From NCBI GenBank assembly GCA_015068325.1, contig SVKQ01000021.1:99696-163695 (forward strand): a DNA stretch of 64,000 nt, read 5' to 3'. The translations under genes and the position numbers were made by a program. Within the stretch, counting starts at the first letter, position 1. Each line of letters begins with the position of its first letter. This DNA is from Oscillospiraceae bacterium. GTDB taxonomy: Bacteria; Bacillota; Clostridia; Oscillospirales; Oscillospiraceae. Under the pieces are notes generated by a model. It was not told the origin of the DNA, did no database searches, and saw only the letters and a program-made list of their open reading frames with translations. Of the stretch, positions 1 through 64,000 are shown in pieces.

Positions 1-852
1 CGCACAGGGACAGGAGATGACCAGAAAGGCGCAGGCCCGGTAGATCCAGGTGGCCCAACCGCCCGCGAACAGCGGTGGAAAGATTGCCAGCAGCACGGCT
101 GTGCACACCACGATGGGAGTATAGTAGCGGGCAAAACGGGTGATGAAGCTCTCGGTGCGTGACTTCTTCTCTGACGCCGTCTCCACCAACTCCAGGATGC
201 GGGTCACCGCGGAATCCTCGAAGGCCTTTTCCGCACGGACACGCAGCAGCCCGTCGCCGTTGATGCAGCCGGAGATGACCGCGTCGCCGGAACGGGCGGC
301 ACGGGGCACCGGCTCGCCGGTCAGGGCGGCGGTGTTGATGAGACTCTCGCCGGAGAGCACCGTGCCGTCCACCGGGATGCGCTCGCCAGGGCGGATCACC
401 AGTACGTCGCCCACGGCGACCTCATCCGGGTCCACCGTCTCCACGGTACCGCCCGGGCGCTCCACGTTGGCAGATTCCGGCACGATGTCCATCAGCTCGG
501 TGATGGAGCGGCGGGAACGGCCCACGGCATAGCCCTGGAACCACTCACCCACCTGATAGAACAGCATCACCGCCGCGGCCTCGGCGTTTTCCCCGATGGC
601 AAAGGCTCCTACAGTGGCCACCGTCATCAAAAACGATTCGTCGAACATCTGCCGGTTTTTGATACCCAACAGCGCCTTGCGCAGCACCGGCGCACCGCAC
701 AGCAGATACGGCACCAGATACAGCGCCAGGCTGAGCCAGCGGTTTTCAAATATCGCCGGCGCCAGATGGAGCCGGTCCGCCAACAGCAGACAAAGGAACA
801 GCGCCGCCGTCAGCAGGATCTTGTTCAGTTCTCTCTTCTGCTTGGCACCCAT
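1..852 (-). CDS. Heavy-metal-translocating P-type ATPase, N-terminal part (runs off left edge)
   Basis: This is the first 284 codons of a P1B-type ATPase that exports soft metal ions such as Zn, Cd or Pb. The start ATG is at 852 and the frame is open to base 1. Hydrophobic segments lie near residues 10-60 and 85-105. The actuator domain follows, with a TGEP motif after a PGERIPVDGT stretch. The last residues before the edge read SCPCA, the metal-binding CPC motif of the sixth membrane helix. The phosphorylation domain (DKTGT) lies outside the window. There is no N-terminal metal-binding domain; a separate HMA protein is encoded 12 bases upstream. Family membership is certain. Zn/Cd rather than Cu is inferred from the ArsR/SmtB-type regulator in the operon. 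Confidence 0.93.
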   Translation of the reverse strand, partial: MGAKQKRELNKILLTAALFLCLLLADRLHLAPAIFENRWLSLALYLVPYLLCGAPVLRKALLGIKNRQMFDESFLMTVATVGAFAIGENAEAAAVMLFYQVGEWFQGYAVGRSRRSITELMDIVPESANVERPGGTVETVDPDEVAVGDVLVIRPGERIPVDGTVLSGESLINTAALTGEPVPRAARSGDAVISGCINGDGLLRVRAEKAFEDSAVTRILELVETASEKKSRTESFITRFARYYTPIVVCTAVLLAIFPPLFAGGWATWIYRACAFLVISCPCA

Positions 853-864
853 AGAGTCCCCTTC

Positions 865-1080
865 TCAGCACTCCACAGAGAAATCCGGCTCGATCTTCTT
901 CCCCACGGAGATGGCCTGCCGCAGCACATCGTCAAAGCGGGCCTCGTCGGCGTCCAGTGTGAACTTCTGCATCATGAAGTTCACCTTCACGTCGTTGACG
1001 CCGTCCAGCGCGGCAATGGCCTCCTCCACCTTGGCGGCACAGTTGGCACAGTCGATCTCACAGTTGAATTTCTTTTTCAT
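865..1080 (-). CDS. Small heavy-metal-associated (HMA) domain protein
   Basis: This 71-residue protein is a single ferredoxin-like HMA domain, about the usual length of a CopZ-type metallochaperone. The metal-binding loop reads CANC (residues 11-14) in place of the usual MxCxxC. It ends in a Cys (VEC), which could add a ligand. It sits between the ArsR-type regulator and the P-type ATPase on the same strand. In many metal exporters this domain is fused to the front of the pump. Here the pump lacks it, so this protein probably delivers metal to it or acts as a separate sensor domain. The exact metal is not determined by the sequence. Confidence 0.88.
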   Translation of the reverse strand: MKKKFNCEIDCANCAAKVEEAIAALDGVNDVKVNFMMQKFTLDADEARFDDVLRQAISVGKKIEPDFSVEC

Positions 1081-1110
1081 AGCTCTGCTTCCTTCCCATC
1101 TGTTTCTACC

Positions 1111-1443
1111 TTATTGTTCCTCGATGTGTTCCTTGCCCATGGCGATGATGGTCTTTACATGGTCATCCGCCAGGAAATAGATCATTTGCTTGCCCAAGCG
1201 GCGTGAACCGATGAGCCGCGCCGTTTTCAGGAGCTTCAGCTGGTGGGAGACTGCCGATTGGTTCATCTCCAGATCGATGCAGATTTCCGTCACGTTCTTC
1301 TCTCCGCTGAACAGGTCGTACAGGATCTTGATCCTGGTGGAGTCGCCGAAGACCTTGAACAGCTCCGCCAGATCGCTCAGTTCGTTCTCCGGTACGTCAG
1401 CAATCAGATGATCCGCCGCACCGGCCGCACATTTTTTCTCCAT
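1111..1443 (-). CDS. ArsR/SmtB-family metal-responsive transcriptional repressor
   Basis: This is a 110-residue winged-helix repressor of the ArsR/SmtB/CadC family. The stretch ELFKVFGDSTRIKILYDL marks the N-terminal helices, and the recognition helix contains NQSAVSHQLKLL. An N-terminal Cys (MEKKC) and a His-rich C-terminal helix (DDHVKTIIAMGKEH) resemble the metal sites of the CadC and SmtB/CzrA subfamilies. I chose the ATG at 1443 because a GGGGAGGG ribosome binding site lies just upstream. A longer in-frame start at 1491 would place the coding start inside the operator palindrome. It is first in an operon with the HMA protein and the P-type ATPase and should repress that operon until metal binds. 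Confidence 0.9.
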   Translation of the reverse strand: MEKKCAAGAADHLIADVPENELSDLAELFKVFGDSTRIKILYDLFSGEKNVTEICIDLEMNQSAVSHQLKLLKTARLIGSRRLGKQMIYFLADDHVKTIIAMGKEHIEEQ

Positions 1444-1470
1444 GATGCAGCCCTCCCCTCTTTGCCATTT

Positions 1471-1496
1471 ATATAATGAACTATTGCTCATATGAA
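1471..1496. promoter_or_regulatory. Probable ArsR/SmtB operator
   Basis: An imperfect inverted repeat, ATATGAgC-AATA-GTTCATtATA on the minus strand, lies between the -10 box and the arsR start. It resembles the 12-2-12 type operators (ATATGAAC..TTCATAT) known for SmtB/CzrA/CadC repressors. Autoregulation is inferred from position. Confidence 0.65.
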
Positions 1497-1497
1497 T

Positions 1498-1525
1498 ATA
1501 TTATCATATATTCAGTATATGTCAA
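1498..1525 (-). promoter_or_regulatory. Sigma-A promoter of the arsR-HMA-ATPase operon
   Basis: On the minus strand a TTGACA -35 box (1525-1520) and a TAATAT -10 box (1503-1498) are 16 bases apart. The putative metal-repressor operator begins immediately downstream. Confidence 0.6.
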
Positions 1526-1598
1526 GAGCCAAATAGAAGCAACCGCACCTTTTTTAACGCTTTGCGTCGTTTGTGCAAATACCTGCTCCATAAGGCAG

Positions 1599-1645
1599 CA
1601 GAGCGCTCCGTTCCAAAACTGGAAGCTTTGGCACGGAGCGCTCTG
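1599..1645. terminator. Long hairpin between the BKACE gene and the arsR operon
   Basis: A perfect 13-bp stem (CAGAGCGCTCCGT / ACGGAGCGCTCTG) encloses a smaller CCAAA/TTTGG stem. It lies just downstream of the BKACE gene on the minus strand. The T-run is weak (TTTT on the plus strand only), so termination is likely but not certain. Confidence 0.5.
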
Positions 1646-1676
1646 TTTTCCATGGATTATTTGTGAATACTCTCTG

Positions 1677-2612
1677 TCAGAAATTGACCTTGTCGCCGCC
1701 CTTGAGGCTGAGCATCTCGCGGGCATCGGCGGGAGTGGCGATCTCGAAATCGAGATCCTCCAGGATCTGCTTCATCTTCAGGACTTGCTGGGCGTTGCTG
1801 ACGGCCAGCTCGCCGTTGGGTTTGATGTAGAGACTGTCCTCCATACCGACACGGACGTTGCCTCCCTGCAGCGCCATCATGGTGGCGTTGCGGAACATGC
1901 GCCTGCCCGCAGAGACGGTGCTGTACTGGATGTCATTGCCCAGCATCTTCTTGGCCTGGTCGATCATAAACATCATGCCCTCGTTGCTGATGGGGTAGCC
2001 GCCCATGACGCCCGGAACGAACTGAATATAGATGGGCTGGGTGATGACACCCTCCTTCTGGAAGTACTGGAGGTTGGCCAGCTGGCCGTAATCGAACACC
2101 TCATACTCCGGCAGAGTGCCGCACTTGTTCATGGTGGTGATACAGTACTCGATGTCCTTGAAGGTGTTTTTGAAGACGTTGTCATAGGTCCGCGCCACGA
2201 ACGGGACCTCCCAGCTGTACTTGGGGGTCGGACCCATGGCCTGCTGGAGCCTGTGGAAGCAGAAGTTCATGGAGCCGCCGTTGGCAGAGGCCATTTCGGG
2301 CTGGAACTCCTCGATCACGGAGAAACGCTCCTCCGTGGTCATTCCTTGAGCGCCGCCAGTGGTGATGCCGATGACGGCATCGACCTCATTTTTGATGGCA
2401 GATAGGATCTGACGGAAGGTATCGAAGTCGCCCACAGGCATTCCGTCTTCGCGGCGTGCGTGGATATGGATCACGGCAGCGCCCGCTTTTGCCGCGTCGA
2501 TGGCCTGCGTGGCGATCTGCTCGGGCGTAAAGGGAAGATAAGGGGACAGGCTGGGGGTGTGGATGGCCCCTGTGATCGCCGCAGAGATGATGACTGTCTT
2601 TTGCTTTTTCAT
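1677..2612 (-). CDS. Beta-keto acid cleavage enzyme (BKACE/DUF849), copy 1
   Basis: This 311-residue TIM-barrel enzyme belongs to the family of 3-keto-5-aminohexanoate cleavage enzyme (Kce). Family members condense a beta-keto acid with acetyl-CoA to give acetoacetate and a new CoA thioester. Visible active-site elements are the zinc motif HIHAR (His49 and His51) and the RVGMED block, which carries the catalytic Arg, the zinc-binding Glu and the adjacent Asp. The length is normal for the family. The gene is divergent from a LacI regulator that probably controls it. A close paralogue lies at 30116-31054. The lysine-fermentation genes that usually accompany kce are absent, so the substrate is unknown and should not be assumed to be the lysine intermediate. 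Confidence 0.92.
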   Translation of the reverse strand: MKKQKTVIISAAITGAIHTPSLSPYLPFTPEQIATQAIDAAKAGAAVIHIHARREDGMPVGDFDTFRQILSAIKNEVDAVIGITTGGAQGMTTEERFSVIEEFQPEMASANGGSMNFCFHRLQQAMGPTPKYSWEVPFVARTYDNVFKNTFKDIEYCITTMNKCGTLPEYEVFDYGQLANLQYFQKEGVITQPIYIQFVPGVMGGYPISNEGMMFMIDQAKKMLGNDIQYSTVSAGRRMFRNATMMALQGGNVRVGMEDSLYIKPNGELAVSNAQQVLKMKQILEDLDFEIATPADAREMLSLKGGDKVNF

Positions 2613-3018
2613 ATTTCACTCCTCCATATGATTCATCAATATTATTTGTAGCCAATTACTGCTTATCGCAGAATCCGGTGTCAGTCTAAACCACCGTTTG
2701 CTCACCGAAAACAGAAGCATATCCCTTGTCCGCTGCCAGGCTCGCCCGCAGTTCACTTTTTGCCGCCACACCTGCAGCCGCATATCACACCTTTGCCGTT
2801 CAGCAGCACTCTTTCCAACGAGATCTGCTTTACCTGCTCCATACACCCTCTGCGAGGCATTCGCAGTATGCGAGCAACCCCATTCGCCGCAAATTCTCAA
2901 CGGTTTAACGTTTGCCGATAATTATTCTTGCTCAAATGTTCGTATTATGTTATTATACTGTTAAACATGGAACATGCTTTTTCACACAGATGTAAAGTTA
3001 TAGTTGGAGTACATTGCT
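2613..3018. other. Divergent intergenic region between BKACE and lacI-type gene
   Basis: About 400 bases without a convincing gene. The right part holds the promoter of the regulator gene. A near-palindromic TTTAACGTTTG element at about 2904-2914 resembles LacI-family operators and lies just upstream of that promoter. I see nothing further in the left part. Confidence 0.5.
2928..2956 (+). promoter_or_regulatory. Promoter of the LacI-family gene
   Basis: A TTGCTC -35 box (2928-2933) and a TATTAT -10 box (2951-2956) are separated by 17 bases. Confidence 0.55.
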
Positions 3019-4086
3019 ATGAAGAATCAGCCGGTCACACTTATTGACGTTGCCAAATATGCGGGCGTTTCTGCTTCCACCGTTTCGCGAGTATTGCATC
3101 AAAATCCGAAAGTCGATGAAGTGCTGCGGCAACGTGTTCTCCATGCGGTACAGGTTCTCAAATACCAGCCGAATGCAAACGCGCAGAGCTTAAAAACAAA
3201 TCACACCTACGTCATCGGATTTCTGGTATCGGATATCTCCAACCCATACTACGGCATCATTGCCCGCACAATCGAAAACATCATCAGCCCCCGTAACTAT
3301 AACCTGATCCTGTGCTCCCACGCCGAGCTCCCCGAGCGGGAGAGCTCCTACCTGACCATGCTGATGCAGCGCCATGTGGAGGTTCTGGTGATCAACCCCA
3401 CCTGTGAAAACAACAGCCAGTTGGCACAGCTCAGCAGCTATATCCCCACGATAACGATGAACCGAAAGGTGATTCACCCTGATTTTGTGGGCGACTATAT
3501 CGATACCGACGGTTATGCCGGCTGTTACGCACTGGCCAAGCGTCTGCTGGCCGCAGGGCATCGGGACATCTATTGTGTACACGCACCTTTCAAGTATCCA
3601 AATGCAGTTGATCGGTTTCGCGGTTTCGTAGATGCAATGGCAGAATATGGAATCACCGTAGATGAGAATTATCCCTTTTTGTTCGACGGAAAATTTACAG
3701 AGCAGGGGGGCGTAAATGCCATCAGGCATATGGCATCCTTTTCCTCCAGAATGCCCACTGCTATTCTCTCGCTCAGCAACCTGAGCACATTGGGAATCCT
3801 GGAAATGTTGCAGAAATGCGGCATCTCCATCCCGCAGGATGTTTCCGTAGCAACTCATGACCAAATTGAGAACTCCGGCCTGTTCCGGTGGCGTCCTGAA
3901 ACCGCCACATACGACCTGCAGGAAATCGCGGAAACGGTGGGAAATCTGATCCTGTACCGTGTGCAGAACCGGGAAACAAAGCCGGTCCAAAAGATATTTG
4001 AGCCCATTATCCTCCACGGAAACACCATCGCCCACCCCTCCAACACGCTGGGCGCCAAGCTCATCGACGCTCTCTGGAACATCTGA
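3019..4086 (+). CDS. LacI-family transcriptional regulator
   Basis: This 355-residue protein has an N-terminal LacI helix-turn-helix (TLIDVAKYAGVSASTVSRVL, residues 7-26). A hinge region containing NANAQSLKTN follows, and then a periplasmic-binding-protein-like effector domain to the end. I chose the ATG at 3019, with GGAG nine bases upstream. A TTG at 3004 would place the start over that ribosome binding site. It is divergent from the BKACE gene and flanked by the amidase/transporter operon on the other side. Control of BKACE is the simplest reading. Whether it also controls the transporter operon is unknown. The effector cannot be read from sequence. Confidence 0.92.
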   Translation: MKNQPVTLIDVAKYAGVSASTVSRVLHQNPKVDEVLRQRVLHAVQVLKYQPNANAQSLKTNHTYVIGFLVSDISNPYYGIIARTIENIISPRNYNLILCSHAELPERESSYLTMLMQRHVEVLVINPTCENNSQLAQLSSYIPTITMNRKVIHPDFVGDYIDTDGYAGCYALAKRLLAAGHRDIYCVHAPFKYPNAVDRFRGFVDAMAEYGITVDENYPFLFDGKFTEQGGVNAIRHMASFSSRMPTAILSLSNLSTLGILEMLQKCGISIPQDVSVATHDQIENSGLFRWRPETATYDLQEIAETVGNLILYRVQNRETKPVQKIFEPIILHGNTIAHPSNTLGAKLIDALWNI

Positions 4087-4101
4087 TCGCATCCCGCGAT
4101 G

Positions 4102-4140
4102 AAATGGATAGCGGCAAATGCCGCTATCCATTTCTTTTTT
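4102..4140 (+). terminator. Intrinsic terminator after the LacI-family gene
   Basis: A perfect stem (AAATGGATAGCGGCA / TGCCGCTATCCATTT) with a very short loop is followed by CTTTTTT. It lies between convergent genes and may serve both. Confidence 0.85.
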
Positions 4141-4193
4141 CTTTTTCAGGCCGGGGCCGGCCCTCGCGGGGAAAGGAGATCTGCAGATGAATA

Positions 4194-4658
4194 TCAGTTC
4201 TCGTAGGGAGCGAAGTGGTTGCCGTCGGCCTCGGGATCATACGCGCGGATGAAGTTGCCGCCCACGACCTCGACGATGATGACCTCGATGGTGGCCAGAG
4301 AGGGGCTCTCACCGGCAATGATGTGCCCGCCGTAGAACACGCCGTCATCACCGCACATGCTGGCATGAATATGCAGCCCGCCCTCACAGATCAGGCCCAT
4401 CGCATTGCAGAGCTCTACGGGGAATGTCCTGTTGTTCGCTGCGCCGTAACCGGCGCCCAGCTTGGCATCGTTCTTTTCCAGATAGTAGTAACTGGTCTTT
4501 TCCAGACTCCCGATCATGGAGACCCAGCCGTTCTGGATCCCCTTTTCCTGGATGATCTTGGTGATACCTTCACACAGGTCCGTGCCGGGCAGGATACGGG
4601 CCAGAACGATACGGCCGATCCGGCCCTCAGAATACGCGACTCTCACTTCTTTGCTCAT
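4194..4658 (-). CDS. PPC/DUF296 (PD1-like) domain protein, copy 1
   Basis: This 154-residue protein is a stand-alone PPC (DUF296) domain. Recognisable features are RILPGTDLCEGI near the N-terminus, MIGSL (48-52), the HIHAS motif (96-100) and GGHIIAG (110-116). The clustered His residues look like a metal site. Bacterial PPC proteins are often annotated as DNA-binding, but most lack any AT-hook, as here. A metabolic role is at least as likely. It is the last gene of the transporter/amidase operon, 68 bases after the amidase. The start at 4658 is preceded by GGAGG. A second, divergent PPC gene accompanies the other BKACE copy at 31089-31520. Confidence 0.85.
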   Translation of the reverse strand: MSKEVRVAYSEGRIGRIVLARILPGTDLCEGITKIIQEKGIQNGWVSMIGSLEKTSYYYLEKNDAKLGAGYGAANNRTFPVELCNAMGLICEGGLHIHASMCGDDGVFYGGHIIAGESPSLATIEVIIVEVVGGNFIRAYDPEADGNHFAPYEN

Positions 4659-4726
4659 GTTGTTTCCTCCTTTATTATTTTGACATATTCCATTAGCTTT
4701 ACATCGGTGGCTATGCTGCACAATAT

Positions 4727-5647
4727 TCACTCTTTGCAGCGATAAGCCACTTCTTTCTTGACCTTTGCGACCATAACGTAGTCGGGATTCACCATGCTTC
4801 CCACATGGATCTCGACCTCCTGAGACAGGCACTGAAGCGCTTCGATCCTATCCCAGCCCAGTTCTACCATCCACTCTACCAATTCGACATACGCCACTCT
4901 GGCAGCGTCCTCCATCGGTTTTGCACAGCCAACACACATGATCTCTTCAGGGCTCTCGATCCGCGGCCATTGAATCGTTTTGCCCTTGATCAGTTCAAAC
5001 TTGAGTCTGATTTTGCAGCTGATCTCCAGTGCCGCACCGGCAACTTCGCCGTGGCCCTGCTTCGCATGGCAGTCTCCGGTAGAAAAATAGGCGCCTGCAA
5101 CCATGACGGGAAGATACACAATGTTCCCGGGACAAACTTCCGGGGTATCCATGTTCCCTCCCTGACGGGTAGGCTTCAGGGACGAGATGGCCTCTCCCTC
5201 TCCCGGGGCAGTGGCCATAGTGCCCATGAAAGGCTCCCAAGCGTGGTAGAGATGCTTGCCGTTGCGGAACATCCCGTCCTTATATTCATAGATCCAAACT
5301 TTTTCCGGTAGTGGCTCGTTCAGCAGCCTGGTGGTGGCATTAGCCACAACGCCGCCGAAGTTTTTCACCAAAGCGCTTACTGCCCACGGGCGGACCATTT
5401 CGATATCCAAGATATGCACCGCCAGTGTATCACCGGGTTCCGCACCATTGACATAGATCGGTCCCGTCTGAGGATTGTTGCAGTCGCCCTTGGATTCGCT
5501 GGGATTTTGGTCCTCTCTGGTGATGCGGCCCACATAGGCATCTTCTGTATAGAGGACGATCTCTTCACCGGGATCCACATACGCGAGGGGTTCCGCATAT
5601 GCGCCAAATACGCCCTGATATTTTCCGTTGGGATTGATTTCTCTCAT
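4727..5647 (-). CDS. Acetamidase/formamidase family amidohydrolase
   Basis: This 306-residue enzyme belongs to the FmdA/AmdA family, which hydrolyses short aliphatic amides to ammonia and the carboxylic acid. The family signatures GGNMD (163-167) and GDCHAKQGHGEV (191-202) are intact, including the His and Glu positions expected at the active site. It is preceded by AAAGGAG and starts at ATG 5647, 14 bases after the transporter ATPase. The operon context, a urea/amide-type ABC importer, supports uptake and hydrolysis of a small amide as nitrogen source. The actual amide is not known. The length is near that of the shorter bacterial members. Confidence 0.88.
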   Translation of the reverse strand: MREINPNGKYQGVFGAYAEPLAYVDPGEEIVLYTEDAYVGRITREDQNPSESKGDCNNPQTGPIYVNGAEPGDTLAVHILDIEMVRPWAVSALVKNFGGVVANATTRLLNEPLPEKVWIYEYKDGMFRNGKHLYHAWEPFMGTMATAPGEGEAISSLKPTRQGGNMDTPEVCPGNIVYLPVMVAGAYFSTGDCHAKQGHGEVAGAALEISCKIRLKFELIKGKTIQWPRIESPEEIMCVGCAKPMEDAARVAYVELVEWMVELGWDRIEALQCLSQEVEIHVGSMVNPDYVMVAKVKKEVAYRCKE

Positions 5648-5661
5648 AAAAACTCCTTTCT

Positions 5662-6360
5662 TTACACGGTCAAATAGCTGTTTACGATCGCGTTATCCAT
5701 CAAATCAGCTTTTGACAACTCACCGACCACGATCCCCTTGTCAATGGCATAGGCACGCTGGGCCGTCTGCTGGATCAGCCGCAGATGCTGTTCCACCATC
5801 AAAGTGGTCAACCCCAGTTCCTTATTGCACTTGATAATGATCTCACCGATCTGGTGGACCACGTTGGGTTGAATGCCCTCCGAGGGCTCGTCAAGGATCA
5901 TGAGCTTCGGCTGGCCTACCAGCACGCGGGCAATGGACAGCATGGCCTGCTGGCCGCCGCTGAGCGTACCGCCCTTTTGTCGTTTGCGCTCGAACAGAAT
6001 GGGAAAGTAGTCATAGGCGATGTCGAGACTCTTGCTCTTTACCGCAGTATTGATCTTCAACCCCATCTTCAGGTTTTCTTCCACAGTCAAATCCGGAAAA
6101 ATCGCATGCCCCTGTTCCACACAGCCAATGCCATCATTTGCGCGGGTATGAGGTCTGAGCTTGGTATAGTCTTTTCCATTGAATATGATGCTGCCATCCA
6201 TGGTACGTACTATACCCATTATTGTTTTGATCAGTGTGGTCTTTCCGACGCCGTTCCGGCCGATCACGGCTACCAGTTCTCCTTCGCTGATTTTCATGGA
6301 AACTCCACGAAGCACCTGGATCGTACCATATCCGGATGCAATGTTCTTTACTTCAAGCAT
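5662..6360 (-). CDS. ABC transporter ATP-binding protein, LivF/UrtE type
   Basis: This is a 232-residue ATPase of the HAAT (branched-chain amino acid/urea/amide) importer family. The Walker A motif is GRNGVGKTT (34-42), typical of UrtE. The signature is LSGGQQ (133-138) and Walker B is LMILDEP (153-159). It is one of two ATPases of a five-gene importer. I chose the ATG at 6360 (MLEVKN), with AAAGGA upstream. An alternative ATG at 6387 overlaps the stop of the upstream ATPase by four bases and would add nine residues. It probably powers import together with the LivG/UrtD-type partner. Confidence 0.9.
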   Translation of the reverse strand: MLEVKNIASGYGTIQVLRGVSMKISEGELVAVIGRNGVGKTTLIKTIMGIVRTMDGSIIFNGKDYTKLRPHTRANDGIGCVEQGHAIFPDLTVEENLKMGLKINTAVKSKSLDIAYDYFPILFERKRQKGGTLSGGQQAMLSIARVLVGQPKLMILDEPSEGIQPNVVHQIGEIIIKCNKELGLTTLMVEQHLRLIQQTAQRAYAIDKGIVVGELSKADLMDNAIVNSYLTV

Positions 6361-6383
6361 CGTTTGTACCATCCTTTCGCCTG

Positions 6384-7109
6384 TCATTCATCGCCCAAAT
6401 AAATGAGTTTGACGTCCTCATTGTTTTCAATCTCCGCCAAGGATCCTTCGGCGAAGACCTCACCATAATGAAGAACAGTGACCTTCTGTGCGATGCGGCG
6501 GACAAAATCCATGTCGTGGTCGATGAAAATGATGGTGATGCCCTGCGCGTGGATATCCTTCACCAACTTAGCTGTATAGGCCGTCTCTTCCGGACCCATA
6601 CCGGCTGTGGGCTCATCCAACAGGAGCAGCTTTGGCTTGAGCGCAATGGACATGGCAATCTCCAACCACTGCTGCTGGCCGTGGGACATGTTCATGGCCA
6701 GAGGGTTGCCGATGTTGTCAATGCCTACCATTTTAACCAGGCGCTCGATCTCATCATCAATGTGCTTGGGATCAACATGGCGCTGTAGAGCAATGCGGAT
6801 ATTGTCACGAAGGGACAATGTGCCGTATACGCCTGGCTTCTGCAGTTTCATACTGATGCCGCCGTTCATACGTTTCCAGGTGGGTTCATTATTGATAGGC
6901 TTGCCACAATACAGGACCTGCCCGGAAGTAGGGGGATACATGCCGACCACCAAATTTAAAATCGTAGTTTTTCCTGCACCGTTGGGGCCGATCAGGCAGC
7001 GCAACTCGCCTTCGTACACCTCCATGTTCACATCGTGGACTGCACGAATACCGCCGAAGGATTTGCAGAGGTTCGTCAATTTCAGAATGGGTTCAGATTG
7101 ATTCATCAC
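6384..7109 (-). CDS. ABC transporter ATP-binding protein, LivG/UrtD type
   Basis: This is a 241-residue ATPase with Walker A GPNGAGKTT (41-49) and Walker B LLLLDEP. The signature loop is MSHGQQQWLEIA in place of the canonical LSGGQ. An SHGQ.QWLEI signature is a hallmark I associate with UrtD of urea importers, which favours a urea/amide substrate over branched-chain amino acids. The start overlaps the upstream permease stop by four bases (7106-7109), so translation is probably coupled. Confidence 0.9.
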   Translation of the reverse strand: MMNQSEPILKLTNLCKSFGGIRAVHDVNMEVYEGELRCLIGPNGAGKTTILNLVVGMYPPTSGQVLYCGKPINNEPTWKRMNGGISMKLQKPGVYGTLSLRDNIRIALQRHVDPKHIDDEIERLVKMVGIDNIGNPLAMNMSHGQQQWLEIAMSIALKPKLLLLDEPTAGMGPEETAYTAKLVKDIHAQGITIIFIDHDMDFVRRIAQKVTVLHYGEVFAEGSLAEIENNEDVKLIYLGDE

Positions 7110-8143
7110 TCAGCGCTCCTCTCTCTGTTGCGATTGTTTATCTTCAGTTTGTCAAAGATGTGCTTGTCAAGAAAGCGAAACAGTGTACCGAAGATGCCGT
7201 CTGGCAGAAAAAGCATGACCACAATCATCAAGAGGCCCTGCAGGATCAAAGCATACTGGTTGCCGGCTACGGACATCCTCTGAGAGAGATTCAGATACAG
7301 CAAGGAAAAGGCAAATACTGCTGCAGGGTTTCTTTTGCCGCCGGCTGCCACCAGCATAACAGGGATCGTGGCCGTCTGCAGGTCAAACATTTTGATGCCC
7401 ACATAGTTGCCCCAGGCGCTGTACAGAATCCCCGCAAAAGCTGCAATGGCCGCGCCGGCCGCAAATACGATCACTTGAATCAGCTGCGTATTATAACCCA
7501 ACAATTGTGTACGATGGCGGTTGTCCCGTACAGCGATCATGGTATATCCCGCACGGGTCGTAGAGATTTTCTTGAGCGCAAAGAAAATGGCTGCAAACGA
7601 TATCAATACAAACGCGTAAAACTCAAACCCGGATAGCTTATGCGCTCCGATGGTCAGCATCGGCACCTGGTTGATGCCGTTGTAACCGCCCAACGCGGCA
7701 GAACCGATCCTCCACTTTTCATTGGCCGTCTGTGCCATGAAGGTATTCAGCGTCATCGTCACACACATGGTCACAAGGCCTACGAACATGTCGTTGATGC
7801 CGCCATAAAACATGAAGTAACCCAGAACCAATGCGACGATTACCGCCACTACAATGCCGGCAACCATTGCTAAGGGCGTATATGCAGCGCTGCCCAGGTT
7901 CTTTAAAAGAATCGCATATGTATAGCCTGCGAAGCCATAGAAAATCGTCTGGCCGAAGCTGAAGATACCGCAGTAACCCCAAATCAGAAGTACACTGGAG
8001 GCAAAAATCATCTGGGCAATGAAGCTGGCCATATTCAACGCGCGATATTCGCTGGATACGAAGGGATAGACAATCAGGAAGATAAACAGAACAACTGTTG
8101 CAATCGTCTCAGAATTGAATTTGAAAGTCATACTCCGCTTCAT
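7106..8143 (-). CDS. ABC transporter permease, LivM/UrtC type
   Basis: This 345-residue membrane protein has about ten hydrophobic segments and belongs to the LivM/UrtC permease family. The family-typical region GYNTQLIQVIVFAAGAA precedes the last helices. A basic, Arg/Asn-rich tail ends the protein. It overlaps the LivH-type gene by four bases (8140-8143) and the LivG-type gene by four. It forms the membrane channel with the LivH/UrtB-type partner. Confidence 0.9.
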   Translation of the reverse strand: MKRSMTFKFNSETIATVVLFIFLIVYPFVSSEYRALNMASFIAQMIFASSVLLIWGYCGIFSFGQTIFYGFAGYTYAILLKNLGSAAYTPLAMVAGIVVAVIVALVLGYFMFYGGINDMFVGLVTMCVTMTLNTFMAQTANEKWRIGSAALGGYNGINQVPMLTIGAHKLSGFEFYAFVLISFAAIFFALKKISTTRAGYTMIAVRDNRHRTQLLGYNTQLIQVIVFAAGAAIAAFAGILYSAWGNYVGIKMFDLQTATIPVMLVAAGGKRNPAAVFAFSLLYLNLSQRMSVAGNQYALILQGLLMIVVMLFLPDGIFGTLFRFLDKHIFDKLKINNRNRERSAE

Positions 8144-9030
8144 ACAGATCCCTTCTTTCTCATGTACTCTGCCCTGGCTCTGTCAACAAAGCCGGAAACA
8201 CCTCCGGGCAGTACACGCAGCACGATGATTGCGGCAATCAAGAGGCCCATGCGGCCAATGAAAGATCCATACAGCAGAGACAACGGGGATTCCACCAGGG
8301 ACAGTACACCTGCAGCGCCCACGGTACCGATCAGTGGATCGCTGCCACCTACGATAACAGTCAACATACTCTGATTGTGGAAATTCTGACCGGTCGTAGG
8401 AACCATCGCCATGGTGCAGGCATACAGGCCACCAGCCAGGCCTGCAAAGGCGGAGCCCAGCATAAAGGTCAGTGAATACATTCTCCGCCGATTGGTGCCC
8501 AGCATACTGGCGCTGTCAGGACGCTGCATGGTAGCCCTGGATTCTAAACCAAAACGGGTTTTTTTGAAAATCAAATACAACGCGATGGGGAGCGCTATGC
8601 CCACTGCAATCAGAACCAAGCGGTAAACAGGATAGGTATATTTGCCGTATGCCACCGTACCCAAAGGGATGGAGAACACCGGCAGCGCCGGGCCAAAAAT
8701 CATCAAAGTCGCCTGCTGAATAATGGCGCTCAGTCCCCACGTCACAACAATAGAATCAATCGGGCGGTTATACAGTCTGGACATCAGGATCCGGTCCATA
8801 AGCAAGCCAAACAGGCCCATACCTACAGCACCCAGGATAATGCCGATTACCAGCGGCACACCGCTGGTGACAGTAAGTGTCGTGATATACGCCCCCATCA
8901 TGATGAAGTCGCCATGAGCCAAGTTGATAATACCCATCATGCCAAAGATAATGGCCAAGCCCATTGCGCTGATCATCAGAAATGCATAGCTGTTTAAAAC
9001 GTTATACAGAACATGCACTATTTCTTCCAA
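8140..9030 (-). CDS. ABC transporter permease, LivH/UrtB type
   Basis: This 296-residue permease has eight or so hydrophobic segments. The conserved GMMGIINLAHGDFIMMGAY region near residues 30-48 is the signature of LivH/UrtB permeases. It is the first membrane component after the solute-binding protein gene. It is separated from that gene by 96 bases containing a strong hairpin. It pairs with the LivM/UrtC-type permease in the importer. Confidence 0.9.
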   Translation of the reverse strand: MEEIVHVLYNVLNSYAFLMISAMGLAIIFGMMGIINLAHGDFIMMGAYITTLTVTSGVPLVIGIILGAVGMGLFGLLMDRILMSRLYNRPIDSIVVTWGLSAIIQQATLMIFGPALPVFSIPLGTVAYGKYTYPVYRLVLIAVGIALPIALYLIFKKTRFGLESRATMQRPDSASMLGTNRRRMYSLTFMLGSAFAGLAGGLYACTMAMVPTTGQNFHNQSMLTVIVGGSDPLIGTVGAAGVLSLVESPLSLLYGSFIGRMGLLIAAIIVLRVLPGGVSGFVDRARAEYMRKKGSV

Positions 9031-9073
9031 AGAAAGCCCTCCTTATTAGTGATGAAGCGACATAGTTTAGTGA

Positions 9074-9101
9074 AAGAGGAAGGGCAACTGCCCTTCCTCT
9101 T
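9074..9101 (-). terminator. Hairpin between the binding-protein gene and the permease genes
   Basis: A perfect 13-bp stem (AAGAGGAAGGGCA / TGCCCTTCCTCTT) with a two-base loop lies just after the binding-protein stop. There is only a short T tract. It probably acts as a partial terminator or 3' stabiliser that raises binding-protein expression. Confidence 0.55.
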
Positions 9102-9126
9102 CATCCAGGCCTAACCCTGCTATCAG

Positions 9127-10449
9127 TCACCCATTCTCACGCATTGCAAGCATATCCGCGATGACGAACTGCTTATTGGCATTCTCTTTCCTCAGGTCAA
9201 CACCCATCACATCAGACAGCCAGTAGGGGCGGACCTGCTCAAACTTCTGGTCGAAAATCATGTCATGGTTTTCATCGATGTGCGCGCTCCAAACATCCTG
9301 GATACAGTGGTGGGTAGCGCCATCCAGAGTGACTGTACCGCTGGGCATGTTCTCCAAAGTAATGCCGGATTCCAGTGCCGCAACCACAGCGTCGCTCTCA
9401 ACGGTGCCAGCCTGTTCAACAGCCTTGGCCCACATGTGGATGCCAATATACTCGTTGGCTGCCTCCATACCGACATACTCCAAAGAGGAATCAATGGTAC
9501 GAACATCCTTGACAAAACGAGCAGCATCCTCAGAAACGGAAGCCATTTCCTCGGTGTAGTTGCAAGTCAAGTTCAGGTTTGCCAGTGCGGGAGGATCAAA
9601 GCGCTTGTGCTCATAGTACTGCAGACCGACGAAAGTAGAGCACATGGGCAGATTCAAACCGCTGGTGGAATACTGCGCGAAGAAGGAGCTTTGGGACGCG
9701 CCGACCAATCCGATTACCAGGAAGTCGGCATTCGCAGCCTTGATCTTATCAATACTGGCGGAGAACTCAGACACGCCTGTGGGAACAAACTCCTCGCCAA
9801 CGCATTCAGCTCCGTTCTCCTCAACACCCACATACTCGACCCAGTTGGCCAACTCGGTACCGGCGTTGTAGTCAGCAGCGATGATGTAATACTTGGGACC
9901 ATACGTCTTGATCATGTACTGCATCATGGGAACCACCTGCTGTTCGGAAACCAAGCCTGTACAGAAGGTGTATTTGCTGGCCACGCCGCCCTCATACTGG
10001 TTGTTGTAGAAGTAGACCATCTTGTTCTCTTCGAAGATGGGACGAATGGCCTCGCGGTCCATAGAGGCTGCAGCACCAAATACAGCCGCCACTTTGTCTT
10101 CAAATACCAACTGGCGAGCCAGTTCCTGGTATCTTGTGGTAGTGGACTGGGCATCGGGATCGATGACCTCGATCTGCTTGCCCAATACGCCGCCGGCATC
10201 GTTGATCTCTTTCACAGCCAACATGGCAGCCGCATGCTTCTGAACGCCCAGCAATGCATACTCACCACTGCGATCGGTCAGCAGGCCGATTTTAATGGTT
10301 TCCACAGACGTGTTGGAATCGGTATTCGTATTGGTCTCAGTATTCGTATTAGTGGGCGTATCGTTGGACGTATTGCTGGAATTAGATCCGCAGGCTACCA
10401 AGCACACAAGGGAGACAACGACAAGTGCAAGGGACAAGAATCTCTTCAT
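9127..10449 (-). CDS. ABC transporter substrate-binding lipoprotein (UrtA/amide type)
   Basis: This is a 440-residue solute-binding lipoprotein of the Peripla_BP_6 (LivJ/UrtA/AmiC) family. The signal peptide ends in the lipobox LVAC (Cys20). A Thr/Asn-rich spacer follows, and then the binding fold from about residue 50. The block FEENKMVYFYNNQYEGG and the later EFSASIDKIKAAN resemble urea and short-chain amide receptors more than amino-acid receptors. It is the first gene of an operon that ends in a formamidase-family enzyme, so a small amide or urea is the likely ligand. No urease is nearby, which favours an amide. Confidence 0.88.
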   Translation of the reverse strand: MKRFLSLALVVVSLVCLVACGSNSSNTSNDTPTNTNTETNTNTDSNTSVETIKIGLLTDRSGEYALLGVQKHAAAMLAVKEINDAGGVLGKQIEVIDPDAQSTTTRYQELARQLVFEDKVAAVFGAAASMDREAIRPIFEENKMVYFYNNQYEGGVASKYTFCTGLVSEQQVVPMMQYMIKTYGPKYYIIAADYNAGTELANWVEYVGVEENGAECVGEEFVPTGVSEFSASIDKIKAANADFLVIGLVGASQSSFFAQYSTSGLNLPMCSTFVGLQYYEHKRFDPPALANLNLTCNYTEEMASVSEDAARFVKDVRTIDSSLEYVGMEAANEYIGIHMWAKAVEQAGTVESDAVVAALESGITLENMPSGTVTLDGATHHCIQDVWSAHIDENHDMIFDQKFEQVRPYWLSDVMGVDLRKENANKQFVIADMLAMRENG

Positions 10450-10491
10450 ACTTTTTACCTCCTCATATTGTTGTTTTCAGCCCGATATATA

Positions 10492-10522
10492 TTACCAAAC
10501 ACTTGGTGCAGTTGTTTGGTAA
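10492..10522. promoter_or_regulatory. Perfect 10-bp inverted repeat upstream of the amide-transporter operon
   Basis: TTACCAAACA (10492-10501) and TGTTTGGTAA (10513-10522) are exact complements separated by 11 bases, about 43 bases before the start codon. It could be an operator for an unknown regulator or a leader hairpin. Confidence 0.55.
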
Positions 10523-10692
10523 CATTCTTTTCATGCTACGTTCCATTTCTAACGCAAAACTGTTTCACTTGAATTCACGGCCATTCCTTCTTTGATGATT
10601 ATTTCAGTGCGGTTATAAGAAATTATTTCTAAGATAACGTTCTCTCATGCAAGAAAAAATAAAAACCTAGTGAGAAAACCTTTTCTGTTACT

Positions 10693-10721
10693 AAAATACT
10701 GCTTTTTGAAGGTCTTGTCAA
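10693..10721 (-). promoter_or_regulatory. Candidate promoter of the amide-transporter operon
   Basis: On the minus strand TTGACA (10721-10716) and TATTTT (10698-10693) are 17 bases apart. The -35 is perfect and the -10 is weak. Confidence 0.4.
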
Positions 10722-10934
10722 TTTGTAATTGTCACAAAAAAGATGCTCTCAAATTATACATTATGTGCAGTACGCGTCGTATAACATGGTTACTTCTTTG
10801 TCACATATGTTTTGCGTAGAAACCTTTGATCTTTTACGCGTATCGGTTTCACAGAGCCACCGTTGAAAATAACCGGCCTCTATTGACACTTTTTCAAAAA
10901 ACTGCTGCGTATCATTTTCAGTTCAATCAAAAGC

Positions 10935-10974
10935 AAAACAGCGAGTCACCAGCTTGGTTGACTCGCTGTTTTCT
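10935..10974 (-). terminator. Intrinsic terminator of the molybdenum operon
   Basis: The stem AAAACAGCGAGTCA / TGACTCGCTGTTTT has one bulge in its inner part and is followed on the minus strand by GCTTTTG. It lies directly after the mogA stop. Confidence 0.8.
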
Positions 10975-10979
10975 ACTTC

Positions 10980-11474
10980 TCAATCCTTCAGCACGGCACA
11001 ATCCATGGGCTTGCCCCGCAGCATGGTCAGGCCATGATCCAGGGTGCCCAGTACTGCCTCCAGGTTCTCTCGGGCGGCCTTGGGGCTGCCGGGCAGATTG
11101 ATGATGAGTGTCCGGTCCCGGATACCGGCAGCGGCACGGGAGAGCATGCCCCGGGGCGTGATGGCCATGGAGACAGCCCGCATGGCCTCTGGGATGCCGG
11201 GCGTCAGCCGTTGGCACACGGCCACAGTGGCCTCCGGCGTCACATCCCGTGGAGCGAAGCCGGTACCGCCGGTGGTGACCACCAGCGCCACATCCTCTGC
11301 CGCGGCGTCCATCAGCTCGCGGCGGATCTCCAGTTCCTCGTCGGGGACGATGACCACATCGTCCACTCGATAGCCTGCCTCCTCCAGTAACCGGCGCACC
11401 AGCGGGCCGCCCTCATCGGGCCGCTCGCCCCGGTAACTCCTGTCGCTGACGGTAATGACTCTGGCTGTAAACAT
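10980..11474 (-). CDS. mog: Molybdopterin adenylyltransferase-type protein (MogA/MoaB)
   Basis: This 164-residue protein of the MoCF_biosynth fold activates molybdopterin with ATP before metal insertion. The ligand-binding motif TTGGTGFAPRDVTPEA and the N-terminal RVITVSDRSYRGERPDEGG are typical of MogA/MoaB. The ATG at 11474 was chosen because it has GGGAGAAG upstream and lies 11 bases after the preceding stop. Starting earlier would run into that gene. It is the last gene of the molybdenum operon. MogA and MoaB cannot be told apart with confidence by eye. Confidence 0.88.
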   Translation of the reverse strand: MFTARVITVSDRSYRGERPDEGGPLVRRLLEEAGYRVDDVVIVPDEELEIRRELMDAAAEDVALVVTTGGTGFAPRDVTPEATVAVCQRLTPGIPEAMRAVSMAITPRGMLSRAAAGIRDRTLIINLPGSPKAARENLEAVLGTLDHGLTMLRGKPMDCAVLKD

Positions 11475-11485
11475 GAACTTCTCCC

Positions 11486-12505
11486 TCACTTTCCAAAGGG
11501 GCAGATGGGATAATGGCACGCCCCGCATCCCAGGCACAGTCCGCCCTCGCCCATGTCCACAAAGTCGTCGCGGGCCATTTCCACGCCGGCGGCAATGCGG
11601 GGCAGGACCAGATCAAAGATGGTAGCCCCGGCGTACATGACACAACCGGGCAGGCCCATGATGGGGACGCCGTCGTCAAAATAGCCCAACAGGAACATAG
11701 CGCCCGGCAGCACCGGCGCCCCATAGGTAACGATTCGCGCACCGCTGCGCTTGATGGCCCCGGGGGTGTTGTCGTCCGGGTCCACGCTCATGCCGCCGGT
11801 ACAGAGGATCAGCTCCACATCCCTGCGGTGCATCTCGTCGATGGCGGTTCGGATGTTCTCAAGCCCATCGTCTACGGTGATGTGAGCCGTCATTTCGATG
11901 CCATAGCTGTTCAGCTTCCGCTCCACCACAGGGGTGAAGCTGTCGGTGATGCGGCCGTGGAATACCTCACTGCCGGTGGTGATGACAGCGGCCCTCTTCA
12001 GTTTGTAGGGCAGCAACTCCAAAATGGGCGCACCACCCGCGGCCTGCTCGGCGGCAATCAGCTTCGCCTCGTCGATGACCAGTGGGATGCAGCGTGTGCC
12101 GCACAGCTTGTCTCCTGCGCGGACTGGCGTATTTCCGTGGCGGGTAGCAATCATCAGCTCGTCGATGGCGTTCACCGCCCGCAGACGGGCGCTGTCCACC
12201 CGAAAGAGGCCGTCGGCAGTGGCTTTCAGCTCAATCTTGCCCTCCTTGACGGGGGTTGTGGTCATGTGAGCGCCGCGGCACAGAGCCGCCAGCCGCTCCG
12301 CCGCTTCATTCTCGTGGAGCATGCCCTCCGCCTTTTCCCAGACGTACAGGTTCTCCTTTCCCATAGCCAATAGCACCGGTACATCCTCCTCCGTGACGAT
12401 ATGACCCTTGCGGAAACGGGCGTCCTTATACTGTTCGGGGATGATCTGAGTCATGTCGTGGCACAACACATGTCCCACGGCGTTCTGCGTACGGATCAGC
12501 TTCAT
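11486..12505 (-). CDS. MoeA-like molybdopterin-binding protein with Cys-rich tail
   Basis: This 339-residue protein carries a MoCF_biosynth domain in its C-terminal half (VITTGSEVFHGRITDS, LILCTGGMSVDPDD, PVLPGAMFLLGY). Its N-terminal region of about 170 residues is shorter than that of classical MoeA (about 400 residues). It probably takes part in molybdate insertion into adenylated molybdopterin. The last 16 residues are unusual: a CLGCGACHYPIC cluster with four cysteines and one His, spaced CxxCxxCxxxxC, which could bind a metal or an Fe-S cluster. It overlaps the MOSC gene by four bases. A canonical MoeA may be encoded elsewhere. Confidence 0.8.
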   Translation of the reverse strand: MKLIRTQNAVGHVLCHDMTQIIPEQYKDARFRKGHIVTEEDVPVLLAMGKENLYVWEKAEGMLHENEAAERLAALCRGAHMTTTPVKEGKIELKATADGLFRVDSARLRAVNAIDELMIATRHGNTPVRAGDKLCGTRCIPLVIDEAKLIAAEQAAGGAPILELLPYKLKRAAVITTGSEVFHGRITDSFTPVVERKLNSYGIEMTAHITVDDGLENIRTAIDEMHRRDVELILCTGGMSVDPDDNTPGAIKRSGARIVTYGAPVLPGAMFLLGYFDDGVPIMGLPGCVMYAGATIFDLVLPRIAAGVEMARDDFVDMGEGGLCLGCGACHYPICPFGK

Positions 12506-12942
12506 GGTACCGCCTCCTCCAGAGTGATCTTATCGCCGCTCTGTATGCGGCCCTCCTCCAGCACCACGGCAAAGATGCCCTCGGTGGGCATGACGCACTT
12601 ACCGGTGGTCTGCCGGATAGCGCAGTCGCTGTGGCACTCCTTGCCGATCTGGGTCACCTGCAGCAACGCCGGACCAATCCGCAGCCGGGTGCCCAAGGGC
12701 AGCGCCTTCAGTTCGATACCCCGGGTGAGGATGTTCTCGGCAAAGGCGCCGGCCTCCAGCGTCAGACCCAATGCGCGCATGGTGTCCACGCTCTCATCGG
12801 CCAGCAGGCTCACCTGCCGGTGCCAGTCGCCGGCGTGGGCATCCCCTACGATGCCGTGGCGGCAACGCAGGTCGATATGGGGTACCGGCTTCTTCACCAC
12901 GCCCTTTATCTCGCTGACGCAGACGGCGATCACTTCCGCCAT
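12502..12942 (-). CDS. MOSC domain protein
   Basis: This 146-residue protein is a single MOSC domain, the sulfur-carrier fold found at the C-terminus of Moco sulfurase. The conserved region around IGKECHSDCAI supplies the Cys expected to carry or bind sulfur. DLRCRHGIVGDAHAG and ENILTRGIEL are other family blocks. Small stand-alone MOSC proteins are regular members of clostridial molybdenum cofactor operons. It lies one base after moaC and overlaps the moeA-like gene by four. Confidence 0.85.
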   Translation of the reverse strand: MAEVIAVCVSEIKGVVKKPVPHIDLRCRHGIVGDAHAGDWHRQVSLLADESVDTMRALGLTLEAGAFAENILTRGIELKALPLGTRLRIGPALLQVTQIGKECHSDCAIRQTTGKCVMPTEGIFAVVLEEGRIQSGDKITLEEAVP

Positions 12943-12943
12943 A

Positions 12944-13417
12944 TCACTTTTCCCCCCTCCGGAAATCGCCGCTTTTGCCGCCGCTCTTCTCTAACAGGCG
13001 GATATCGGTGATTTCTATGTCTCTCTGCAACGCCTTGCACATGTCGTAGATCGTCAGCGCCGCGGCGGAGACGGCAGTCAGTGCCTCCATCTCCACCCCT
13101 GTCTCCCCCTTGCAGCGGGCGGTGGCCCAAATGTCCACCCGGTCCGCGCCCAGAGAGAAGCGGATATCCACACCCGTCAGCGCAATGGAGTGGCACATGG
13201 GAATCAACTCCCCCGTGCGCTTGGCGGCCATGATACCGGCCACTTGGGCCACCGCCAGCACGTCGCCCTTGGTCATGCCGCCGGTGCGGATGGCCTCCGC
13301 CGTGGCGGGCGCCATCTTCACCGTGCCCGCGGCGGTGGCCGTGCGCATCGTGGCCGCCTTATCCGTCACGTCCACCATGCGGGCACGGCCCTGCTCATTG
13401 AAATGGGTAAACTCCAT
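12944..13417 (-). CDS. moaC: Cyclic pyranopterin monophosphate synthase MoaC
   Basis: This 157-residue enzyme converts the MoaA product to cyclic pyranopterin monophosphate in the first stage of molybdenum cofactor synthesis. Diagnostic blocks are [41 protein letters not shown] and the C-terminal KSGGKSGDF. The ATG at 13417 has a GGAGG site upstream; an upstream in-frame ATG (13438) lies inside moaA. The length matches the family. Confidence 0.95.
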
Positions 13418-13421
13418 GGTT

Positions 13422-14366
13422 TTATCCTCCGATCTCATGCATGGCGCGGGGGCTGTCGCTGCCGCCCGCTGCCAGATGGTGCCGCAGCGGCTTGACGGCG
13501 ACGCCCTGCCGGATGGTCTCCTCCAGCTCCATGCCGTGGAGGCCCCGCAGGGAAATCTCCTGCCTGGAGTGGAGACAGGGTTTCAGCCTGCCGTCGGCAG
13601 TAATGCGGATGCGGTCACAGGCGGCACAGAAGCAACAGCTTATCGGACGGATCAGACCCACGGTGCCTCTCCAGCCCGGTGCACGGTACAGTTCCGCCAC
13701 GCCGTCCTGCCCGATTCTCTCCAGTGCGGGCACGGCCTGCAGCACCGCGTCCGCGGTGCGGAAACGCTCCTCCGGCCAGTCAGCGCACTCTCCGATGGGC
13801 ATCAACTCGATAAACCGCACGCTGAGGTCCCTGTCGCGGGCCAGCTCCGCCAGCGGCGCGATATCCGCGTCGTTGACACCGCCCAGCAGCACTGCGTTGA
13901 CCTTGGTGCCGGTAAAGCCGACGGCCTCGGCAGCAGCCAGTCCGGCCAACGCCTCCCGCAGCTCGCCTCGGCGGGTGATGGTGCGAAAGCGCGCCTCGTC
14001 CAGCGTATCCAAGCTGATGTTCAGCCGATCTACGCCGGCAGCCTTTAACTCCCCCGCCATCTGCGGCAGCAGGGTGCCGTTGGTGGTCATAGCCAGTTCC
14101 TCCAGCCCCGGCAGGTCCCGCAGCATCCGACACAGGTCCAGAATGCCCCACCGCACCAGCGGCTCGCCGCCGGTAAGCCGGATCTTTCGCACGCCGCAAG
14201 CCACGGCGGCCCGGCTCATCTCCGTCAGCTCCTCAATGGAGCAGATCTCCCGATGGGGGAGCTTGCAAACGCCTTCCTCGCCCATGCAGTAGATGCACCG
14301 GTAGTTGCACAAGTCGGTCACCGACAGGCGCAGATAGTCGACGGTCCTGCCAGTCAGGTCGCGCAT
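13422..14366 (-). CDS. moaA: GTP 3',8-cyclase MoaA
   Basis: This is a 314-residue radical SAM enzyme that opens molybdenum cofactor synthesis by rearranging GTP. The N-terminal cluster motif is CNYRCIYC (Cys20, Cys24, Cys27). The C-terminal cluster region is [21 protein letters not shown]. The C-terminus ends in the characteristic GG. The true start is ATG 14366, which overlaps the modC stop as TGATG. A longer open frame to 14819 is only the shadow of modC. It sits four bases upstream of moaC. Confidence 0.95.
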
Positions 14367-15424
14367 CACAGTCCGCCTCCCGTCAACGGCATCACCTGTG
14401 CCGGCGCCAAGTGGACCGTCAGCGCCTCCGGCTCGCTCAGCGCCTCCCAGACCGCCTTGTCCAGCTCCATCCGCAGCAGCGAGCGCCCCGCCCCGCCGCC
14501 CGGCGTGGCCAGCATCACCACCGTGGAAAACGTATCCTCGATGACCCGCGCCACAGTACAGGAAACGGCGTTCTCCGCTCCCGGTCCCGGCGCGATATGG
14601 TGGGCACGAATGCCCACCGCCGTTACATCGGGCGGCACCGGCGCCTCCGTATGCAGTATCACGCCCCAGTCGACGCAGCGGGCCGTATGCTCGTCCAGCC
14701 GCTCCGCCAGAGAATAGTTCTTGCAGCCCGACAGCAGCGCCGCGCTGACGGTACCGGGCGACTGCATCAGCTGCCGCACCGACTCCTGCGGTGCGGAACA
14801 TCCGTCTGTCAGCACGCACACGGCATCACACAGACGGATCACCTCGCCTCGGTCATGGCTGACGAACACCACGTCGCCGTCGAAGTCCCGCAGCGTGTCC
14901 ATCAGTTCCAGCTCCACCTGCCAGCGCAGATAGCTGTCCAACGCGGCAAAGGGTTCATCCAGCAGCAGCGCCTCCGGCTCGCCCACCAGGATGCGCCCCA
15001 GCGCCACGCGCTGCTGCTGTCCGCCGGAGAGCTGGGTCGGACAGCGATCCTCCAGTCCCTCCAGCCGAAGAGCGCGGACCACCTCCGCCACCCGCCGCCG
15101 CCGCTCTGCGGGCGACAGATGACGGGCTCCGGCGGCGATATTCCGGACCGCCGTCATATGGGGGAACAGGGCGTACTGCTGAAATAGGTATCCCACCCGC
15201 CGCCGCTGGGGCGGCAGATCGATGCGCTTTTCGCTGTCGAACAGCGTCCGACCGTTCAGCACGATGCGGCCGCTGTCCGGCTTCTCCACCCCGGCGATGC
15301 ACTTGAGCGTCATACTCTTGCCGCAGCCGGAGGCGCCCAGCAGCGCCAGCGCGCCGCCGTCCGTTTCAAATTGCACGTCCAGTTGGAAACTTCCCAGTTT
15401 CTTTTTTATGTCAACCAAAAGCAT
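14366..15424 (-). CDS. modC: Molybdate ABC transporter ATP-binding protein ModC
   Basis: This 352-residue ATPase has Walker A GASGCGKSM (30-38), signature LSGGQQQRVALGR and Walker B ALLLDEP. A C-terminal MOP/TOBE-type region (about 230-352) often binds molybdate in this family. The Walker A ends in SM in place of the usual ST/TT, a minor oddity. It lies between modB and moaA. Coupling of molybdate uptake to cofactor synthesis in one operon is the obvious reading. Confidence 0.92.
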   Translation of the reverse strand: MLLVDIKKKLGSFQLDVQFETDGGALALLGASGCGKSMTLKCIAGVEKPDSGRIVLNGRTLFDSEKRIDLPPQRRRVGYLFQQYALFPHMTAVRNIAAGARHLSPAERRRRVAEVVRALRLEGLEDRCPTQLSGGQQQRVALGRILVGEPEALLLDEPFAALDSYLRWQVELELMDTLRDFDGDVVFVSHDRGEVIRLCDAVCVLTDGCSAPQESVRQLMQSPGTVSAALLSGCKNYSLAERLDEHTARCVDWGVILHTEAPVPPDVTAVGIRAHHIAPGPGAENAVSCTVARVIEDTFSTVVMLATPGGGAGRSLLRMELDKAVWEALSEPEALTVHLAPAQVMPLTGGGL

Positions 15425-15428
15425 GTGT

Positions 15429-16088
15429 TCACCTCCTCTGCCGCCGCTCCAGCAGATTCACCGCCAGCAGCACCACGGCTGAGATGGCGATGTTCACCGC
15501 CACCCACCGGGCGGCCAAGGCGTCGTTGCCGATGCGCCAGAGCTGATAGACCTCCGTGGCCACGGTGGCTGTGCGGCCGGGAGTGTAACCGGCCACCATA
15601 CTGGTAGCGCCATATTCGCCGATGGCTCGGGCAAAGGAGAGCACTGCGCCGGCAATGATTCCCTGGCGGCAGCAGGGCATGCGGACACACCAGAAGATAT
15701 ACGTGTTGGAAAGACCCAGTGTCTGTCCCGCCTGGGCCAGCGTCTCGTCAAAACTCTCAAAGGCGCCGCGGGCAGTGCGGTACATCAGGGGAAACACCAC
15801 TACCGTCACGGCAAAGACAGCCGACCACCACTGCATGGTCAGGCGCACGGCAAAGGTGTCCAGAAACCATGCGCCCACCGCGCGGCGGGGCCCCAGCAGA
15901 CACAGCAGCAGATAGCCCACCACCGTGGGCGGCAACACCAGCGGCAGCGTCAGCACCACGTCCAGCACACCCTTGAGCAACCGCGGCAGCTTTGCGATAT
16001 AGTACGCCGCAGCGATGCCGGCAAAAAATACGATCGCCGCCGAGATCACCGCAATGCGGAGGGAGTTGAGAAGCGGGTACCAATCCAT
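15429..16088 (-). CDS. modB: Molybdate ABC transporter permease ModB
   Basis: This 219-residue permease has five or six hydrophobic segments. It carries the cytoplasmic EAA loop typical of ModB/CysT permeases (ETLAQAGQTLGLS, later RAIGEYGATSMVAG). The block PLVLPPTVVGYLLL is highly characteristic of ModB. It lies four bases upstream of modC and 102 bases downstream of modA. Confidence 0.94.
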   Translation of the reverse strand: MDWYPLLNSLRIAVISAAIVFFAGIAAAYYIAKLPRLLKGVLDVVLTLPLVLPPTVVGYLLLCLLGPRRAVGAWFLDTFAVRLTMQWWSAVFAVTVVVFPLMYRTARGAFESFDETLAQAGQTLGLSNTYIFWCVRMPCCRQGIIAGAVLSFARAIGEYGATSMVAGYTPGRTATVATEVYQLWRIGNDALAARWVAVNIAISAVVLLAVNLLERRQRR

Positions 16089-16143
16089 AGACTTCTCCTT
16101 TGCATTCTATGATACACCCATTATACAACAGAGCAGGACAATC

Positions 16144-16169
16144 GGATAAGACGGGGACCCGCCTTGTCC
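16144..16169 (-). terminator. Hairpin between modA and modB
   Basis: An 11-bp stem with two G.T or mismatched positions (GGACAAGgCGGG / CCGtCTTaTCC on the minus strand) lies in the 102-base modA-modB gap, without a U-run. It may reduce transcription into modBC relative to modA. Confidence 0.4.
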
Positions 16170-16190
16170 GGTGATATTGTCGCTCTGATT

Positions 16191-17003
16191 TCAGGCCAGC
16201 GGCGTAAATCCCACCGCCTCAAAAATGGAGGAGGCCTCATCCTCCGTCAAATAGTCCAGAAATGCCTGGGCCTGCTCCTGATGCTCAGAGGTATTCAGCA
16301 CCGCCGCCGGATAGATCACCTGTCCGCACATGTCAGCGGTAGCGGTGTCCACCGGGGTCAGCCCGGCGGAAAAGGCGTCGGTGGCATAGATGATACCGCA
16401 GTCGGCGGTGGCCTCGGTGACGGCGGTGGTGACCTCCTTGACGTTGGAGCCGTAGGTCAGCTTGTCGGCCACGGCAGCCTCGTCGATACCATAGTAGGCA
16501 AAGATTTTCTGGGTATACTGCCCCACCGGCACATCGGCGTTGCCCGTGGCCAACAGGATCGGACCCTCCTGCAGCGCCTTGGCTAAATCATCGTAGGAGT
16601 TGATATTGGCCGGATTCCCCTCTGCCACGCACAGAGCCACTTTGTTCTCCAGCAGATCAATGCGGCTGCCCTGGAGCACGAAGTCCAGCCCGTCAGGGTT
16701 GGCCTCCTTGTCCTTGGAGGCGTCCAGTTGATTCATCTGCTTGGGAGCGGCGGAGATGAACAGATCACAGACCGCGCCCTCGGTGATCTGAGTCTTCAGC
16801 GTGCCGGAGGAATCGAACGTAAAAACCAGATCGATGTCCTGGTGAGCTGCCTCATACTTGGCTTCGATCTCCGTCAGCGTCTCCGTCATGGATGCGGCCG
16901 CAAACACGGCCAGCTCTGTCTTTTTCGTTTCTCTCTGCCGCCCGCAGCCGGCCAGTCCCAGCGCCAGCACCAGTACCAAACAGATCGTCAGCCCCCTTTT
17001 CAT
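16191..17003 (-). CDS. modA: Molybdate-binding lipoprotein ModA
   Basis: This is a 270-residue solute-binding lipoprotein. The signal peptide ends in the lipobox LAGC (Cys20), and the domain starts ELAVFAAASMTETLTEIE, the standard ModA opening. The block GAVCDLFISAAPKQMNQLD and the later ADCGIIYATDAFSAG are also ModA-specific. It is the first gene of the molybdenum operon and faces the IclR-type regulator across a 197-base gap that contains several palindromes. Confidence 0.94.
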   Translation of the reverse strand: MKRGLTICLVLVLALGLAGCGRQRETKKTELAVFAAASMTETLTEIEAKYEAAHQDIDLVFTFDSSGTLKTQITEGAVCDLFISAAPKQMNQLDASKDKEANPDGLDFVLQGSRIDLLENKVALCVAEGNPANINSYDDLAKALQEGPILLATGNADVPVGQYTQKIFAYYGIDEAAVADKLTYGSNVKEVTTAVTEATADCGIIYATDAFSAGLTPVDTATADMCGQVIYPAAVLNTSEHQEQAQAFLDYLTEDEASSIFEAVGFTPLA

Positions 17004-17102
17004 CTCGTTCTCCTTTCTGCCATGATATTCTCAACAAAATCACGGTTTGCAAAAAAATAACGCCTTGTGCTCATTATGATAGCGTAATCCTTTTGTCGAC
17101 GC

Positions 17103-17155
17103 AATACATGTATTCAGTATTGCTGAATTTTCATCCGTTTATAAAGAATATTCTT
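17103..17155. promoter_or_regulatory. Three adjacent palindromes between modA and the IclR-type gene
   Basis: AATACATGTATT (17103-17114), ATTCAG-TATTG-CTGAAT (17112-17128) and AAGAATATTCTT (17144-17155) are each perfectly symmetric. They lie in the divergent promoter region and are candidate operators for the IclR-type regulator or a ModE-like protein. Confidence 0.5.
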
Positions 17156-17200
17156 GTGCTGGGACCGCGAACATGGTATGATGCAAAAAAAGAGGGGGTG

Positions 17201-17974
17201 ATGCCCGTGGCTGTCGAGACCAATATCGTCCATTCGGTGGACAAGGCGATGACGCTGATCGACCTGCTGCTGCACAGTCGCCGGGCCATGACGCTGCAGG
17301 AGCTCTCTGCCGCATCCGGCTGGCCCAAGAGCACCGTACACGCCCTGCTGGCCACCCTGCGCCGCCACGACATGGTCCGCCAGAACGGCGACGGCCGCTA
17401 TGCCCTGGGCATCCGCCTGTTTGAGTGCGGCTGTGCCGTGTCCGCCGCGTGGGACATCTCCCACCAGTGCCGGCCCTATCTGGAGCGGCTGGCGGCCCAG
17501 ACGGGGGCGAGCGCCTTTGTGGCCGCGCTGGAGGGAGACTATACCATCTCCTTCGACCAATGTGCCGGCGGCGGCGGACTGCAGGTGATCCCGGAGGTGG
17601 GTAGCCGCCTTCCGCTCCACGCCACGGCCCAGGGCAAGCTGTTTCTCAGCCAGCTCTCGGAGAGCGACATGCTGGGCCGGGTGCAGCGAGCCGGACTCAC
17701 CGCCTACACGCCCCACACCATCACCGACACCGGCAAACTGCTCCACGCGCTGGAGGCCGTGCGCGCCGTCGGCTATGCCGTAGAGGACGGCGAGTTCAAG
17801 ATCGGTCTGCGAGCCGTGGCTGCACCGGTGGCCGTCCAAGACGGACAGCACCGCTACGCTTTGGGCGTGGTAGGCCTGTTCCGCCGGGTGGGCAGCGATG
17901 AATTCCAGTATGCCATCGAACAGACCGTGCTCCACGCCCGCCAGCTCTCCCGGGCGCTGGGTGCCCAGATCTGA
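17201..17974 (+). CDS. IclR-family transcriptional regulator
   Basis: This 257-residue protein has an N-terminal winged helix (HSVDKAMTLIDLLL...LQELSAASGWPKSTVHALLATL) and a C-terminal IclR effector domain. The length is standard for the family. I chose ATG 17201 with GAGGGGGTG upstream; the open frame extends further upstream but without family similarity. It faces modA and is followed, 18 bases on, by the XdhC-like gene. It may control molybdenum uptake, the xdhC pair, or both. The ligand is unknown. Confidence 0.9.
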   Translation: MPVAVETNIVHSVDKAMTLIDLLLHSRRAMTLQELSAASGWPKSTVHALLATLRRHDMVRQNGDGRYALGIRLFECGCAVSAAWDISHQCRPYLERLAAQTGASAFVAALEGDYTISFDQCAGGGGLQVIPEVGSRLPLHATAQGKLFLSQLSESDMLGRVQRAGLTAYTPHTITDTGKLLHALEAVRAVGYAVEDGEFKIGLRAVAAPVAVQDGQHRYALGVVGLFRRVGSDEFQYAIEQTVLHARQLSRALGAQI

Positions 17975-17992
17975 CCGAAGGAGGCCTATGTG

Positions 17993-18940
17993 ATGTCGAT
18001 CAACGAATTTCGCGCCATCGCCAAGCGCCTGTCGACAGGGTATCCCGCCGACCTGATCCGCACGGCGGAGGGCCGGCGCTACGTGCGGCGCTTTGTGCCG
18101 GAGGAGCGTTTGATCCTGCTGGGCGGCGGCCACATCGCCCAACCGCTGTGCGCCATGGGCGCCATGCTGGATTTCGCTGTCACTGTGGTGGATGACCGTC
18201 CCGCCTTTGCCAACCATGAGCGGTTCCCCACCGCGTCACAGGTGATCTGCGACAACTTTGCCGCCGCCATCGGCGCGCTGGAGCTCCGCTCCACGGACTA
18301 CGTGTGTGTAGTCACCCGCGGCCACCGGTGGGACGGCGAATGCCTGCGGCGCATCCTGTCGGGCCGGCTGCCCTCCTACTTGGGTATGATCGGCTCGGCC
18401 CGCCGGGTGGCGGGACTGCTGGGGCTGCTGGCGGAGGAAGGCTATGACACCGACGCCCTGAGCCGCATCCACGCCCCCATCGGGCTGAAGATCGGCGCCG
18501 TGACACCGGCGGAGATCGCCGTATCCATCTGTGCCCAGCTGGTGGAACACCGGCGCGGTCTGCCCCGGCAGGCGGAAGAGGCAGATCTGATGGCCCAGAC
18601 AAACACCGACCCGGCACTGCTGCAGTATCTGGCGGAGAGCGACGAGCCCAAAGCGGTGCTGCTGGTGCTGTCCTCCATCGGCTCCACGCCGGTGAAATCC
18701 GGCGCCATCATGGCAGTGGACGCCTTGGGCCGTTGCTATGGCACCATTGGCGGCGGCTGCGGCGAGGCGGAGGCCACCACCCGGGCACGCCGGCTCATCG
18801 GCACCGGCAAAAGTCTGATCATTGAGGTGGACATGGACAACGACGTAGCCGAGCAGGAGGGCATGGTCTGCGGTGGAAGCATGCGGGTGCTGATCGAGGA
18901 CAACGCCCTCGGACGCACAGGGGAGGCACACAGCGTATGA
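17993..18940 (+). CDS. XdhC/CoxI family protein with reversed domain order
   Basis: This 315-residue protein belongs to the XdhC/CoxI family, which binds molybdenum cofactor and helps insert its sulfurated form into molybdenum hydroxylases. The Rossmann domain (LILLGGGHIAQPLCAMG, TVVDDRPAFANHERFP) comes first, at about residues 35-200. The XdhC_CoxI domain (SSIGSTPVKSGAIMAVD, GTIGGGCGE, GMVCGGSMRVLIE) comes last. In classical XdhC the order is the opposite. The ATG at 17993 lies eight bases after GAAGGAGG; a GTG three bases earlier is possible. It overlaps the next gene by four bases. Confidence 0.88.
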   Translation: MSINEFRAIAKRLSTGYPADLIRTAEGRRYVRRFVPEERLILLGGGHIAQPLCAMGAMLDFAVTVVDDRPAFANHERFPTASQVICDNFAAAIGALELRSTDYVCVVTRGHRWDGECLRRILSGRLPSYLGMIGSARRVAGLLGLLAEEGYDTDALSRIHAPIGLKIGAVTPAEIAVSICAQLVEHRRGLPRQAEEADLMAQTNTDPALLQYLAESDEPKAVLLVLSSIGSTPVKSGAIMAVDALGRCYGTIGGGCGEAEATTRARRLIGTGKSLIIEVDMDNDVAEQEGMVCGGSMRVLIEDNALGRTGEAHSV

Positions 18941-19773
18941 GCAGAGAACTGGCGCCATATCAGCAGGCGGAGCGCAGCATCTCCCGAAAATACCGCCGGG
19001 AGATCTGGAAGCCCTTTGTGGCCGCCGTGCAGCAATATGAGCTGATCCAGGCGGGCGACCGGGTCGCGGTGTGCATCTCTGGCGGCAAGGACTCCATGCT
19101 GATGGCCAAGCTGCTGCAGATGCTGCAGCGGATCAGCGATGTGCCATTTGATCTGGTCTACCTGGTGATGGACCCGGGTTACAACGCCGCCAACCGGCAG
19201 AAGATCGAGGACAACGCCGCGCTACTCCATATCCCTGTCACGGTCTTTGAAACAGACATCTTTGAGGCCGCCAACAGCGCCGATCACTCCCCTTGTTACC
19301 TCTGCGCCAAGATGCGCCGGGGCCACCTGTATGCCAAAGCCCGGGAGCTGGGCTGCAACAAGATCGCCCTGGGCCACCACTTCAACGACGTGATCGAAAC
19401 CACCGTGATGGGCATGTTTTACGGGGCGCAGCTGCAGGCCATGATCCCAAAGGTGCACAGTCAAAATTTTCCGGGCATGGAGCTGATCCGGCCCCTGTAC
19501 CGCATCCACGAGGAACACATCCTTGCTTGGAGACGGTACAATGGCCTGGAGTTCATCCAGTGTGCCTGCCGCTTCACCGAGAGCTATGCTGCGGGCACGG
19601 GAGAGTCCAAGCGGCAGGAGATCAAGGAGTTGCTGCGGCAGCTGCGGCGGAACAATCCTAACATCGAAAAGAATATCTTCCACAGTCTCCACACCGTCAG
19701 TCTGGACACCTTCCCCGGCTACAAGTCGGAGGGGGTGGAGCACTCCTTTCTGGAGCGGTATAACCGGCTGTAG
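18937..19773 (+). CDS. TtcA-like PP-loop ATPase (tRNA 2-thiocytidine synthase family)
   Basis: This 278-residue protein is an adenylating PP-loop enzyme with the motif SGGKDS near residue 46. It has the CYLCAKMRRGHLY block (two Cys) and a further CAC motif in the C-terminal part. The paired Cys regions match the Fe-S-binding TtcA family, which thiolates cytidine 32 of tRNA. Here it is translationally coupled to the XdhC-like gene (four-base overlap). That suggests it may also serve sulfur transfer for molybdenum enzymes; this is inference. A perfect terminator follows 10 bases after the stop. Confidence 0.82.
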   Translation: MSRELAPYQQAERSISRKYRREIWKPFVAAVQQYELIQAGDRVAVCISGGKDSMLMAKLLQMLQRISDVPFDLVYLVMDPGYNAANRQKIEDNAALLHIPVTVFETDIFEAANSADHSPCYLCAKMRRGHLYAKARELGCNKIALGHHFNDVIETTVMGMFYGAQLQAMIPKVHSQNFPGMELIRPLYRIHEEHILAWRRYNGLEFIQCACRFTESYAAGTGESKRQEIKELLRQLRRNNPNIEKNIFHSLHTVSLDTFPGYKSEGVEHSFLERYNRL

Positions 19774-19783
19774 GGCTACGACA

Positions 19784-19820
19784 AAAGAGCGGGGAACGCT
19801 GTAAGCGTTCCCCGCTCTTT
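19784..19820. terminator. Bidirectional intrinsic terminator
   Basis: A perfect 17-bp stem (AAAGAGCGGGGAACGCT / AGCGTTCCCCGCTCTTT) with a three-base loop lies between convergent genes. A and T tracts at its ends allow it to work both ways. Confidence 0.9.
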
Positions 19821-19836
19821 ATTTCCAGTAAGCTCT

Positions 19837-20760
19837 TTACAGTTCGTACAGCGTGACCATCAGTGGGATAGTGAGGATACACAGCAGGAGGCCCAGCGCG
19901 TTGATGACGCTGGCATAGTGGGCCTCATCCTCCTTGAACAGCTGCGTCATCTGCACCACCGTGCTGGCCATGGGCGTACAGCAGCAGATAAAGCAGACCA
20001 CCAGCGCGCCGGGATCCATCCCCAGCAGCACGTCCAGCCCTACCAGACGGAACAGCCCCAGCATCACCACCGGCATCAGCAGGAGCCGCAGGCCCAGCAC
20101 CAACGGCAGACGGCGGTATTGGCGGACCTGCTCCAGCTGGATGTCGCCCAGCAAAACACCCGCCACCAGCATGGACAGCGGCGCTGTGAAGTTGCTCATG
20201 GTAGAGCACACGCCCGCCAGCACGGAAGGCAGACGCACCCCTGTGAAGAAGAACACCAGCGCCACCAAAAAGGCAATGACGTTGGGGTTGGTGATCACCT
20301 TCATCAGGTTGATGTGCCGCAGGCCCGACAGCTGGCTGGCGCCGTGGGACCACAGGAACACCCCCTGTACCGCGATGAACACACAGGAGTAGATCACATA
20401 GTCGGTCCCCAGCACTGCCATCACCAGCGGGATCACCAGGTTGCCGCAGTTGGGATAGATCACCGAGAGCCGTTCCAGCGGTGTGAGGTGCAGCCACCTG
20501 CGCAGCGCCACGGATATGGTCAGGAAGATCACATGGATCATGATCACCACGGCGAAGGTCAGCAGCAGACTGTAGATCGTATCCGGCGAATAGTCCTTCT
20601 GAAAGCCCATCAGGATCGCGCAGGGCACCGCCACATACAGACAGACCAGCGACAGGCCCCGGCTCTCCTCCTCGCGGATCGCCCCGATCCGCCGCATCGC
20701 AAAGCCGATCAGCAGCATGATGAGCATTTCCAGTATTTTCGGTATCAGCAGTTGGCTCAT
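19837..20760 (-). CDS. AEC (auxin efflux carrier) family transporter
   Basis: This 307-residue membrane protein has ten hydrophobic segments split by a central loop, the AEC family layout. The block YPNCGNLVIPLVMAVLG near residue 110 matches the conserved N-terminal half, and GMDPGALVVCFICCCTPMAS the C-terminal half. Bacterial members export or import small carboxylates such as malate. The ATG at 20760 has GGGGAG seven bases upstream; the longer frame upstream of it is not plausible. Its substrate is unknown. It is followed (in gene order) by the GntR regulator on the same strand. Confidence 0.88.
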   Translation of the reverse strand: MSQLLIPKILEMLIMLLIGFAMRRIGAIREEESRGLSLVCLYVAVPCAILMGFQKDYSPDTIYSLLLTFAVVIMIHVIFLTISVALRRWLHLTPLERLSVIYPNCGNLVIPLVMAVLGTDYVIYSCVFIAVQGVFLWSHGASQLSGLRHINLMKVITNPNVIAFLVALVFFFTGVRLPSVLAGVCSTMSNFTAPLSMLVAGVLLGDIQLEQVRQYRRLPLVLGLRLLLMPVVMLGLFRLVGLDVLLGMDPGALVVCFICCCTPMASTVVQMTQLFKEDEAHYASVINALGLLLCILTIPLMVTLYEL

Positions 20761-20925
20761 TCCAACACTCCCCTGTCTTCCCGTTCCACGCCCCGCTGCA
20801 CAGTACCGGGGTGTCATGCGCAGCGGCACGCCGTACTTACTATATCCCCGGCGCGGATCGCCCGCCATAGTTTTCGGCACAAAAAGCGGATTTGTTTTTA
20901 TCTCATGAGCACAAAAGATGTGTGC

Positions 20926-21642
20926 TCACTGTTGCTGCTCACTCCCGGGCAGAGAATAGCCGGTGGCCTCTTTGATGTGCTCTGTCATGAGGGCAGCCGC
21001 CAGGTCGCCATCGCGCCGCCGCAGCGCCTCATAAATGTTCAGGTGCATGTCATTGGCCCGGCCCACGGAATCCCGGTGCCGATAGAACGTCTCATAGGCA
21101 AAGGCCCGGATATTCTGCAGCACAGAGGAGAATATCATCGCCAGATACCGGTTGCCGCTGCCGTTGGCGATGATCATGTGAAACTCCATGTCGCACTCTA
21201 CATAGCGGTCATAGTCCTCCGGCCCATGCAGATGCTCCGAAAGCTCGATCTGCTCATCCGCCTTCTCCCGCAGGGAATGGATGAAAGACTCCGCCGCGTT
21301 TTCAGCGAACAGCCGCGCCATATAGGACTCGATCAGGACGCGGACGTCCGTCAGCTGGCTCAGCAGCCCCTCCTCCATGATGTTGCGGGTGGAAGGAAAC
21401 CGAATCCACAAATCCGGATTGTCGCAGACGACCACGGTGCCCAGCTTCGGCCGCTGTATCACCGCACCCATGGCGCGCATGATCTGTATCCCCTCCCGCA
21501 GCGACAGACGGCTGATTCCCAGCTGCCGGGCGTATTCGATCTCGTTGGGCAGCTTGTCGCCCTTCTTCAGCTTTCCTGTACGGATCCGTTTTTCAAAGTC
21601 ATCCACCACCAGATCCGCCACGCGCATCTTCTCGATCGCCAT
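20926..21642 (-). CDS. GntR/FadR-family transcriptional regulator (FCD domain)
   Basis: This 238-residue protein has a GntR winged helix (LPNEIEYARQLGISRLSLREGIQIM, about residues 31-55) and an FCD ligand domain. That domain includes the helical metal-site region (DVRVLIES.., ECDMEFHMIIA.., RHRDSV). It is divergent from the transaldolase-like gene. Two elements fitting the FadR-subfamily consensus TNGTNNNACNA lie in the shared upstream region, one in front of each gene. Autoregulation plus control of the transaldolase-like gene is the likely arrangement. The effector is probably a carboxylate or sugar acid but cannot be named. Confidence 0.92.
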   Translation of the reverse strand: MAIEKMRVADLVVDDFEKRIRTGKLKKGDKLPNEIEYARQLGISRLSLREGIQIMRAMGAVIQRPKLGTVVVCDNPDLWIRFPSTRNIMEEGLLSQLTDVRVLIESYMARLFAENAAESFIHSLREKADEQIELSEHLHGPEDYDRYVECDMEFHMIIANGSGNRYLAMIFSSVLQNIRAFAYETFYRHRDSVGRANDMHLNIYEALRRRDGDLAAALMTEHIKEATGYSLPGSEQQQ

Positions 21643-21679
21643 ATCTGTTCAGCACCTCTTTCCGGGAGATAATGTCTTT

Positions 21680-21690
21680 TTGTCCGACAA
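21680..21690. promoter_or_regulatory. GntR/FadR-type operator in front of the regulator gene
   Basis: TTGTCCGACAA is a perfect palindrome matching TNGTNNNACNA. It sits next to the TATAAT-like sequence that would serve the regulator gene on the minus strand. Confidence 0.65.
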
Positions 21691-21772
21691 TTATACATTA
21701 TATATTACGCCGCATCCGGATGGATTGCAATCATAAATTCTTACAAAAATCAGCGATCTTTTCAGTTTTCTG

Positions 21773-21801
21773 TTGACATCCCAGTCGCTGCGGAGTATCA
21801 T
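21773..21801 (+). promoter_or_regulatory. Promoter of the transaldolase-like gene
   Basis: A perfect TTGACA -35 (21773-21778) and TATCAT -10 (21796-21801) are separated by 17 bases. Confidence 0.75.
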
Positions 21802-21806
21802 CATAT

Positions 21807-21817
21807 TAGTCATACAA
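21807..21817. promoter_or_regulatory. GntR/FadR-type operator at the transaldolase-like promoter
   Basis: TAGTCATACAA matches TNGTNNNACNA and covers the expected transcription start, five bases downstream of the -10 box. A repressor bound here would block initiation. Confidence 0.6.
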
Positions 21818-21855
21818 TATAACTATTTGGATACAAGTCAATTTGGAGGTGCAAC

Positions 21856-22899
21856 ATGAACAACGAGTATTTCTGGAGAGTGCGCCGGCAGACCGGCACC
21901 AATTTCTGGGTCAACAACGTAACCATTGAGCAGGCGCGGCTGGGGCTGGCGGCCGGCGCCGTGGGCAGCACGCAGAATCCTGCTTACCTGTCCAAGATTC
22001 TGGGTGTCTCCTCGGACGCTGCCGATGTAGACAAAATGCTGACCGAACTGGTAGCGCAGGAGAGCGACGACAGCGAGGTGCTTGCCAAGCTGCAGTGTGT
22101 GCAGATCAACCGCATCGCTGAGGTCTTCCTGCCCCTCTATGAGCAGACCGGCGGTCGGGACGGCTACGTCAGCATCCAGGGCGATCCCTTCAAGGAGAAC
22201 ACCGAGGATATTCTCCGCTTTGCCCACATGGCGCGGGAGAAGTATCCCAACATCATCTGCAAGATCCCCATCGTGGAGGAGGCTCTCCCGGCTCTGCGGG
22301 TGCTGATGAAGGAGCATGTGCCCATTCTGGGCACGGAGGTCATGAGCGTGGACCAGGCGCTGGTCCTGAACGATCTCTATGAAGAGGTCCTGGCTGAGGA
22401 TCCCAACCTCGCCCCCCTGTTCATGGCTCATATCTCCGGCATCTTCGACGAGCAGCTGCAGGCCGAAGTGAAGGATGGCCAGATCGACGTGAGCCGCGAT
22501 GCCCTCTGGCAGGCCGGCGTAGCCGTGGCCAAGAAGACCAAGCAGCTGTTGGATGAGCGCCAGTCCCATATCCGCTTCATGGACGGCGGTGCCCGCGGTC
22601 TGCATCACTTCACGGAGTTGGTGGGCTGCCGTGGCTACGTGACCATCAACTGGAAGGGCACGGCCGACAAGCTGATCGCCGAGGATCCCGTGGTCATCGA
22701 CCGCTTCAACGCCCCTATCGCCCCCTCTGTAACGGATGAACTCATCGAAAAGGTCCCCAACTTCAGGCGGGCCTACCTGACCCACCAGCTCTCAATTGAG
22801 GAATTCGAGTCCTTCCCGCCGGTGGTGCGGTTCCGCAAGCAGTTTGAAAACGGCTGGCTGACCGGTCTGGAGTACATCCGCAACTTCCGCCAGAAGTAA
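21856..22899 (+). CDS. Transaldolase-family protein
   Basis: This 347-residue TIM-barrel protein resembles transaldolase, which moves a dihydroxyacetone unit between sugar phosphates through a Schiff base. The opening TNFWVNNVTIEQARLG, the STQNPAYLSKIL block and a Lys136 in IICKIPIVEEAL (position of the catalytic lysine) support this. It is longer than typical TalB and lacks the exact catalytic-region sequence, so another aldol reaction is possible. It has GGAGG upstream, its own strong promoter and a GntR operator. It stands alone as a single-gene unit ending in two hairpins. Confidence 0.78.
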   Translation: MNNEYFWRVRRQTGTNFWVNNVTIEQARLGLAAGAVGSTQNPAYLSKILGVSSDAADVDKMLTELVAQESDDSEVLAKLQCVQINRIAEVFLPLYEQTGGRDGYVSIQGDPFKENTEDILRFAHMAREKYPNIICKIPIVEEALPALRVLMKEHVPILGTEVMSVDQALVLNDLYEEVLAEDPNLAPLFMAHISGIFDEQLQAEVKDGQIDVSRDALWQAGVAVAKKTKQLLDERQSHIRFMDGGARGLHHFTELVGCRGYVTINWKGTADKLIAEDPVVIDRFNAPIAPSVTDELIEKVPNFRRAYLTHQLSIEEFESFPPVVRFRKQFENGWLTGLEYIRNFRQK

Positions 22900-22912
22900 T
22901 TCTCTACGGCAC

Positions 22913-22938
22913 GCCTTCCCTGTCGGCGCAGGGAGGGC
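22913..22938 (+). terminator. First hairpin after the transaldolase-like gene
   Basis: GCCTTCCCTG and CAGGGAGGGC form a nearly perfect ten-base stem with a six-base loop. There is no T-run, so it may be a stabilising hairpin rather than a terminator. Confidence 0.45.
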
Positions 22939-22954
22939 ATGTCCGCGATCACAC

Positions 22955-23000
22955 AACCAGAAAGCAGAGCTGCCCATTCAGGTGGCTCTGCTTTCTGGTT
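22955..23000. terminator. Bidirectional terminator between transaldolase-like and ABM genes
   Basis: AACCAGAAAGCAGAGC and GCTCTGCTTTCTGGTT are exact 16-base complements around an inner loop. It lies between convergent genes. Confidence 0.8.
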
Positions 23001-23013
23001 CAGTTGGTTTTTC

Positions 23014-23316
23014 TTACGCGAACAGGCGATAGCGGACAGCCTTGGTCTCCAGCACGTAGTCGGGCTTGAAGCTTGCCAGCTTCTTCACGTTGTCGGTGAA
23101 GGGATGCGCATCGGCAGCCTCGGAGCTGGCCCACTTTTCGATGAGCACCAGGGTGTCCTCTTCCTCCAGAGGGAGATAGAAATTGTAGCCCAGATTGCCC
23201 GGCTCCTGCCGCACACCGGCGGCCACGCCGGACTCGGTGACGGCCTTGAAGAAGGCCTCCGCCTTGCCAGGCAGCGTCTTATAGGTCACGATAATGGTCA
23301 ACGCGGTAGAATCCAT
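23014..23316 (-). CDS. ABM-domain (antibiotic biosynthesis monooxygenase-like) protein
   Basis: This 100-residue protein is a single ABM dimeric alpha-beta barrel domain, as in YgiN-type quinol monooxygenases. Visible family pieces are ALTIIVTYKTLPGKAEAFFKA, QEPGNLGYNFYLPLEEEDTLVLIEKWAS and the His in AHPFTDNVKKL. AGGAGG lies just upstream of ATG 23316. Its substrate is unknown. It is downstream of the MATE gene on the same strand, 63 bases away. Confidence 0.85.
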   Translation of the reverse strand: MDSTALTIIVTYKTLPGKAEAFFKAVTESGVAAGVRQEPGNLGYNFYLPLEEEDTLVLIEKWASSEAADAHPFTDNVKKLASFKPDYVLETKAVRYRLFA

Positions 23317-23379
23317 GGTATAATCCTCCTTATATAAAGTGTTTATGTTTTTATTTGACAATGCTGTAAGAACACTTCG

Positions 23380-24753
23380 TCACCGGGTCAGCGGCGTGTG
23401 CTCCCATCTGTGCCCCCGGTAGCGGATGACAAAGACGATGCTGCGGAAGAGAAAGTCCACCGCCCAGGCCAGCCAGACGCCGATCACGCCCGTTTGCAGC
23501 ACCCCCACCAGTACATAACTCAACCCCACCCGGAACAGCCACATGGAGGCTATGCTGACCGCCATGGAAAACCGCGCGTCGCCGGCGGCGCGCATGCCGT
23601 TGTTCAGGGCGAAAGCGGTGGGCCAGAGCAGCATGGACGAGACCGTATGCACCAGCATGACCTGCGCGGCCAGCTGCGCCGTCTCCTGTGGAGCGTGATA
23701 GATCCGCGTGATGAGCGGAATCGCCAGGATCATGACCAGGCAGACCAGTCCCTGCACCCAATAGATGATGACGGACAGCCTGCGGATATAGTAGCGCGCC
23801 TGTGAAAAATCCCATGCGCCCACGCACTGGCTGACCACCGGTATCATACCGGAGTTGACAGCCACTCCCACCACCACGTGGAAGTTACCCACCGTGTTGC
23901 CGATGGCATTGGCCGTGATGGCCGCCAGCGGAAGCGTAGACACCAAGCTCAGCAGCAGGATCTTGCCCAGCTGGAACATGCTGTTCTCGATCCCATTGGG
24001 GACACCGATAGACAGGATGCTGCGAATCATCCGTCCGTCGTAACGGTACTGGCGCAGAGGCGTAACCGTCAGCGGAAAGCGCGGCCGCAGGACCAGGCTG
24101 CAGATGAGCGCTGCCGCCACGCCGCGGGAGACCAGTGTCGGGATGGCCACACCGATGACTCCCAGCCGCAGCCCGTAGATCAGCCAGGCGTTGCCGCCCA
24201 CATTGACGGCATTCATCAGCAGCGAGATACGCATAGGGGTCGTACTGTCGCCCAGCGTGCGAAACAGCGCCACCGCGCCATTGTACACCGCAATGAAAGG
24301 GATCGACAGCATAACGATCCGATAATACGCAAAACAGTTTGCCAGCACGGCGGCATCCGTCCTACCGTAGATAAGACGCAGCAGCGGTCCCTGCGCCAGT
24401 TCCAGCAGCACAGTCAATCCGACGGAGAGCATCAGCAGAAACACCAGCAGCTGCCGGGCAGCCAGCCGGCTGTTTTTGCGGTCGCGGTGCCCCCAGTACT
24501 GGCCGACGACCACTGCGCCGCCGGTAGCCAGGGCGGAAAAAGCATTCAGCAACAGCACGCTGATGGAATCCACCATGGAGACCGCGGAAACGGCCGCCCC
24601 ACCTGCGCTGGATACCATCACTGAGTCCGCCAGACCCACCAGATAGGACAGCAGCTGCTCCGCGATGAGCGGCGCCAGCAGCGCCAGCAGTTGCCGGTCG
24701 GAAAAGCGAAGCTCCTCCGCCGGCAGTTTCGGAGCAGGTATCAGGCGCGGCAT
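23380..24753 (-). CDS. MATE-family efflux transporter
   Basis: This 457-residue protein has about twelve hydrophobic segments and the MATE layout of two homologous halves. Typical stretches are LIAEQLLSYLVGLADSVMVS, GGAVVVGQYWGHRD, FRTLGDSTTPMRISL and GVPNGIENSMFQLGK. These pumps export cationic drugs or organic compounds using Na+ or H+ gradients. The ATG at 24753 overlaps the stop of the small membrane protein gene as TGATG, so the two are translated together. A longer upstream frame is not family-like. Confidence 0.92.
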   Translation of the reverse strand: MPRLIPAPKLPAEELRFSDRQLLALLAPLIAEQLLSYLVGLADSVMVSSAGGAAVSAVSMVDSISVLLLNAFSALATGGAVVVGQYWGHRDRKNSRLAARQLLVFLLMLSVGLTVLLELAQGPLLRLIYGRTDAAVLANCFAYYRIVMLSIPFIAVYNGAVALFRTLGDSTTPMRISLLMNAVNVGGNAWLIYGLRLGVIGVAIPTLVSRGVAAALICSLVLRPRFPLTVTPLRQYRYDGRMIRSILSIGVPNGIENSMFQLGKILLLSLVSTLPLAAITANAIGNTVGNFHVVVGVAVNSGMIPVVSQCVGAWDFSQARYYIRRLSVIIYWVQGLVCLVMILAIPLITRIYHAPQETAQLAAQVMLVHTVSSMLLWPTAFALNNGMRAAGDARFSMAVSIASMWLFRVGLSYVLVGVLQTGVIGVWLAWAVDFLFRSIVFVIRYRGHRWEHTPLTR

Positions 24754-25067
24754 CACGGCTGCGGATCCAAAATCCAGATCACCAGCAGGATCGCCCATAT
24801 AACCAGCACCACCACATCCTGTCCCAGCAACGTGCGGCGGTACTCCTCGAAGCCACCCTTGCGTATGGTGGCGATGGCGCCCACAGCGATCATACCCACC
24901 AGTGCGACGGTGGTGCCGATCTGGTGCAACAACTGATGGGACGACCAGTAGGATGTGACCAAGATCACAGCCGCCGCGATACCCAGCAGGATGTAGATCA
25001 CCTTGGCCGGACCGGTGAATTTCCGCTTCAGCGGCGCCTGATAGAGAGAGTCGATCAGCCTTGACAT
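24753..25067 (-). CDS. Small membrane protein of unknown function
   Basis: This 104-residue protein is not recognised. It has a basic N-terminus of about 20 residues and three hydrophobic segments near residues 22-39, 50-67 and 83-100. It ends in DPQP. A Glu/Arg-rich loop (RKGGFEEYRRTL) separates the last two segments. A ribosome binding site (AAAGGAG) precedes ATG 25067. It lies 75 bases after the TRAP large permease and overlaps the MATE gene by one base, so it may be an accessory subunit of either neighbour. Confidence 0.7.
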   Translation of the reverse strand: MSRLIDSLYQAPLKRKFTGPAKVIYILLGIAAAVILVTSYWSSHQLLHQIGTTVALVGMIAVGAIATIRKGGFEEYRRTLLGQDVVVLVIWAILLVIWILDPQP

Positions 25068-25142
25068 GGGTTTGCTCCTTTACAAGCAGAGCGGCATGAG
25101 AGGTGGAACGATCCACCCCTCATGCCGGCAGCAGAACGGGAA

Positions 25143-26432
25143 TCAGCCTCCGATGAGGCACAGGGTCACCCAAGGCACCATGGTGATGATGACCAAGGTG
25201 ATGAACAGCGGCACATAGAAGGGCAGCGCGCCCTTGAGCATCCGCTCAAAGCTCAGGCCGGCCACGCGGGAGGTAGCGTACAAGCACATGCCCACCGGCG
25301 GGGTCAGCAGGCCGCACATCAGGTTGAACACCATGATCAGGCCAAAGTGCACCGGGTTGACGCCGAAGGAGATGGCCGCCGGCGTCAGGATGGGCGCCAT
25401 GATCAGGATGGCCGCGTTGGACTCCATGAAGCAGCCCACGAACAGCAGGAACACGTTGATCATCAGCAGGAACACATACTTGCTGCTGCTGACGCTCAGG
25501 AAGAAGTTTAGCACGATGGTGGGGATCTGGAACTTGGTCAGCATGAAGCCGTACAGCGTGGAGGCTGCCACCACCAGCATGATGGCGGCGGCTTCGCCGC
25601 AGACCTCCTTAAAGGTACGGACCAGATCCTTCAGTCCCACCTCGCGGTACACCAGGCACACCAGGATCATCGCGTACAGCGCGGCCACAGAGGCGGCCTC
25701 GGTGGCGGTGAAGACACCGGAGAGGATGCCGCCGATCAGGATGACCGGCGTCAGCAGGGACATGAACGCCTGGCCGAACAGCCGCAGCAGCTCGATCAGA
25801 CCGGGCAGCTTACGGCGGGGATAGTGGCGGCGGAGAGAGATGACCGCCACCATGACGCCCAGGGCGATGGCGCACACCACACCGGGCACGATGCCGCCCA
25901 CCAGCAGGTCAGAGATGGACACGCCGAACGCGCTGGTGGCGCAGCCGAACATGATCAGCGGGATCGAGGGGGGGATGATGGGACCGATGGTGGAAGACGC
26001 CGCTGTGATACCGGCGGCGAACTCCGTGTCAAAGCCATCATCCTTCATGGCGGCGATCTCAATGGTGCCCAGGCCCGCGGCATCCGCCACAGCGGAACCG
26101 CTCATGCCGGCGAACACCACCGACGCCAGGATGTTCACCTGGCCCAGGCCGCCGGGGATCCAGCCCACCAGCGCGCCGCAAAAGTTGAAGATACGGCGGG
26201 TGATGCTGCCCACATTCATCAGCTTGCCGGCCAGCAGGAAGAAGGGAATGGCCAGCAGCGTAAAGCTGTTGACACCGGCCGCCATCTTCTGGGCCATGGT
26301 GCCCATGGAGGTCAGGCTGAAGGAACCGGAGTAGAGCATCGCCACCACAGAGGTGGTCATCAGCGCGTAGGGGACGGCAAAGCCCAGCAGGAAGAGGATC
26401 AGAAGCAGACCCACAAACACAGCAACCAGCAT
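25143..26432 (-). CDS. TRAP transporter large permease (DctM type)
   Basis: This 429-residue membrane protein with about twelve hydrophobic segments is the large, transporting subunit of a TRAP uptake system. Family blocks include LAIPFFLLAGKLMNVGSITRRIF, NILASVVFAGMSGSAVADAAGLG and FLLFVGCFMESNAAILIM. It uses an ion gradient to import the ligand delivered by the DctP-type protein. The start overlaps the small-permease stop as TAATG. Confidence 0.95.
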   Translation of the reverse strand: MLVAVFVGLLLILFLLGFAVPYALMTTSVVAMLYSGSFSLTSMGTMAQKMAAGVNSFTLLAIPFFLLAGKLMNVGSITRRIFNFCGALVGWIPGGLGQVNILASVVFAGMSGSAVADAAGLGTIEIAAMKDDGFDTEFAAGITAASSTIGPIIPPSIPLIMFGCATSAFGVSISDLLVGGIVPGVVCAIALGVMVAVISLRRHYPRRKLPGLIELLRLFGQAFMSLLTPVILIGGILSGVFTATEAASVAALYAMILVCLVYREVGLKDLVRTFKEVCGEAAAIMLVVAASTLYGFMLTKFQIPTIVLNFFLSVSSSKYVFLLMINVFLLFVGCFMESNAAILIMAPILTPAAISFGVNPVHFGLIMVFNLMCGLLTPPVGMCLYATSRVAGLSFERMLKGALPFYVPLFITLVIITMVPWVTLCLIGG

Positions 26433-26932
26433 TATTCAGCCGCCTCCTCTCCCGTCTCGTATTCCACAGCGTCCTGCGCGAAGACTGTCTTATAATGAAT
26501 GGCGCGGTAGACGACAAACAGGATGCCAAAGCCGCAGCCGATGATCACCGGAATGTACTGATAGGCCATCAGCATCCAGCGCACGGTGCCGAAGGTCATC
26601 ATCTTGGTGTTGCCGAAATAGCGGATGCCGCCATAGCAGGTGAAGCCGAGCAACACCACATAGACGGCGGACATAAACCAATAGAAGATCTTGCGTGCCG
26701 TCAGGGGGATCTTGTCAAAGAAGAAGGTCACCTTCAGCTGTTCGTTGCGGGACTCCAGCACCGGCAGCATCAGGAACACCATCCAGATATAGCCCATACG
26801 GGCGAACTCCTCCGTCCAGGGTGCCGAGATCTTCAGCACAAACCGGAAGAGCACCTGCGCCAGGCAGCAGAACAGCATAAACAGAAAGATCAATGCTGCC
26901 ACGCTCTCGATGATTTTTTCAAGCTTTTTCAT
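26432..26932 (-). CDS. TRAP transporter small permease (DctQ type)
   Basis: This 166-residue protein has four hydrophobic segments and the DctQ hallmark WTEEFARMGYIWMVFL after the first pair. It forms the membrane complex with DctM. I chose ATG 26932 (MKKLEKI) with GAGGAG upstream; the extra upstream codons do not look coding. The acidic C-terminus (EYETGEEAAE) is of no known significance. Confidence 0.93.
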   Translation of the reverse strand: MKKLEKIIESVAALIFLFMLFCCLAQVLFRFVLKISAPWTEEFARMGYIWMVFLMLPVLESRNEQLKVTFFFDKIPLTARKIFYWFMSAVYVVLLGFTCYGGIRYFGNTKMMTFGTVRWMLMAYQYIPVIIGCGFGILFVVYRAIHYKTVFAQDAVEYETGEEAAE

Positions 26933-27054
26933 GTACCTACTCCTCGGTGTGATTCGTCGAAGCGTCAACCGCCGACAGGCGGTCGTGCCTCCGGGGGTAC
27001 GGGATTGCTGTGATCGGTGGATTTTTACTCTCTTAATCTTAATGAAACTGGCGG

Positions 27055-27086
27055 TTGGCTGCCGCCACTTCCGTGGCGGCAGCCAA
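27055..27086 (-). terminator. Hairpin between dctP-type and dctQ-type genes
   Basis: A perfect 13-bp GC-rich stem (TTGGCTGCCGCCA / TGGCGGCAGCCAA) with a six-base loop and no U-run lies in the 203-base gap. It probably lowers permease expression relative to the binding protein. Confidence 0.55.
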
Positions 27087-27135
27087 TCGCTGACTTACCT
27101 TATCGCTTCAGATTTGCTGTACCTCTGATCTCAGA

Positions 27136-28218
27136 TCAGCCGGCCAGATAGTTGCTCACGTACTCCTGAGCCTCGGGCACGAAGGCGGACAGAGCCTCCT
27201 CGATACCGGCCTGCGCAGCGGAGGACCAAACTGCCTTGTCAACCTCGACCACGGTCACAGAGCCGTCCTCCAGGACGGAATCCCAATAACCCTTCTCCAG
27301 GTTGGCCAGCTCGGCATCGCCCCAGGCATCGGCATCGTCAATGGCCTTCTGCAGGATCTCGCGGTCAGCAGCATCCATGCCATCCCACATGTCGGCATTG
27401 ACGCACCAGTGGTGGCAGCCGTACAGGTGCTCGGTCATCATGATGTACTTGTTGACCTCGTAGATCTTGTTGGCATAAATGTTGTCGATGGGGTTCTCCT
27501 GACCATCCACAACGTGGGTCTGCAAAGCACTGTAGGTCTCAGCCCAGGCCACAGGAGTGGGCAGAGCACCCAGGCTCTTCCAGACGGTGACCCAGTTCTC
27601 GATCTCAGGCACGCGCAGCTTCAGGCCGTTCAGATCAGCGGGGGTCTCGATGGCGCGGCTGGCGGTCAGCAGACGGGCGGTACGGGCCTGCAGGCCGACC
27701 AGATAGCAGTTGGCGTTGTCCTTGGCGGCCTTGGCGATGGCGGCGCCCAGAACGGGATCATCATACACGGCCTTCACGTCGTCCAGAGTCTTGAAGATGA
27801 AGGGGGTGACGGTGGGGTCGATGTTGGTGCAGATCTGGCTGCCGAAGTTGTCGCCGAAGTGGGCGATGTCGATCTCGCCGTCTTTCAGCTGCTGGATGTT
27901 CTCCAGTTCGGTGCCCAGCGTCGCATCCTGATGATAGGTGATCTTGATGCGACCGTCGGAATACTGATCGGCCAGCTCCACGATCTTCTCACCCACCAGG
28001 CCAATGACGCTGCCGGACGCGTCGGAAGACGCCATGGTCAGCTCATAGGTGCGGCCCTGAGGCTCGGTGTTCTCGTTGTTTTCGGTGTTCTCCTCGTTCT
28101 GCGTGTTGGCTTCGTTGTTGGTGTTGGTGTCGGGGGTGGTGTTGTTGCTGTTGCCGCCGCAGGCGACCAGCGCCAACATCATTGCAAGAGCCATGAGCAG
28201 TGCAAATACTCTCTTCAT
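27136..28218 (-). CDS. TRAP transporter solute-binding lipoprotein (DctP type)
   Basis: This is a 360-residue ligand-binding lipoprotein. The signal peptide ends in LVAC (Cys20). A spacer of Asn/Thr/Glu repeats (about residues 22-52) follows, and then the DctP fold. The conserved stretch LRVPEIENWVTVWKSLGALP carries the Arg that normally grips the ligand carboxylate. TYSALQTHVVDGQENPIDNI is the other family signature. A sugar acid or related carboxylate is the likely ligand. It is first in the TRAP operon, with a good promoter and a LacI-type operator upstream. Confidence 0.93.
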   Translation of the reverse strand: MKRVFALLMALAMMLALVACGGNSNNTTPDTNTNNEANTQNEENTENNENTEPQGRTYELTMASSDASGSVIGLVGEKIVELADQYSDGRIKITYHQDATLGTELENIQQLKDGEIDIAHFGDNFGSQICTNIDPTVTPFIFKTLDDVKAVYDDPVLGAAIAKAAKDNANCYLVGLQARTARLLTASRAIETPADLNGLKLRVPEIENWVTVWKSLGALPTPVAWAETYSALQTHVVDGQENPIDNIYANKIYEVNKYIMMTEHLYGCHHWCVNADMWDGMDAADREILQKAIDDADAWGDAELANLEKGYWDSVLEDGSVTVVEVDKAVWSSAAQAGIEEALSAFVPEAQEYVSNYLAG

Positions 28219-28342
28219 TGGATCCTTCCTCCTTACATTTTTCCAGACGTGCCAGACAAACTTTCGCCAGACGAGGACAGTTTTTGTGCTTCTTCCCCTT
28301 AACATTGCGGCTGCACCAGGAGAGGGAAATCGTCCTCCTCGT

Positions 28343-28405
28343 TTGAAAACGTTTAACACCGTCTGTGTTTGAGCATATTATATGAAAAAAACATACAATG
28401 TGCAA
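28343..28405 (-). promoter_or_regulatory. TRAP operon promoter with LacI-type operator
   Basis: On the minus strand TTGCAC (28405-28400) and TATAAT (28382-28377) are 17 bases apart. The AAACGTTT palindrome (28347-28354) lies about 16-25 bases downstream of the expected start, where a repressor would block elongation. Confidence 0.7.
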
Positions 28406-28605
28406 GATGTAATTGGTAAATTCCGCAGAATATTGTGTTGATGAAACAAAAAAGCTCTTCATTATTATACTGAAAGCTCAATATTGGCCTGTGGTGCTGT
28501 CTTTCCGCGTATCTGCCCCTCTCTTTTATCCGCCTCTCCCCCCATCTTTTACAGAGAGTCTCCCAATTCCACCGCAAAGAATTTCCGGAAAAGTGCCGTT
28601 TCTGA

Positions 28606-28656
28606 TTGACAACTACCGGCTTGCGTGCTAAAATTGCTGTACGATAAAACGTTTAC
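28606..28656 (+). promoter_or_regulatory. garR-like promoter with LacI-type operator
   Basis: TTGACA (28606-28611) and TAAAAT (28629-28634) are 17 bases apart. The operator ATAAAACGTTTAC is centred on AAACGTTT at 28647-28654, just after the expected transcription start. Confidence 0.72.
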
Positions 28657-28713
28657 TTGTCATTGTATCCACTCTAAATACATGAAAAACAAATTTTTGG
28701 GAGGTATTGTTCA

Positions 28714-29601
28714 ATGAAAATCGGTTTTATCGGTCTGGGAGCCATGGGACGGCCCATGTCCAAGAACCTGCTGAAGGCCGGCCATGAGGTCCATGTGTAC
28801 GACATCGTGCCCGCTGCGGTGGAAGAGCTGGTCAATGCCGGTGCCATTGCCGAGTGCTGCAACAAGGCTGTGGCGGCTGCCACCGACGTGGTCATCACCA
28901 TGCTGCCCAACTCCCCCCACGTCAAGACTGCCGTGCTGGGCGAGAACGGTGTGCTGGCCGGCAAGCACGAGGGCACCATCCTGCTGGAGATGAGCTCTAT
29001 CGCCCCCCTGGCCACCAAGGAGATTGGCAAGGCCTGCGAGGCAGCCGGCGTGCCCATGCTGGAGGCGCCCGTCTCCGGCGGTGTGGGCGGCGCTGCCGAG
29101 GGCAAGCTGTCCATCATGTGCGGCGGCAAGCAGGAGTTGTTCGATCAGCTCAAGCCCATCCTCAGCGTTCTGGGCACCTCCCTGGTGCTGTGCGGCGACC
29201 TAGGTGCCGGCAACACCACCAAACTGGTCAACCAGCACATCATCGCTGTGGAGATCGCCGCCGTGGCCGAGGCCTTTGCCATGGGCAAGATGGCCGGTGT
29301 AGAGCCCGAGGTGGTCTACAACGCCATCCACAACGGCTACGCCGGCTCCAAGGTGCTGGACGGCAAGCTGACCGCCGCCATGGACCGCGAGTTCAAGGCC
29401 GGTTTCCGCCTGGATCTGCACATCAAGGACATGGCCAATGCCGTAGAGACCGGCTACGCCGTGGGTGCCCCCATGCCCCTGGGCAGCCTGGTGCTGGATA
29501 TGATGAAGTATCTGTCCGCCAACGGCCTGGGCAGTGAGGACAACGCCACCCTGATGAAGTACTATGAGCGGATGTGCAACTTCGAGTTCCACCGCCAGTA
29601 A
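28714..29601 (+). CDS. 2-hydroxy-3-oxopropionate reductase-like dehydrogenase (GarR type)
   Basis: This 295-residue enzyme belongs to the 3-hydroxyisobutyrate dehydrogenase superfamily. It has the dinucleotide motif GFIGLGAMG (4-12), the substrate motif APVSGGVGGA (118-127) and the catalytic Lys170 in GAGNTTKLVNQ. The region GYAGSKVLDGKLTAAMDREF followed by GFRLDLHIKDMANA is closest to tartronate semialdehyde reductases (GarR/GlxR), which produce glycerate. GGGAGG lies nine bases before the start. Its LacI-type operator ties it to the TRAP and BKACE genes. An analogous beta-hydroxyacid substrate is possible. Confidence 0.87.
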   Translation: MKIGFIGLGAMGRPMSKNLLKAGHEVHVYDIVPAAVEELVNAGAIAECCNKAVAAATDVVITMLPNSPHVKTAVLGENGVLAGKHEGTILLEMSSIAPLATKEIGKACEAAGVPMLEAPVSGGVGGAAEGKLSIMCGGKQELFDQLKPILSVLGTSLVLCGDLGAGNTTKLVNQHIIAVEIAAVAEAFAMGKMAGVEPEVVYNAIHNGYAGSKVLDGKLTAAMDREFKAGFRLDLHIKDMANAVETGYAVGAPMPLGSLVLDMMKYLSANGLGSEDNATLMKYYERMCNFEFHRQ

Positions 29602-29630
29602 TCGCACCGACAGCTGCATAACGAAGCAAA

Positions 29631-29673
29631 GAGGACCGCGGGCCGATGCCCGCGGTCCTCGCTTTTCTTTTTT
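29631..29673 (+). terminator. Intrinsic terminator after the garR-like gene
   Basis: A perfect 13-bp stem (GAGGACCGCGGGC / GCCCGCGGTCCTC) with a four-base loop is followed by GCTTTTCTTTTTT. Confidence 0.9.
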
Positions 29674-29684
29674 ACCGGGACGCT

Positions 29685-30116
29685 TTATCGCATGGCCAGC
29701 GTCACATCGCCGGTAGCGGCCAGCTCGCCCTTGTCATAGACCTCGGCCGAGCAGGTGAAGATAGCCTTCTCCTCCCGTGCCGCTGAGATATGCACACGTA
29801 CCTCAATGGTATCTCCGGGACGGATCTTGCTGCGGAAGCGCACATTGTTGATGCCGATGAACAGCGGCAGCTTGCCGCGGTAACGCTCGTCGAACAGCAG
29901 CAGCACATCCGCTGCCTGGGCCATGCACTCCACCGAATACACACCGGGCAGCACCGGCTCCTCGGGGAAGTGACCCCGGAAGATGTCCCGCGCCGGATCC
30001 ACATAGAACGTGGTGACCGCACGCTCGCCGGGGATCAGTTCCTCCACCGTATCCACCAGCAGCATGGGGTCGCGGTGGGGCAGGATCTCCTTGATCTGGT
30101 CCTTGTTCAGCTTCAT
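29685..30116 (-). CDS. FabZ-like hotdog-fold dehydratase
   Basis: This 143-residue hotdog protein resembles FabZ, the 3-hydroxyacyl-ACP dehydratase. The catalytic His49 lies in RGHFPEEPVLPGV and the catalytic Glu63 in SVECMAQAADV. LPHRDPMLLVD near residue 15 is also typical. The length is normal for FabZ. The start overlaps the BKACE stop by one base (TGATG), and the gene is far from any fatty acid cluster. A catabolic role on the CoA ester produced by BKACE is therefore more likely than fatty acid synthesis. That role is inference. Confidence 0.83.
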   Translation of the reverse strand: MKLNKDQIKEILPHRDPMLLVDTVEELIPGERAVTTFYVDPARDIFRGHFPEEPVLPGVYSVECMAQAADVLLLFDERYRGKLPLFIGINNVRFRSKIRPGDTIEVRVHISAAREEKAIFTCSAEVYDKGELAATGDVTLAMR

Positions 30117-31054
30117 CAGAAGTTCACCTTGTCCCCGCCCTTGAGCTTCAGCATTTCACGGGCCTCCGCCGGTGTGGCGATCTCAAAGTCCAGGCTCTCC
30201 AGGATACCCTTGATCTTGGTGACCTGCGCCGCGTTGGAGGTAGCCAGCTCACCGTTGGGCTTGATGTACAGGCCGTCCTCCATACCCACGCGGACGTTGC
30301 CGCCGTTGATGGCCATAAGCGCGGACAGGCGGAACATGCGGCGGCCGGGGGCCACGGTGCTGTACTGGATGTCGTTGCCCAGCAGCTTCTTGGCCTGATC
30401 GATCATGTACATCATGTTCTCCGGCGTGGCGGGGAAGCCGCCCATGACACCGGGTACGAACTGGATGTAGATGGGATCGGGCAGCAGCCCCTGCTTCTTG
30501 AAGAAGGCCAGATTGCTCAGCTGGCCCAGGTCGAAGACCTCATATTCCGGCAGCGTACCGTACTTGATCATCTGCCGCAGGCAGTATTCGATGTCCTTGA
30601 AAGTGTTTTTGAACACGTTGTCATAGGTGCGGGTCAGATAGGGGATCTCCCACTCATATTGGGGGTTGGGGATTCCGTCCGCCAACTGATGGTAGCAGAA
30701 GTTCATAGATCCGCCGTTGGCCGAGGCCATCTCCGGCTGGAAACGCTCGATGACGGAGAAGCGCTCCTCGGTGCTCATGCCGTTGGCGCCGCCGGTGGTG
30801 ATGCCGATGATCACGTCATCCGCCTGCTTCTTGATGCCGGTCAGGATCTTTTCAAATGTGTCGAAATCGCCCACGGGCATGCCCTCGTCATTACGGGCAT
30901 GGATATGGACCACCGCCGCGCCAGCCTTGTGGGCCTCGACGGCCTGCTCAATGATCTGATCGGGCGTCGCCGCAAAATAGGGCGACATGGTGGGCGTATG
31001 GATCGCGCCAGTGATGGCGGCGGAGATCACAACTTTTTTCTGTGCTTTTGCCAT
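30116..31054 (-). CDS. Beta-keto acid cleavage enzyme (BKACE/DUF849), copy 2
   Basis: This 312-residue enzyme is a close paralogue of the gene at 1677-2612. Long blocks are the same in both, including ERFSVIE.FQPEMASANGG, RTYDNVFKNTFKDIEYC and the C-terminal LKGGDKVNF. The zinc motif HIHAR and the catalytic block RVGMED are intact. It should turn a beta-keto acid and acetyl-CoA into acetoacetate and a new CoA ester. It lies between a PPC gene (34 bases upstream) and the FabZ-like gene (one-base overlap), under a promoter with a LacI-type operator. The substrate is unknown. Confidence 0.92.
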   Translation of the reverse strand: MAKAQKKVVISAAITGAIHTPTMSPYFAATPDQIIEQAVEAHKAGAAVVHIHARNDEGMPVGDFDTFEKILTGIKKQADDVIIGITTGGANGMSTEERFSVIERFQPEMASANGGSMNFCYHQLADGIPNPQYEWEIPYLTRTYDNVFKNTFKDIEYCLRQMIKYGTLPEYEVFDLGQLSNLAFFKKQGLLPDPIYIQFVPGVMGGFPATPENMMYMIDQAKKLLGNDIQYSTVAPGRRMFRLSALMAINGGNVRVGMEDGLYIKPNGELATSNAAQVTKIKGILESLDFEIATPAEAREMLKLKGGDKVNF

Positions 31055-31088
31055 GACAAGTCACTCTCCTTTGACAGATTTTCCTCGC

Positions 31089-31520
31089 TTACAGATTGTC
31101 GATATAGCCGATGCCGAACTCGTTGAGCCGACGGGTCAGCTTCATGTCGGGCACTTCGATAAAGCTCAGCTCGCCCAGGAACTGGATCTCGCTGCCCGGC
31201 TCCAGATGGCCCACATAAGTCTTACCGTCAGGTGTGGAGCAGACGCCGTGCAGATGGGGCACGCCGTCCAGCACGATACCCTGCAGACAGCCCAGCTCTA
31301 CGGGAGCCTCCACCGTGTAATAGTAGTCGGAAGGCGTATCTGTGCACTCCTTGATCCCGTGCATGCACAGCTTGCGCAGAGAGCCGATGCCCGATACCAG
31401 CAGGGCATTCTTCACGCCTTCGTTCTTCAGGCCCTCAGTAATGGATTCCAGCAGGAGGTCACCTTTCTTCAGGTGCATAACGATCACGCGGCCGTACTCA
31501 TGGCAAACAAATGTTCTCAT
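31089..31520 (-). CDS. PPC/DUF296 domain protein, copy 2
   Basis: This 143-residue stand-alone PPC domain protein has GIGSL (44-48), a HLH motif (89-91) and VGHLEPG (103-109), matching the His-bearing positions of the copy at 4194-4658. Overall the two copies are clearly divergent. No AT-hook or other DNA-binding segment is present. It is the first gene of the operon PPC-BKACE-FabZ-like and therefore likely to act in the same pathway. Its biochemical activity is unknown. Confidence 0.82.
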   Translation of the reverse strand: MRTFVCHEYGRVIVMHLKKGDLLLESITEGLKNEGVKNALLVSGIGSLRKLCMHGIKECTDTPSDYYYTVEAPVELGCLQGIVLDGVPHLHGVCSTPDGKTYVGHLEPGSEIQFLGELSFIEVPDMKLTRRLNEFGIGYIDNL

Positions 31521-31558
31521 GGTATGCTTCCTTTCTCAATCATCGTATTTTATCGCAA

Positions 31559-31613
31559 GTAAACGTTTTCAATCGCTTGGTAGTATTGTATCTCACTTTT
31601 GACCGAAATGCAA
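31559..31613 (-). promoter_or_regulatory. PPC-BKACE-FabZ operon promoter with LacI-type operator
   Basis: On the minus strand TTGCAT (31613-31608) and TACAAT (31590-31585) are 17 bases apart. The operator TTGAAAACGTTTACTTG, centred on 31561-31568, lies just after the expected start. Confidence 0.72.
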
Positions 31614-31660
31614 CCATAATTTTCTATCTTCGGCGCCGCAGCAGCCGCGGCAGAAAAGCG

Positions 31661-31687
31661 CAGAGAGCCCCTGCCGGAAGCTCTCTG
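31661..31687 (-). terminator. Intrinsic terminator after the LacI-family gene (copy 2)
   Basis: CAGAGAGC / GCTCTCTG form an eight-base stem, followed on the minus strand by CGCTTTTC. Confidence 0.65.
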
Positions 31688-31716
31688 CTGTCTTTTGGAT
31701 TATGCTGCACTGCGCG

Positions 31717-32775
31717 TCAGTTCGCTCTCGCCGCACAGAGCCTCTTCGCCAGGGTATCCGAAGGCTCCGCCAGGGAGTTGCCCTGTACGATCAGCGGGTC
31801 AAAGATATAAGAACGGCTGGGCAGATTCGGCGTCTTGATCCGCTCCAAGACCGACCGGCCGATCTGCTCGCCCATTTTGGCGGTATCATACACGGCCGAC
31901 GTGGGACGCACCATCATTAGTTCCGCGTTGGGGATCCCGTCATAGGACACGAAGGACAGATCCTCCGGGATGTTGATGTGGCGGGCATTGGCCCGGCTCA
32001 GGATCCCCTCGGACATGGTGACGTTCTGGGAAACGACAGCCGTGGGCGGCTCCTCCATGGACAGCAGGAAATCCACCGCGGCGGCTCCCGTTTCCCGGCA
32101 AAACTCACCGGAGAAAATATAGGGGTAGTCACGGCTGACGTCGATACCCTCCTCCGCCATGGCGGCGGCAAAGCCCTCATAGCGCTCCTCGGCATTGCTC
32201 AGATAGGAGGGGCCCCGCACCAACAGGATCCGCCGGTGGCCCAGCGCCAGGAGCTGCTTTGTCAGCTGATAACTGCCGTGGTAGTTGTTGCTGTCGATCA
32301 GGTCTCCCATGAACCGATGGTCGGCGATCTTGCGGTTGAACAGCACCAGCGGGATCTGCCGGTCGATCTCCAGCACAAAATCCATGTTCCGCCCCGTGGT
32401 GTTCAGAACGATGCTGTCCACATTCTTGCTCATCAGCATCTCCAGATAGTTCCGCTCCCGCTCCGGGTCATTTTCCGTGCTGCACAGGATCATGTTGTAG
32501 TTTTCCCGGGCGATGATTCCCTCCGCTGCCCGGGCGGCGGTGATCAGCGCATCGCTGTAAATATCGGAGATGACAAAACCGATGGTATTGCTGCGGTTGG
32601 TCTTCAGGCTCTGCGCCGCCGTGTTGGGAATATAGTTCAGTTCATGAGCCGCCTTCAACACCCTCTGCTTCATATCCGGCGTCACCAGCGGATTGTGGTT
32701 CAGCACGCGGGACACCGTGGCAATGGACACGTGGGCCGCCTGCGCGATATCCTTGATAGTCGGTCTCTTTCCCAT
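31717..32775 (-). CDS. LacI-family transcriptional regulator
   Basis: This 352-residue protein has a LacI helix-turn-helix at residues 5-25 (TIKDIAQAAHVSIATVSRVL). The hinge contains NTAAQSLKTNRSNTIGFVISDIYSD, and an effector-binding domain runs to the end. I chose ATG 32775 with GAGGGAA upstream. It resembles the regulator at 3019-4086 over the DNA-binding and hinge region. It is encoded in the middle of five AAACGTTT-type operators (28347, 28647, 31561, 32974, 36372) and is the prime candidate for binding them. The inducer is unknown. Confidence 0.93.
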   Translation of the reverse strand: MGKRPTIKDIAQAAHVSIATVSRVLNHNPLVTPDMKQRVLKAAHELNYIPNTAAQSLKTNRSNTIGFVISDIYSDALITAARAAEGIIARENYNMILCSTENDPERERNYLEMLMSKNVDSIVLNTTGRNMDFVLEIDRQIPLVLFNRKIADHRFMGDLIDSNNYHGSYQLTKQLLALGHRRILLVRGPSYLSNAEERYEGFAAAMAEEGIDVSRDYPYIFSGEFCRETGAAAVDFLLSMEEPPTAVVSQNVTMSEGILSRANARHINIPEDLSFVSYDGIPNAELMMVRPTSAVYDTAKMGEQIGRSVLERIKTPNLPSRSYIFDPLIVQGNSLAEPSDTLAKRLCAARAN

Positions 32776-32928
32776 GATTCCCTCACTGTCATACGCCCCA
32801 CGCGGGCGGCGCTCATTTTGTGGGGTCAGCATATCATACCCCGCCCAAAATGTAAATATTTTCACGGAGAAAATTGAAAAATTTTCACGCAGACCCTCCA
32901 GACAGGCCGATATGCCCTTTTCCGGGGC

Positions 32929-32982
32929 TTGCAAACGGCTTTTTCATCTGTTAGAATGAAAATTACAATTGATAACGTTTAC
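32929..32982 (+). promoter_or_regulatory. Epimerase-like gene promoter with LacI-type operator
   Basis: TTGCAA (32929-32934) and TAGAAT (32952-32957) are 17 bases apart. The operator TTGATAACGTTTACAT, centred on AACGTT at 32974-32979, lies just after the expected start. It also sits about 200 bases upstream of the regulator gene on the other strand. Confidence 0.68.
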
Positions 32983-33005
32983 ATAATATGATTGGAGATG
33001 ATCCC

Positions 33006-33779
33006 ATGAGATTCGGATGCTGCTCCCCCATCAGCAGTTTGGATATCGTAGCCGCTGCCGGATATGACTTTGTGGAGCTGCGAGGCAAGGAGGTGGCCGC
33101 CCTCAGCGAAGCGGACTTTGACCGCCTCTGCCGCCGGTTGGAGGAGTTGTCGCTCCCCTGTCCCGGCTTCAACGCCTACTGCGGCACCGACATCACCATC
33201 GCCGGGCCGGGATACGACCGGCAGGTGACCCGCGACTATGCACAGCTGCTGGCCCAGCGGGGCCGGGCGTTGGGCATCTCCCAGGTGGGCGTTGGGTCCC
33301 CCTTCTCCCGCCGTCTGCCGGAGGGGTTCGATCCGGCGCTGGCCCACAAACAGGTAGGCGAATTCCTGTCCGACTCAGCCCGATGCTTTGCCGAGGCGGG
33401 CATTTCCGTTGGGATGGAGGCGCTGGCTCCTGAGTTCTGCAACTGTGTAAACCTCTGTGACGAGGCCGTGGCTTTGGTCCGGGAGGTGCCGGAGAAGAAC
33501 GTGGGGCTGATCCTGGATTTCTACAACATGGAGCGCAATGACGAGGGGGAGCGGGAACTGGACACGCTGGCGCCCCTGATCCTCCACGTCCATGTCTCCG
33601 ACGATGCCGGCGACCCCTTCCGCCGCTCCATGCTCCGTCCCGAGAAATATGCGCTGCACCGGGAGCGTCTGCTGCGCCTGCGCCGGGTAGGCTATGACGG
33701 CACCGTCAGCGTTGAGACCGATCTGCCGCTGGAACTGTCTTCCGCGTCGGAGACGCTGGCCTTCCTCCGGAGCATCTGA
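33006..33779 (+). CDS. Sugar phosphate isomerase/epimerase family TIM-barrel protein
   Basis: This 257-residue protein belongs to the AP-endonuclease-2-like TIM-barrel group, which includes hydroxypyruvate isomerase, xylose isomerase-like enzymes and tagatose epimerases. Metal-ligand candidates are the Glu in GMEALAPEFCN, the Asp in GLILDFYNM, the His pair in HVHVSDD and the Glu in VSVETDLPL. GGAGATG precedes ATG 33006. The neighbouring GarR-type reductase and hydroxyacid dehydrogenase would fit a hydroxypyruvate/tartronate semialdehyde route, but the reaction is not proven. Confidence 0.8.
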   Translation: MRFGCCSPISSLDIVAAAGYDFVELRGKEVAALSEADFDRLCRRLEELSLPCPGFNAYCGTDITIAGPGYDRQVTRDYAQLLAQRGRALGISQVGVGSPFSRRLPEGFDPALAHKQVGEFLSDSARCFAEAGISVGMEALAPEFCNCVNLCDEAVALVREVPEKNVGLILDFYNMERNDEGERELDTLAPLILHVHVSDDAGDPFRRSMLRPEKYALHRERLLRLRRVGYDGTVSVETDLPLELSSASETLAFLRSI

Positions 33780-33793
33780 CGCCCGCAAATAAA

Positions 33794-33826
33794 CAGGGAG
33801 ACACGCCCCGCGGGCATGCCTCCCTA
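33794..33826. terminator. Terminator between convergent genes
   Basis: AGGGAG..GCCC and GGGC..CTCCCT pair around a CGC loop with internal mismatches. A short TATTTC follows on the plus strand. Confidence 0.6.
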
Positions 33827-33842
33827 TTTCGATTTGCTGTTT

Positions 33843-34811
33843 TCACGGATTGACCACGTTCACAGGGTCACCGGCCAGGAACGCCTGGACGTTGCGGACC
33901 GTGCAGTCCATGATGCGCTGACGGCTCTCCTTGGGAGCCCAGGAGATGTGAGGCGTGATGATGCAGTTCTTCGCCTGCAGCAGCGGGTTGTCGCTCCGGA
34001 TCGGCTCCGTCGACACCACGTCCAGCCCGGCCGCCGCCACCTTCCCGCTGTTCAGCGCATCGGCCAGATCCTGCTCCACCACCATCTGACCGCGGCTGTT
34101 GTTGATGATGATGACCCCGTCCTTCATCTTTGCGATGTTCTCCTTGTTGATGATCCCCGTATTGAACGGCAGCAGCGGCATCTGTAGCCCCAGTACATCC
34201 GACTGGGCAAACAGCGTGTCCAGATCCACATACTCCACACCCAGCGCTTTGGCCGCCTCTGTCTGCCTGATATCATACGTGATCACCCGCATACCCAGCG
34301 CCCGCGCTATCGCCGCCGTGTGGACGCCGATATTTCCGCACCCCAGCAGCCCGTATGTCTTGCCCTCCAGCTCGATCAGCGGATAATCCCAGTAGCACCA
34401 ATCCGGATTGCTGGCCCAGTTCCCCGCGTGCACCGACTCGTTGTGGTGGCCCGCATGGTGGCACACCTCCAGCAGCAGTGCGATGGAAAACTGGCTGACA
34501 GAGGCAGTCCCATACACCGGCACGTTCACCACAGGGATTCCCTTTTCTTTAGCATAGGCGATATCGATCATGTTGTAGCCTGTGGCCAGCACCGCGATCA
34601 GCTTCACATTGGGGCACTTGTCCAACGTCTCCCGGCTGATGGGCGTTTTGTTCATGATCACGATATCCGCATCACCGATCCGCTCGGCGATCAGCGGATC
34701 CTCCTCATAGGACGTCCGGTCATATACCGTCAGCTCCCCCAGCTTTTCCAGCTCACTCCAGCTCAAATCCCCCGGATTTTCCGTATATCCGTCCAATATC
34801 ACAATCTTCAC
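33843..34811 (-). CDS. D-isomer-specific 2-hydroxyacid dehydrogenase (hydroxypyruvate reductase-like)
   Basis: This 322-residue NAD-dependent enzyme has the nucleotide motif GLLGCGNIG, the catalytic Arg in INNSRGQMV, the Glu in LDVVSTEP and the His in ITPHISWA. It resembles glycerate dehydrogenase/hydroxypyruvate reductase, which interconverts hydroxypyruvate and D-glycerate. The start codon is GTG at 34811, preceded by AGGAGG. It is convergent with the epimerase-like gene. Lactate or another 2-keto acid as substrate cannot be excluded. Confidence 0.88.
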   Translation of the reverse strand: MKIVILDGYTENPGDLSWSELEKLGELTVYDRTSYEEDPLIAERIGDADIVIMNKTPISRETLDKCPNVKLIAVLATGYNMIDIAYAKEKGIPVVNVPVYGTASVSQFSIALLLEVCHHAGHHNESVHAGNWASNPDWCYWDYPLIELEGKTYGLLGCGNIGVHTAAIARALGMRVITYDIRQTEAAKALGVEYVDLDTLFAQSDVLGLQMPLLPFNTGIINKENIAKMKDGVIIINNSRGQMVVEQDLADALNSGKVAAAGLDVVSTEPIRSDNPLLQAKNCIITPHISWAPKESRQRIMDCTVRNVQAFLAGDPVNVVNP

Positions 34812-34915
34812 GGCACATTCCTCCTGCAGTCTGATGTATCAGCGATGTATTGTTGAATTGTTTATCTGTTCGTACACTCTGCGGCCACGCCGCTTTTTGA
34901 AAGGAGAGCTTTCCC

Positions 34916-35359
34916 ATGAGAATTGCCATCGGTTCCGACCACGCCGGTTATCCCCTGAAAATGGCCCTGCTGGAAAAGTTGAAGGCCAAGCATGAGATCC
35001 AGGACTTTGGCTCCTACGATCCCAATCCCGTCGACTTCCCCGACATTGCCCGTCTGGTGTGCGGCGCGGTCAAGGACGGCAGCGCCGAGCGGGGCATCAT
35101 GTTCTGCGGCACCGGCGTGGGCGCCAGCATCGCCTGCAACAAGGTGCCGGGCATCCGCGCCTCTGTCTGTCACGATCTGTATACCGCCCATCAGTGCGTG
35201 GAGCACGACAACGTGCAGATCATCGCCATGGGCGCCCAGATCATCGGTCCCACCGTGGCAGAGGAGCTGATCGACATTTTCCTGGCCGCCGAATTCTCCA
35301 CCAGCGAGGAGTTCCGCCGCCGCGTGGACAAGCTGGCCCAGATGGACGGCAGCAAGTAA
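34916..35359 (+). CDS. rpiB: Ribose-5-phosphate isomerase B (RpiB/LacAB family)
   Basis: This 147-residue protein matches the RpiB/LacAB family. It has the N-terminal SDHAGYPLK, the active-site MFCGTGVGASIACNKVPGIRA (catalytic Cys and anion hole), and HDLYTAHQCVEHDNVQII. It interconverts ribose 5-phosphate and ribulose 5-phosphate or related aldoses and ketoses. AAAGGAG lies eight bases before ATG 34916. It is convergent with a ribokinase, which together would feed ribose into the pentose phosphate pool. LacAB-like substrates are an alternative. Confidence 0.9.
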   Translation: MRIAIGSDHAGYPLKMALLEKLKAKHEIQDFGSYDPNPVDFPDIARLVCGAVKDGSAERGIMFCGTGVGASIACNKVPGIRASVCHDLYTAHQCVEHDNVQIIAMGAQIIGPTVAEELIDIFLAAEFSTSEEFRRRVDKLAQMDGSK

Positions 35360-35387
35360 ACCGTCGGCTGCTGTCAATCGCCGTTTC

Positions 35388-35419
35388 CCCGGTCCGCCTC
35401 AAGGCGGGCCGGGCTTTTT
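35388..35419 (+). terminator. Intrinsic terminator after rpiB
   Basis: CCCGGTCCGCC / GGCGGGCCGGG (one wobble pair) with a four-base loop is followed by CTTTTTA. Confidence 0.88.
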
Positions 35420-35439
35420 ATCGGCCGCAGGCGTCCCCT

Positions 35440-36348
35440 TTACAGCGGAGCAACTTCATTGCGGGCGGGGATAGAGCTCTGGGCCCCCCGGCGGGTGGTG
35501 CTTAGGGACGCCGCCGCGTTGGCAAAGGCGATTGCCTCCTCAATGGAGACGCCCCGGGTCAACTCCACCGCCAGCGCACCGTTGAAGCAGTCGCCGGCGG
35601 CAGTGGTGTCCACGGCGTCCACCGCTCTGGTGGGAATATGGCGGTCCCCCTCCCGACTCAGAAGCAGCGTGCCTCTTTCGCCCAGCGTCACGATCACATA
35701 TTCCGCGCCGTTGCACAGCAGCTCCGCTGCAGCTGCCCGGATCTCCTCCATGGACTCCACCCGGCGGCCCGTCAGCGCTGCCAGTTCCGTCTCGTTGGGG
35801 GTAAGGATGTGTACCTTCCGCAGGATGTCCGCCGGGATATCCGTCCTGGCGGGGGCAGGGTCCAGGATGATCCGTTTGCCCAAAACCGCCGCCCGCTCGA
35901 TCACATAGCACACCGTCTCCAGCGGAATCTCCAGCTGCAGCACCACCGTGTCGCACTCCGCCAGCAGATCGGCGTGCCGGCGCACATAGTCCACGGTACA
36001 GGCCTCGTTGGCGCCGCCGATGATAACGATGCTGTTGTTGGCCTCGGCATCGGTAAAGATGAAGGCCGTACCGGTGGCCGTGCCGGCCATCTGCTCCACC
36101 GCGTCGACCGCCACGCCGCCGCGCCGCAGCTGCTCGATTATCCGGCGGCCGTAGGTATCGCCGCCCACACAGCCCAGCATGGTCACATCGCCGCCCAGCC
36201 GCCCGGCGGCATAGGCTTGGTTGGCGCCCTTCCCGCCGGGATTTTCCATATAATCCTCGCCGCGGACCGTCTCGCCCCGCAGCGGCATCCGCTCCATGCG
36301 CACCGCCACGTCCATGTTCAGGCTGCCCACTACCAAGATCTTTCCCAT
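35440..36348 (-). CDS. rbsK: Ribokinase (PfkB family)
   Basis: This 302-residue sugar kinase has the N-terminal GSLNMD, the glycine motif [10 protein letters not shown] (37-46) and the C-terminal [13 protein letters not shown] with the catalytic Asp. The length and motifs match ribokinase. GAGGAA precedes ATG 36348. Its promoter carries one of the AAACGTTT operators, so ribose phosphorylation seems to be co-regulated with the TRAP/BKACE genes. Specificity for ribose rather than deoxyribose or another pentose is inferred. Confidence 0.9.
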
Positions 36349-36369
36349 CACTTGTTCCTCCCGCAGTCT

Positions 36370-36414
36370 GTAAACGTTTTTTTCATCATATCTTCTCCGG
36401 CCCTCGCCTGTCAA
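36370..36414 (-). promoter_or_regulatory. Ribokinase promoter with LacI-type operator
   Basis: On the minus strand TTGACA (36414-36409) and TATGAT (36390-36385) are 18 bases apart. AAACGTTT (36372-36379) overlaps the expected start. Confidence 0.7.
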
Positions 36415-36597
36415 CTTCTTTTGCGTCCCGGCCGGTCGAAATTGTTCTATCAGCACAAAAATTTTTTATCACCTTGTGTCGATCCGTTGCTTTTTCGCCG
36501 TATTCCACTATAATGGATTTTAGTTCGGTGAAACAATTCTCCCCTTTTTCGTCCTGCGCCGCAGCCCTGCCGTATCCACGCCGTGTAAGGAGGATAT

Positions 36598-37725
36598 ATG
36601 ATCGACTCAAAACTCTCCCAGGAATTTGTTGCAAATCTCAGCGCATTGCACGATTTTAAGGCACAAATCATCGACCGGAACGGCTTCATCGTAGCCAGCT
36701 GCTGCCCCCAAAATGTGGGCAACTTCCATGAGGAGGCCTACCAGATGTTGCAGCAGAACAATTTTCTCGCCCAGCAGCAGAGTGTTCCCTCTGAGGAGGG
36801 CATTGCCACCCTGTATGTCCCATTGACACAAAATCAACACGTCGTGGGTCTGCTGCAGATCACCGGGGATGAGAAAACGGTCCGCATCTACGCCTCCGCG
36901 GTTAAGCTCTCGCTGGAGACGCTGATGGAACACGATCTGAACAGCGTCAAGCTGCAGAAGTACAACAGCAAGACAGATCTGTTCATCCAAAAGCTCCTCT
37001 ATGACACCCAAGTGTCCCGCTCGGAGCTGGAATCCCGCGCCGCCTCGCTGGGCTACGCCTATGACTGTCTGCGCATCCCCGTCTTCATCGTCACGGATCA
37101 TTACAGCGACTTCAGTTCCCTGCTGCAGCAGGGAAAGAACAACCCCTGCTACCACTCCCAGGACATCCTGACGCTGAGCCGCAGCGGCAATATCACCCTA
37201 TTCATCTATCTGGGCTACGGCGAGGATGTGCTGCGCACCTACCGGGACACGGTGACAGAGTATCTGGTCTGGTGGCAGGAGTCTCTCAGCGCCCTGGGCT
37301 TCACCTATTGGATGCAGGTGGGCACCATCCAGAGCAACCTGGGCTACTACCGCATCGCCTATGACCACGCCGTGTGGCTTCACAACACGGCCCGTCTGCA
37401 GGAGAGCGTCAACTGGTTTTATGACCACACGGAGACGTACCTCAAGCGCATTGTCCCCCTGATGGAATACCGCGGGATCTTCAGCACCTTCACGGAAAAC
37501 TTGAGTCCCGCCTTTCTCAAGACCTTCTCGGAATTGATCGGCACGCTAGCCGAGTGCAATTACAGCCTGCAGCCTGCCAGCCAAAAGCTCTACGTCCACA
37601 AGAATACGCTGGCCTTCCGCATCGGCAAGATCAAGGAGCGGCTGAACATCAACCCCATGCAGGATTACCGCAACCGTGATTTCGCCAACAACTTCTGCCT
37701 TTACCTGAAGATGATCCTCCCATGA
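36598..37725 (+). CDS. CdaR/PucR-type transcriptional regulator (sugar diacid recognition family)
   Basis: This 375-residue protein resembles CdaR. The N-terminal part (about 1-130) looks like a diacid-recognition domain with IIDRNGFIVASC. The centre is a GGDEF-like variable domain. The C-terminus is the PucR/CdaR helix-turn-helix (LQPASQKLYVHKNTLAFRIGKIKERL). CdaR-type proteins usually activate transport and catabolism of sugar acids. An AAGGAGG site lies four bases before the start. It precedes the five-gene sugar catabolic operon on the same strand with a 240-base gap and is its likely activator. Confidence 0.88.
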   Translation: MIDSKLSQEFVANLSALHDFKAQIIDRNGFIVASCCPQNVGNFHEEAYQMLQQNNFLAQQQSVPSEEGIATLYVPLTQNQHVVGLLQITGDEKTVRIYASAVKLSLETLMEHDLNSVKLQKYNSKTDLFIQKLLYDTQVSRSELESRAASLGYAYDCLRIPVFIVTDHYSDFSSLLQQGKNNPCYHSQDILTLSRSGNITLFIYLGYGEDVLRTYRDTVTEYLVWWQESLSALGFTYWMQVGTIQSNLGYYRIAYDHAVWLHNTARLQESVNWFYDHTETYLKRIVPLMEYRGIFSTFTENLSPAFLKTFSELIGTLAECNYSLQPASQKLYVHKNTLAFRIGKIKERLNINPMQDYRNRDFANNFCLYLKMILP

Positions 37726-37965
37726 TCCCACGTCCCGTCTGCATTTTTGTGCCATCAATACAAAAGAATCTGCGATATTTATTGTTTCTGCCATTTTGGT
37801 TTTCTGCCCCTGCATGGTATGATGGTGGCGGTCGAAGGGGGGATTTCCCGTTCTTTGGCACGAATCAGATCATCGGCGGCACCACGTGGAGGATCTCCTT
37901 GCAAACGGCACGTTTTGTACCGTTTCCACATCCTGCCCGCCGGAATACAGAAAGGATGCATTGAT

Positions 37966-38613
37966 ATGGAAAAGCGAACCGCATACGCCGATGAGCGCGC
38001 CGCACGCCGCGAGATCATCCGCTGGGGCAGGGAGATCTATGAGCAGGGGCTCGTCAAGGGCAGCGGCGGAAATCTCTCTATCCGTCTGGATGACGGCACC
38101 GTCCTGCTGACCCCCACCGGCTGGTTCCTGGGACACATGACCGAGGAGTGCCTCAGCCATGTGGACATGGACGGCAACCTGCTGGAGGGCGAGAAGCCCA
38201 CTAAGGAGGTCCCGCTCCACCTGAACGTATACCGCGAGCGCCCCAACGTGCGCGCTGTGTGCCACACCCATTCTGTCTACGCCACGGCCTTTGCAAGCGC
38301 CGCCGAGCCTGACAGCTGCATGCCCATCTACACCCCCAGCGTGGCGGCCAAGGTGGGGCCCATCCTGGTCACCAATTTTGCGCTGCCCGGCTCCGTGGAG
38401 CTGGGTGAGAACGTCCGTCGGGGTATCCGCTGCTCCAACGGCACGCTGCTGAGCAACCACGGTGTGGTGGCCGTGGGCAAGACCATGGCCGACGCTGTCT
38501 CCGTGGCCAACGAGATTGAGAACAACGCTATGATCCACTTTATCTCCGGCCGCACCGCCAAGCCCCTGAGCGACGAGGTGGTGGCCGAGCTGAACAAAAA
38601 GGTGACTCTGTAA
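37966..38613 (+). CDS. Class II aldolase (FucA/AraD family)
   Basis: This 215-residue zinc enzyme is the size of L-fuculose-phosphate aldolase. The catalytic acid is Glu81 (TKEVPLH). Zinc ligands are His100 and His102 (CHTHSVYATAF) and His165 (LLSNHGVV). GSGGNLS (32-38) is the phosphate-binding loop. It would cleave a sugar 1-phosphate into dihydroxyacetone phosphate or a similar unit plus an aldehyde, or epimerise at C4. AAAGGA precedes ATG 37966; the longer upstream frame is not part of the gene. It opens the catabolic operon. Confidence 0.9.
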   Translation: MEKRTAYADERAARREIIRWGREIYEQGLVKGSGGNLSIRLDDGTVLLTPTGWFLGHMTEECLSHVDMDGNLLEGEKPTKEVPLHLNVYRERPNVRAVCHTHSVYATAFASAAEPDSCMPIYTPSVAAKVGPILVTNFALPGSVELGENVRRGIRCSNGTLLSNHGVVAVGKTMADAVSVANEIENNAMIHFISGRTAKPLSDEVVAELNKKVTL

Positions 38614-38672
38614 GTGTCTCTCCGCCGTCTGCGGCGAATCAAAATACATATCAAAAGGATGCGTATCGTTTT

Positions 38673-39728
38673 ATGGAAAAAGGCATGATGAAGGCCCTTG
38701 TTTTCAAGGCGCCCAAGCATTTCGATGTGGAGGAGCGTCCCATCCCTTCCTACGGAGAGGATGAGCTCCTGGTAAAGGTCCGCTTCGGCGGCGTCTGCGG
38801 CACGGACAACCGGATCTACCAAGGTACCAAGGTGATCCAGGCGCCCCGCATCACCGGCCATGAGTTCTCCGGCACCATCGCCGGCATCGGTGCGGCCGTC
38901 AAGGGATATCACCTGGGGCAGCGCGTCAGCGTCTATCCCATGATCTACTGCGGCAAGTGCCACTGCTGTCTGGAGGGCCGCACCAACATCTGTGTCAACC
39001 GCACCACCATCGGCTATGAGATCGACGGCGGCTTCGCCCAGTACGTGAAGATCCCCAAAGAGGCCATCGCCTGCGGTAACGTGGTGGAGATCCCCGACAA
39101 CGTCTCCGACGAGGTGGCCGCCATCTCTGAACCCATCGCCGCCGCCTACCACGGCATCCAGCAGGCCGCCCTGCGGGACGGCGACACCTTTGTTATCGTG
39201 GGTGCCGGTCCCATCGGCCTGTTCCATGTACAGCTGTCCAAGAGCGTGCGGCTGGGCAAGTTGATCGTCATCGAGCCCATTGCCGAAAAGCGCGAGATGG
39301 CCCGGGAGATGGGTGCCGACATCGTCATCGACCCCGTCAACGAGGATGCAAAGGGCATCATCCTGGACGCCACCGACGGCCGCGGCGCCGACTCCGTCAT
39401 CATCGACGTGGGCGTGCCCAGCGTGCTGGAGCAGTCCATCGCGTATGTGAAGAAGGGCGGCCGGTTCGTGATCTTCGCCGGAAACCCCGTGGGCAGCACC
39501 GTCACCCTGGACCCCAACGTCATTCACTACAAGGAACTGGTGGTCACCGGCTCCTCCTCCTCGTCTGCGGACAACCAGCGTGAGGTGTTTCGTCTGCTCA
39601 GCTCCGGCAAGGTGGACTGTAGCCGGATGGTATCCGGCGTGTTCCCGCTGGAGGACTGGCAGACTGCCTTTGAGATGAAGGCCAATTACAAAGGGGTCAA
39701 GACCATCCTCGATCCCTGGAAAGAGTGA
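38673..39728 (+). CDS. Zinc-dependent medium-chain alcohol/polyol dehydrogenase
   Basis: This 351-residue MDR enzyme resembles sorbitol, L-threonine and L-iditol dehydrogenases. Catalytic zinc ligands are Cys42 (GGVCGTD) and His63-Glu64 (TGHEFSG). The structural zinc site is Cys93, Cys96, Cys99 and Cys107. The NAD-binding motif is VIVGAGPIGL. In the operon it lies between the class II aldolase and a hydroxyacid dehydrogenase. It would oxidise a polyol or sugar to a keto form. The first ATG (38673) was kept; ATGs at 38685 and 38688 are alternatives. Confidence 0.9.
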   Translation: MEKGMMKALVFKAPKHFDVEERPIPSYGEDELLVKVRFGGVCGTDNRIYQGTKVIQAPRITGHEFSGTIAGIGAAVKGYHLGQRVSVYPMIYCGKCHCCLEGRTNICVNRTTIGYEIDGGFAQYVKIPKEAIACGNVVEIPDNVSDEVAAISEPIAAAYHGIQQAALRDGDTFVIVGAGPIGLFHVQLSKSVRLGKLIVIEPIAEKREMAREMGADIVIDPVNEDAKGIILDATDGRGADSVIIDVGVPSVLEQSIAYVKKGGRFVIFAGNPVGSTVTLDPNVIHYKELVVTGSSSSSADNQREVFRLLSSGKVDCSRMVSGVFPLEDWQTAFEMKANYKGVKTILDPWKE

Positions 39729-39733
39729 GACGT

Positions 39734-40717
39734 ATGAAAGCATTTGTTTCCGCCCAGATGACACCGGAGGGTCTGGATCAGCTGCGCACCTATGTGGATG
39801 AGATCAAGTTCGGCGGCTGGGGCGCCACCGGCAAAAAGCTCACGCCCGAGGAGCTGGTGCAGGAGGCGTACGACTGTGACATCCTGGTGATCTGCTACGA
39901 GGAGATCAACGACTACGTGCTGGACCACCTGCCCAACCTGAAGTTCATCGCCTGCTCCCGCAGCGGCGTAGAGAATGTGGACCGTGCCGCGGTGCGCCGC
40001 CACAGCGTCCCCGTCTCCTACTCTCCCGGCCGCAACGCCAACGCCGTGGCCGAGCTGGCGGTGGGTCTGATGATCTGTGCCATGCGCCATATCCCCAAGA
40101 CCTTCCACTACATCGCCTCCCAGCAGTGGGACCGGGTACCCTGGGACATCGCCGGCAACACTTCCTTCAAGACCTTCGACGGGTTTGAGCTGTATGGCAA
40201 GACCGTCGGCTTTGTGGGCTACGGCGCCATTGCCCGCCGGGTTGCCCACCTGCTCTCCGGATTCGACGTCAAGGTGATTGCTTACGATCCCTATATCCGG
40301 CAGTGGCCCGACGACGGCTCCGTCACCCCGGTGGGCTGGGAGGAGCTGTTCCGCACCGCCGATATCATCAGCCTCCACTGTAAGCTCACTGACGATACCC
40401 GCGGCATCGTGGACGCCGCCGCGCTGGGGCTTATGAAGCCCACCGCCGTGCTGGTCAACACCGCCCGGGGCGCCCTGGTGGACGAGGATGCCCTCTGCCG
40501 GGCGCTGGCGGACCACCAGATCGCCTGCGCGGCACTGGACGTACAGATTCATGAGCCCATGGAGCACGACTCCCCCTTCCTGCAGTTGGACAATATCATC
40601 CTCACGCCCCACATCGGCGGCGCTTCCCGGGATATCATCGCCCAGCAGACCCGTATCCTCCTGGAGGATATCGACGCTTTCTTCAAGCAGGGGAAACCGA
40701 TCCATGTCGTACAGTAA
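39734..40717 (+). CDS. D-isomer-specific 2-hydroxyacid dehydrogenase
   Basis: This 327-residue NAD-dependent dehydrogenase has the nucleotide motif VGFVGYGAIARRV, the catalytic Arg in VNTARGALVDEDAL and the His in ILTPHIGGAS. The position of the usual catalytic Glu reads DVQIHEPM. It resembles phosphoglycerate and glycerate dehydrogenases, but the substrate is unknown. The ATG at 39734 was preferred over a GTG at 39725 that overlaps the previous stop. The 3' end overlaps the first FGGY kinase by 14 bases. Confidence 0.87.
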   Translation: MKAFVSAQMTPEGLDQLRTYVDEIKFGGWGATGKKLTPEELVQEAYDCDILVICYEEINDYVLDHLPNLKFIACSRSGVENVDRAAVRRHSVPVSYSPGRNANAVAELAVGLMICAMRHIPKTFHYIASQQWDRVPWDIAGNTSFKTFDGFELYGKTVGFVGYGAIARRVAHLLSGFDVKVIAYDPYIRQWPDDGSVTPVGWEELFRTADIISLHCKLTDDTRGIVDAAALGLMKPTAVLVNTARGALVDEDALCRALADHQIACAALDVQIHEPMEHDSPFLQLDNIILTPHIGGASRDIIAQQTRILLEDIDAFFKQGKPIHVVQ

Positions 40718-42185
40718 AGACATTTTTCTCGGTCTCGATGTCGGGACCACCAGTGTCAAGGCCGGTTTTGTAGATGAAACCGGTCTTGGCCTGTTTCAGG
40801 CCACCCGGGAATATCCCACCTATCCGCTGGGAGATTCCTGGGTGGAACAGTCCGCCGATGATTGGTGGGAGGCCGCCACCGGTGCCGTCCGCCAGCTCTC
40901 CGGCGACCATCCGGAGTTGGCCCGGTGCGTCCGGGGCATCTCCATCAGCTGTCAGGCCCCTACCCTGCTGGGCATCGGCCGCGACGGACGGCCCGTGGGC
41001 CGGGGCATGATCTGGATGGACCAGCGGGCCGAGGATGTCTGCCGGGAGCTGCTACAGCCCCATGCCGACTATATCCACGGTTTCTCCGGCAACCGGGTCG
41101 ACCCTTACTTTGCTCTGTCCAAGCTGTTGTGGCAAAGGCGGCACGAACCGGAAAAGTATGCGGCCACCTGGAAGTATCTGCAGATCAACGGCTATCTGGT
41201 CTACCGTCTGACCGGTCTCTGCTCCATTGACCTGTCCAGCGCCGCCCTGACCCAGACGCTGAACATCCGCACGCTGCAGACGGAGTCCCCCCTCTTCGAC
41301 CTCTTTGAGTTGGATCAGGAAAAGTGGCCCGCCGTCTACGGCTGCGGCGACATCGTCGGCACCGTGACGCCGGAGGCGGCGCGGCTGTGGGGCGTGCCGG
41401 AGGACGCGGTGGTGCTGGCCGGCTGCATCGATGGAGCCTCCTCGCCGCTGGGTCTGGGCGTGACACAGTCCGGCCAACTCTTTGAGATGAGCGGGCAATC
41501 CTCCGGTATCGGTCTGGTGCTGGACGAGCCCTCTTTCCACCCCAATCTCTGTCTGATGCACCACGCCCTGCCGGGCACCTGGCTGCTGAAGGGCAGCATG
41601 TCCTGCTCCGGCGGCTCCCTGAAGTGGTTCCGGGACAATCTGGACGGTGCCCCCGGCGCGGACTTTGACGTCTATAACCGGCTGGCCGTCTCCTCGCCCC
41701 CCGGCGCCCACGGCGTAACATTCCTGCCCTATCTGTGCGGCGAACGGGCTCCTCTGTGGGACCGGCGGCTGCGGGGCGTCTACTTCGGTTTTGGTACGGA
41801 CACCACCCGCGCCGACATGGTGCGCGCCATCATGGAGGGCACAGCCTTCGCCCTGCGCACCATCCTGGATGAGTTTCACGACCCGGCCATCCATCAAAAG
41901 ACCATTCTGGGCACCGGCGGCGGCTACAACAGCCGCATCTGGTCCCAGATCAAGAGCGATATCCTCAACTGCTCCATCCGTGTGCACCAGACTTCCTTTG
42001 ACGCCGCGCTGGTGGGCAACGCCCTGCTGGTAATGCGGGCGCTGGGCCGAGAGCCCGGGCAGTCGCTGCCGGAGGGCGGCGACGCGGCGGTCTACACCCC
42101 CGACCACGCCCTGCAGGAGCTCTATGAGGAGCGCTATCAGTTTTTCCGTCGGCTCTTTCTGGCCAACAAGGATTTGTTTGTTTGA
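40704..42185 (+). CDS. FGGY-family carbohydrate kinase (xylulokinase-like), first copy
   Basis: This 493-residue kinase has the FGGY layout. The N-terminal phosphate loop is GLDVGTTSVKAG, and the domain-1 motif is MIWMDQRAEDVCREL, typical of xylulokinase-like members. The C-terminal nucleotide motif is LGTGGGYNSRIWSQIKSDIL. It phosphorylates a ketose or polyol using ATP. The ATG at 40704 lies within the end of the previous gene with AGGGGAAA upstream. Having two FGGY kinases in one operon is notable. Their substrates cannot be told from sequence. Confidence 0.9.
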   Translation: MSYSKDIFLGLDVGTTSVKAGFVDETGLGLFQATREYPTYPLGDSWVEQSADDWWEAATGAVRQLSGDHPELARCVRGISISCQAPTLLGIGRDGRPVGRGMIWMDQRAEDVCRELLQPHADYIHGFSGNRVDPYFALSKLLWQRRHEPEKYAATWKYLQINGYLVYRLTGLCSIDLSSAALTQTLNIRTLQTESPLFDLFELDQEKWPAVYGCGDIVGTVTPEAARLWGVPEDAVVLAGCIDGASSPLGLGVTQSGQLFEMSGQSSGIGLVLDEPSFHPNLCLMHHALPGTWLLKGSMSCSGGSLKWFRDNLDGAPGADFDVYNRLAVSSPPGAHGVTFLPYLCGERAPLWDRRLRGVYFGFGTDTTRADMVRAIMEGTAFALRTILDEFHDPAIHQKTILGTGGGYNSRIWSQIKSDILNCSIRVHQTSFDAALVGNALLVMRALGREPGQSLPEGGDAAVYTPDHALQELYEERYQFFRRLFLANKDLFV

Positions 42186-42199
42186 AAAGAGGTGTCACT

Positions 42200-43657
42200 A
42201 TGCTCGCAGGAATCGATGTCGGCTCCACCGGTCTGAAGGTCTCCCTGTTCTCCCTGCGGGGTGTCCGGCTCCACTACGCGTATCGGGAGTATTCCCTGGA
42301 ATATCTGGGAGACGGCCGAGTGGTCATCGACCCTGCCGTGTGGTGGGAAGCCCTGTGCTCCTGTTGGCGGGAGCTGGGGCAGCAGTGTGATCTGCGCGCC
42401 ATCCAGGGCATCGGCATCAGTCATGCCAACGCCATGGTGCTCACCGACGGGGAGCTGCACCCTCTGTTCAAGGCCATCATGCAGCTGGACAAGCGGGGCA
42501 GTGAGATGGTGCCAGTGCTGGAGAGAGAGCTGGGGAACGACGCCATCTTCTCCGTCACGGGGAACAACAACGCAGCCGGCTTTGTCTGGGGCCCCACGCT
42601 GAAGTGGCTGGCAGTCCACGAGCCGGAGCAGTTCAGCCGTGTGCGCTGCCTGTTCAACCCCTCCAGCTACCTGGTCATGCGCCTGACCGGCGCCTATTGC
42701 ATGGACCACACCCGCGCCGCCACTACCATGCTCTATAACATCCACAAGGGGCAGTGGGACGCGGAGCTCTGCCGCTACTTCTCTTTGGTGCCGGACTGCC
42801 TCCCCCCGCTGCACGGCAGCAGCGACGTGGTGGGCCGCACCACCGGCGACGGGCCGCTGCCCGCCGGTATCCCGGTCACGGCCGGCGTCATGGACACCAT
42901 GGCCGCCATGGTGGGTCTGGGCTCCGGCCGTCAGGAGAATGCCCTGATCCTGGGTAGTGTGGGCCGCTTCGTGCTGCCCACGCAGAAGCTGGACCGCCGC
43001 TTCCTCAACACGGTGCTGCCCGACCGCAGCGCTCTGGCCAGCATGACGCCGGTCAACAACGCCGGCATCTCCGTGCGCTGGGCCCGCGATCTGCTCATGA
43101 GCGGCGGTGCAGCGGGCGGCTACGCCGAAATGGATCGTCTGGCGGCGGAAAAGCCCGTTGGCTCCGACGGGCTGATGTTCTTCCCCTATCTCACCGGTGC
43201 CAGCTGCCCCAACTGGGACGCCTCCGTGCGCGGCGCCTTTCTGCACATGGAGGCCTATCACGACAGCGGACACTTCTCCCGAGCCGTGATGGAGGGCGTG
43301 GGCTACGCGCTGGCCGAGGCGCTGCAGCTCTTCATCCGTCAGGTGGGCGCCCCGTCCGGCCGCATCTGCTGCGGCGGCGGCGGGGCCAGGAGCACTCTGT
43401 GGACCCAAATCCTCAGCGATATCTTCGGCCGCGAGCTGGTCATCCCGGAGAATCTGGAGACGGAGACCGTCGGCTGCGCCATCCTGGCGGGCCGCGGCGC
43501 GGGTCTCCTGCGCGGAGACGATGTGGCCGACTGGAACCGTGTGGTACGGACCGTCTCCCCGCGCCCGGACGCCCACGCGCTCTATCAGCCGCTGTTGGAG
43601 CATTTCATCCGGGTCTATCCTCTCCTGCAGCAGATCCAACAACTCCGGAACAGCTGA
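42200..43657 (+). CDS. FGGY-family carbohydrate kinase, second copy
   Basis: This 485-residue kinase has the N-terminal GIDVGSTGLKVSLF loop and the FGGY fold. The C-terminal motif is CCGGGGARSTLWTQILSDIFGREL. It is only distantly similar to the adjacent kinase, so the pair is not a recent duplication. The ATG at 42200 has AAAAGAGG upstream; a TTG at 42182 is less likely. It ends the catabolic operon and is followed by a GC-rich hairpin. Confidence 0.88.
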   Translation: MLAGIDVGSTGLKVSLFSLRGVRLHYAYREYSLEYLGDGRVVIDPAVWWEALCSCWRELGQQCDLRAIQGIGISHANAMVLTDGELHPLFKAIMQLDKRGSEMVPVLERELGNDAIFSVTGNNNAAGFVWGPTLKWLAVHEPEQFSRVRCLFNPSSYLVMRLTGAYCMDHTRAATTMLYNIHKGQWDAELCRYFSLVPDCLPPLHGSSDVVGRTTGDGPLPAGIPVTAGVMDTMAAMVGLGSGRQENALILGSVGRFVLPTQKLDRRFLNTVLPDRSALASMTPVNNAGISVRWARDLLMSGGAAGGYAEMDRLAAEKPVGSDGLMFFPYLTGASCPNWDASVRGAFLHMEAYHDSGHFSRAVMEGVGYALAEALQLFIRQVGAPSGRICCGGGGARSTLWTQILSDIFGRELVIPENLETETVGCAILAGRGAGLLRGDDVADWNRVVRTVSPRPDAHALYQPLLEHFIRVYPLLQQIQQLRNS

Positions 43658-43672
43658 ACACCGAAAACCAAG

Positions 43673-43701
43673 AGGGCGGACACGCGCTGCGTGTCCGCCC
43701 T
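43673..43701 (+). terminator. Hairpin terminator at the end of the sugar catabolic operon
   Basis: AGGGCGGACACGC / GCGTGTCCGCCCT is a perfect 13-bp stem with a three-base loop. The following T tract is broken (GTCTCTATC). Confidence 0.75.
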
Positions 43702-43758
43702 GTCTCTATCTACTTATATCCATTTGTTGCTCTTCCCGGCCGGCCATGCCCGGATCCA

Positions 43759-44649
43759 TCACTTTCTCCGACCCATATGGCTCAGTTTGATCACATATAG
43801 GAGTGAGATCAGACCCGGTACACCGATCCAGATCACCACGATGACAAGCGTCAGCACCTTCATGCTTTTCACAAAAAGGGTCAGCGACAGATACGTCAGG
43901 CCCAACGGCACGGAGATGATCCCCAACACCTTGTGGGCGATGTTCCACGCGCCCTCGTTCTGTACTGTCCAGGGCAGCCGCAGCCCCGTATGGCGGTTGT
44001 ACGGCAATTGTGGAGCAATCAGGCCTGCGAAAAGGATGACGATTGCAACTAGCGCCGCCGCAAAGAACTCCTCCTGTTTCTCCGGAAGAGAGATGGTGCC
44101 TGTTTTGACAAGGATCGCCGACCCTGCAACCAGCGCCACCAGGATCATGTCAAATACCGTAACGGCCCGGATCCCGCCCGTATCCTTTTCACCGCTGAAT
44201 TCGACCGACAGCAGTATATTATAGCGATACAGGATCACCAAGGACGCAATGAACAAAAGTGCGGACAGCGATATCGCCAGAATCTCATTTCCAACTGCGT
44301 GCATAATCACAACAGCGAGCACGGACAGCCATATGATCCGCCCGCGGATCCTTCCTACCTGCGTCCGCAGCCGCCCTGCTTCAGCGTACTGCGCGATCTG
44401 CTCATTTGCCTTTGCCAGCTCTGCTGCGATGTCGCGGGTGTCATAAGGAGCCTCCATCTCTGCTTTCAAAAGGTCGTTGACACGTACCTCCAGGACTCTG
44501 GCCAAGGCGATTAGCTGGTCCGCGTCCGGGACGGAAAGAGCGTTCTCCCATTTTGACAGGGTCTGCCGCACAACATGGAGCTGTGCGGCCAGGTCCTCCT
44601 GGCTCAGTCCCCGCGCTCTGCGGTACTTTTTGATCTGATCCGACAGCAT
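43759..44649 (-). CDS. XRE-type regulator fused to an SdpI-like membrane domain
   Basis: This 296-residue protein begins with an XRE helix-turn-helix (LSDQIKKYRRARGLSQEDLA, followed by RQTLSKWENALSVPD). It continues into a membrane part with about seven hydrophobic segments. The stretch GLRLPWTVQNEGAWNIAHKVLG matches the SdpI family signature. SdpI is the immunity protein of the Bacillus SDP toxin, and it also sequesters a repressor. AGGAGGTGGGG precedes ATG 44649. Having sensor and DNA-binding head in one chain suggests a membrane-tethered regulator. No toxin gene is visible nearby. Confidence 0.82.
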   Translation of the reverse strand: MLSDQIKKYRRARGLSQEDLAAQLHVVRQTLSKWENALSVPDADQLIALARVLEVRVNDLLKAEMEAPYDTRDIAAELAKANEQIAQYAEAGRLRTQVGRIRGRIIWLSVLAVVIMHAVGNEILAISLSALLFIASLVILYRYNILLSVEFSGEKDTGGIRAVTVFDMILVALVAGSAILVKTGTISLPEKQEEFFAAALVAIVILFAGLIAPQLPYNRHTGLRLPWTVQNEGAWNIAHKVLGIISVPLGLTYLSLTLFVKSMKVLTLVIVVIWIGVPGLISLLYVIKLSHMGRRK

Positions 44650-44778
44650 AATCCCCACCTCCTGCCAACAGTTTATCCGCGGCGGATTCCACAGGCAAGC
44701 AACGGGATTTAACATCCCCGCGGACGGATTGGATTTGGTGGCAGATGACCTCCTAAAACCCGCCCGAACGCCCCGCAG

Positions 44779-45465
44779 CTATCTCCCGGACCGATCCCAC
44801 ACCAGCACGGTGGTGAAATATCCCGTCTCCGCCGGCATCTCCGCCAACGGCGCAAGATGTTCATCTGCCATGCCGCAGTTCTCCGCCACCCAGGCGTCGG
44901 CGCTGCGGCCGGCCAGCGCTTCGCGTAGACCGTCCAACCGGCGGCCCGCCTTCATCAGCACCTTCGTGCCCGGCAGGTCGAGCGCATCGACCCACCCGCC
45001 GTGCACGGGGATCACGTGGAGTTGCTCCTTCCCAGCGGTCAGCGGCCGCCCCAGCGCCGCGGCCGCAGCGCAGAAGCTGGGCACACCCGGCACCACCTTC
45101 ACGGGGAATTCACCCCGCAGCAGCTCCGCTAGATAGGACGAGGTGGCGTACAGCGATGCGTCGCCCAGTGTCAGCAGCGCCACGTCCCGCCCCTGCCGCA
45201 GCTGCTTGGCCAGGATGTCGGCGCAGCGGCAGTGGCTCTCGGCCCACGCCTCTGCCCCACCCTGCATGGGCAGATCCAAATACAGAACTTCCTTATCCGT
45301 CAAGTCCGCCGCCTGCGCCGCGATCTCCAGCGCCGTGGAGCCGCCTCGCTCCGTGCGTGGTGCGGCCACACACGGGCAATATTCGATGAGCCGCAGAGCC
45401 TTTCGGGTCATCAGCTCCGGATCTCCGGGCCCCACGCCGATGCTGTACAGCGTTCCTGTATCCAT
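44779..45465 (-). CDS. cbiL: Cobalt-precorrin-2 C20-methyltransferase CbiL
   Basis: This 228-residue SAM-dependent methyltransferase of the tetrapyrrole methylase fold opens with YSIGVGPGDPELMTRKAL. It has LTLGDASLYATSSYL and VVPGVPSFCAAAAALGRPL, the CbiL/CobI signatures. It adds the C20 methyl group in the anaerobic corrin pathway. It is the last gene of the cobalamin operon, 12 bases after cbiC. I see no clear terminator behind it. Confidence 0.92.
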   Translation of the reverse strand: MDTGTLYSIGVGPGDPELMTRKALRLIEYCPCVAAPRTERGGSTALEIAAQAADLTDKEVLYLDLPMQGGAEAWAESHCRCADILAKQLRQGRDVALLTLGDASLYATSSYLAELLRGEFPVKVVPGVPSFCAAAAALGRPLTAGKEQLHVIPVHGGWVDALDLPGTKVLMKAGRRLDGLREALAGRSADAWVAENCGMADEHLAPLAEMPAETGYFTTVLVWDRSGR

Positions 45466-45477
45466 TGCTCCGCCTCC

Positions 45478-46110
45478 TCACTCCCGCCCCAGCAGATACA
45501 GGAGGGCGTTGCAGATGGCGGCCGCCACGTTGCTGCCGCCCTTGCGGCCGCGGGCCACGATATAGGGCACGTCCGCCGTCATGATCAGCTCCTTGGCTTG
45601 TACGACGTTGACGAAGCCCACCGGCACGCCGATGATCAGCTCCGGCCACAGCTTCCCTGCCTCCATCAGCTCATAGAGCCGCACCAGCGCCGTGGGCGCG
45701 TTGCCGACGGCGAAAATCAGCGGTCGGTCGAGGGTGCAGGCCTTGTCCATGGAGGCCACGGCACGGGTGGTGCCTCTCTCCCGGGCCGCCCGGGCCACGT
45801 CCTCGTCGGCCATGAAGCACAGCACCTCGCCGCCGTGGCGCGCCAGTGCCTTCTTGTTGATGCCGGCGCGGCCCATGTTGGTGTCGGTGACGATGGAGGC
45901 GCCGCTTTTGATGGCGGCCAGCGCCTTTTCCACCACGTGCGGTGAAAAACACAGGCTGTCGGCGTACTCAAAGTCCGCCGTGGTGTGGATGACGCGCTTG
46001 ATGATGGGGGCCAGCACCGGGTCCAGCGGATGCGGCAGCTCTGACTCGATGATGGCAAAGCTGCGCTGCTCGATCTGCGCGGGCAGCACCTGCTCCAGTT
46101 CAATGTTCAT
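45478..46110 (-). CDS. cbiC: Cobalt-precorrin-8 methylmutase CbiC
   Basis: This 210-residue protein matches CbiC/CobH, which moves a methyl group from C11 to C12 to give cobyrinate. Typical stretches are RVIHTTADFEYADSLCFSP (catalytic His), GASIVTDTNMGRAGIN and ELIIGVPVGFVNVVQAKE. It overlaps cbiP by four bases and lies 12 bases before cbiL. The length is normal. Confidence 0.95.
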   Translation of the reverse strand: MNIELEQVLPAQIEQRSFAIIESELPHPLDPVLAPIIKRVIHTTADFEYADSLCFSPHVVEKALAAIKSGASIVTDTNMGRAGINKKALARHGGEVLCFMADEDVARAARERGTTRAVASMDKACTLDRPLIFAVGNAPTALVRLYELMEAGKLWPELIIGVPVGFVNVVQAKELIMTADVPYIVARGRKGGSNVAAAICNALLYLLGRE

Positions 46111-47600
46111 GCTTCGATTCCCCCCTCCAGGATGCGGTAGATCATACCCATGTCCAGGTTTTTGCGCACGGCGTTCGCCAGCAGATCATACTGCTGCTCC
46201 TTGTAGGCAGCGTAGTCGAAGGCGGTCAACTCACTCTCGTCAATGCCCTTCCGCCGGCACAGCATGGCCAGCAGCGCCGCACGACTGGACTCGGTGTCGA
46301 AGAAGCCGTGGAGATAGCTACCCCACACATGGCCGCTGATGCAGCCGTCCAGCATGCCATTCTCCAACTCCGCCAGAGGCTGGGCGTCGCGATCCAGCGC
46401 GGTCACGCCCATGTGGATCTCATAGCCCTCCAGCTCTGCGCCCGCCAGCTCCGGCAGATATCCGCTGTGGATCACCCGGCCGGTGACGCGGGTGCGGTGT
46501 TTTTCGGCGGCAAAATCCGTCACCATGGGCAGCAGACCCAGGCCCTCCACGCTGCCGCCGCCCTCGGCGCCGCAGCTGTCGGTAATGCGACGGCCCAGCA
46601 TCTGATAGCCGCCGCAGACGCCGCAGACCGGTGTGCCGGCGGCCGCCAGCTTTTTGATGGCCGCCTCCAGTCCGCTCTGCCGTAGCCACAACAGGTCCGC
46701 GATGGTGCTCTTGGTGCCCGGCAGGATCACTAGGTCCGGATGGCCCAGCTTCCGCGCGGAGTTCACATAGCGCAACCCCACCCCCGCTGTGGCCTCCAGC
46801 GCCGAAAAGTCGGTGAAGTTGGAGATGCGGGGCAGGCGCACCACGGCGATGTCCAGCGCCGCCGTGCCCTCTCGCTCGAACCGCTCGGTGAGACTGTCCT
46901 CGTCCTCGATGTCCACCTGCAAGTAGGGCAGCACGCCGGCCACCGGTTTTCCGGTCAGTTCCTCCAGCATGGACAGGCCCGGCCGCAGGATCTCCACGTC
47001 GCCCCGGAACTTGTTGATGACAGTGGCCTTTACCAACCGCTTCTCGTCCTCTTCCAGCAGCGCCACCGTGCCGTAGATTTGGGCAAACACACCGCCCCGG
47101 TCGATGTCGCCCACCAGCAGCACCGGTGCCTTCACCATTTCGGCAAGACCCATGTTTACGATGTCATCGCTCTTCAGGTTGATCTCCGCCGGGGAGCCGG
47201 CCCCCTCGATGACGACGATGTCGTTCCTGGCGGAGAGCTTCTCAAACGCCTCCATGATCCGGGGGATCAGACTGCGCTTCATGGCGAAGTACTCCGCCGC
47301 AGACATGTTGCCCAGCACCTCGCCGTTCACGATGACTTGGGAGCCCACGTCCGTGGTGGGCTTGAGCAGGATCGGATTCATCAGCACTGATGGCTCCGCG
47401 CCGCAGGCCTCCGCCTGCACCACCTGGGCCCGGCCCATCTCCAGTCCCTCCTTTGTGATGAAGGAGTTGAGGGCCATGTTCTGACTCTTGAAGGGCGCCA
47501 CCCGGTAGCCGTCCTGCCGGAACACCCGGCACAGTCCCGCCACCAGCAGACTCTTGCCCGCGCCCGACATGGTGCCCTGTACCATGATGACTTTAGCCAT
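46107..47600 (-). CDS. cbiP: Cobyric acid synthase CbiP/CobQ
   Basis: This 497-residue glutamine-dependent amidase converts adenosylcobyrinate a,c-diamide to cobyric acid. The N-terminal ATP-binding part starts MVQGTMSGAGKSLLVAGLCR. The C-terminal class I amidotransferase-like domain carries the nucleophile Cys in GTPVCGVCGGYQMLG and a His in SYLHGFFD. The ATG at 47600 has GGGAGGTG upstream and lies inside the end of cobD. Confidence 0.95.
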   Translation of the reverse strand: MAKVIMVQGTMSGAGKSLLVAGLCRVFRQDGYRVAPFKSQNMALNSFITKEGLEMGRAQVVQAEACGAEPSVLMNPILLKPTTDVGSQVIVNGEVLGNMSAAEYFAMKRSLIPRIMEAFEKLSARNDIVVIEGAGSPAEINLKSDDIVNMGLAEMVKAPVLLVGDIDRGGVFAQIYGTVALLEEDEKRLVKATVINKFRGDVEILRPGLSMLEELTGKPVAGVLPYLQVDIEDEDSLTERFEREGTAALDIAVVRLPRISNFTDFSALEATAGVGLRYVNSARKLGHPDLVILPGTKSTIADLLWLRQSGLEAAIKKLAAAGTPVCGVCGGYQMLGRRITDSCGAEGGGSVEGLGLLPMVTDFAAEKHRTRVTGRVIHSGYLPELAGAELEGYEIHMGVTALDRDAQPLAELENGMLDGCISGHVWGSYLHGFFDTESSRAALLAMLCRRKGIDESELTAFDYAAYKEQQYDLLANAVRKNLDMGMIYRILEGGIEA

Positions 47601-48630
47601 GCAGCACCTCCCGCAATGCATCGATCAAAACCGCGTTCTCCGCTGCCGTCCGCACGCCGACACGGAAAAAGCAGTCGTCCAGTCCCTCAAAATTGCCGCA
47701 CCGGCGCACCAGGATTCCCTGCTCCGCCAGCGATTCGGCCACCGGCCGCGGTGCGCGGCACAGGAGAAAGTTTGCCTCGCCGGGGTATACCGCCACGCCT
47801 AACGCCGCCAGGGATACTGCCAGGGATCGCCGCTGCGCCTCCACCAGCTGCAGCGTCCGGTCCCGCCAGTCCGGCTCCGTCAGCGCGGCCAGGCCGGACC
47901 GCTGTGCCGCGGTGGACACGGCCCATTCCGCTCCGAAGGTGCCGATCCGCTCCAGAAGTGCGGCGTCGGCACATAGCAGATAGCCCAGCCGCAGGCCTGC
48001 CATGGCGTAGAACTTGGTAAAGGCCCGCAGGACCAGCAGGCGGGGATGGGTCTGCAGCAGCGGCAACGCCGAGACGCCCCGGGTGAACTCGAGGAAGCAC
48101 TCGTCCACCACCAGATATGTCCCGTTCTCCTCGCAGGCATCGGCCAGCGCCGCCACAATGCCCGGATCACACAGCCGCCCCGTGGGGTTGTTGGGATTGC
48201 AGAGGAACACCATGTCCGTCTCCGGTGTCAGCGCCGCGGGAAAACTCCGGTCCAACTCAAAGCCGTTTTCCTCCCGCAGCGGGTATTTTGCGATCTCCGC
48301 GCCGAACAGGGCGGCGCTCCTGCCGTATTCGGAGAAGGTGGGCACCGGCGCCAGTACCTGCCGGGGCTGCAGAGCGGCACAGATGCGGAAGATCAGATCC
48401 GCCGCGCCGGCGCCGCAGAGTACCTGCTCCGGTGTCACGCTGTGCTTTTCCGACAGCGCGGCCCGCAGCGCGCGGCAGCGGGCGTCGGGATAGCGGACAT
48501 CTGCCGCCGTCCCCTCCCGCAGGGCCCGCTCCGCCGCCGGCGGCATCCCCAGCGGGTTGACATTCGCGGAAAAATCCAGCCGGACCGTCTGCCCGTTGTA
48601 GATGTCCCCGCCGTGTTCATAGGGCCGCAT
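47593..48630 (-). CDS. cobD: Threonine-phosphate decarboxylase-like aminotransferase (CobD)
   Basis: This 345-residue PLP enzyme of fold type I resembles CobD, which makes aminopropanol phosphate for the cobalamin lower arm. It has HGGDIYNG near the N-terminus, DFSANVNPLGMP, FLCNPNNPTGRL and the PLP-lysine region VLRAFTKFYAMAGLRLGY. It is embedded in the cobalamin operon between cbiB and cbiP, which separates it from histidinol-phosphate aminotransferase. ATG 48630 was chosen; a GTG six bases earlier is possible. Confidence 0.9.
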   Translation of the reverse strand: MRPYEHGGDIYNGQTVRLDFSANVNPLGMPPAAERALREGTAADVRYPDARCRALRAALSEKHSVTPEQVLCGAGAADLIFRICAALQPRQVLAPVPTFSEYGRSAALFGAEIAKYPLREENGFELDRSFPAALTPETDMVFLCNPNNPTGRLCDPGIVAALADACEENGTYLVVDECFLEFTRGVSALPLLQTHPRLLVLRAFTKFYAMAGLRLGYLLCADAALLERIGTFGAEWAVSTAAQRSGLAALTEPDWRDRTLQLVEAQRRSLAVSLAALGVAVYPGEANFLLCRAPRPVAESLAEQGILVRRCGNFEGLDDCFFRVGVRTAAENAVLIDALREVLHG

Positions 48631-49576
48631 AGACACACATCCTCTCCATCACCGCCAGCAGCAGCATCAGCCACGCCGTGCCGTACAGCAGCCGGTGGCT
48701 GCGGCGGATATCCTCTGGTTCGATGGGCCGGAAGTCGTCGCCAATATACTGCTTTTTGTGGATCTGCCCGAAATACCGGGCATCGCCCGCCAGGCGCACC
48801 CGCAGCGCGCCCGCCATCACCGCCTCCGTCTGGGCGGAGTTGGGACTGTCGTGTTTGCGACGGTCCCGCTGCCAGATGCGCAGCGCATTGGCTGCGTCCG
48901 CCCCCGTGAGCTTCGCCGCCGCGATCATCAGCAGAGCCGACAGCCGGGACGGGAGATAGTTCATCACATCGTCCAACCGGGCGGCACAGGTACCGAAGCG
49001 CATATACCGCTCGTTGCGGTAGCCCACCATGGAGTCCATGGTGTTCACTGCCTTGTAGAGACAGCCCAGCGCCGGGCCGCCCAGCATCATGTAAAAGAGC
49101 GGCGCCACCTCCCCGTCGGAGGTGTTCTCCGCCACGGTCTCCACTGCGGCCCGTGCTACGCCAGCCTCGTCCAGCACGTCGGTGTCCCGGCCCACGATCA
49201 TGCCCACCGCCCGCCGGGCATCCTCCAGCGTGCCGTCCGTCAGCGCCGTATAGACTCGCAGGCTCTCCAGCCGCAGGCTCCGGGCCGCCAGGCACTGCCA
49301 GTCCAGCAGTGACGCCAGGGCCAGATAGCACCAGGGACTCAAGGTCCACGCCAGCGCCAGCAGCGCCAGCGGGACACCTGTCCCAATCACCAGCACGCCG
49401 ACCACCAGCAGTCCCCCGGCTAAACGCTTGTTGGCCATGGGATAGAGCTGCTTCTCCAGCACCTCGATCAATTTTCCGTACCAGCGCACGATGTGGGGCC
49501 AGCCCTGGGGATCGCCCAGCAGCAGATCCAGCAAAAAGCCCAGCAGCAGCGCCGCCGTGTCATAGAGCAACATCAT
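48617..49576 (-). CDS. cbiB: Adenosylcobinamide-phosphate synthase CbiB
   Basis: This 319-residue membrane protein joins aminopropanol (or its phosphate) to cobyric acid. Diagnostic blocks are GFLLDLLLGDPQGWPHIVRW, VETVAENTSDGEVAPLFY and YKAVNTMDSMVGYRNERY. Four to five hydrophobic segments are present. It overlaps cbiA by 17 bases and cobD by 14, so translation of the three is closely coupled. Confidence 0.95.
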   Translation of the reverse strand: MMLLYDTAALLLGFLLDLLLGDPQGWPHIVRWYGKLIEVLEKQLYPMANKRLAGGLLVVGVLVIGTGVPLALLALAWTLSPWCYLALASLLDWQCLAARSLRLESLRVYTALTDGTLEDARRAVGMIVGRDTDVLDEAGVARAAVETVAENTSDGEVAPLFYMMLGGPALGCLYKAVNTMDSMVGYRNERYMRFGTCAARLDDVMNYLPSRLSALLMIAAAKLTGADAANALRIWQRDRRKHDSPNSAQTEAVMAGALRVRLAGDARYFGQIHKKQYIGDDFRPIEPEDIRRSHRLLYGTAWLMLLLAVMERMCVYAAL

Positions 49577-50885
49577 CCGCCGCCTTTCTTACAAACCGCT
49601 CCGCAAAGGCCGGGCTGGACGGCCAGTAGAGGTGCGGAAATCCCGCCCACAGCGTATCCGAGGCGTGGACGCAGTCCCACCCCCGGCGGCCGGAGGGCTT
49701 TTCCGCCCGGCAATCCACCCCGTTGTCCGTGCTGGTACAGTAGTGGAACTCATGGGCCCGAACACTCTCCCCCGCCCGACACAACAGGTTATCCCGCTTC
49801 GCCGTTAAATTTACATAACCAAAAGTCTGCAGTTTTTTCGTGGTCTGTGCTGCCGCATGGAGCACGCCCGCCATCTCCGCGCCGTCCAGCGTGTCGTGGA
49901 GATAGAGGAATCCACCGCACTCAGCCACGGTGGGGAGTCCCGCCCACACTGCCTGCCGAATGGCGCGGCGGATGGGGCTGCGCCGCAACGCCTCCAGATG
50001 CAGCTCCGGATAGCCGCCGGGCAGATACAGGCCGCCGATGTGCTCCGGCAGCTTTTCATCCCGCAGCGGGCTGAAAAAGGTCAGTTCGCAGCCCAGCTCC
50101 CGCAGCAGTTGCAGGTTCTCCTCATAGAGGAAGCAGAAGGCCTCGTCCCGGGCCACGGCGATGCGCACATGCTTCACGACCGGCGCCGCAGGCTCCGTCC
50201 GGGGCAGGGACGAAGCCTCCGCTGCCAGTGCCAGAATGCCGTCGATGTCCAGGTACTTCTCCGCCAGGGCACCCAGCTCCGCCAGCCGCTGCCGGATATC
50301 ATCGATCTCTCCGGCGGTAATGAGCCCCAGATGGCGGCTGCCGATGGCGGCCGCCTCACTCCCCGGAAGAATGCCCAGTGGCGTCAGCCCCGCGTCCCGG
50401 GCGATCTGCCGCAGGTCACCCTGCAGCATGGGCGGGGCGTTGTTAAAGATCACGCCCCGTATGCCGCTGTCAGGCCGGAAATCCCGAAAGCCCCGCAGCA
50501 CGGCCCCCGCCGAGGTGTACATTCCTCGGACATTGACCACCAGGATGACCGGCGTCTCCGTGGCCCGGGCCACGCTCCAGGTGCTGCAGCGCCCCTCAGA
50601 GCCGATGCCGTCGTAATAGCCCATGACGCCCTCTGCCACACAGAGCTTCCCCGCCGCCGCGCCCATCTGGCGCCGCAGCTGTTCCGGCGTGCTGAAAAAG
50701 GGGTCCAGGTTTCGGGCCGGCACGCCGATGACCTCACGGTGGAACATGGGGTCGATATAGTCCGGCCCACACTTGAAGGATTGCAGCGCCAGACCGCGGT
50801 CCTTCAGCGCCTGCAGCAGTGCACAGGTCACGGTGGTCTTGCCGCAGCCGGAGTGGGTACCGGCGATCAGGATCCGGTCATTCAT
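49560..50885 (-). CDS. cbiA: Cobyrinate a,c-diamide synthase CbiA
   Basis: This 441-residue glutamine amidotransferase amidates the a and c side chains. The N-terminal P-loop region is IAGTHSGCGKTTVTCALLQAL. FKCGPDYIDPMFH is a strong CbiA signature. The C-terminal glutaminase-like domain has the nucleophile Cys in LPTVAECGGFLYLHD. It overlaps cbiET by eight bases and cbiB by 17. Confidence 0.95.
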   Translation of the reverse strand: MNDRILIAGTHSGCGKTTVTCALLQALKDRGLALQSFKCGPDYIDPMFHREVIGVPARNLDPFFSTPEQLRRQMGAAAGKLCVAEGVMGYYDGIGSEGRCSTWSVARATETPVILVVNVRGMYTSAGAVLRGFRDFRPDSGIRGVIFNNAPPMLQGDLRQIARDAGLTPLGILPGSEAAAIGSRHLGLITAGEIDDIRQRLAELGALAEKYLDIDGILALAAEASSLPRTEPAAPVVKHVRIAVARDEAFCFLYEENLQLLRELGCELTFFSPLRDEKLPEHIGGLYLPGGYPELHLEALRRSPIRRAIRQAVWAGLPTVAECGGFLYLHDTLDGAEMAGVLHAAAQTTKKLQTFGYVNLTAKRDNLLCRAGESVRAHEFHYCTSTDNGVDCRAEKPSGRRGWDCVHASDTLWAGFPHLYWPSSPAFAERFVRKAADDVAL

Positions 50886-52068
50886 CTCTGCCGCCTCCGC
50901 TGATGATAAAGATGGGGTTCCGGGCTGTCAGCATGTGGAGGCCCGCCACCGCTCTTCCCTCCGACACGCCCACCTGCACCAGCTCTGCCGGCAGGTTGTG
51001 GGCGGCAAAAGCGTCCAGCGCCGCCTGGGCACTCTCCAGGGCGATGGCGTTGACCGCGATGCGGGCGCGCGGGTTTTTCTCCAGCACCGTGTTGAACACG
51101 ACTCCCATCTGCTTCCCACTGCCGCCCACGAATACCGTGTCCGGCGCCGGCAGAGCACGCAGTACCTCCGCCGCGTCGCCCCGGCACACCGTCACGTTGC
51201 CCAAGTGAAAGGCATCGCGGTTGTGCTCCGTCAGAGACGCCGCCTCCTCATCCTTGTCGATGGCATATACGTGACCGCGCCAGGCCGCCAGCGCCAGCTC
51301 CACCGTCACCGAGCCGGTGCCGCAGCCCACGTCCCAGCACACGTCCTCCGGCCTCACGGCCAGCTTGCTCATGGTCACCGCCCGCACTTCCGCCTTGGTC
51401 ATGGGCACATCGCCCCGGATAAATGCCCCGTCCGGGATACCGGAGCGCACCCGACTGTCGGCAGCCGGATTGTCGATCAGCAGCACCGCCAGCGAGCCGA
51501 TTTCCGCACCGGACAGCTTCTCCGCCGTCATGGCGGTGATCCGCTCCCCCGGGCGCCCCAGCTCCTCTCCCACGGTGACGGCCAGGCCACCGAAGCCGGC
51601 ACGGCACAGGTCTGCCGCCAACTCCCGCGTATTGCCGCCGGTGAGGGCAAAGGTGACAGCATGGCGCCGCACCGTATCCACCAGGTGGCCGCTCCGTCCG
51701 TGGCAGCTGACAAGGGCCGCGCCCTGCCAAGGTCTGCCCAGCCGGGCGGCCAGGCAGTTCAGTGACGAGATTCCCGGCAGGACGCGCACCTCACACCCCG
51801 TCAGTTCCCGGCACAGTCGATCGGCGGCACTGTAAAAGCCGACGTCGCCGGACACCAGCACCGCAAAGGCCCCCTGCTGATATTCCGCCAGCACGGGCGC
51901 CATCTTCTCCGCCGTATAGGCGTTTTCACTTCTCTTGTTCAAATGGGCATAGTCCGTCAGCAGACGGGGAGCACCGAAGAGCACGTCGGCCTCTTCAATG
52001 GCCCGCAGACCCTCCGCTGTGACAGTGTCCGGCCCCATACCGGCACCCACAATAGTCACGAACTTCAT
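50878..52068 (-). CDS. cbiET: Fused cobalt-precorrin C5/C15-methyltransferase (CbiE-CbiT)
   Basis: This 396-residue protein fuses CbiE and CbiT, as in CobL. The N-terminal CbiE part (about 1-200) is a tetrapyrrole methylase (VTIVGAGMGPDTVTAEGL, VLVSGDVGFYSAADRL, LPGISSLNCLAARLG). The C-terminal CbiT part (about 205-396) has the SAM motif DVGCGTGSVTVELA after the MTKAEVRAVTMSKL block. It methylates C5 and C15 and removes the C12 acetate. ATG 52068 overlaps the cbiJ stop by four bases. Confidence 0.94.
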   Translation of the reverse strand: MKFVTIVGAGMGPDTVTAEGLRAIEEADVLFGAPRLLTDYAHLNKRSENAYTAEKMAPVLAEYQQGAFAVLVSGDVGFYSAADRLCRELTGCEVRVLPGISSLNCLAARLGRPWQGAALVSCHGRSGHLVDTVRRHAVTFALTGGNTRELAADLCRAGFGGLAVTVGEELGRPGERITAMTAEKLSGAEIGSLAVLLIDNPAADSRVRSGIPDGAFIRGDVPMTKAEVRAVTMSKLAVRPEDVCWDVGCGTGSVTVELALAAWRGHVYAIDKDEEAASLTEHNRDAFHLGNVTVCRGDAAEVLRALPAPDTVFVGGSGKQMGVVFNTVLEKNPRARIAVNAIALESAQAALDAFAAHNLPAELVQVGVSEGRAVAGLHMLTARNPIFIISGGGRDE

Positions 52069-52817
52069 ATTGTCCCTCTCTCGATCCGCTCCAGCCACTC
52101 CGCCGCGGGCAACCCGTCGGCGTCCGCCGGACGCTCCAGCACGGCCGTTGTCATGCCGCAGGCCCTTGCGGCTGACAGTTTTTCGCCAAAACCACCGGCT
52201 CCGCCCGACTCCTTGGTGATGAGGATATCCGCACCCGCGGCGCGGAACATGGCCTCGTTCAGTTCCCGGGAAAAAGGTCCCTGCATGCAGATGATGTGCC
52301 GGGCGGGAAATCCCGCCTCCAGACACGCCTCCAGCCCCTCCCGGGACGGCAGGATCCGCAGCCAAACCCGCTCTTCAAACCCCGGCACCGCAGTCAGCGC
52401 CCGGGCCTCTTTAGAGCCCAGCGAGGAAAAGATGACCCCCTCCTGCGTCTGCAGCCACGCCACCATTGCCGCCAGATCCGGAAATATCCGGCAGCCATCC
52501 TCCGGTTGGGAGTTCCTTTTTACCCGCCGGTACGGGCAATCCGTGGCAGCGCAGGCCGCCCGGATGCTCCGGCTCACGCCGTCGGCATAGGGGTGGGTGG
52601 CGTCCAGCACCAGCCGGGGGCGCTCCTGTGCCATCAGCGCCGCCATGGCGGCCTCATCCAGCCGCTCCCGGTGTATCCGCAGCGTGCCGCCCGGCTCCAG
52701 CAGCGACTCGCCGTACGCCGTGGCCACACAGACCAGCGTCTGGATCTCCTTCTCTTTCAGCTTCTCCGCCAGTTCCCGACCCTCGGTGGTGCCGCCGAAC
52801 AACAAAACGTCAATCAA
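52065..52817 (-). CDS. cbiJ: Cobalt-precorrin-6A reductase CbiJ
   Basis: This 250-residue reductase starts with the Rossmann motif DVLLFGGTTEGRELA. It contains VLDATHPYADGVSRSI and DILITKESGGAGGFGEKL, the CbiJ/CobK signatures. It uses NAD(P)H to reduce the corrin ring. The start codon is TTG at 52817. No ATG upstream is possible without cutting the Rossmann motif, and AGGGGG lies upstream. It overlaps cbiH by eight bases. Confidence 0.92.
   Translation of the reverse strand: MIDVLLFGGTTEGRELAEKLKEKEIQTLVCVATAYGESLLEPGGTLRIHRERLDEAAMAALMAQERPRLVLDATHPYADGVSRSIRAACAATDCPYRRVKRNSQPEDGCRIFPDLAAMVAWLQTQEGVIFSSLGSKEARALTAVPGFEERVWLRILPSREGLEACLEAGFPARHIICMQGPFSRELNEAMFRAAGADILITKESGGAGGFGEKLSAARACGMTTAVLERPADADGLPAAEWLERIERGTI
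52810..52817 (-). promoter_or_regulatory. TTG-initiated coupling junction cbiH/cbiJ
   Basis: The TTG start of cbiJ lies eight bases inside the 3' end of cbiH, with AGGGGG as its ribosome binding site. This is the only non-ATG start within the cobalamin operon. Confidence 0.6.
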
Positions 52818-53541
52818 GGCGATACCCCCTCGGCGTCACCATTTTCCCGCTGATCACCCGGGTCATGGAGTTGCCGATGTACACCGTGGTGAACATGTCC
52901 ACCGGCGTGTCCCGCAGCCGTCCCAGCGTGGTCACCTGCCAGTTTTCCCCCGCCCGGCCGATCTCCCGGGCCATGCCGCACACGGTTTCCGGCGGCAGCG
53001 TCTCCAGCAGGATATCGCAGGCCCGCTGCAGGTAGTCGGTACGCCTGTGGCTGCCGGGATTGTAAAGGCTCATGCACAGGTCCCCCGCCGCCGCGCAGCG
53101 CAGCCGCTTCTCAATGGTTTCCCACGGCGTCAGCAGATCACTGAGGCTGATGACGGCGAAATCATGTCCCAGGGGCGCCCCCAGAATGGCGCCGCCGCTG
53201 AGGGCCGCCGTCACACCGGGGATCACCTGCAGTTCTACGCCCGGAGCCTCCCCGGCCAGCTCATAGATGAGTCCCGCCATGCCGTAGACCACGCTGTCAC
53301 CACTGCACACCAGGGCCACCGTCTCGCCCTCCCGGGCCAGGCGCAGCGCCTCGGCACAGCGTTCCCGCTCCCGGGTCATGCCGGTGTCGTGAAACCTCTT
53401 GTCGGGATAGTATGGCCGCACCAGCTCCACATACTTGCTGTAGCCCACGATCACGTCAGCCCGGCGCAGCGCCTCATCCGCCTCCATGGTCATGCCGGAG
53501 CGCTTGCCGGGGCCGATGCCTACGATGTACAGTCTGTTCAT
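52810..53541 (-). CDS. cbiH: Cobalt-precorrin-3B C17-methyltransferase CbiH
   Basis: This 243-residue methylase starts LYIVGIGPGKRSGMTMEA. It has VALVCSGDSVVYGMAGLI, VIPGVTAALSGGAILGAPLGHDFAVISLSD (partly quoted) and CMSLYNPGSHRR, which together are specific to CbiH/CobJ. It methylates C17 and triggers ring contraction. ATG 53541 has GGGGGG upstream and overlaps the cbiG stop by four bases. Confidence 0.94.
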   Translation of the reverse strand: MNRLYIVGIGPGKRSGMTMEADEALRRADVIVGYSKYVELVRPYYPDKRFHDTGMTRERERCAEALRLAREGETVALVCSGDSVVYGMAGLIYELAGEAPGVELQVIPGVTAALSGGAILGAPLGHDFAVISLSDLLTPWETIEKRLRCAAAGDLCMSLYNPGSHRRTDYLQRACDILLETLPPETVCGMAREIGRAGENWQVTTLGRLRDTPVDMFTTVYIGNSMTRVISGKMVTPRGYRLD

Positions 53542-54530
53542 TTGCGTTCCCCCCATGTCAGTTTCGCCTCCCGGATAGCCAGCGCCACGGTGACGCCGTT
53601 GCCGGCCTCTTTTCTCGTCAGCAACCGCCCGCCGCTGTGCCTAACGGCCGCCCGCTCACACACGTTGTCCACGCCGGTGGTCTTTTTCACAAAAGCCGAG
53701 CCGGTAAAGCTGCCCGGCATCGCCGACAGCTCCTCCGCGGTGTAGGTGACCAGCGGCAAGCTGCGGCTCCGGCAGAAGGCCAGCAGTCCCGGCTCCTCCG
53801 CCTTCAGCCCGATGGTGGCCACGGCTCCCACCGCCAGCGGATGGCAGCCCGCCTTGCCCAGTGCTGCTGCAAAGGCTGCCTCAATGGTCTCCGCCGCTGC
53901 ACCCCGCCTGCAGCCGATGCCCGCGGTGACGATCCGCGGCACCAGCCGCAGCGCCTCCACCCGGCCGCGGCTCCGGTGGCTGACGAGCATATCGTAGCCC
54001 TCCTCATCCGGCTCCAGCTGCGCCGGCAGGGCGCCGTCAATGGGATACAGGCTCTTGAAGCGGATCGTCTCTCCAGCCAGCAGCCGGGCGGAGATCCACT
54101 TGATCCGCTGGGGATTGGCCACAGCCAATCCCTGGGTGCGGGCCCAGTCGTCCACGGCGAAAAGGCCGTGCACGTCAGTGGCGGTGGTGATGACGGGGAT
54201 GGCACCCACCTGCCGCGCCAGCGCCGCGGCCAACGCATTAGCGCCGCCCAGATGGCCCGACAGAATGGGGATGGCAAAGGTGCCCAGCTCATCCAGTACC
54301 ACCACGGCCGGATCGCAGGTCTTTGTCTCTACATGGGGCGCAACAGCCCGCACGGCGATGCCCGCTGCGCCGATGAACACCAGCGCATCGCTGTCCGAAA
54401 AGGCCCGGGCCGTCCAGGCCGCCAGGCCGCCCTTTTCACACCGCTCCAGCGTCATGTTCTCCGCCTGCTCCTGCAGCCGCCGGCCCAGGGCCATGCCGCA
54501 GTCGGTGAAGGCGATAGCGGCAATCCTCAT
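53538..54530 (-). CDS. cbiG: Cobalt-precorrin-5A hydrolase CbiG
   Basis: This 330-residue protein opens the delta-lactone of cobalt-precorrin-5A. The N-terminal part contains DALVFIGAAGIAVRAVAPHV. The central part has LSGHLGGANALAAALARQ and PVITTATDVHGLFAVDDWA. The C-terminal CobE-like domain includes VTAGIGCRRGAAAETIEAA. It is flanked by four-base overlaps with cbiF and cbiH. Confidence 0.94.
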   Translation of the reverse strand: MRIAAIAFTDCGMALGRRLQEQAENMTLERCEKGGLAAWTARAFSDSDALVFIGAAGIAVRAVAPHVETKTCDPAVVVLDELGTFAIPILSGHLGGANALAAALARQVGAIPVITTATDVHGLFAVDDWARTQGLAVANPQRIKWISARLLAGETIRFKSLYPIDGALPAQLEPDEEGYDMLVSHRSRGRVEALRLVPRIVTAGIGCRRGAAAETIEAAFAAALGKAGCHPLAVGAVATIGLKAEEPGLLAFCRSRSLPLVTYTAEELSAMPGSFTGSAFVKKTTGVDNVCERAAVRHSGGRLLTRKEAGNGVTVALAIREAKLTWGERK

Positions 54531-55282
54531 CGTGTCGCCTCCCGAAACTCTGTGGAAAAATCCGCGGCGTAGAGCCGGGACAGGTCGTAGCTGTTGCCCA
54601 GACAGTGGCCCACCACGATGAGGGCCGTCTTACGCACCCCGTTTCGCTCCGCCGTTTCGCGGAGCGTGGCCACCGTGCAGCGCAGCACCTTCTCGTCCGG
54701 CCAGGTGGCCTTGTAGACGATGGCCGCCGGCGTATCAGCGCCATAGCCGCCGGCCTGCAGCTCCGCTTCCAGCTCCTGCAGCAGCCCCGTGCTGAGGAAG
54801 ATCACCATGGTGGCACCGTGGGCGGCGAAGGAGCGGATGCTCTCCCGCTCCGGAACCGGCGTCCGTCCCGCCATACGGGTGATGACCACCGACTGGGAGA
54901 TGCCCGGCAGCGTATACTCCGCCTCCAGTGCAGCCGCAGCGCCGCAGAAGCTGGACACGCCGGGACACACATCATAGGCGATGCCCAACCTCCGCAGCAC
55001 ATCCATCTGCTCCCGGATGGCACCATACAGGCAGGGATCACCGGTATGCAGCCGCACCGTCAGCTTGTTCTCCTTTTCCGCCCGCTCCATCACCGCGATG
55101 ATCTCCTCCAGCGTCATTTTTGCGCTGTTGAAGATCTCGCAGCCCGGCTTCGCGTCTGCCAGCAGGGCAGGATTGACCAGAGAGCCGGCGTAGATGATCA
55201 CATCCGCCTGCTCCAGATAGCTCTTTCCCCGGACCGTGATGAGATCCGGCGCGCCGCTGCCGGCGCCCACAAAATGTACCAT
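54527..55282 (-). CDS. cbiF: Cobalt-precorrin-4 C11-methyltransferase CbiF
   Basis: This 251-residue methylase starts VHFVGAGSGAPDLITVRGKS. It has LHTGDPCLYGAIREQMDVL and CPGVSSFCGAAAALEAEYTL, the CbiF/CobM signatures. It methylates C11. It lies three bases after cbiD and overlaps cbiG by four. Confidence 0.95.
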   Translation of the reverse strand: MVHFVGAGSGAPDLITVRGKSYLEQADVIIYAGSLVNPALLADAKPGCEIFNSAKMTLEEIIAVMERAEKENKLTVRLHTGDPCLYGAIREQMDVLRRLGIAYDVCPGVSSFCGAAAALEAEYTLPGISQSVVITRMAGRTPVPERESIRSFAAHGATMVIFLSTGLLQELEAELQAGGYGADTPAAIVYKATWPDEKVLRCTVATLRETAERNGVRKTALIVVGHCLGNSYDLSRLYAADFSTEFREATR

Positions 55283-55285
55283 GCG

Positions 55286-56419
55286 TCATTCCCTCCAGTG
55301 TTCCATCATTCGTTCCGCGTTTCCGCTCCGGCTCAGCACGCCGCCCAGATCCTGCCGGTTGGTGAACAGCACGTAGCCGATCTCCACGCCCTCCGGCACC
55401 CGCCGGCGCAACGTGGCCTCGATCCGCCGGCCCAGCAGGGCGCAGACGGGTTCTTTCAACTCCTCCCGCTGCAGCAGCTCCAGCGCCGCGTCGGTGGTGG
55501 CGCAGTCCAGGATCTCCCGGATCAGCGGCGCCTGCGCGCCGCACAGCGCCGCGCAGGCGGCCAGCGTCTCCATCCGGCCGTCACCGGCGGAGGAGTGGGT
55601 ATTGGTCTGGCCGATGCCCAGCTTCACCAGCTTGCCGATGTGGCCGATCAGCAGGATCTCCCGGAAGCCATGCTCCACGGCGGCATCGATGGCGTCGCCG
55701 ATGAAGTTGGAGCAGCTGACGCACGCATCCGGCCGCAGGCGCAGCCGCTCTGCGGCGAAATCCCGGCCGTAGTTTCCCGGCACCAGCAACACGCGGTCGC
55801 TGCCGCGGGCGGCCAGCTGCCGCAGCTCCAGCGCCACGGTGTCCACCAGCGCCCGGTTGCTCATAGGCTCCACGATGCCGGACGTGCCCAGCACCGAGAT
55901 GCCCCCCTCGATGCCCATGCGGGGGTTGAAGGTCCGCGCAGCCAGTTCCCGCCCGCCGGGGATAGAGATGGTAATGGCGATCCCGCCGCCGTAGCCCTGT
56001 TCGCGGCATACCTGCGCCACGTGATCGGCAATCATCCGCCGGGGCGTGGAGTTGATGGCCGCTGCCCCCACCGGCTGATCCAGGCCCGGCTTCGTCACCC
56101 GGCCCACGCCCTCGCCGCCGTCTACGGTGATACCGGACGCCGTCCGCTCCGCCCGGGCAAATACCAGCACGCCGTTGGTCACGTCCGGATCGTCGCCGGA
56201 GTCTTTCCGCACGGCGCAGGAGGCAAAATCTCTCCCCGGCTCCGGCTCCAGGATGTCCAGCATCAGACGCACGCCGGCCGGCGTCTCCAGCGTCACACTG
56301 TCCACCGCCGCGCCCGTCAGCAGCATGCGGGCAGCCGCAGACGCCGCGGCCGCCGCACAGGACCCGGTGGTGTAGCCGCAGCGCAGCAGCTTTCCGTTGA
56401 TATTTTTCGTCAGATCCAT
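55286..56419 (-). CDS. cbiD: Cobalt-precorrin-5B C1-methyltransferase CbiD
   Basis: This 377-residue protein has the CbiD signature LRCGYTTGSCAAAAASAAA near the N-terminus, with INSTPRRMIADHV, GTSGIVEPMSNRALVDT and LIGHIGKLVKLGIGQTNTHS further on. It methylates C1 in the anaerobic pathway. It is first in the operon. ATG 56419 follows directly on the U-run of a terminator hairpin, so its ribosome binding site would lie within the hairpin's right arm. That fits strict control by the leader. Confidence 0.94.
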   Translation of the reverse strand: MDLTKNINGKLLRCGYTTGSCAAAAASAAARMLLTGAAVDSVTLETPAGVRLMLDILEPEPGRDFASCAVRKDSGDDPDVTNGVLVFARAERTASGITVDGGEGVGRVTKPGLDQPVGAAAINSTPRRMIADHVAQVCREQGYGGGIAITISIPGGRELAARTFNPRMGIEGGISVLGTSGIVEPMSNRALVDTVALELRQLAARGSDRVLLVPGNYGRDFAAERLRLRPDACVSCSNFIGDAIDAAVEHGFREILLIGHIGKLVKLGIGQTNTHSSAGDGRMETLAACAALCGAQAPLIREILDCATTDAALELLQREELKEPVCALLGRRIEATLRRRVPEGVEIGYVLFTNRQDLGGVLSRSGNAERMMEHWRE

Positions 56420-56449
56420 AAAAAAGCCCCCGGCAGCGAACTGCCGGGG
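56420..56449 (-). terminator. Leader terminator immediately before cbiD
   Basis: On the minus strand CCCCGGCAG-UUCG-CTGCCGGGG is followed by GCTTTTTT, which abuts the cbiD ATG. It is a strong intrinsic terminator placed in a leader and thus probably the regulated output of the riboswitch. Confidence 0.85.
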
Positions 56450-56454
56450 TGCGT

Positions 56455-56475
56455 AAAAAAGGGCGTACTGCCCCC
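56455..56475 (-). terminator. Second leader terminator-like hairpin of the cbi operon
   Basis: On the minus strand GGGC-AGTAC-GCCC is followed by six T residues, just ahead of the stronger hairpin. The stem is short. Confidence 0.5.
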
Positions 56476-56504
56476 TTCGTTCTTTCCTCCGGTGTCCGCA
56501 AAGG

Positions 56505-56580
56505 AATCCATACACATGGTAACCCGGCTGTCACGGTAACGCACTTGCGAGGGAATTGCACCCTTCTTACCCATTGGATT
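56505..56580 (-). ncRNA. Candidate compact cobalamin-type riboswitch of the cbi operon
   Basis: The leader shows AGGGTGCAATTCCCT (like the GGTG..AAxTCC arm), GCGTTACCGTGA (like CCGCxACtGTgA) and CAGCCGGGTTACC (like AGYCxGxxTACC). These are in the order of a cobalamin aptamer but without the long peripheral arms. The ends pair (AATCCA..TGGATT and ATGG.TAA..TTACCAT). It is followed by terminator hairpins and cbiD. Confidence 0.62.
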
Positions 56581-56588
56581 GTGGCACT

Positions 56589-56618
56589 ATGATACCATCG
56601 TGCCGCAGCGCTTGTCAA
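56589..56618 (-). promoter_or_regulatory. Promoter of the cbi operon
   Basis: On the minus strand TTGACA (56618-56613) and TATCAT (56594-56589) are 18 bases apart, about 10 bases upstream of the riboswitch. Confidence 0.75.
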
Positions 56619-56629
56619 GTGATATGGGG

Positions 56630-56658
56630 TTGACACCCGTGAACGGCGGTGATATAAT
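56630..56658 (+). promoter_or_regulatory. Promoter of the cbiK-lipoprotein unit
   Basis: A perfect TTGACA (56630-56635) and a perfect TATAAT (56653-56658) are 17 bases apart. The two divergent -35 boxes are only 11 bases apart. Confidence 0.85.
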
Positions 56659-56671
56659 GGCCCCGCAACCG

Positions 56672-56832
56672 AATAAGGCACGGGAACAGGTACTGGAAGT
56701 CGGGTGAAAGTCCCGCACAAGGCCGTTGCTGTGATTCGCGTCAGAGTGCAGACAGAGTGCCACTGGGAAACCGGGAAGGCGTCTGTGCCGCGGAGTGCCC
56801 CTCCGCCGCGATCAGTCAGAATACTTGCCTGC
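56672..56832 (+). ncRNA. Cobalamin riboswitch (aptamer) upstream of cbiK
   Basis: Conserved cobalamin riboswitch elements appear in order: GGGAACAGG, GGGTGAAAGTCCCGC, GTTGCTGTGA, GCCACTGGGAAACCGGGAAGG and AGTCAGAATACTTGCCTG (longest piece shortened). The last is the conserved 3' box. It lies between a perfect promoter and a strong terminator. Confidence 0.92.
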
Positions 56833-56940
56833 TCCTCCACCCCAGTGGTGCGTTCAGCTCTGCGGATCTCCGGAGTCGTGAATGCGGTCGTCACCCACAG
56901 CCGCTGCGCGGCTGTTCCTTGGCGCGCCGCCGTTCTCTCT

Positions 56941-56974
56941 CCGTCTGCGGACTGTCCGCAGACGGTTTTCTTTT
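56941..56974 (+). terminator. Riboswitch expression-platform terminator
   Basis: CCGTCTGCGGA / TCCGCAGACGG is a perfect 11-bp stem with a three-base loop, followed by TTTTCTTTT. It lies 65 bases before cbiK, so cobalamin should switch transcription off. Confidence 0.88.
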
Positions 56975-57039
56975 GGTGTCCCGGGCGTATACCCCCACAC
57001 AGATATCACACATCACCGGCAAGAGAAAGGAAGAAAAAG

Positions 57040-58299
57040 ATGAAAACGATGAGATCCCTTTTGGCACTGCTCCTGGTCTGCGTCATGGCGCTGGCCCTGG
57101 TCGCCTGCGGCGGCAACAGCAGCCAGAACAACAACGAGTCCCAAAACAACGACCAGCAGCAGAACCAGCAGGAAGAGCAAAACGAGCAGAACACCGAGAA
57201 CAACGAAACCCAGGCTCCCACCGATCAGGAACTGGCCGACGAGGTGGCCGCGCTGATCGACGCCATCTACGTGCAGGAGCACACCGATAAGACCGACGAG
57301 CAGATTGCTGCCGCCCGGGCGGCCTGGGACGCCCTGACCGACGCGCAGAAGGAACTGGTGGAGGGCGAGGAGGCTGATCCCGACTACTTCGGCCGCGACA
57401 CCGGCGACGCCTCCAAGGACGACGCCCGCAACGCCGATGAGATCGGCGAGAACGAGCTGTTGGTGGTCAGCTTCGGCACCTCCTTCAACGACAGCCGTGC
57501 GCTGGACATCAAGGGCGTCGAGGATGCGCTGGACCAGGCCTATCCCGATTGGGCTGTCCGCCGCGCCTTCACCGCGCAGATCATCATCAACCACATCCAG
57601 GCCCGTGACGGCGAGAAGATCGACAACATGGACCAGGCCCTGGCCCGTGCTGTGGCAAGCGGCGTGAAGAACCTGGTCATCCAGCCCACCCATTTGATGC
57701 ATGGCGCCGAGTACGACGAGCTGGCTGAGGCCGTGGAGGCCTACAAGGACAAGTTCGAGTCCGTGGTCATCGCCGAGCCTCTGCTGGGCGAGGTGGGCGC
57801 TGACGCCACCGTCATCAACGCTGACAAGGAGACTGTCGCCAAGGCCGTCACCGCCGAGGCCGTGAAGGATGGCGGCTATGAGAGCCTGGAGAAGGCCGAG
57901 GAGGCCGGCGTTGCCTTTGTGTTCATGGGCCACGGCACCTCCCATACCGCCAAGGTGTCCTACTCTCAGATGCAGGCCCAGATGGAGGCTCTGGGATATA
58001 AGAATGTGTTCATCGGCACCGTGGAGGGCGAGCCCGAGGATACCGCCTGCGAGGCCATCATCAACAAGGTGGCCGACGCCGGCTACAAGACCGTGGTGCT
58101 GCGCCCCCTGATGGTGGTGGCCGGCGACCACGCCAACAACGACATGGCCGGCGAGGACGAGGACTCCTGGGTCAGCATGTTCAACGCCAGCGGCAAGTTC
58201 GACGAGGTGAAGACCCAGATCGCCGGTCTCGGCCGCATCGCCGACGTGCAGGCCCTGTACGTGGCCCACGCCAAGGCCGCCATCGATTCCATCGCCTGA
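57040..58299 (+). CDS. Exported lipoprotein with CbiK-type (sirohydrochlorin cobaltochelatase) domain
   Basis: This 419-residue protein has a lipoprotein signal peptide (lipobox LVAC, Cys23). An Asn/Gln/Glu-rich spacer follows at about 26-58. A short three-helix surface-protein repeat (about 64-108, containing AAWDALTDAQKELV) comes next. From residue 138 there is a full CbiK domain: LLVVSFGTSFNDSRALDIKG, FTAQIIINHIQ, QPTHLMHGAEYDEL (His218) and FMGHGTSHTAKVSYSQM (His298), including the two His of the metal site. CbiK normally inserts cobalt into sirohydrochlorin in the cytoplasm. This copy should sit outside the membrane. It is riboswitch-controlled and two bases ahead of a surface lipoprotein gene. 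Confidence 0.9.
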   Translation: MKTMRSLLALLLVCVMALALVACGGNSSQNNNESQNNDQQQNQQEEQNEQNTENNETQAPTDQELADEVAALIDAIYVQEHTDKTDEQIAAARAAWDALTDAQKELVEGEEADPDYFGRDTGDASKDDARNADEIGENELLVVSFGTSFNDSRALDIKGVEDALDQAYPDWAVRRAFTAQIIINHIQARDGEKIDNMDQALARAVASGVKNLVIQPTHLMHGAEYDELAEAVEAYKDKFESVVIAEPLLGEVGADATVINADKETVAKAVTAEAVKDGGYESLEKAEEAGVAFVFMGHGTSHTAKVSYSQMQAQMEALGYKNVFIGTVEGEPEDTACEAIINKVADAGYKTVVLRPLMVVAGDHANNDMAGEDEDSWVSMFNASGKFDEVKTQIAGLGRIADVQALYVAHAKAAIDSIA

Positions 58300-58301
58300 G
58301 C

Positions 58302-58796
58302 ATGAAAAGAGCTTCATTTGTCAAGCGGGCAGCCGCTCTCCTGTGCCTGCTGGCCGTTTGCTGCTCGCTCTGTATCGGCTGCGGCAGCAAACAGGGACAG
58401 GACGAGCCTGCTCCCCTGCCGGACGGCGTCTACACCGTGGACTTCAAAACCGACGGTTCCATGTTCCATGTGAATGAGGTCTGCGAGGGCAAGGCTTCCC
58501 TGACGGTGGAAAACGGCCGGATGACAGTTCACATCACCATGCCCTCCAAAAACATCGTCAATCTCTTCCCCGGTACGGCGGAGGACGCCCAGAAGGAGGG
58601 CGCCGTCCTCATCGAGCCCACACTGGACACCGTCACCTATCCCGACGGTCTGACTGAAGAGGTTAACGGCTTTGACCTGCCCGTTCCCTGGCTGGACCAG
58701 GAGTTCCCCTGTGCCATCGTGGGCACCAAGGGCAAGTGGTATGACCACCAGGTGTCGGTATCCGACCCGGTGCCGCTGGAGAGCAGCGACAGCTGA
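58302..58796 (+). CDS. Surface lipoprotein with NEAT-like domain
   Basis: This 164-residue protein has a hydrophobic signal peptide ending in an imperfect lipobox at Cys27. A single beta-rich domain of about 115 residues follows (from DGVYTVDFKTDGSMFHV to KGKWYDHQVSVSD). The pattern DGxYTV..., LTVENGRMTVHITM, and a final KWYDHQV recalls NEAT-like domains that bind haem-type ligands and that I know next to FecB/BtuF-type transporters in Clostridia. It starts two bases after the CbiK-type gene and shares its mRNA. The ligand is unknown and the family assignment is by eye. Confidence 0.68.
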   Translation: MKRASFVKRAAALLCLLAVCCSLCIGCGSKQGQDEPAPLPDGVYTVDFKTDGSMFHVNEVCEGKASLTVENGRMTVHITMPSKNIVNLFPGTAEDAQKEGAVLIEPTLDTVTYPDGLTEEVNGFDLPVPWLDQEFPCAIVGTKGKWYDHQVSVSDPVPLESSDS

Positions 58797-58871
58797 TCCG
58801 CCGCGCTTTCCCGGCGCGTACGGCGTTTTTCAAAGCGAGTTTGTCTTTTCCATAAGACATTCCATAGACAA

Positions 58872-58912
58872 GCCGGGCGGCGGACGATTTGGGCGATCGT
58901 CTGCCGCCCGGC
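58872..58912 (+). terminator. Long terminator between the two NEAT-like genes
   Basis: A 17-bp stem (GCCGGGCGGCGGACGAT / ATCGTCTGCCGCCCGGC, one wobble) is followed by GCCTCCTTTTA. It ends the riboswitch-controlled transcription unit. Confidence 0.8.
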
Positions 58913-58938
58913 GCCTCCTTTTACGGAGAAGTCAGCCC

Positions 58939-58967
58939 TTGCGAACACATTTCTCCCCTGTTATAAT
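58939..58967 (+). promoter_or_regulatory. Promoter of the NEAT-like/BtuFCD unit
   Basis: TTGCGA (58939-58944) and a perfect TATAAT (58962-58967) are 17 bases apart. The leader would be under 20 bases, leaving no room for a riboswitch. Confidence 0.65.
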
Positions 58968-58991
58968 CCTTTATGAAAAGGAGCGATGACC

Positions 58992-59942
58992 ATGAGACGC
59001 ATCAAACGGACCCTCTGCATGCTGCTGGCGGCGACCGTGCTGCTGGCGGCCGCGGCACTGTCCGCCCCCACCGCCTGGGCGGCGGAATATGAGGACGGCG
59101 ATTATACGGTCTCTTTCCGTATGGACGGCCTGGGCCGCCATAACGTGGCCTGGAACACCGCTACCGTACATGTGGAGGGCGGCAAACTGTACGTAGACTT
59201 TACGCTGGAACGGGTGGATCCCCGGGATCATGCGCCGCAATATGATTGGCTGCGCACTGCCTGCGGCACTTACTACCCCTCGCTCAACGACGCTGCCTAC
59301 ACCTGCACCTTCTCCCGTGTCCAGGTGCCGAATCTGGGCAGTGTCAATGTCTCCGCCCAAACCTCTGCCATGTCGCAGCCCTATGAGGTGGACTATACCC
59401 TGCACATTGATGACTCCACGATCCCCGTCAAGTCCGAACCGAAGCCCGACGCTCCTGCGGAGCCCGAAGAGCCCACACAGCCGGAAGAGCCCACACAGCC
59501 GGAGCAACCCGCGCAGCCGGAGCAGCCCACGCAGCCGGAGCAACCCGCGCAGCCGGAGCAGCCCGCGCAGCCGGAGCAGCCCGCGCAGCCGGAGCAGCCC
59601 GCGCAGCCGGAGCAGCCGACACAACCGACGGCTCCTGCACAGCCGGCGGAGAACACCGCCGAGTGGGCGGACAACACTGCGCCGGAGGATCCCCTGGCTC
59701 CTGAGGTACCCGCTGTGCCGACGGATGAGCCCGCGCCGGCAGATGATCCCGAGTCGGAGGACAACACTGCCGACCCGGAGGGCGGCGCCCCGGTTGAGAA
59801 TACCGAAAACAGAGACATCATCTCTCCGGCTCCGGAGAGGCGGGGCCTCAGCGGCGGCGTGATCGCCGCTATCGCGGCGGGTGCCGTCGTCGCAGCGGCC
59901 GTCGTCATCTGGCTGATGATCAGGTCCCGGAAAATGAAGTAA
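58992..59942 (+). CDS. Membrane-anchored surface protein with NEAT-like domain and Pro-rich stalk
   Basis: This 316-residue protein has a signal peptide (cleavage probably after AWA, about residue 30). A beta-rich domain (about 33-140) begins YEDGDYTVSFRMDG and contains TVHVEGGKLYVDFTLE. A Pro/Gln/Glu stalk made of QPEQPA-type repeats (about 155-215) and an acidic region follow. A C-terminal membrane helix is followed by RSRKMK. There is no LPxTG motif. The layout is that of a cell-wall-spanning receptor. I chose ATG 58992, eight bases after AAAAGGAG; an ATG six bases earlier is too close to that site. It precedes the BtuF-type gene by 15 bases. Confidence 0.75.
   Translation: MRRIKRTLCMLLAATVLLAAAALSAPTAWAAEYEDGDYTVSFRMDGLGRHNVAWNTATVHVEGGKLYVDFTLERVDPRDHAPQYDWLRTACGTYYPSLNDAAYTCTFSRVQVPNLGSVNVSAQTSAMSQPYEVDYTLHIDDSTIPVKSEPKPDAPAEPEEPTQPEEPTQPEQPAQPEQPTQPEQPAQPEQPAQPEQPAQPEQPAQPEQPTQPTAPAQPAENTAEWADNTAPEDPLAPEVPAVPTDEPAPADDPESEDNTADPEGGAPVENTENRDIISPAPERRGLSGGVIAAIAAGAVVAAAVVIWLMIRSRKMK
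59478..59621 (+). repeat. Eight tandem 18-bp repeats encoding a Pro-rich stalk
   Basis: Eight in-frame copies of an 18-base unit (CAGCCGGAGCAGCCCGCG and variants) encode QPEQPA, QPEQPT or QPEEPT. Such repeats can change copy number by slippage, which would alter stalk length without a frameshift. Confidence 0.92.
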
Positions 59943-59957
59943 CAAATGGAGAAGATC

Positions 59958-61112
59958 ATGAAGCTGAGATCTCTGCTCCGGCGGACGGCCGCGGTACTGC
60001 TGATCCTCTGTCTGCTGCTGCCGGCCACCGGCTGTGGCGGACGATCCGCCCCTGATGGGGACGCCCCCGTGGTAGGCGACCTGACCTATGAGAGCACCGT
60101 TCCCCTCTCCTATGCCGACCAGTTCGCCATCTACCGGTACGAGGGCGGCTACTCCCTCATCGACATGGTCAACAGCGACCGGATGCTGGTGGTGCCGGAG
60201 GGTGCCACCGTGCCGGAGGGGCTGGACGGGGACATCGTGGTGGTGCAGCAGCCGCTGGACCACATCTATCTGGCTGCCACCTCCGCCATGGCCCTGTTCG
60301 AGTCCATCGACGCGCTGGACGCCATCTCCTTTGTGGGCAGCAACCACTGGTACACCGACAGCGCCGCCCAGGCGCTGGCCGACGGCACCTTTGTCTACGC
60401 CGGCAAATATAACGCCCCCGACTACGAGCTGCTGCTGGGCGGCGGCTGCCAGTTGGCCATCGAGTCCACCATGATCCTCCATAACCCGGAGGTCAAGGAG
60501 AAGATGGTGGAGCTGGGCATCAAGACCGTGGTGGAGCGCTCCAGCTACGAAAACCACCCCCTGGGGCGCACCGAGTGGGTAAAGGTCTACGGTGCGCTGC
60601 TGGGCCGGGAGGCCGAGGCTGAAGCCGCCTTCACGGCGGAAGCGGACAAGATCGCCGCGCTGGAGGGGCTGGATCCCACTGGCAAAACGGCGGCTTTCTT
60701 CTACATCAGCAGCGGCGGCAACGCCGTCACCTACAAGACCAACGGCTATGTACCCGCCATGATCCGCATCGCCGGCGGCGAGTACATCTTCGCCGACCTG
60801 GGGCTGGAGGACGACAGCAAACTCAGCACCGTGAACATGAGCATGGAGCAGTTCTATGACGCGGCCCGGGAGGCCGATGTGCTCATCTACAACTGCTCCA
60901 TCGCCTCCCAGCTTTACACACTGGAGGACTTGCTGGATCTGAGCCCCGTGCTGGAGGATTTCAAAGCCGTGCAGAGCGGCGACGTGTGGTGCACCACCGA
61001 GAGCATGTTCCAGCAGACCGACAAAATGGGCACCATCATCCAGGAGATGAACGCCATCTTCTCCGGCGCGGCCGGGGGGGATGCGCTGCAGTATCTCTTC
61101 AAATTGCAGTAA
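59958..61112 (+). CDS. Substrate-binding lipoprotein, BtuF/FecB type
   Basis: This 384-residue protein is a Peripla_BP_2 family lipoprotein. The signal peptide ends in PATGC. YSLIDMVNSDRMLVVP and the later IYLAATSAMALFESIDAL, FVGSNHWYTDSAAQ and MIRIAGGEYIF match cobalamin/siderophore receptors. I chose ATG 59958 because GGAG lies six bases upstream; the ATG at 59946 has no good site. It lies 15 bases before the permease gene. A corrinoid ligand is inferred from the neighbouring cobalamin genes; a haem or siderophore is the alternative. Confidence 0.86.
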   Translation: MKLRSLLRRTAAVLLILCLLLPATGCGGRSAPDGDAPVVGDLTYESTVPLSYADQFAIYRYEGGYSLIDMVNSDRMLVVPEGATVPEGLDGDIVVVQQPLDHIYLAATSAMALFESIDALDAISFVGSNHWYTDSAAQALADGTFVYAGKYNAPDYELLLGGGCQLAIESTMILHNPEVKEKMVELGIKTVVERSSYENHPLGRTEWVKVYGALLGREAEAEAAFTAEADKIAALEGLDPTGKTAAFFYISSGGNAVTYKTNGYVPAMIRIAGGEYIFADLGLEDDSKLSTVNMSMEQFYDAAREADVLIYNCSIASQLYTLEDLLDLSPVLEDFKAVQSGDVWCTTESMFQQTDKMGTIIQEMNAIFSGAAGGDALQYLFKLQ

Positions 61113-61127
61113 GCGAGGAGCGTTTTT

Positions 61128-62168
61128 ATGAACCAGGCAGTGCCCGACTCCGCCGCGGCGCGGCGCGCCAGATATGCCGCCGTGTTCATCGGCCTGCTGG
61201 CCGCCTTCGCGGCGCTGACGGTGTGGAACATCAACTCCGGCAGCGTCCACATCTCCGTGGCGGATATCGCGCGGATCATCTTTCTGCATCAGGGCGACGA
61301 CACTCAGATGGGCATCATCTGGAAGCTGCGCCTGCCCCGTATCGTTGCCTCGGCGGTGCTGGGCGGCGGACTGGCCCTGTCCGGTTTTCTGATGCAGACC
61401 TTCTTTGGCAACCCCATCGCCGGTCCCTTCGTGCTGGGCATCTCGTCCGGGTCCAAGCTGTTCGTGGCGCTGACCATGATCGTGGCGCTGCGGTACATAT
61501 CCTTCGTCAGTTCCTGGATGATGGTGGCTGCCGCCTTTGTGGGCGCGCTGATCGCCATGGGCTTCGTGCTGCTGGCAGCCCGCTCCATCCGGCAGATGTC
61601 CATGCTGCTGGTGGCCGGTATCATGATCAGCTACATCTGCTCGGCCGTGACCGAATTTCTTATCACCTTTGCCAAGGACTCCGACATCGTCAACCTGCAC
61701 ACCTGGTCCCAAGGCAGCTTTTCCGGCACCAAGTGGGCCGACGTGCGGTTCTTCACCCTCACCATCCTGATCTGCTTCCTGGTGGTGTTTCTCCTGTCCA
61801 AGCCCATCGGCGCTTACCAGATGGGCGAGGCCTATGCCCAGAGCATGGGCGTCAACGTCAAGCGGTTCCGTGTGGTGCTGATCCTCATGTCCAGCCTTAT
61901 CGCCGGCTGCGTCACAGCTTTTGCCGGTCCCATCTCCTTTGTGGGCATCGCGGTGCCGCACCTGATCAAGATGCTGCTCAAGACCGCCCGCCCCATTCTG
62001 GTGATCCCGGCCTCTTTCCTGGGCGGCGGCGTGTTCTGTATGTTCTGTGACTACATCGCCCGCACGGCCTTTGCCCCGGTGGAGCTCAGCATCAGCACCG
62101 TCACAGCGCTGTTCGGCGCACCGGTGGTCATCGCCATGCTGATCCGCCGCCACGGCGGCAGGATGTGA
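61128..62168 (+). CDS. ABC transporter permease, BtuC/FecCD type
   Basis: This 346-residue permease has about ten hydrophobic segments. The FecCD signature blocks are LRLPRIVASAVLGGGLALSG, FVLGISSGSKLFVAL and FAGPISFVGIAVPHLIKMLL. It forms the membrane channel for the BtuF-type receptor. GAGGAG precedes the start. The overall length is typical. Confidence 0.94.
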   Translation: MNQAVPDSAAARRARYAAVFIGLLAAFAALTVWNINSGSVHISVADIARIIFLHQGDDTQMGIIWKLRLPRIVASAVLGGGLALSGFLMQTFFGNPIAGPFVLGISSGSKLFVALTMIVALRYISFVSSWMMVAAAFVGALIAMGFVLLAARSIRQMSMLLVAGIMISYICSAVTEFLITFAKDSDIVNLHTWSQGSFSGTKWADVRFFTLTILICFLVVFLLSKPIGAYQMGEAYAQSMGVNVKRFRVVLILMSSLIAGCVTAFAGPISFVGIAVPHLIKMLLKTARPILVIPASFLGGGVFCMFCDYIARTAFAPVELSISTVTALFGAPVVIAMLIRRHGGRM

Positions 62169-62180
62169 GGGGGTGTGGAT

Positions 62181-63281
62181 ATGAGCGAGTACTATTTCCG
62201 CACATCGGAGCTGTCCGTGGGTTACAACGGCAGACCGCTGATTCACGACATTGAGATCTGCGTCAGAGCCGGTGAGATCCTGACCCTGATCGGCCCCAAC
62301 GGCTCCGGCAAGTCCACCATACTCAAGAGCATCACCAAACACCTGGCCGCCATCCGGGGCGACAGCTTCATTGCCGACGCCTCCGTAGGCGCCATGAGCT
62401 ATAAGGAGCTGTCCCGCAGGCTGGCGGTGGTACTGACGGAGCGCATCAAGGGTGAGCTGTTGACCTGCTGGGACGTGGTGGCCACCGGTCGCTACCCCTA
62501 CACCAACAGTCTGGGCCTGCTGTCGGGGAAGGACCGGGACAAGGTCCGCGCCGCCATGGAGCGGGTCCACGCCGCTGACTTGGCGGAGCGCGACTTCACC
62601 GCCATCAGCGACGGGCAACGCCAGCGGATCCTGCTGGCCCGGGCCATCTGCCAGGAACCGGAGATCATTGTGCTGGACGAGCCCACCTCCTTCTTGGATA
62701 TCCGTCACAAGCTGGAGCTGCTGACCATTCTGCGCACCATGGCCAAGGAAAAGGGCATCACCGTCATCATGTCGCTCCACGAGATCGACCTTGCCCAGAA
62801 GATCTCCGACAAGATCATGTGCGTCCACGGCGACGTGATCGAACATTTCGGTACTCCGGACGAGATCTTCCGTCCAGAGATCATCAACGACCTCTACGGC
62901 ATCACCGAGGGCACCTACAACATCACCTTCGGCAGTGTGGAGCTGCCCCGCCCGGCTGGTGAGCCGAAGACCTTTGTCATCTCCGGCTGCGGCAGCGGCG
63001 TGGTGCTGTTCCGCCGGCTGCAGAAGGAGAACACGCCCTTTTATGCCGGCATTCTCTACCGCAACGACGTGGACTGGCAGGTGGCGCAAAATCTGGCGGC
63101 GGAGGTGGTGGCTGAGGATCCCTTCATGCCCATCAGCGACGGCACCTATCAGCGGGCGCTGGCGCTCATGAGACAGTGTGAGACCGTGCTCTGCGCCGGC
63201 GTCCCCATCGGGGAGACCAACCGGCGTATCGCGGACTTGATAGAAGCAGCGAGGTCCATGGGCCTCCTGCAAGAGGAATAG
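62181..63281 (+). CDS. ABC transporter ATP-binding protein, BtuD/FepC type, with C-terminal extension
   Basis: This is a 366-residue ATPase. The ATPase domain (1-255) has Walker A GPNGSGKST (38-46), signature ISDGQRQRI (142-150), Walker B IIVLDEPTS and H-loop MSLHE. The canonical domain of about 255 residues is followed by an extra domain of about 100 residues (TFVISGCGSGVVLFRRL, AGILYRNDVDW, ETVLCAGVPIGETNRR). That domain has a glycine-rich loop and alternating strands and helices, and I cannot assign it. ATG 62181 has GAGGGGG upstream. Confidence 0.88.
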   Translation: MSEYYFRTSELSVGYNGRPLIHDIEICVRAGEILTLIGPNGSGKSTILKSITKHLAAIRGDSFIADASVGAMSYKELSRRLAVVLTERIKGELLTCWDVVATGRYPYTNSLGLLSGKDRDKVRAAMERVHAADLAERDFTAISDGQRQRILLARAICQEPEIIVLDEPTSFLDIRHKLELLTILRTMAKEKGITVIMSLHEIDLAQKISDKIMCVHGDVIEHFGTPDEIFRPEIINDLYGITEGTYNITFGSVELPRPAGEPKTFVISGCGSGVVLFRRLQKENTPFYAGILYRNDVDWQVAQNLAAEVVAEDPFMPISDGTYQRALALMRQCETVLCAGVPIGETNRRIADLIEAARSMGLLQEE

Positions 63282-63332
63282 TACGGACCGCCCGGAGCAG
63301 GGAGCGGGATACAAGCGTCCTGCCATACACCA

Positions 63333-63503
63333 CGTCTCCCGGTGCCGCCTGCGGGCGGGCAAAAGGGAAGCAGGTGAAAATCCTGCGCGATCCGGTCACT
63401 GTGAGCGGGGAGCGGCGCAGCCACACGCCATTGCGTCCGGCATGGACGTGAGAAGGCGCTGCCGCCGCTGTGATCCGCCAGCCAGGAAACCTGCCGGGAG
63501 ACG
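63333..63503 (+). ncRNA. Second cobalamin riboswitch, upstream of a secreted protein gene
   Basis: The closing stem CGTCTCCCGG (63333-63342) / CCGGGAGACG (63494-63503) is perfect. Inside are GGGAAGCAGGTGAAAATCCT, GTCACTGTGAGC and the 3' box AGCCAGGAAACCTGCC. No U-run follows. A GGGGCtgCCG / CGGCCCC hairpin lies directly before the ribosome binding site, which suggests translational control. Confidence 0.93.
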
Positions 63504-63567
63504 CACCCGGGCACAGCGTGCCTACTGCGATTTGGGGCTGCCGAGGACGGCCCCGGAAGGAGGAAAC

Positions 63568-64000
63568 ATGAAAACGAGAACCCACAAACTGACAGCCCTG
63601 CTGCTGGCGCTTCTCATGGCGTTGAGCTGTGCCGTGCCCGCGTTCGCCGCGGATGGTCCGGAGCCCTTTGCCTACAACGGCGACAAGGTCAGCATCATCA
63701 AGGCCGACGGCTCTGAAATGGGCATGACGGCACCCCAGGAGGGCACCACCGCCTCCATCGACGGCGACAATGTGGTCATCCATTACATCCCCAAGCGGAC
63801 CACTTACACCGCCATCCACTGGGGTGCCATCAACGATGCCGAGCTGACGGCGGGCGTGACCGCCAACAGCGACGGCAGCTTTGACATCACCCTGCCCAAG
63901 GATCAGTGCGGCTGGGCCATCCCCATCGCCCTCCTCAAGGCCGACGGCACCACCACCGGCGACCAGTATTACCTGGCCATCCCTGCCGAGGACAAGCTGA
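63568..64000 (+). CDS. Secreted protein under cobalamin riboswitch control (runs off right edge)
   Basis: The first 144 codons are present, with no stop before the edge. A signal peptide ends near AFA (residue 27). The mature part (DGPEPFAYNGDKVSIIKADG...) is a beta-rich domain with NVVIHYIPKRTTYTAIHWG and CGWAIPIALLKADGTT. I do not recognise the family; it could be another ligand-binding surface domain like its neighbours. GGAAGGAGG precedes ATG 63568. The private cobalamin riboswitch strongly suggests a role in corrinoid capture or related metabolism. Confidence 0.82.
   Translation, partial: MKTRTHKLTALLLALLMALSCAVPAFAADGPEPFAYNGDKVSIIKADGSEMGMTAPQEGTTASIDGDNVVIHYIPKRTTYTAIHWGAINDAELTAGVTANSDGSFDITLPKDQCGWAIPIALLKADGTTTGDQYYLAIPAEDKL

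Follow-up and report, generated by a model that had tools for sequence, protein, structure and literature searches.

A 64,000-nucleotide stretch of DNA from an Oscillospiraceae bacterium (the whole of which is referred to here as the window) encodes a chelatase of the CbiK family with an export signal, which raises the question of what such an enzyme would do outside the membrane. Exported CbiK homologues and salvagers of tetrapyrrole precursors are each known separately, and no paper linking exported CbiK to precursor salvage was found in a literature search.

Organization and regulation of the chelatase locus

The chelatase gene occupies positions 57040-58299 of the forward strand and encodes 419 amino acids. 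The N-terminus of the protein, MKTMRSLLALLLVCVMALALVAC, contains the lipobox LVAC (Cys23), in agreement with the lipoprotein signal originally predicted, and is followed by a spacer, a conserved linker, and a CbiK domain at residues 140-415 (PF06180; E=1.1e-69, 235.2 bits against a gathering score of 26.2). The linker, previously described as a three-helix repeat, was found in five of the 14 aligned proteins. The domain was also predicted to be complete with both active-site histidines, and this was borne out by an alignment with the sirohydrochlorin cobaltochelatase CbiK of Salmonella (PDB 1qgo), in which His145, His207, and Glu89 correspond to His298, His364, and Glu224 of the window chelatase, the glutamate being one that we take to be a catalytic residue of CbiK. 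These three residues were invariant among all 14 aligned exported proteins, the window chelatase included, and both histidine motifs were present in each of the 24 exported relatives listed. The score against the NCBIfam equivalog NF047852 was below the cut-off (188.2 bits vs. 400), and by sequence the protein is thus best described as a relative of CbiK outside the equivalog as NCBI defines it. Given the lipoprotein signal, together with SLH (S-layer) anchors on the exported CbiK of two relatives, the chelatase is predicted not to be cytoplasmic.

Two genes for surface proteins lie 3' of the chelatase gene on the same strand. Protein A (58302-58796) is a lipoprotein that scored below the cut-off of the Pfam NEAT family (PF05031; 14.9 bits vs. 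32.8), and a homologue in the Lachnospiraceae locus L103 exceeded it (34.5). A structure model predicts that protein A adopts the NEAT fold, with NEAT-domain haem proteins as the best matches by Foldseek and VIA-align. A signal peptide was identified by eye in protein B (58992-59942), which also has a stalk of Pro/Glu/Gln repeats with an 18-bp period and a hydrophobic C-terminal segment as its putative anchor. This protein appears NEAT-like, as some relatives of protein A have two domains and the second of these is similar to protein B (hhalign 98.1%). The expectation of two NEAT-like surface proteins at this place was therefore upheld, as was that of a BtuFCD-type importer behind them. The latter set is complete on the forward strand, with each gene over its Pfam cut-off: a BtuF/FecB-type substrate-binding lipoprotein (59946-61112, PF01497), a BtuC/FecCD-type permease (61128-62168, PF01032), and a BtuD-type ATPase with a C-terminal extension (62175-63281, PF00005). 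The best NCBIfam match of the permease was the BtuC equivalog NF003001, below its cut-off (202.4 bits vs. 334), and the ATPase matched NF007082, 'corrinoid ABC transporter ATPase', over residues 10-357, also below cut-off. The BtuF-type protein had no PDB sequence match at E<=0.001.

A cobalamin riboswitch aptamer (RF00174) was identified 5' of the chelatase gene at 56671-56846 (forward strand; score 50.2 bits, gathering score 31.5), followed in the intervening gap by a terminator-like hairpin with a T-run (56941-56965, forward strand), the probable expression platform. Position 56630, the start originally given for this locus, is the beginning of a promoter-like site for the chelatase unit (56630-56658, forward strand), in which TTGACA and TATAAT are spaced by 17 nucleotides with a 12/12 match and a TG ahead of the -10 element. 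A strong intrinsic-terminator-like hairpin 3' of the protein A gene (58872-58912, forward strand) and a promoter-like site 5' of protein B (58939-58967, forward strand; TTGCGA-17-TATAAT) split the chelatase and protein A from protein B and the importer, and because these two elements precede protein B, a single riboswitch may not govern all six genes. A second cobalamin riboswitch (63323-63512, forward strand) lies 5' of a secreted-protein gene that is cut by the contig end, and no Pfam family over cut-off was found in the encoded fragment.

The cbi operon and the missing precursor genes

The cbi operon is transcribed in the opposite direction from the chelatase unit, with back-to-back promoter matches. 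Its promoter-like site (56589-56618, reverse strand) has an 11/12 match, and an element resembling the AdoCbl-II riboswitch (56510-56587, reverse strand) scored below the gathering score (27.8 vs. 36.5 bits). The first gene is cbiD (55286-56419, reverse strand, start inferred at 56419), and the remainder (44779-55282, reverse strand) includes cbiF, cbiG, cbiH, cbiJ, cbiET, cbiA, cbiB, an aminotransferase gene (cobC/cobD-like), cbiP, cbiC, and cbiL. All corrin ring genes from CbiL onward are thus in this operon, and cbiK is absent from it (44779-56419), as originally noted. The suggestion that the exported protein could be the sole chelatase was likewise consistent with a search of the genome, which is 95% complete: the only CbiK was that of the window, and no CbiX over cut-off was found.

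Profile searches of the same genome identified no HemB, HemC, HemD, CobA, or SirC over cut-off. All of its 1,958,189 bases were additionally searched by tblastn (E<=1e-3) with the proteins of one relative, where the HemB, HemC, HemL, and HemA-SirC frame queries had no match, and the CobA-HemD query matched CbiF, CbiH, and, weakly, one further site, on contig C14 (27% over 137 residues). In a control, a region of another relative was matched by every query. HemA and HemL were tested in this genome alone. Judged by gene content, the genome is that of a predicted salvager, with its ring genes complete and seven precursor enzymes (HemA, HemL, HemB, HemC, HemD, CobA, and SirC) not found. It also encodes an ECF Ni/Co-type importer with CbiQ near LarC and a lar-type gene cluster, so cobalt need not stay outside the cell, and an absence of cytosolic cobalt uptake was dropped as support for insertion outside.

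Association of exported CbiK with precursor gene loss

The idea of precursor loss, which originated from the genome of the window, was set down ahead of the later searches of the family. The sample consisted of 150 genomes of the Oscillospiraceae, of which 53 carried the ring gene cbiD. CbiK proteins were classified by our own heuristic, where a signal-like start at least 30 residues ahead of the domain defined the exported class and nearer starts were counted as cytosolic, including some flagged as exported by the script. The class was corrected by eye for G113, G128, and G138; frame length was the sole basis for placing G057 and G139 in the exported class; and G081, G098, and G100 were left unclassified.

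By this classification, all five of HemB, HemC, HemD, CobA, and SirC were missing from 12 of 16 CbiD genomes with only an exported CbiK (the genome of the window being one of the 12) vs. 0 of 23 with only a cytosolic CbiK (Fisher p=4.7e-7). Among genomes at least 90% complete, the corresponding counts were 7/8 and 0/15; by genus, counted by hand, they were 10/14 and 0/20 (p=7.6e-6), with genus g64 including one genome of each kind (G064 and G143). An assembly gap as the cause of the missing hem genes was rejected on the basis of this pattern. The association was not without exceptions. All five enzymes were kept in two genomes with only an exported CbiK (G033 and G085) and in three with both exported and cytosolic forms (G011, G029, and G046), while G050 and G115 keep HemD, CobA, and SirC. 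Since exported CbiK also occurs alongside precursor genes, the module is not solely a replacement for them. In two further genomes that have CbiD and lack all five enzymes (G103 and G144), no CbiK was found.

Distribution and phylogeny of exported CbiK loci

Named loci with an exported CbiK led to 50 genomes, of which 49 had CbiD. Downstream sequence of at least 4.5 kb was available for 69 loci, identified with a signal test more lenient than the heuristic of the family sample; among these, BtuF was found in 58, BtuC in 55, and a NEAT-like gene in 53, and all three were on the same strand in 42. A cobalamin riboswitch was upstream of exported CbiK in 14 of 20 loci searched. In Faecalibacterium and Gemmiger (L099, L107, and L173), the unit continues into cbiD and other ring genes, and one relative encodes CbiK-CbiK-NEAT as a single polypeptide. 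BtuFCD was not found near the chelatase in the adjacent stretch examined of either the genus-mate G036 or L156.

In the best tree, 25 of 26 exported forms were recovered as one clade. The CbiK homologues FetB of Porphyromonas gingivalis (PDB 9b86) and the periplasmic, exported CbiK-P of Desulfovibrio vulgaris (PDB 2xvx) were placed outside this clade. A joint clade with FetB was not rejected (p-AU 0.251) in a test that left out the divergent long branch L069/G084 kept in the best tree, and we accordingly do not claim that export arose here independently of FetB and CbiK-P.

Discussion

From the observed gene content, export signals, catalytic residues, riboswitch, NEAT-fold model, and association with missing precursor genes, we infer a substrate, a direction of the metal reaction, a hand-over, and an importer cargo. 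Probably, sirohydrochlorin or a closely related compound is scavenged and receives its cobalt at the surface, after which the product is imported and cobamide synthesis is completed inside the cell. The NEAT-like proteins would capture the tetrapyrrole and pass it on; cobalt insertion outside the membrane would fall to exported CbiK, uptake of cobalt-sirohydrochlorin to the BtuFCD-type importer, and completion of the ring to the cytoplasmic cbi operon. Where the precursor genes are retained, the module would be a supplement. Sirohydrochlorin is favored over tetrapyrroles in general because the seven enzymes from HemA to SirC were not found. The original prediction had the enzyme either metallating scavenged tetrapyrroles outside the membrane or acting as a tetrapyrrole holder or dechelatase before uptake. 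The predicted export signal and surface setting were supported, and metallation of a scavenged tetrapyrrole is the best fit.

The window chelatase belongs by sequence to the same family as Salmonella CbiK, from which it differs in its export signal and in its position outside the cbi operon, beside carrier-like and importer genes. We know of no NEAT-BtuFCD setting for the Desulfovibrio CbiK-P. NEAT haem relays such as Isd, Hbp2, and IsdX1 differ in that a cobalamin riboswitch and a CbiK partner are present here, and in that protein A falls below the Pfam cut-off. In tetrapyrrole precursor salvagers, which are mostly Firmicutes, the corrin genes are complete and the upstream tetrapyrrole genes absent, as in the present genome, and dependence on ALA is the phenotype verified among them (Shelton et al., PMC6461909). 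An exported chelatase module, found here, is not described in the parts of that report considered.

A role in haem or porphyrin acquisition, in which the surface enzyme strips iron from haem or swaps porphyrin metals, is suggested by FetB. This protein, also named IhtB, is exported in P. gingivalis; its chain starts with a lipoprotein-like stretch, it is filed as haem-binding, and it matched the window chelatase at E=3.7e-33. P. gingivalis lacks steps to precorrin-2 (PMC6461909), and FetB-dependent Mn-protoporphyrin at the cell surface is cited in a review (PMC13402209). The matches of protein A are also haem proteins. However, the B12 riboswitch and the position of FetB in the best tree, where a joint clade was nevertheless not rejected, speak against such a role, and a haem dechelatase is made less likely by the tracking of the corrin-ring gene CbiD; haem acquisition as the main role was lowered by the CbiD link and the riboswitch and is considered quite unlikely. 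The riboswitch and the BtuFCD neighbors would suit a CbiK-like protein whose sole task is to capture cobamides or cobinamide on the cell surface for transfer to the importer, and in at least one Lachnospiraceae locus (L103) the unit is followed by the nucleotide-loop genes cbiP, cobT, cobU, and cobS, with CbiP within 9 kb in 24 of 80 loci. Such capture is nonetheless unlikely, as it leaves the invariant catalytic residues, the retention of CbiD, and the link to missing precursor enzymes unexplained.

The cell might instead salvage uroporphyrinogen III or possess unrecognized precursor enzymes, with exported CbiK as an accessory. Predicted salvagers of uroporphyrinogen III in the gut are mentioned in PMC6461909 (in the part considered), and divergent genes can escape family models. 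Because CobA and SirC are both missing, though, imported uroporphyrinogen III would not be converted into sirohydrochlorin by them, and the joint absence of five conserved families from 12 genomes is hard to ascribe to divergence; this possibility is regarded as improbable.

Surface metallation of scavenged sirohydrochlorin offers concrete machinery for how precursor salvagers could obtain a late precursor, and exported enzymes are carried by isolates of Faecalibacterium, Gemmiger, Pseudoflavonifractor, and Blautia, and by E. ramulus. It also bears on the prediction of B12 synthesis: since a gut reconstruction table begins the producer pathway at CbiK/CbiX (PMC6593275, as far as the table shows), a genome of this kind could be scored as a producer despite its exported CbiK and missing precursor genes. 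If the reading is true, a major cofactor pathway has one of its enzymatic steps at the cell surface. There is about an even chance that a large group of gut Clostridia has moved cobalt insertion outside the cell, where surface CbiK and NEAT proteins would metallate sirohydrochlorin released by neighbors for import as cobalt-sirohydrochlorin, and that, at this intermediate, cobamide synthesis is shared between species.

Features of the exported chelatase and its regulatory region

The chelatase gene (57040-58299, + strand) encodes a protein of 419 amino acids with a full CbiK domain. Its N-terminus carries the lipoprotein signal LVAC with Cys23, followed by an Asn/Gln/Glu-rich spacer, and a stretch common to close relatives, 'ELADEVAALIDAIYVQ...ALTDAQKELVEGEEADPDYFGRDTGDASKDD', lies between the spacer and the CbiK domain. 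Three relatives in the PDB were identified by sequence: Salmonella CbiK, FetB of P. gingivalis, and the D. vulgaris chelatase. In the alignment, His298, His364, and Glu224 correspond to the Salmonella CbiK residues His145, His207, and Glu89 (numbered here along the Salmonella sequence), where Glu89 is presumably an active-site residue. Both histidines are active-site residues according to PMC7689651. The complete CbiK domain with both active-site histidines behind a lipoprotein signal, as originally noted, was confirmed. Among related architectures, one surface polypeptide of genome G129 (locus L037, 38-3007, - strand) combines two CbiK domains with a C-terminal NEAT domain, and two CbiK motif sets within one frame were also found in G065, G083, and G085.

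Upstream of the gene, a promoter match (56630-56658, + strand, 12/12), a cobalamin riboswitch (56671-56846, + strand), and a terminator-like hairpin (56941-56965, + strand) were found in this order. Back to back with this promoter, a second match points toward cbiD (56618-56589, - strand) and is followed by an AdoCbl-II riboswitch-like element (56510-56587, - strand; 27.8 bits, below the gathering score of 36.5 bits), a terminator-like hairpin (56449-56428, - strand), and cbiD itself. The scanned region contained four promoter matches versus 0.7 expected, and seven terminator matches versus 2.9 expected. The gene for the NEAT-fold protein A is followed by a hairpin of 18 pairs (-44.6 kcal/mol, z -6.7), and a separate promoter match lies between this hairpin and the genes for protein B and the importer, so that regulation by B12 may not extend to the importer. 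Protein B includes a repeat of 18-bp period (59461-59627) encoding a Pro/Glu/Gln stalk, and the importer ATPase has a C-terminal extension of ~120 residues (62907-63281) within its match, below cut-off, to the corrinoid-ATPase model NF007082. Within 63323-64000, a second and stronger cobalamin riboswitch (101.4 bits; 63323-63512) was located before a secreted protein cut by the contig end; this protein fragment matched no Pfam family over the cut-off.

In relatives, a cobalamin riboswitch was present upstream of the exported CbiK on the same strand in 14 of 20 loci searched. Among the remaining six, a NiCo (nickel/cobalt) riboswitch (3674-3745, - strand) was located in L022 (genome G080) ~1.2 kb upstream of the gene; the searched part of this locus showed none of the cobalamin type. 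The gene was within an operon in L016 and behind other genes in L006, and no riboswitch was seen in the short stretches available for L023, L035, and L038.

Missing precursor enzymes

The genome is a draft of 1.96 Mb in 21 contigs and is 95% complete. Its cbi operon encodes CbiD, F, G, H, J, ET, A, B, P, C, and L and an aminotransferase. This set accounts for the ring steps that begin with cobalt-sirohydrochlorin, in a pathway described in part in PMC8123684. The operon content bore out the expectation that cbiK is absent from it, and a search of the whole genome for a second chelatase returned the exported protein as the sole CbiK; CbiX had no match over the cut-off, and its two weak matches were both inside the chelatase gene.

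None of the five precursor enzymes HemB, HemC, HemD, CobA, and SirC was found over the cut-off by profile search of this genome. A tblastn search of all 1,958,189 bases, with proteins of the relative G022 as queries, gave no match at E<=1e-3 for HemB, HemC, HemL, or the HemA-SirC fusion frame. The CobA-HemD query matched CbiF and CbiH and, weakly, a third site on contig C14. As a control, a region of genome G072 was matched by every query. The evidence for absence of the precursor genes is strong but, in a draft that is 95% complete, not absolute.

Elsewhere in the genome, one cluster (L234, L235; contig C11, 96071-101951) encodes a LarC-like nickel insertion protein (PF01969), a protein with an AIRC domain, another judged LarE-like by eye (no Pfam match), and an importer of CbiQ, an ATPase, and a CbiM-like protein (the last by eye). 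The cluster probably serves a nickel-pincer cofactor and includes a dedicated metal importer.

Distribution and descent of exported CbiK

A family sample of 150 genomes, including this one, was analyzed, where CbiK was matched in 57 and CbiD in 53. By a heuristic based on signal and distance, with hand corrections, 16 of the 53 CbiD genomes were assigned exported CbiK only, 23 cytosolic CbiK only, and 7 both kinds, with the last 7 having none or being unclassified. All five precursor enzymes were missing from 12 of the 16 exported-only genomes, the present one among them, versus 0 of the 23 cytosolic-only genomes (Fisher p=4.7e-7), as well as from 1/7 and 2/7 of the both-kinds and none or unclassified genomes, respectively. 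The cytosolic-only group encoded HemB in 21, HemC in 21, HemD in 22, CobA in 22, and SirC in all 23. The difference persisted among genomes at least 90% complete (7/8 vs 0/15, p=3.3e-5) and in a hand count by genus (10/14 vs 0/20, p=7.6e-6); these p values include no correction for shared ancestry beyond genus. Some genomes speak against a model of pure replacement: G033 and G085 encode only an exported CbiK yet have all five enzymes, G050 and G115 kept HemD, CobA, and SirC, and of those with both kinds of CbiK, G011, G029, and G046 encode all five enzymes and G048 four.

A quick tree was built from 67 CbiK domains, and all but one of its 26 exported rows (25) formed one clade (SH-aLRT 100). 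FetB and the Desulfovibrio protein were placed elsewhere, but a topology uniting every exported form in one clade was not rejected (p-AU 0.251). The exported row outside the clade, from G084, was a divergent long branch. This very divergent CbiK-like protein (L069, 6956-8515) has a signal-like start, and CbiD was not found in its host genome.

A search with an alignment of 14 exported proteins matched at least 597 stretches, of which at least 595 were relatives. The best 80 of these loci, taken for neighborhood analysis, included Faecalibacterium, Gemmiger, Blautia, Roseburia, Dorea, and Eubacterium ramulus, and by a lenient heuristic a signal-like start was present in all 80 and a lipobox in 73. 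Within 9 kb, these best 80 loci encoded BtuF (64), BtuC (63), a protein-A-like protein (60), BtuD (53), CbiP (24), and CbiD (15); NEAT-like, BtuF, and BtuC genes occurred together within 4.5 kb in 42 of the 69 with enough downstream DNA. CbiD was found in 49 of 50 genomes tested from this set, at least two of which (G163 and G176) overlap with the family sample (as G064 and G031). The module does not always adjoin ring genes, since in the Lachnospiraceae locus L103, read in detail, it is followed by cbiP, cobT, cobU, and cobS.

Potential role in precursor salvage

Precursor salvagers were defined by Shelton et al. (PMC6461909), where ALA dependence is verified in three species and P. gingivalis is noted, citing Roper et al. 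(2000), to lack the steps to precorrin-2. In PMC6593275, a table of gut reconstructions starts the producer pathway at CbiK/CbiX. A 2026 review (PMC13402209) cites a FetB-dependent Mn-porphyrin of P. gingivalis, and PMC13227078 concerns HmuS, an unrelated class I chelatase. In a literature search that covered few subscription journals and no bioRxiv preprints, none of the papers listed connected an exported CbiK with NEAT proteins and the synthesis of corrins, and none combined NEAT domains with cobalamin and riboswitches.

By gene content, sirohydrochlorin is the earliest tetrapyrrole that this organism can use with known enzymes, and the sole sirohydrochlorin-using enzyme found in its genome carries an export signal. 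A variant in which sirohaem would be captured and its iron replaced fits these observations equally well. The simplest reading of the sequence data is surface cobalt loading followed by import: the exported CbiK would load cobalt into sirohydrochlorin at the cell surface, and the loaded product would then be imported.
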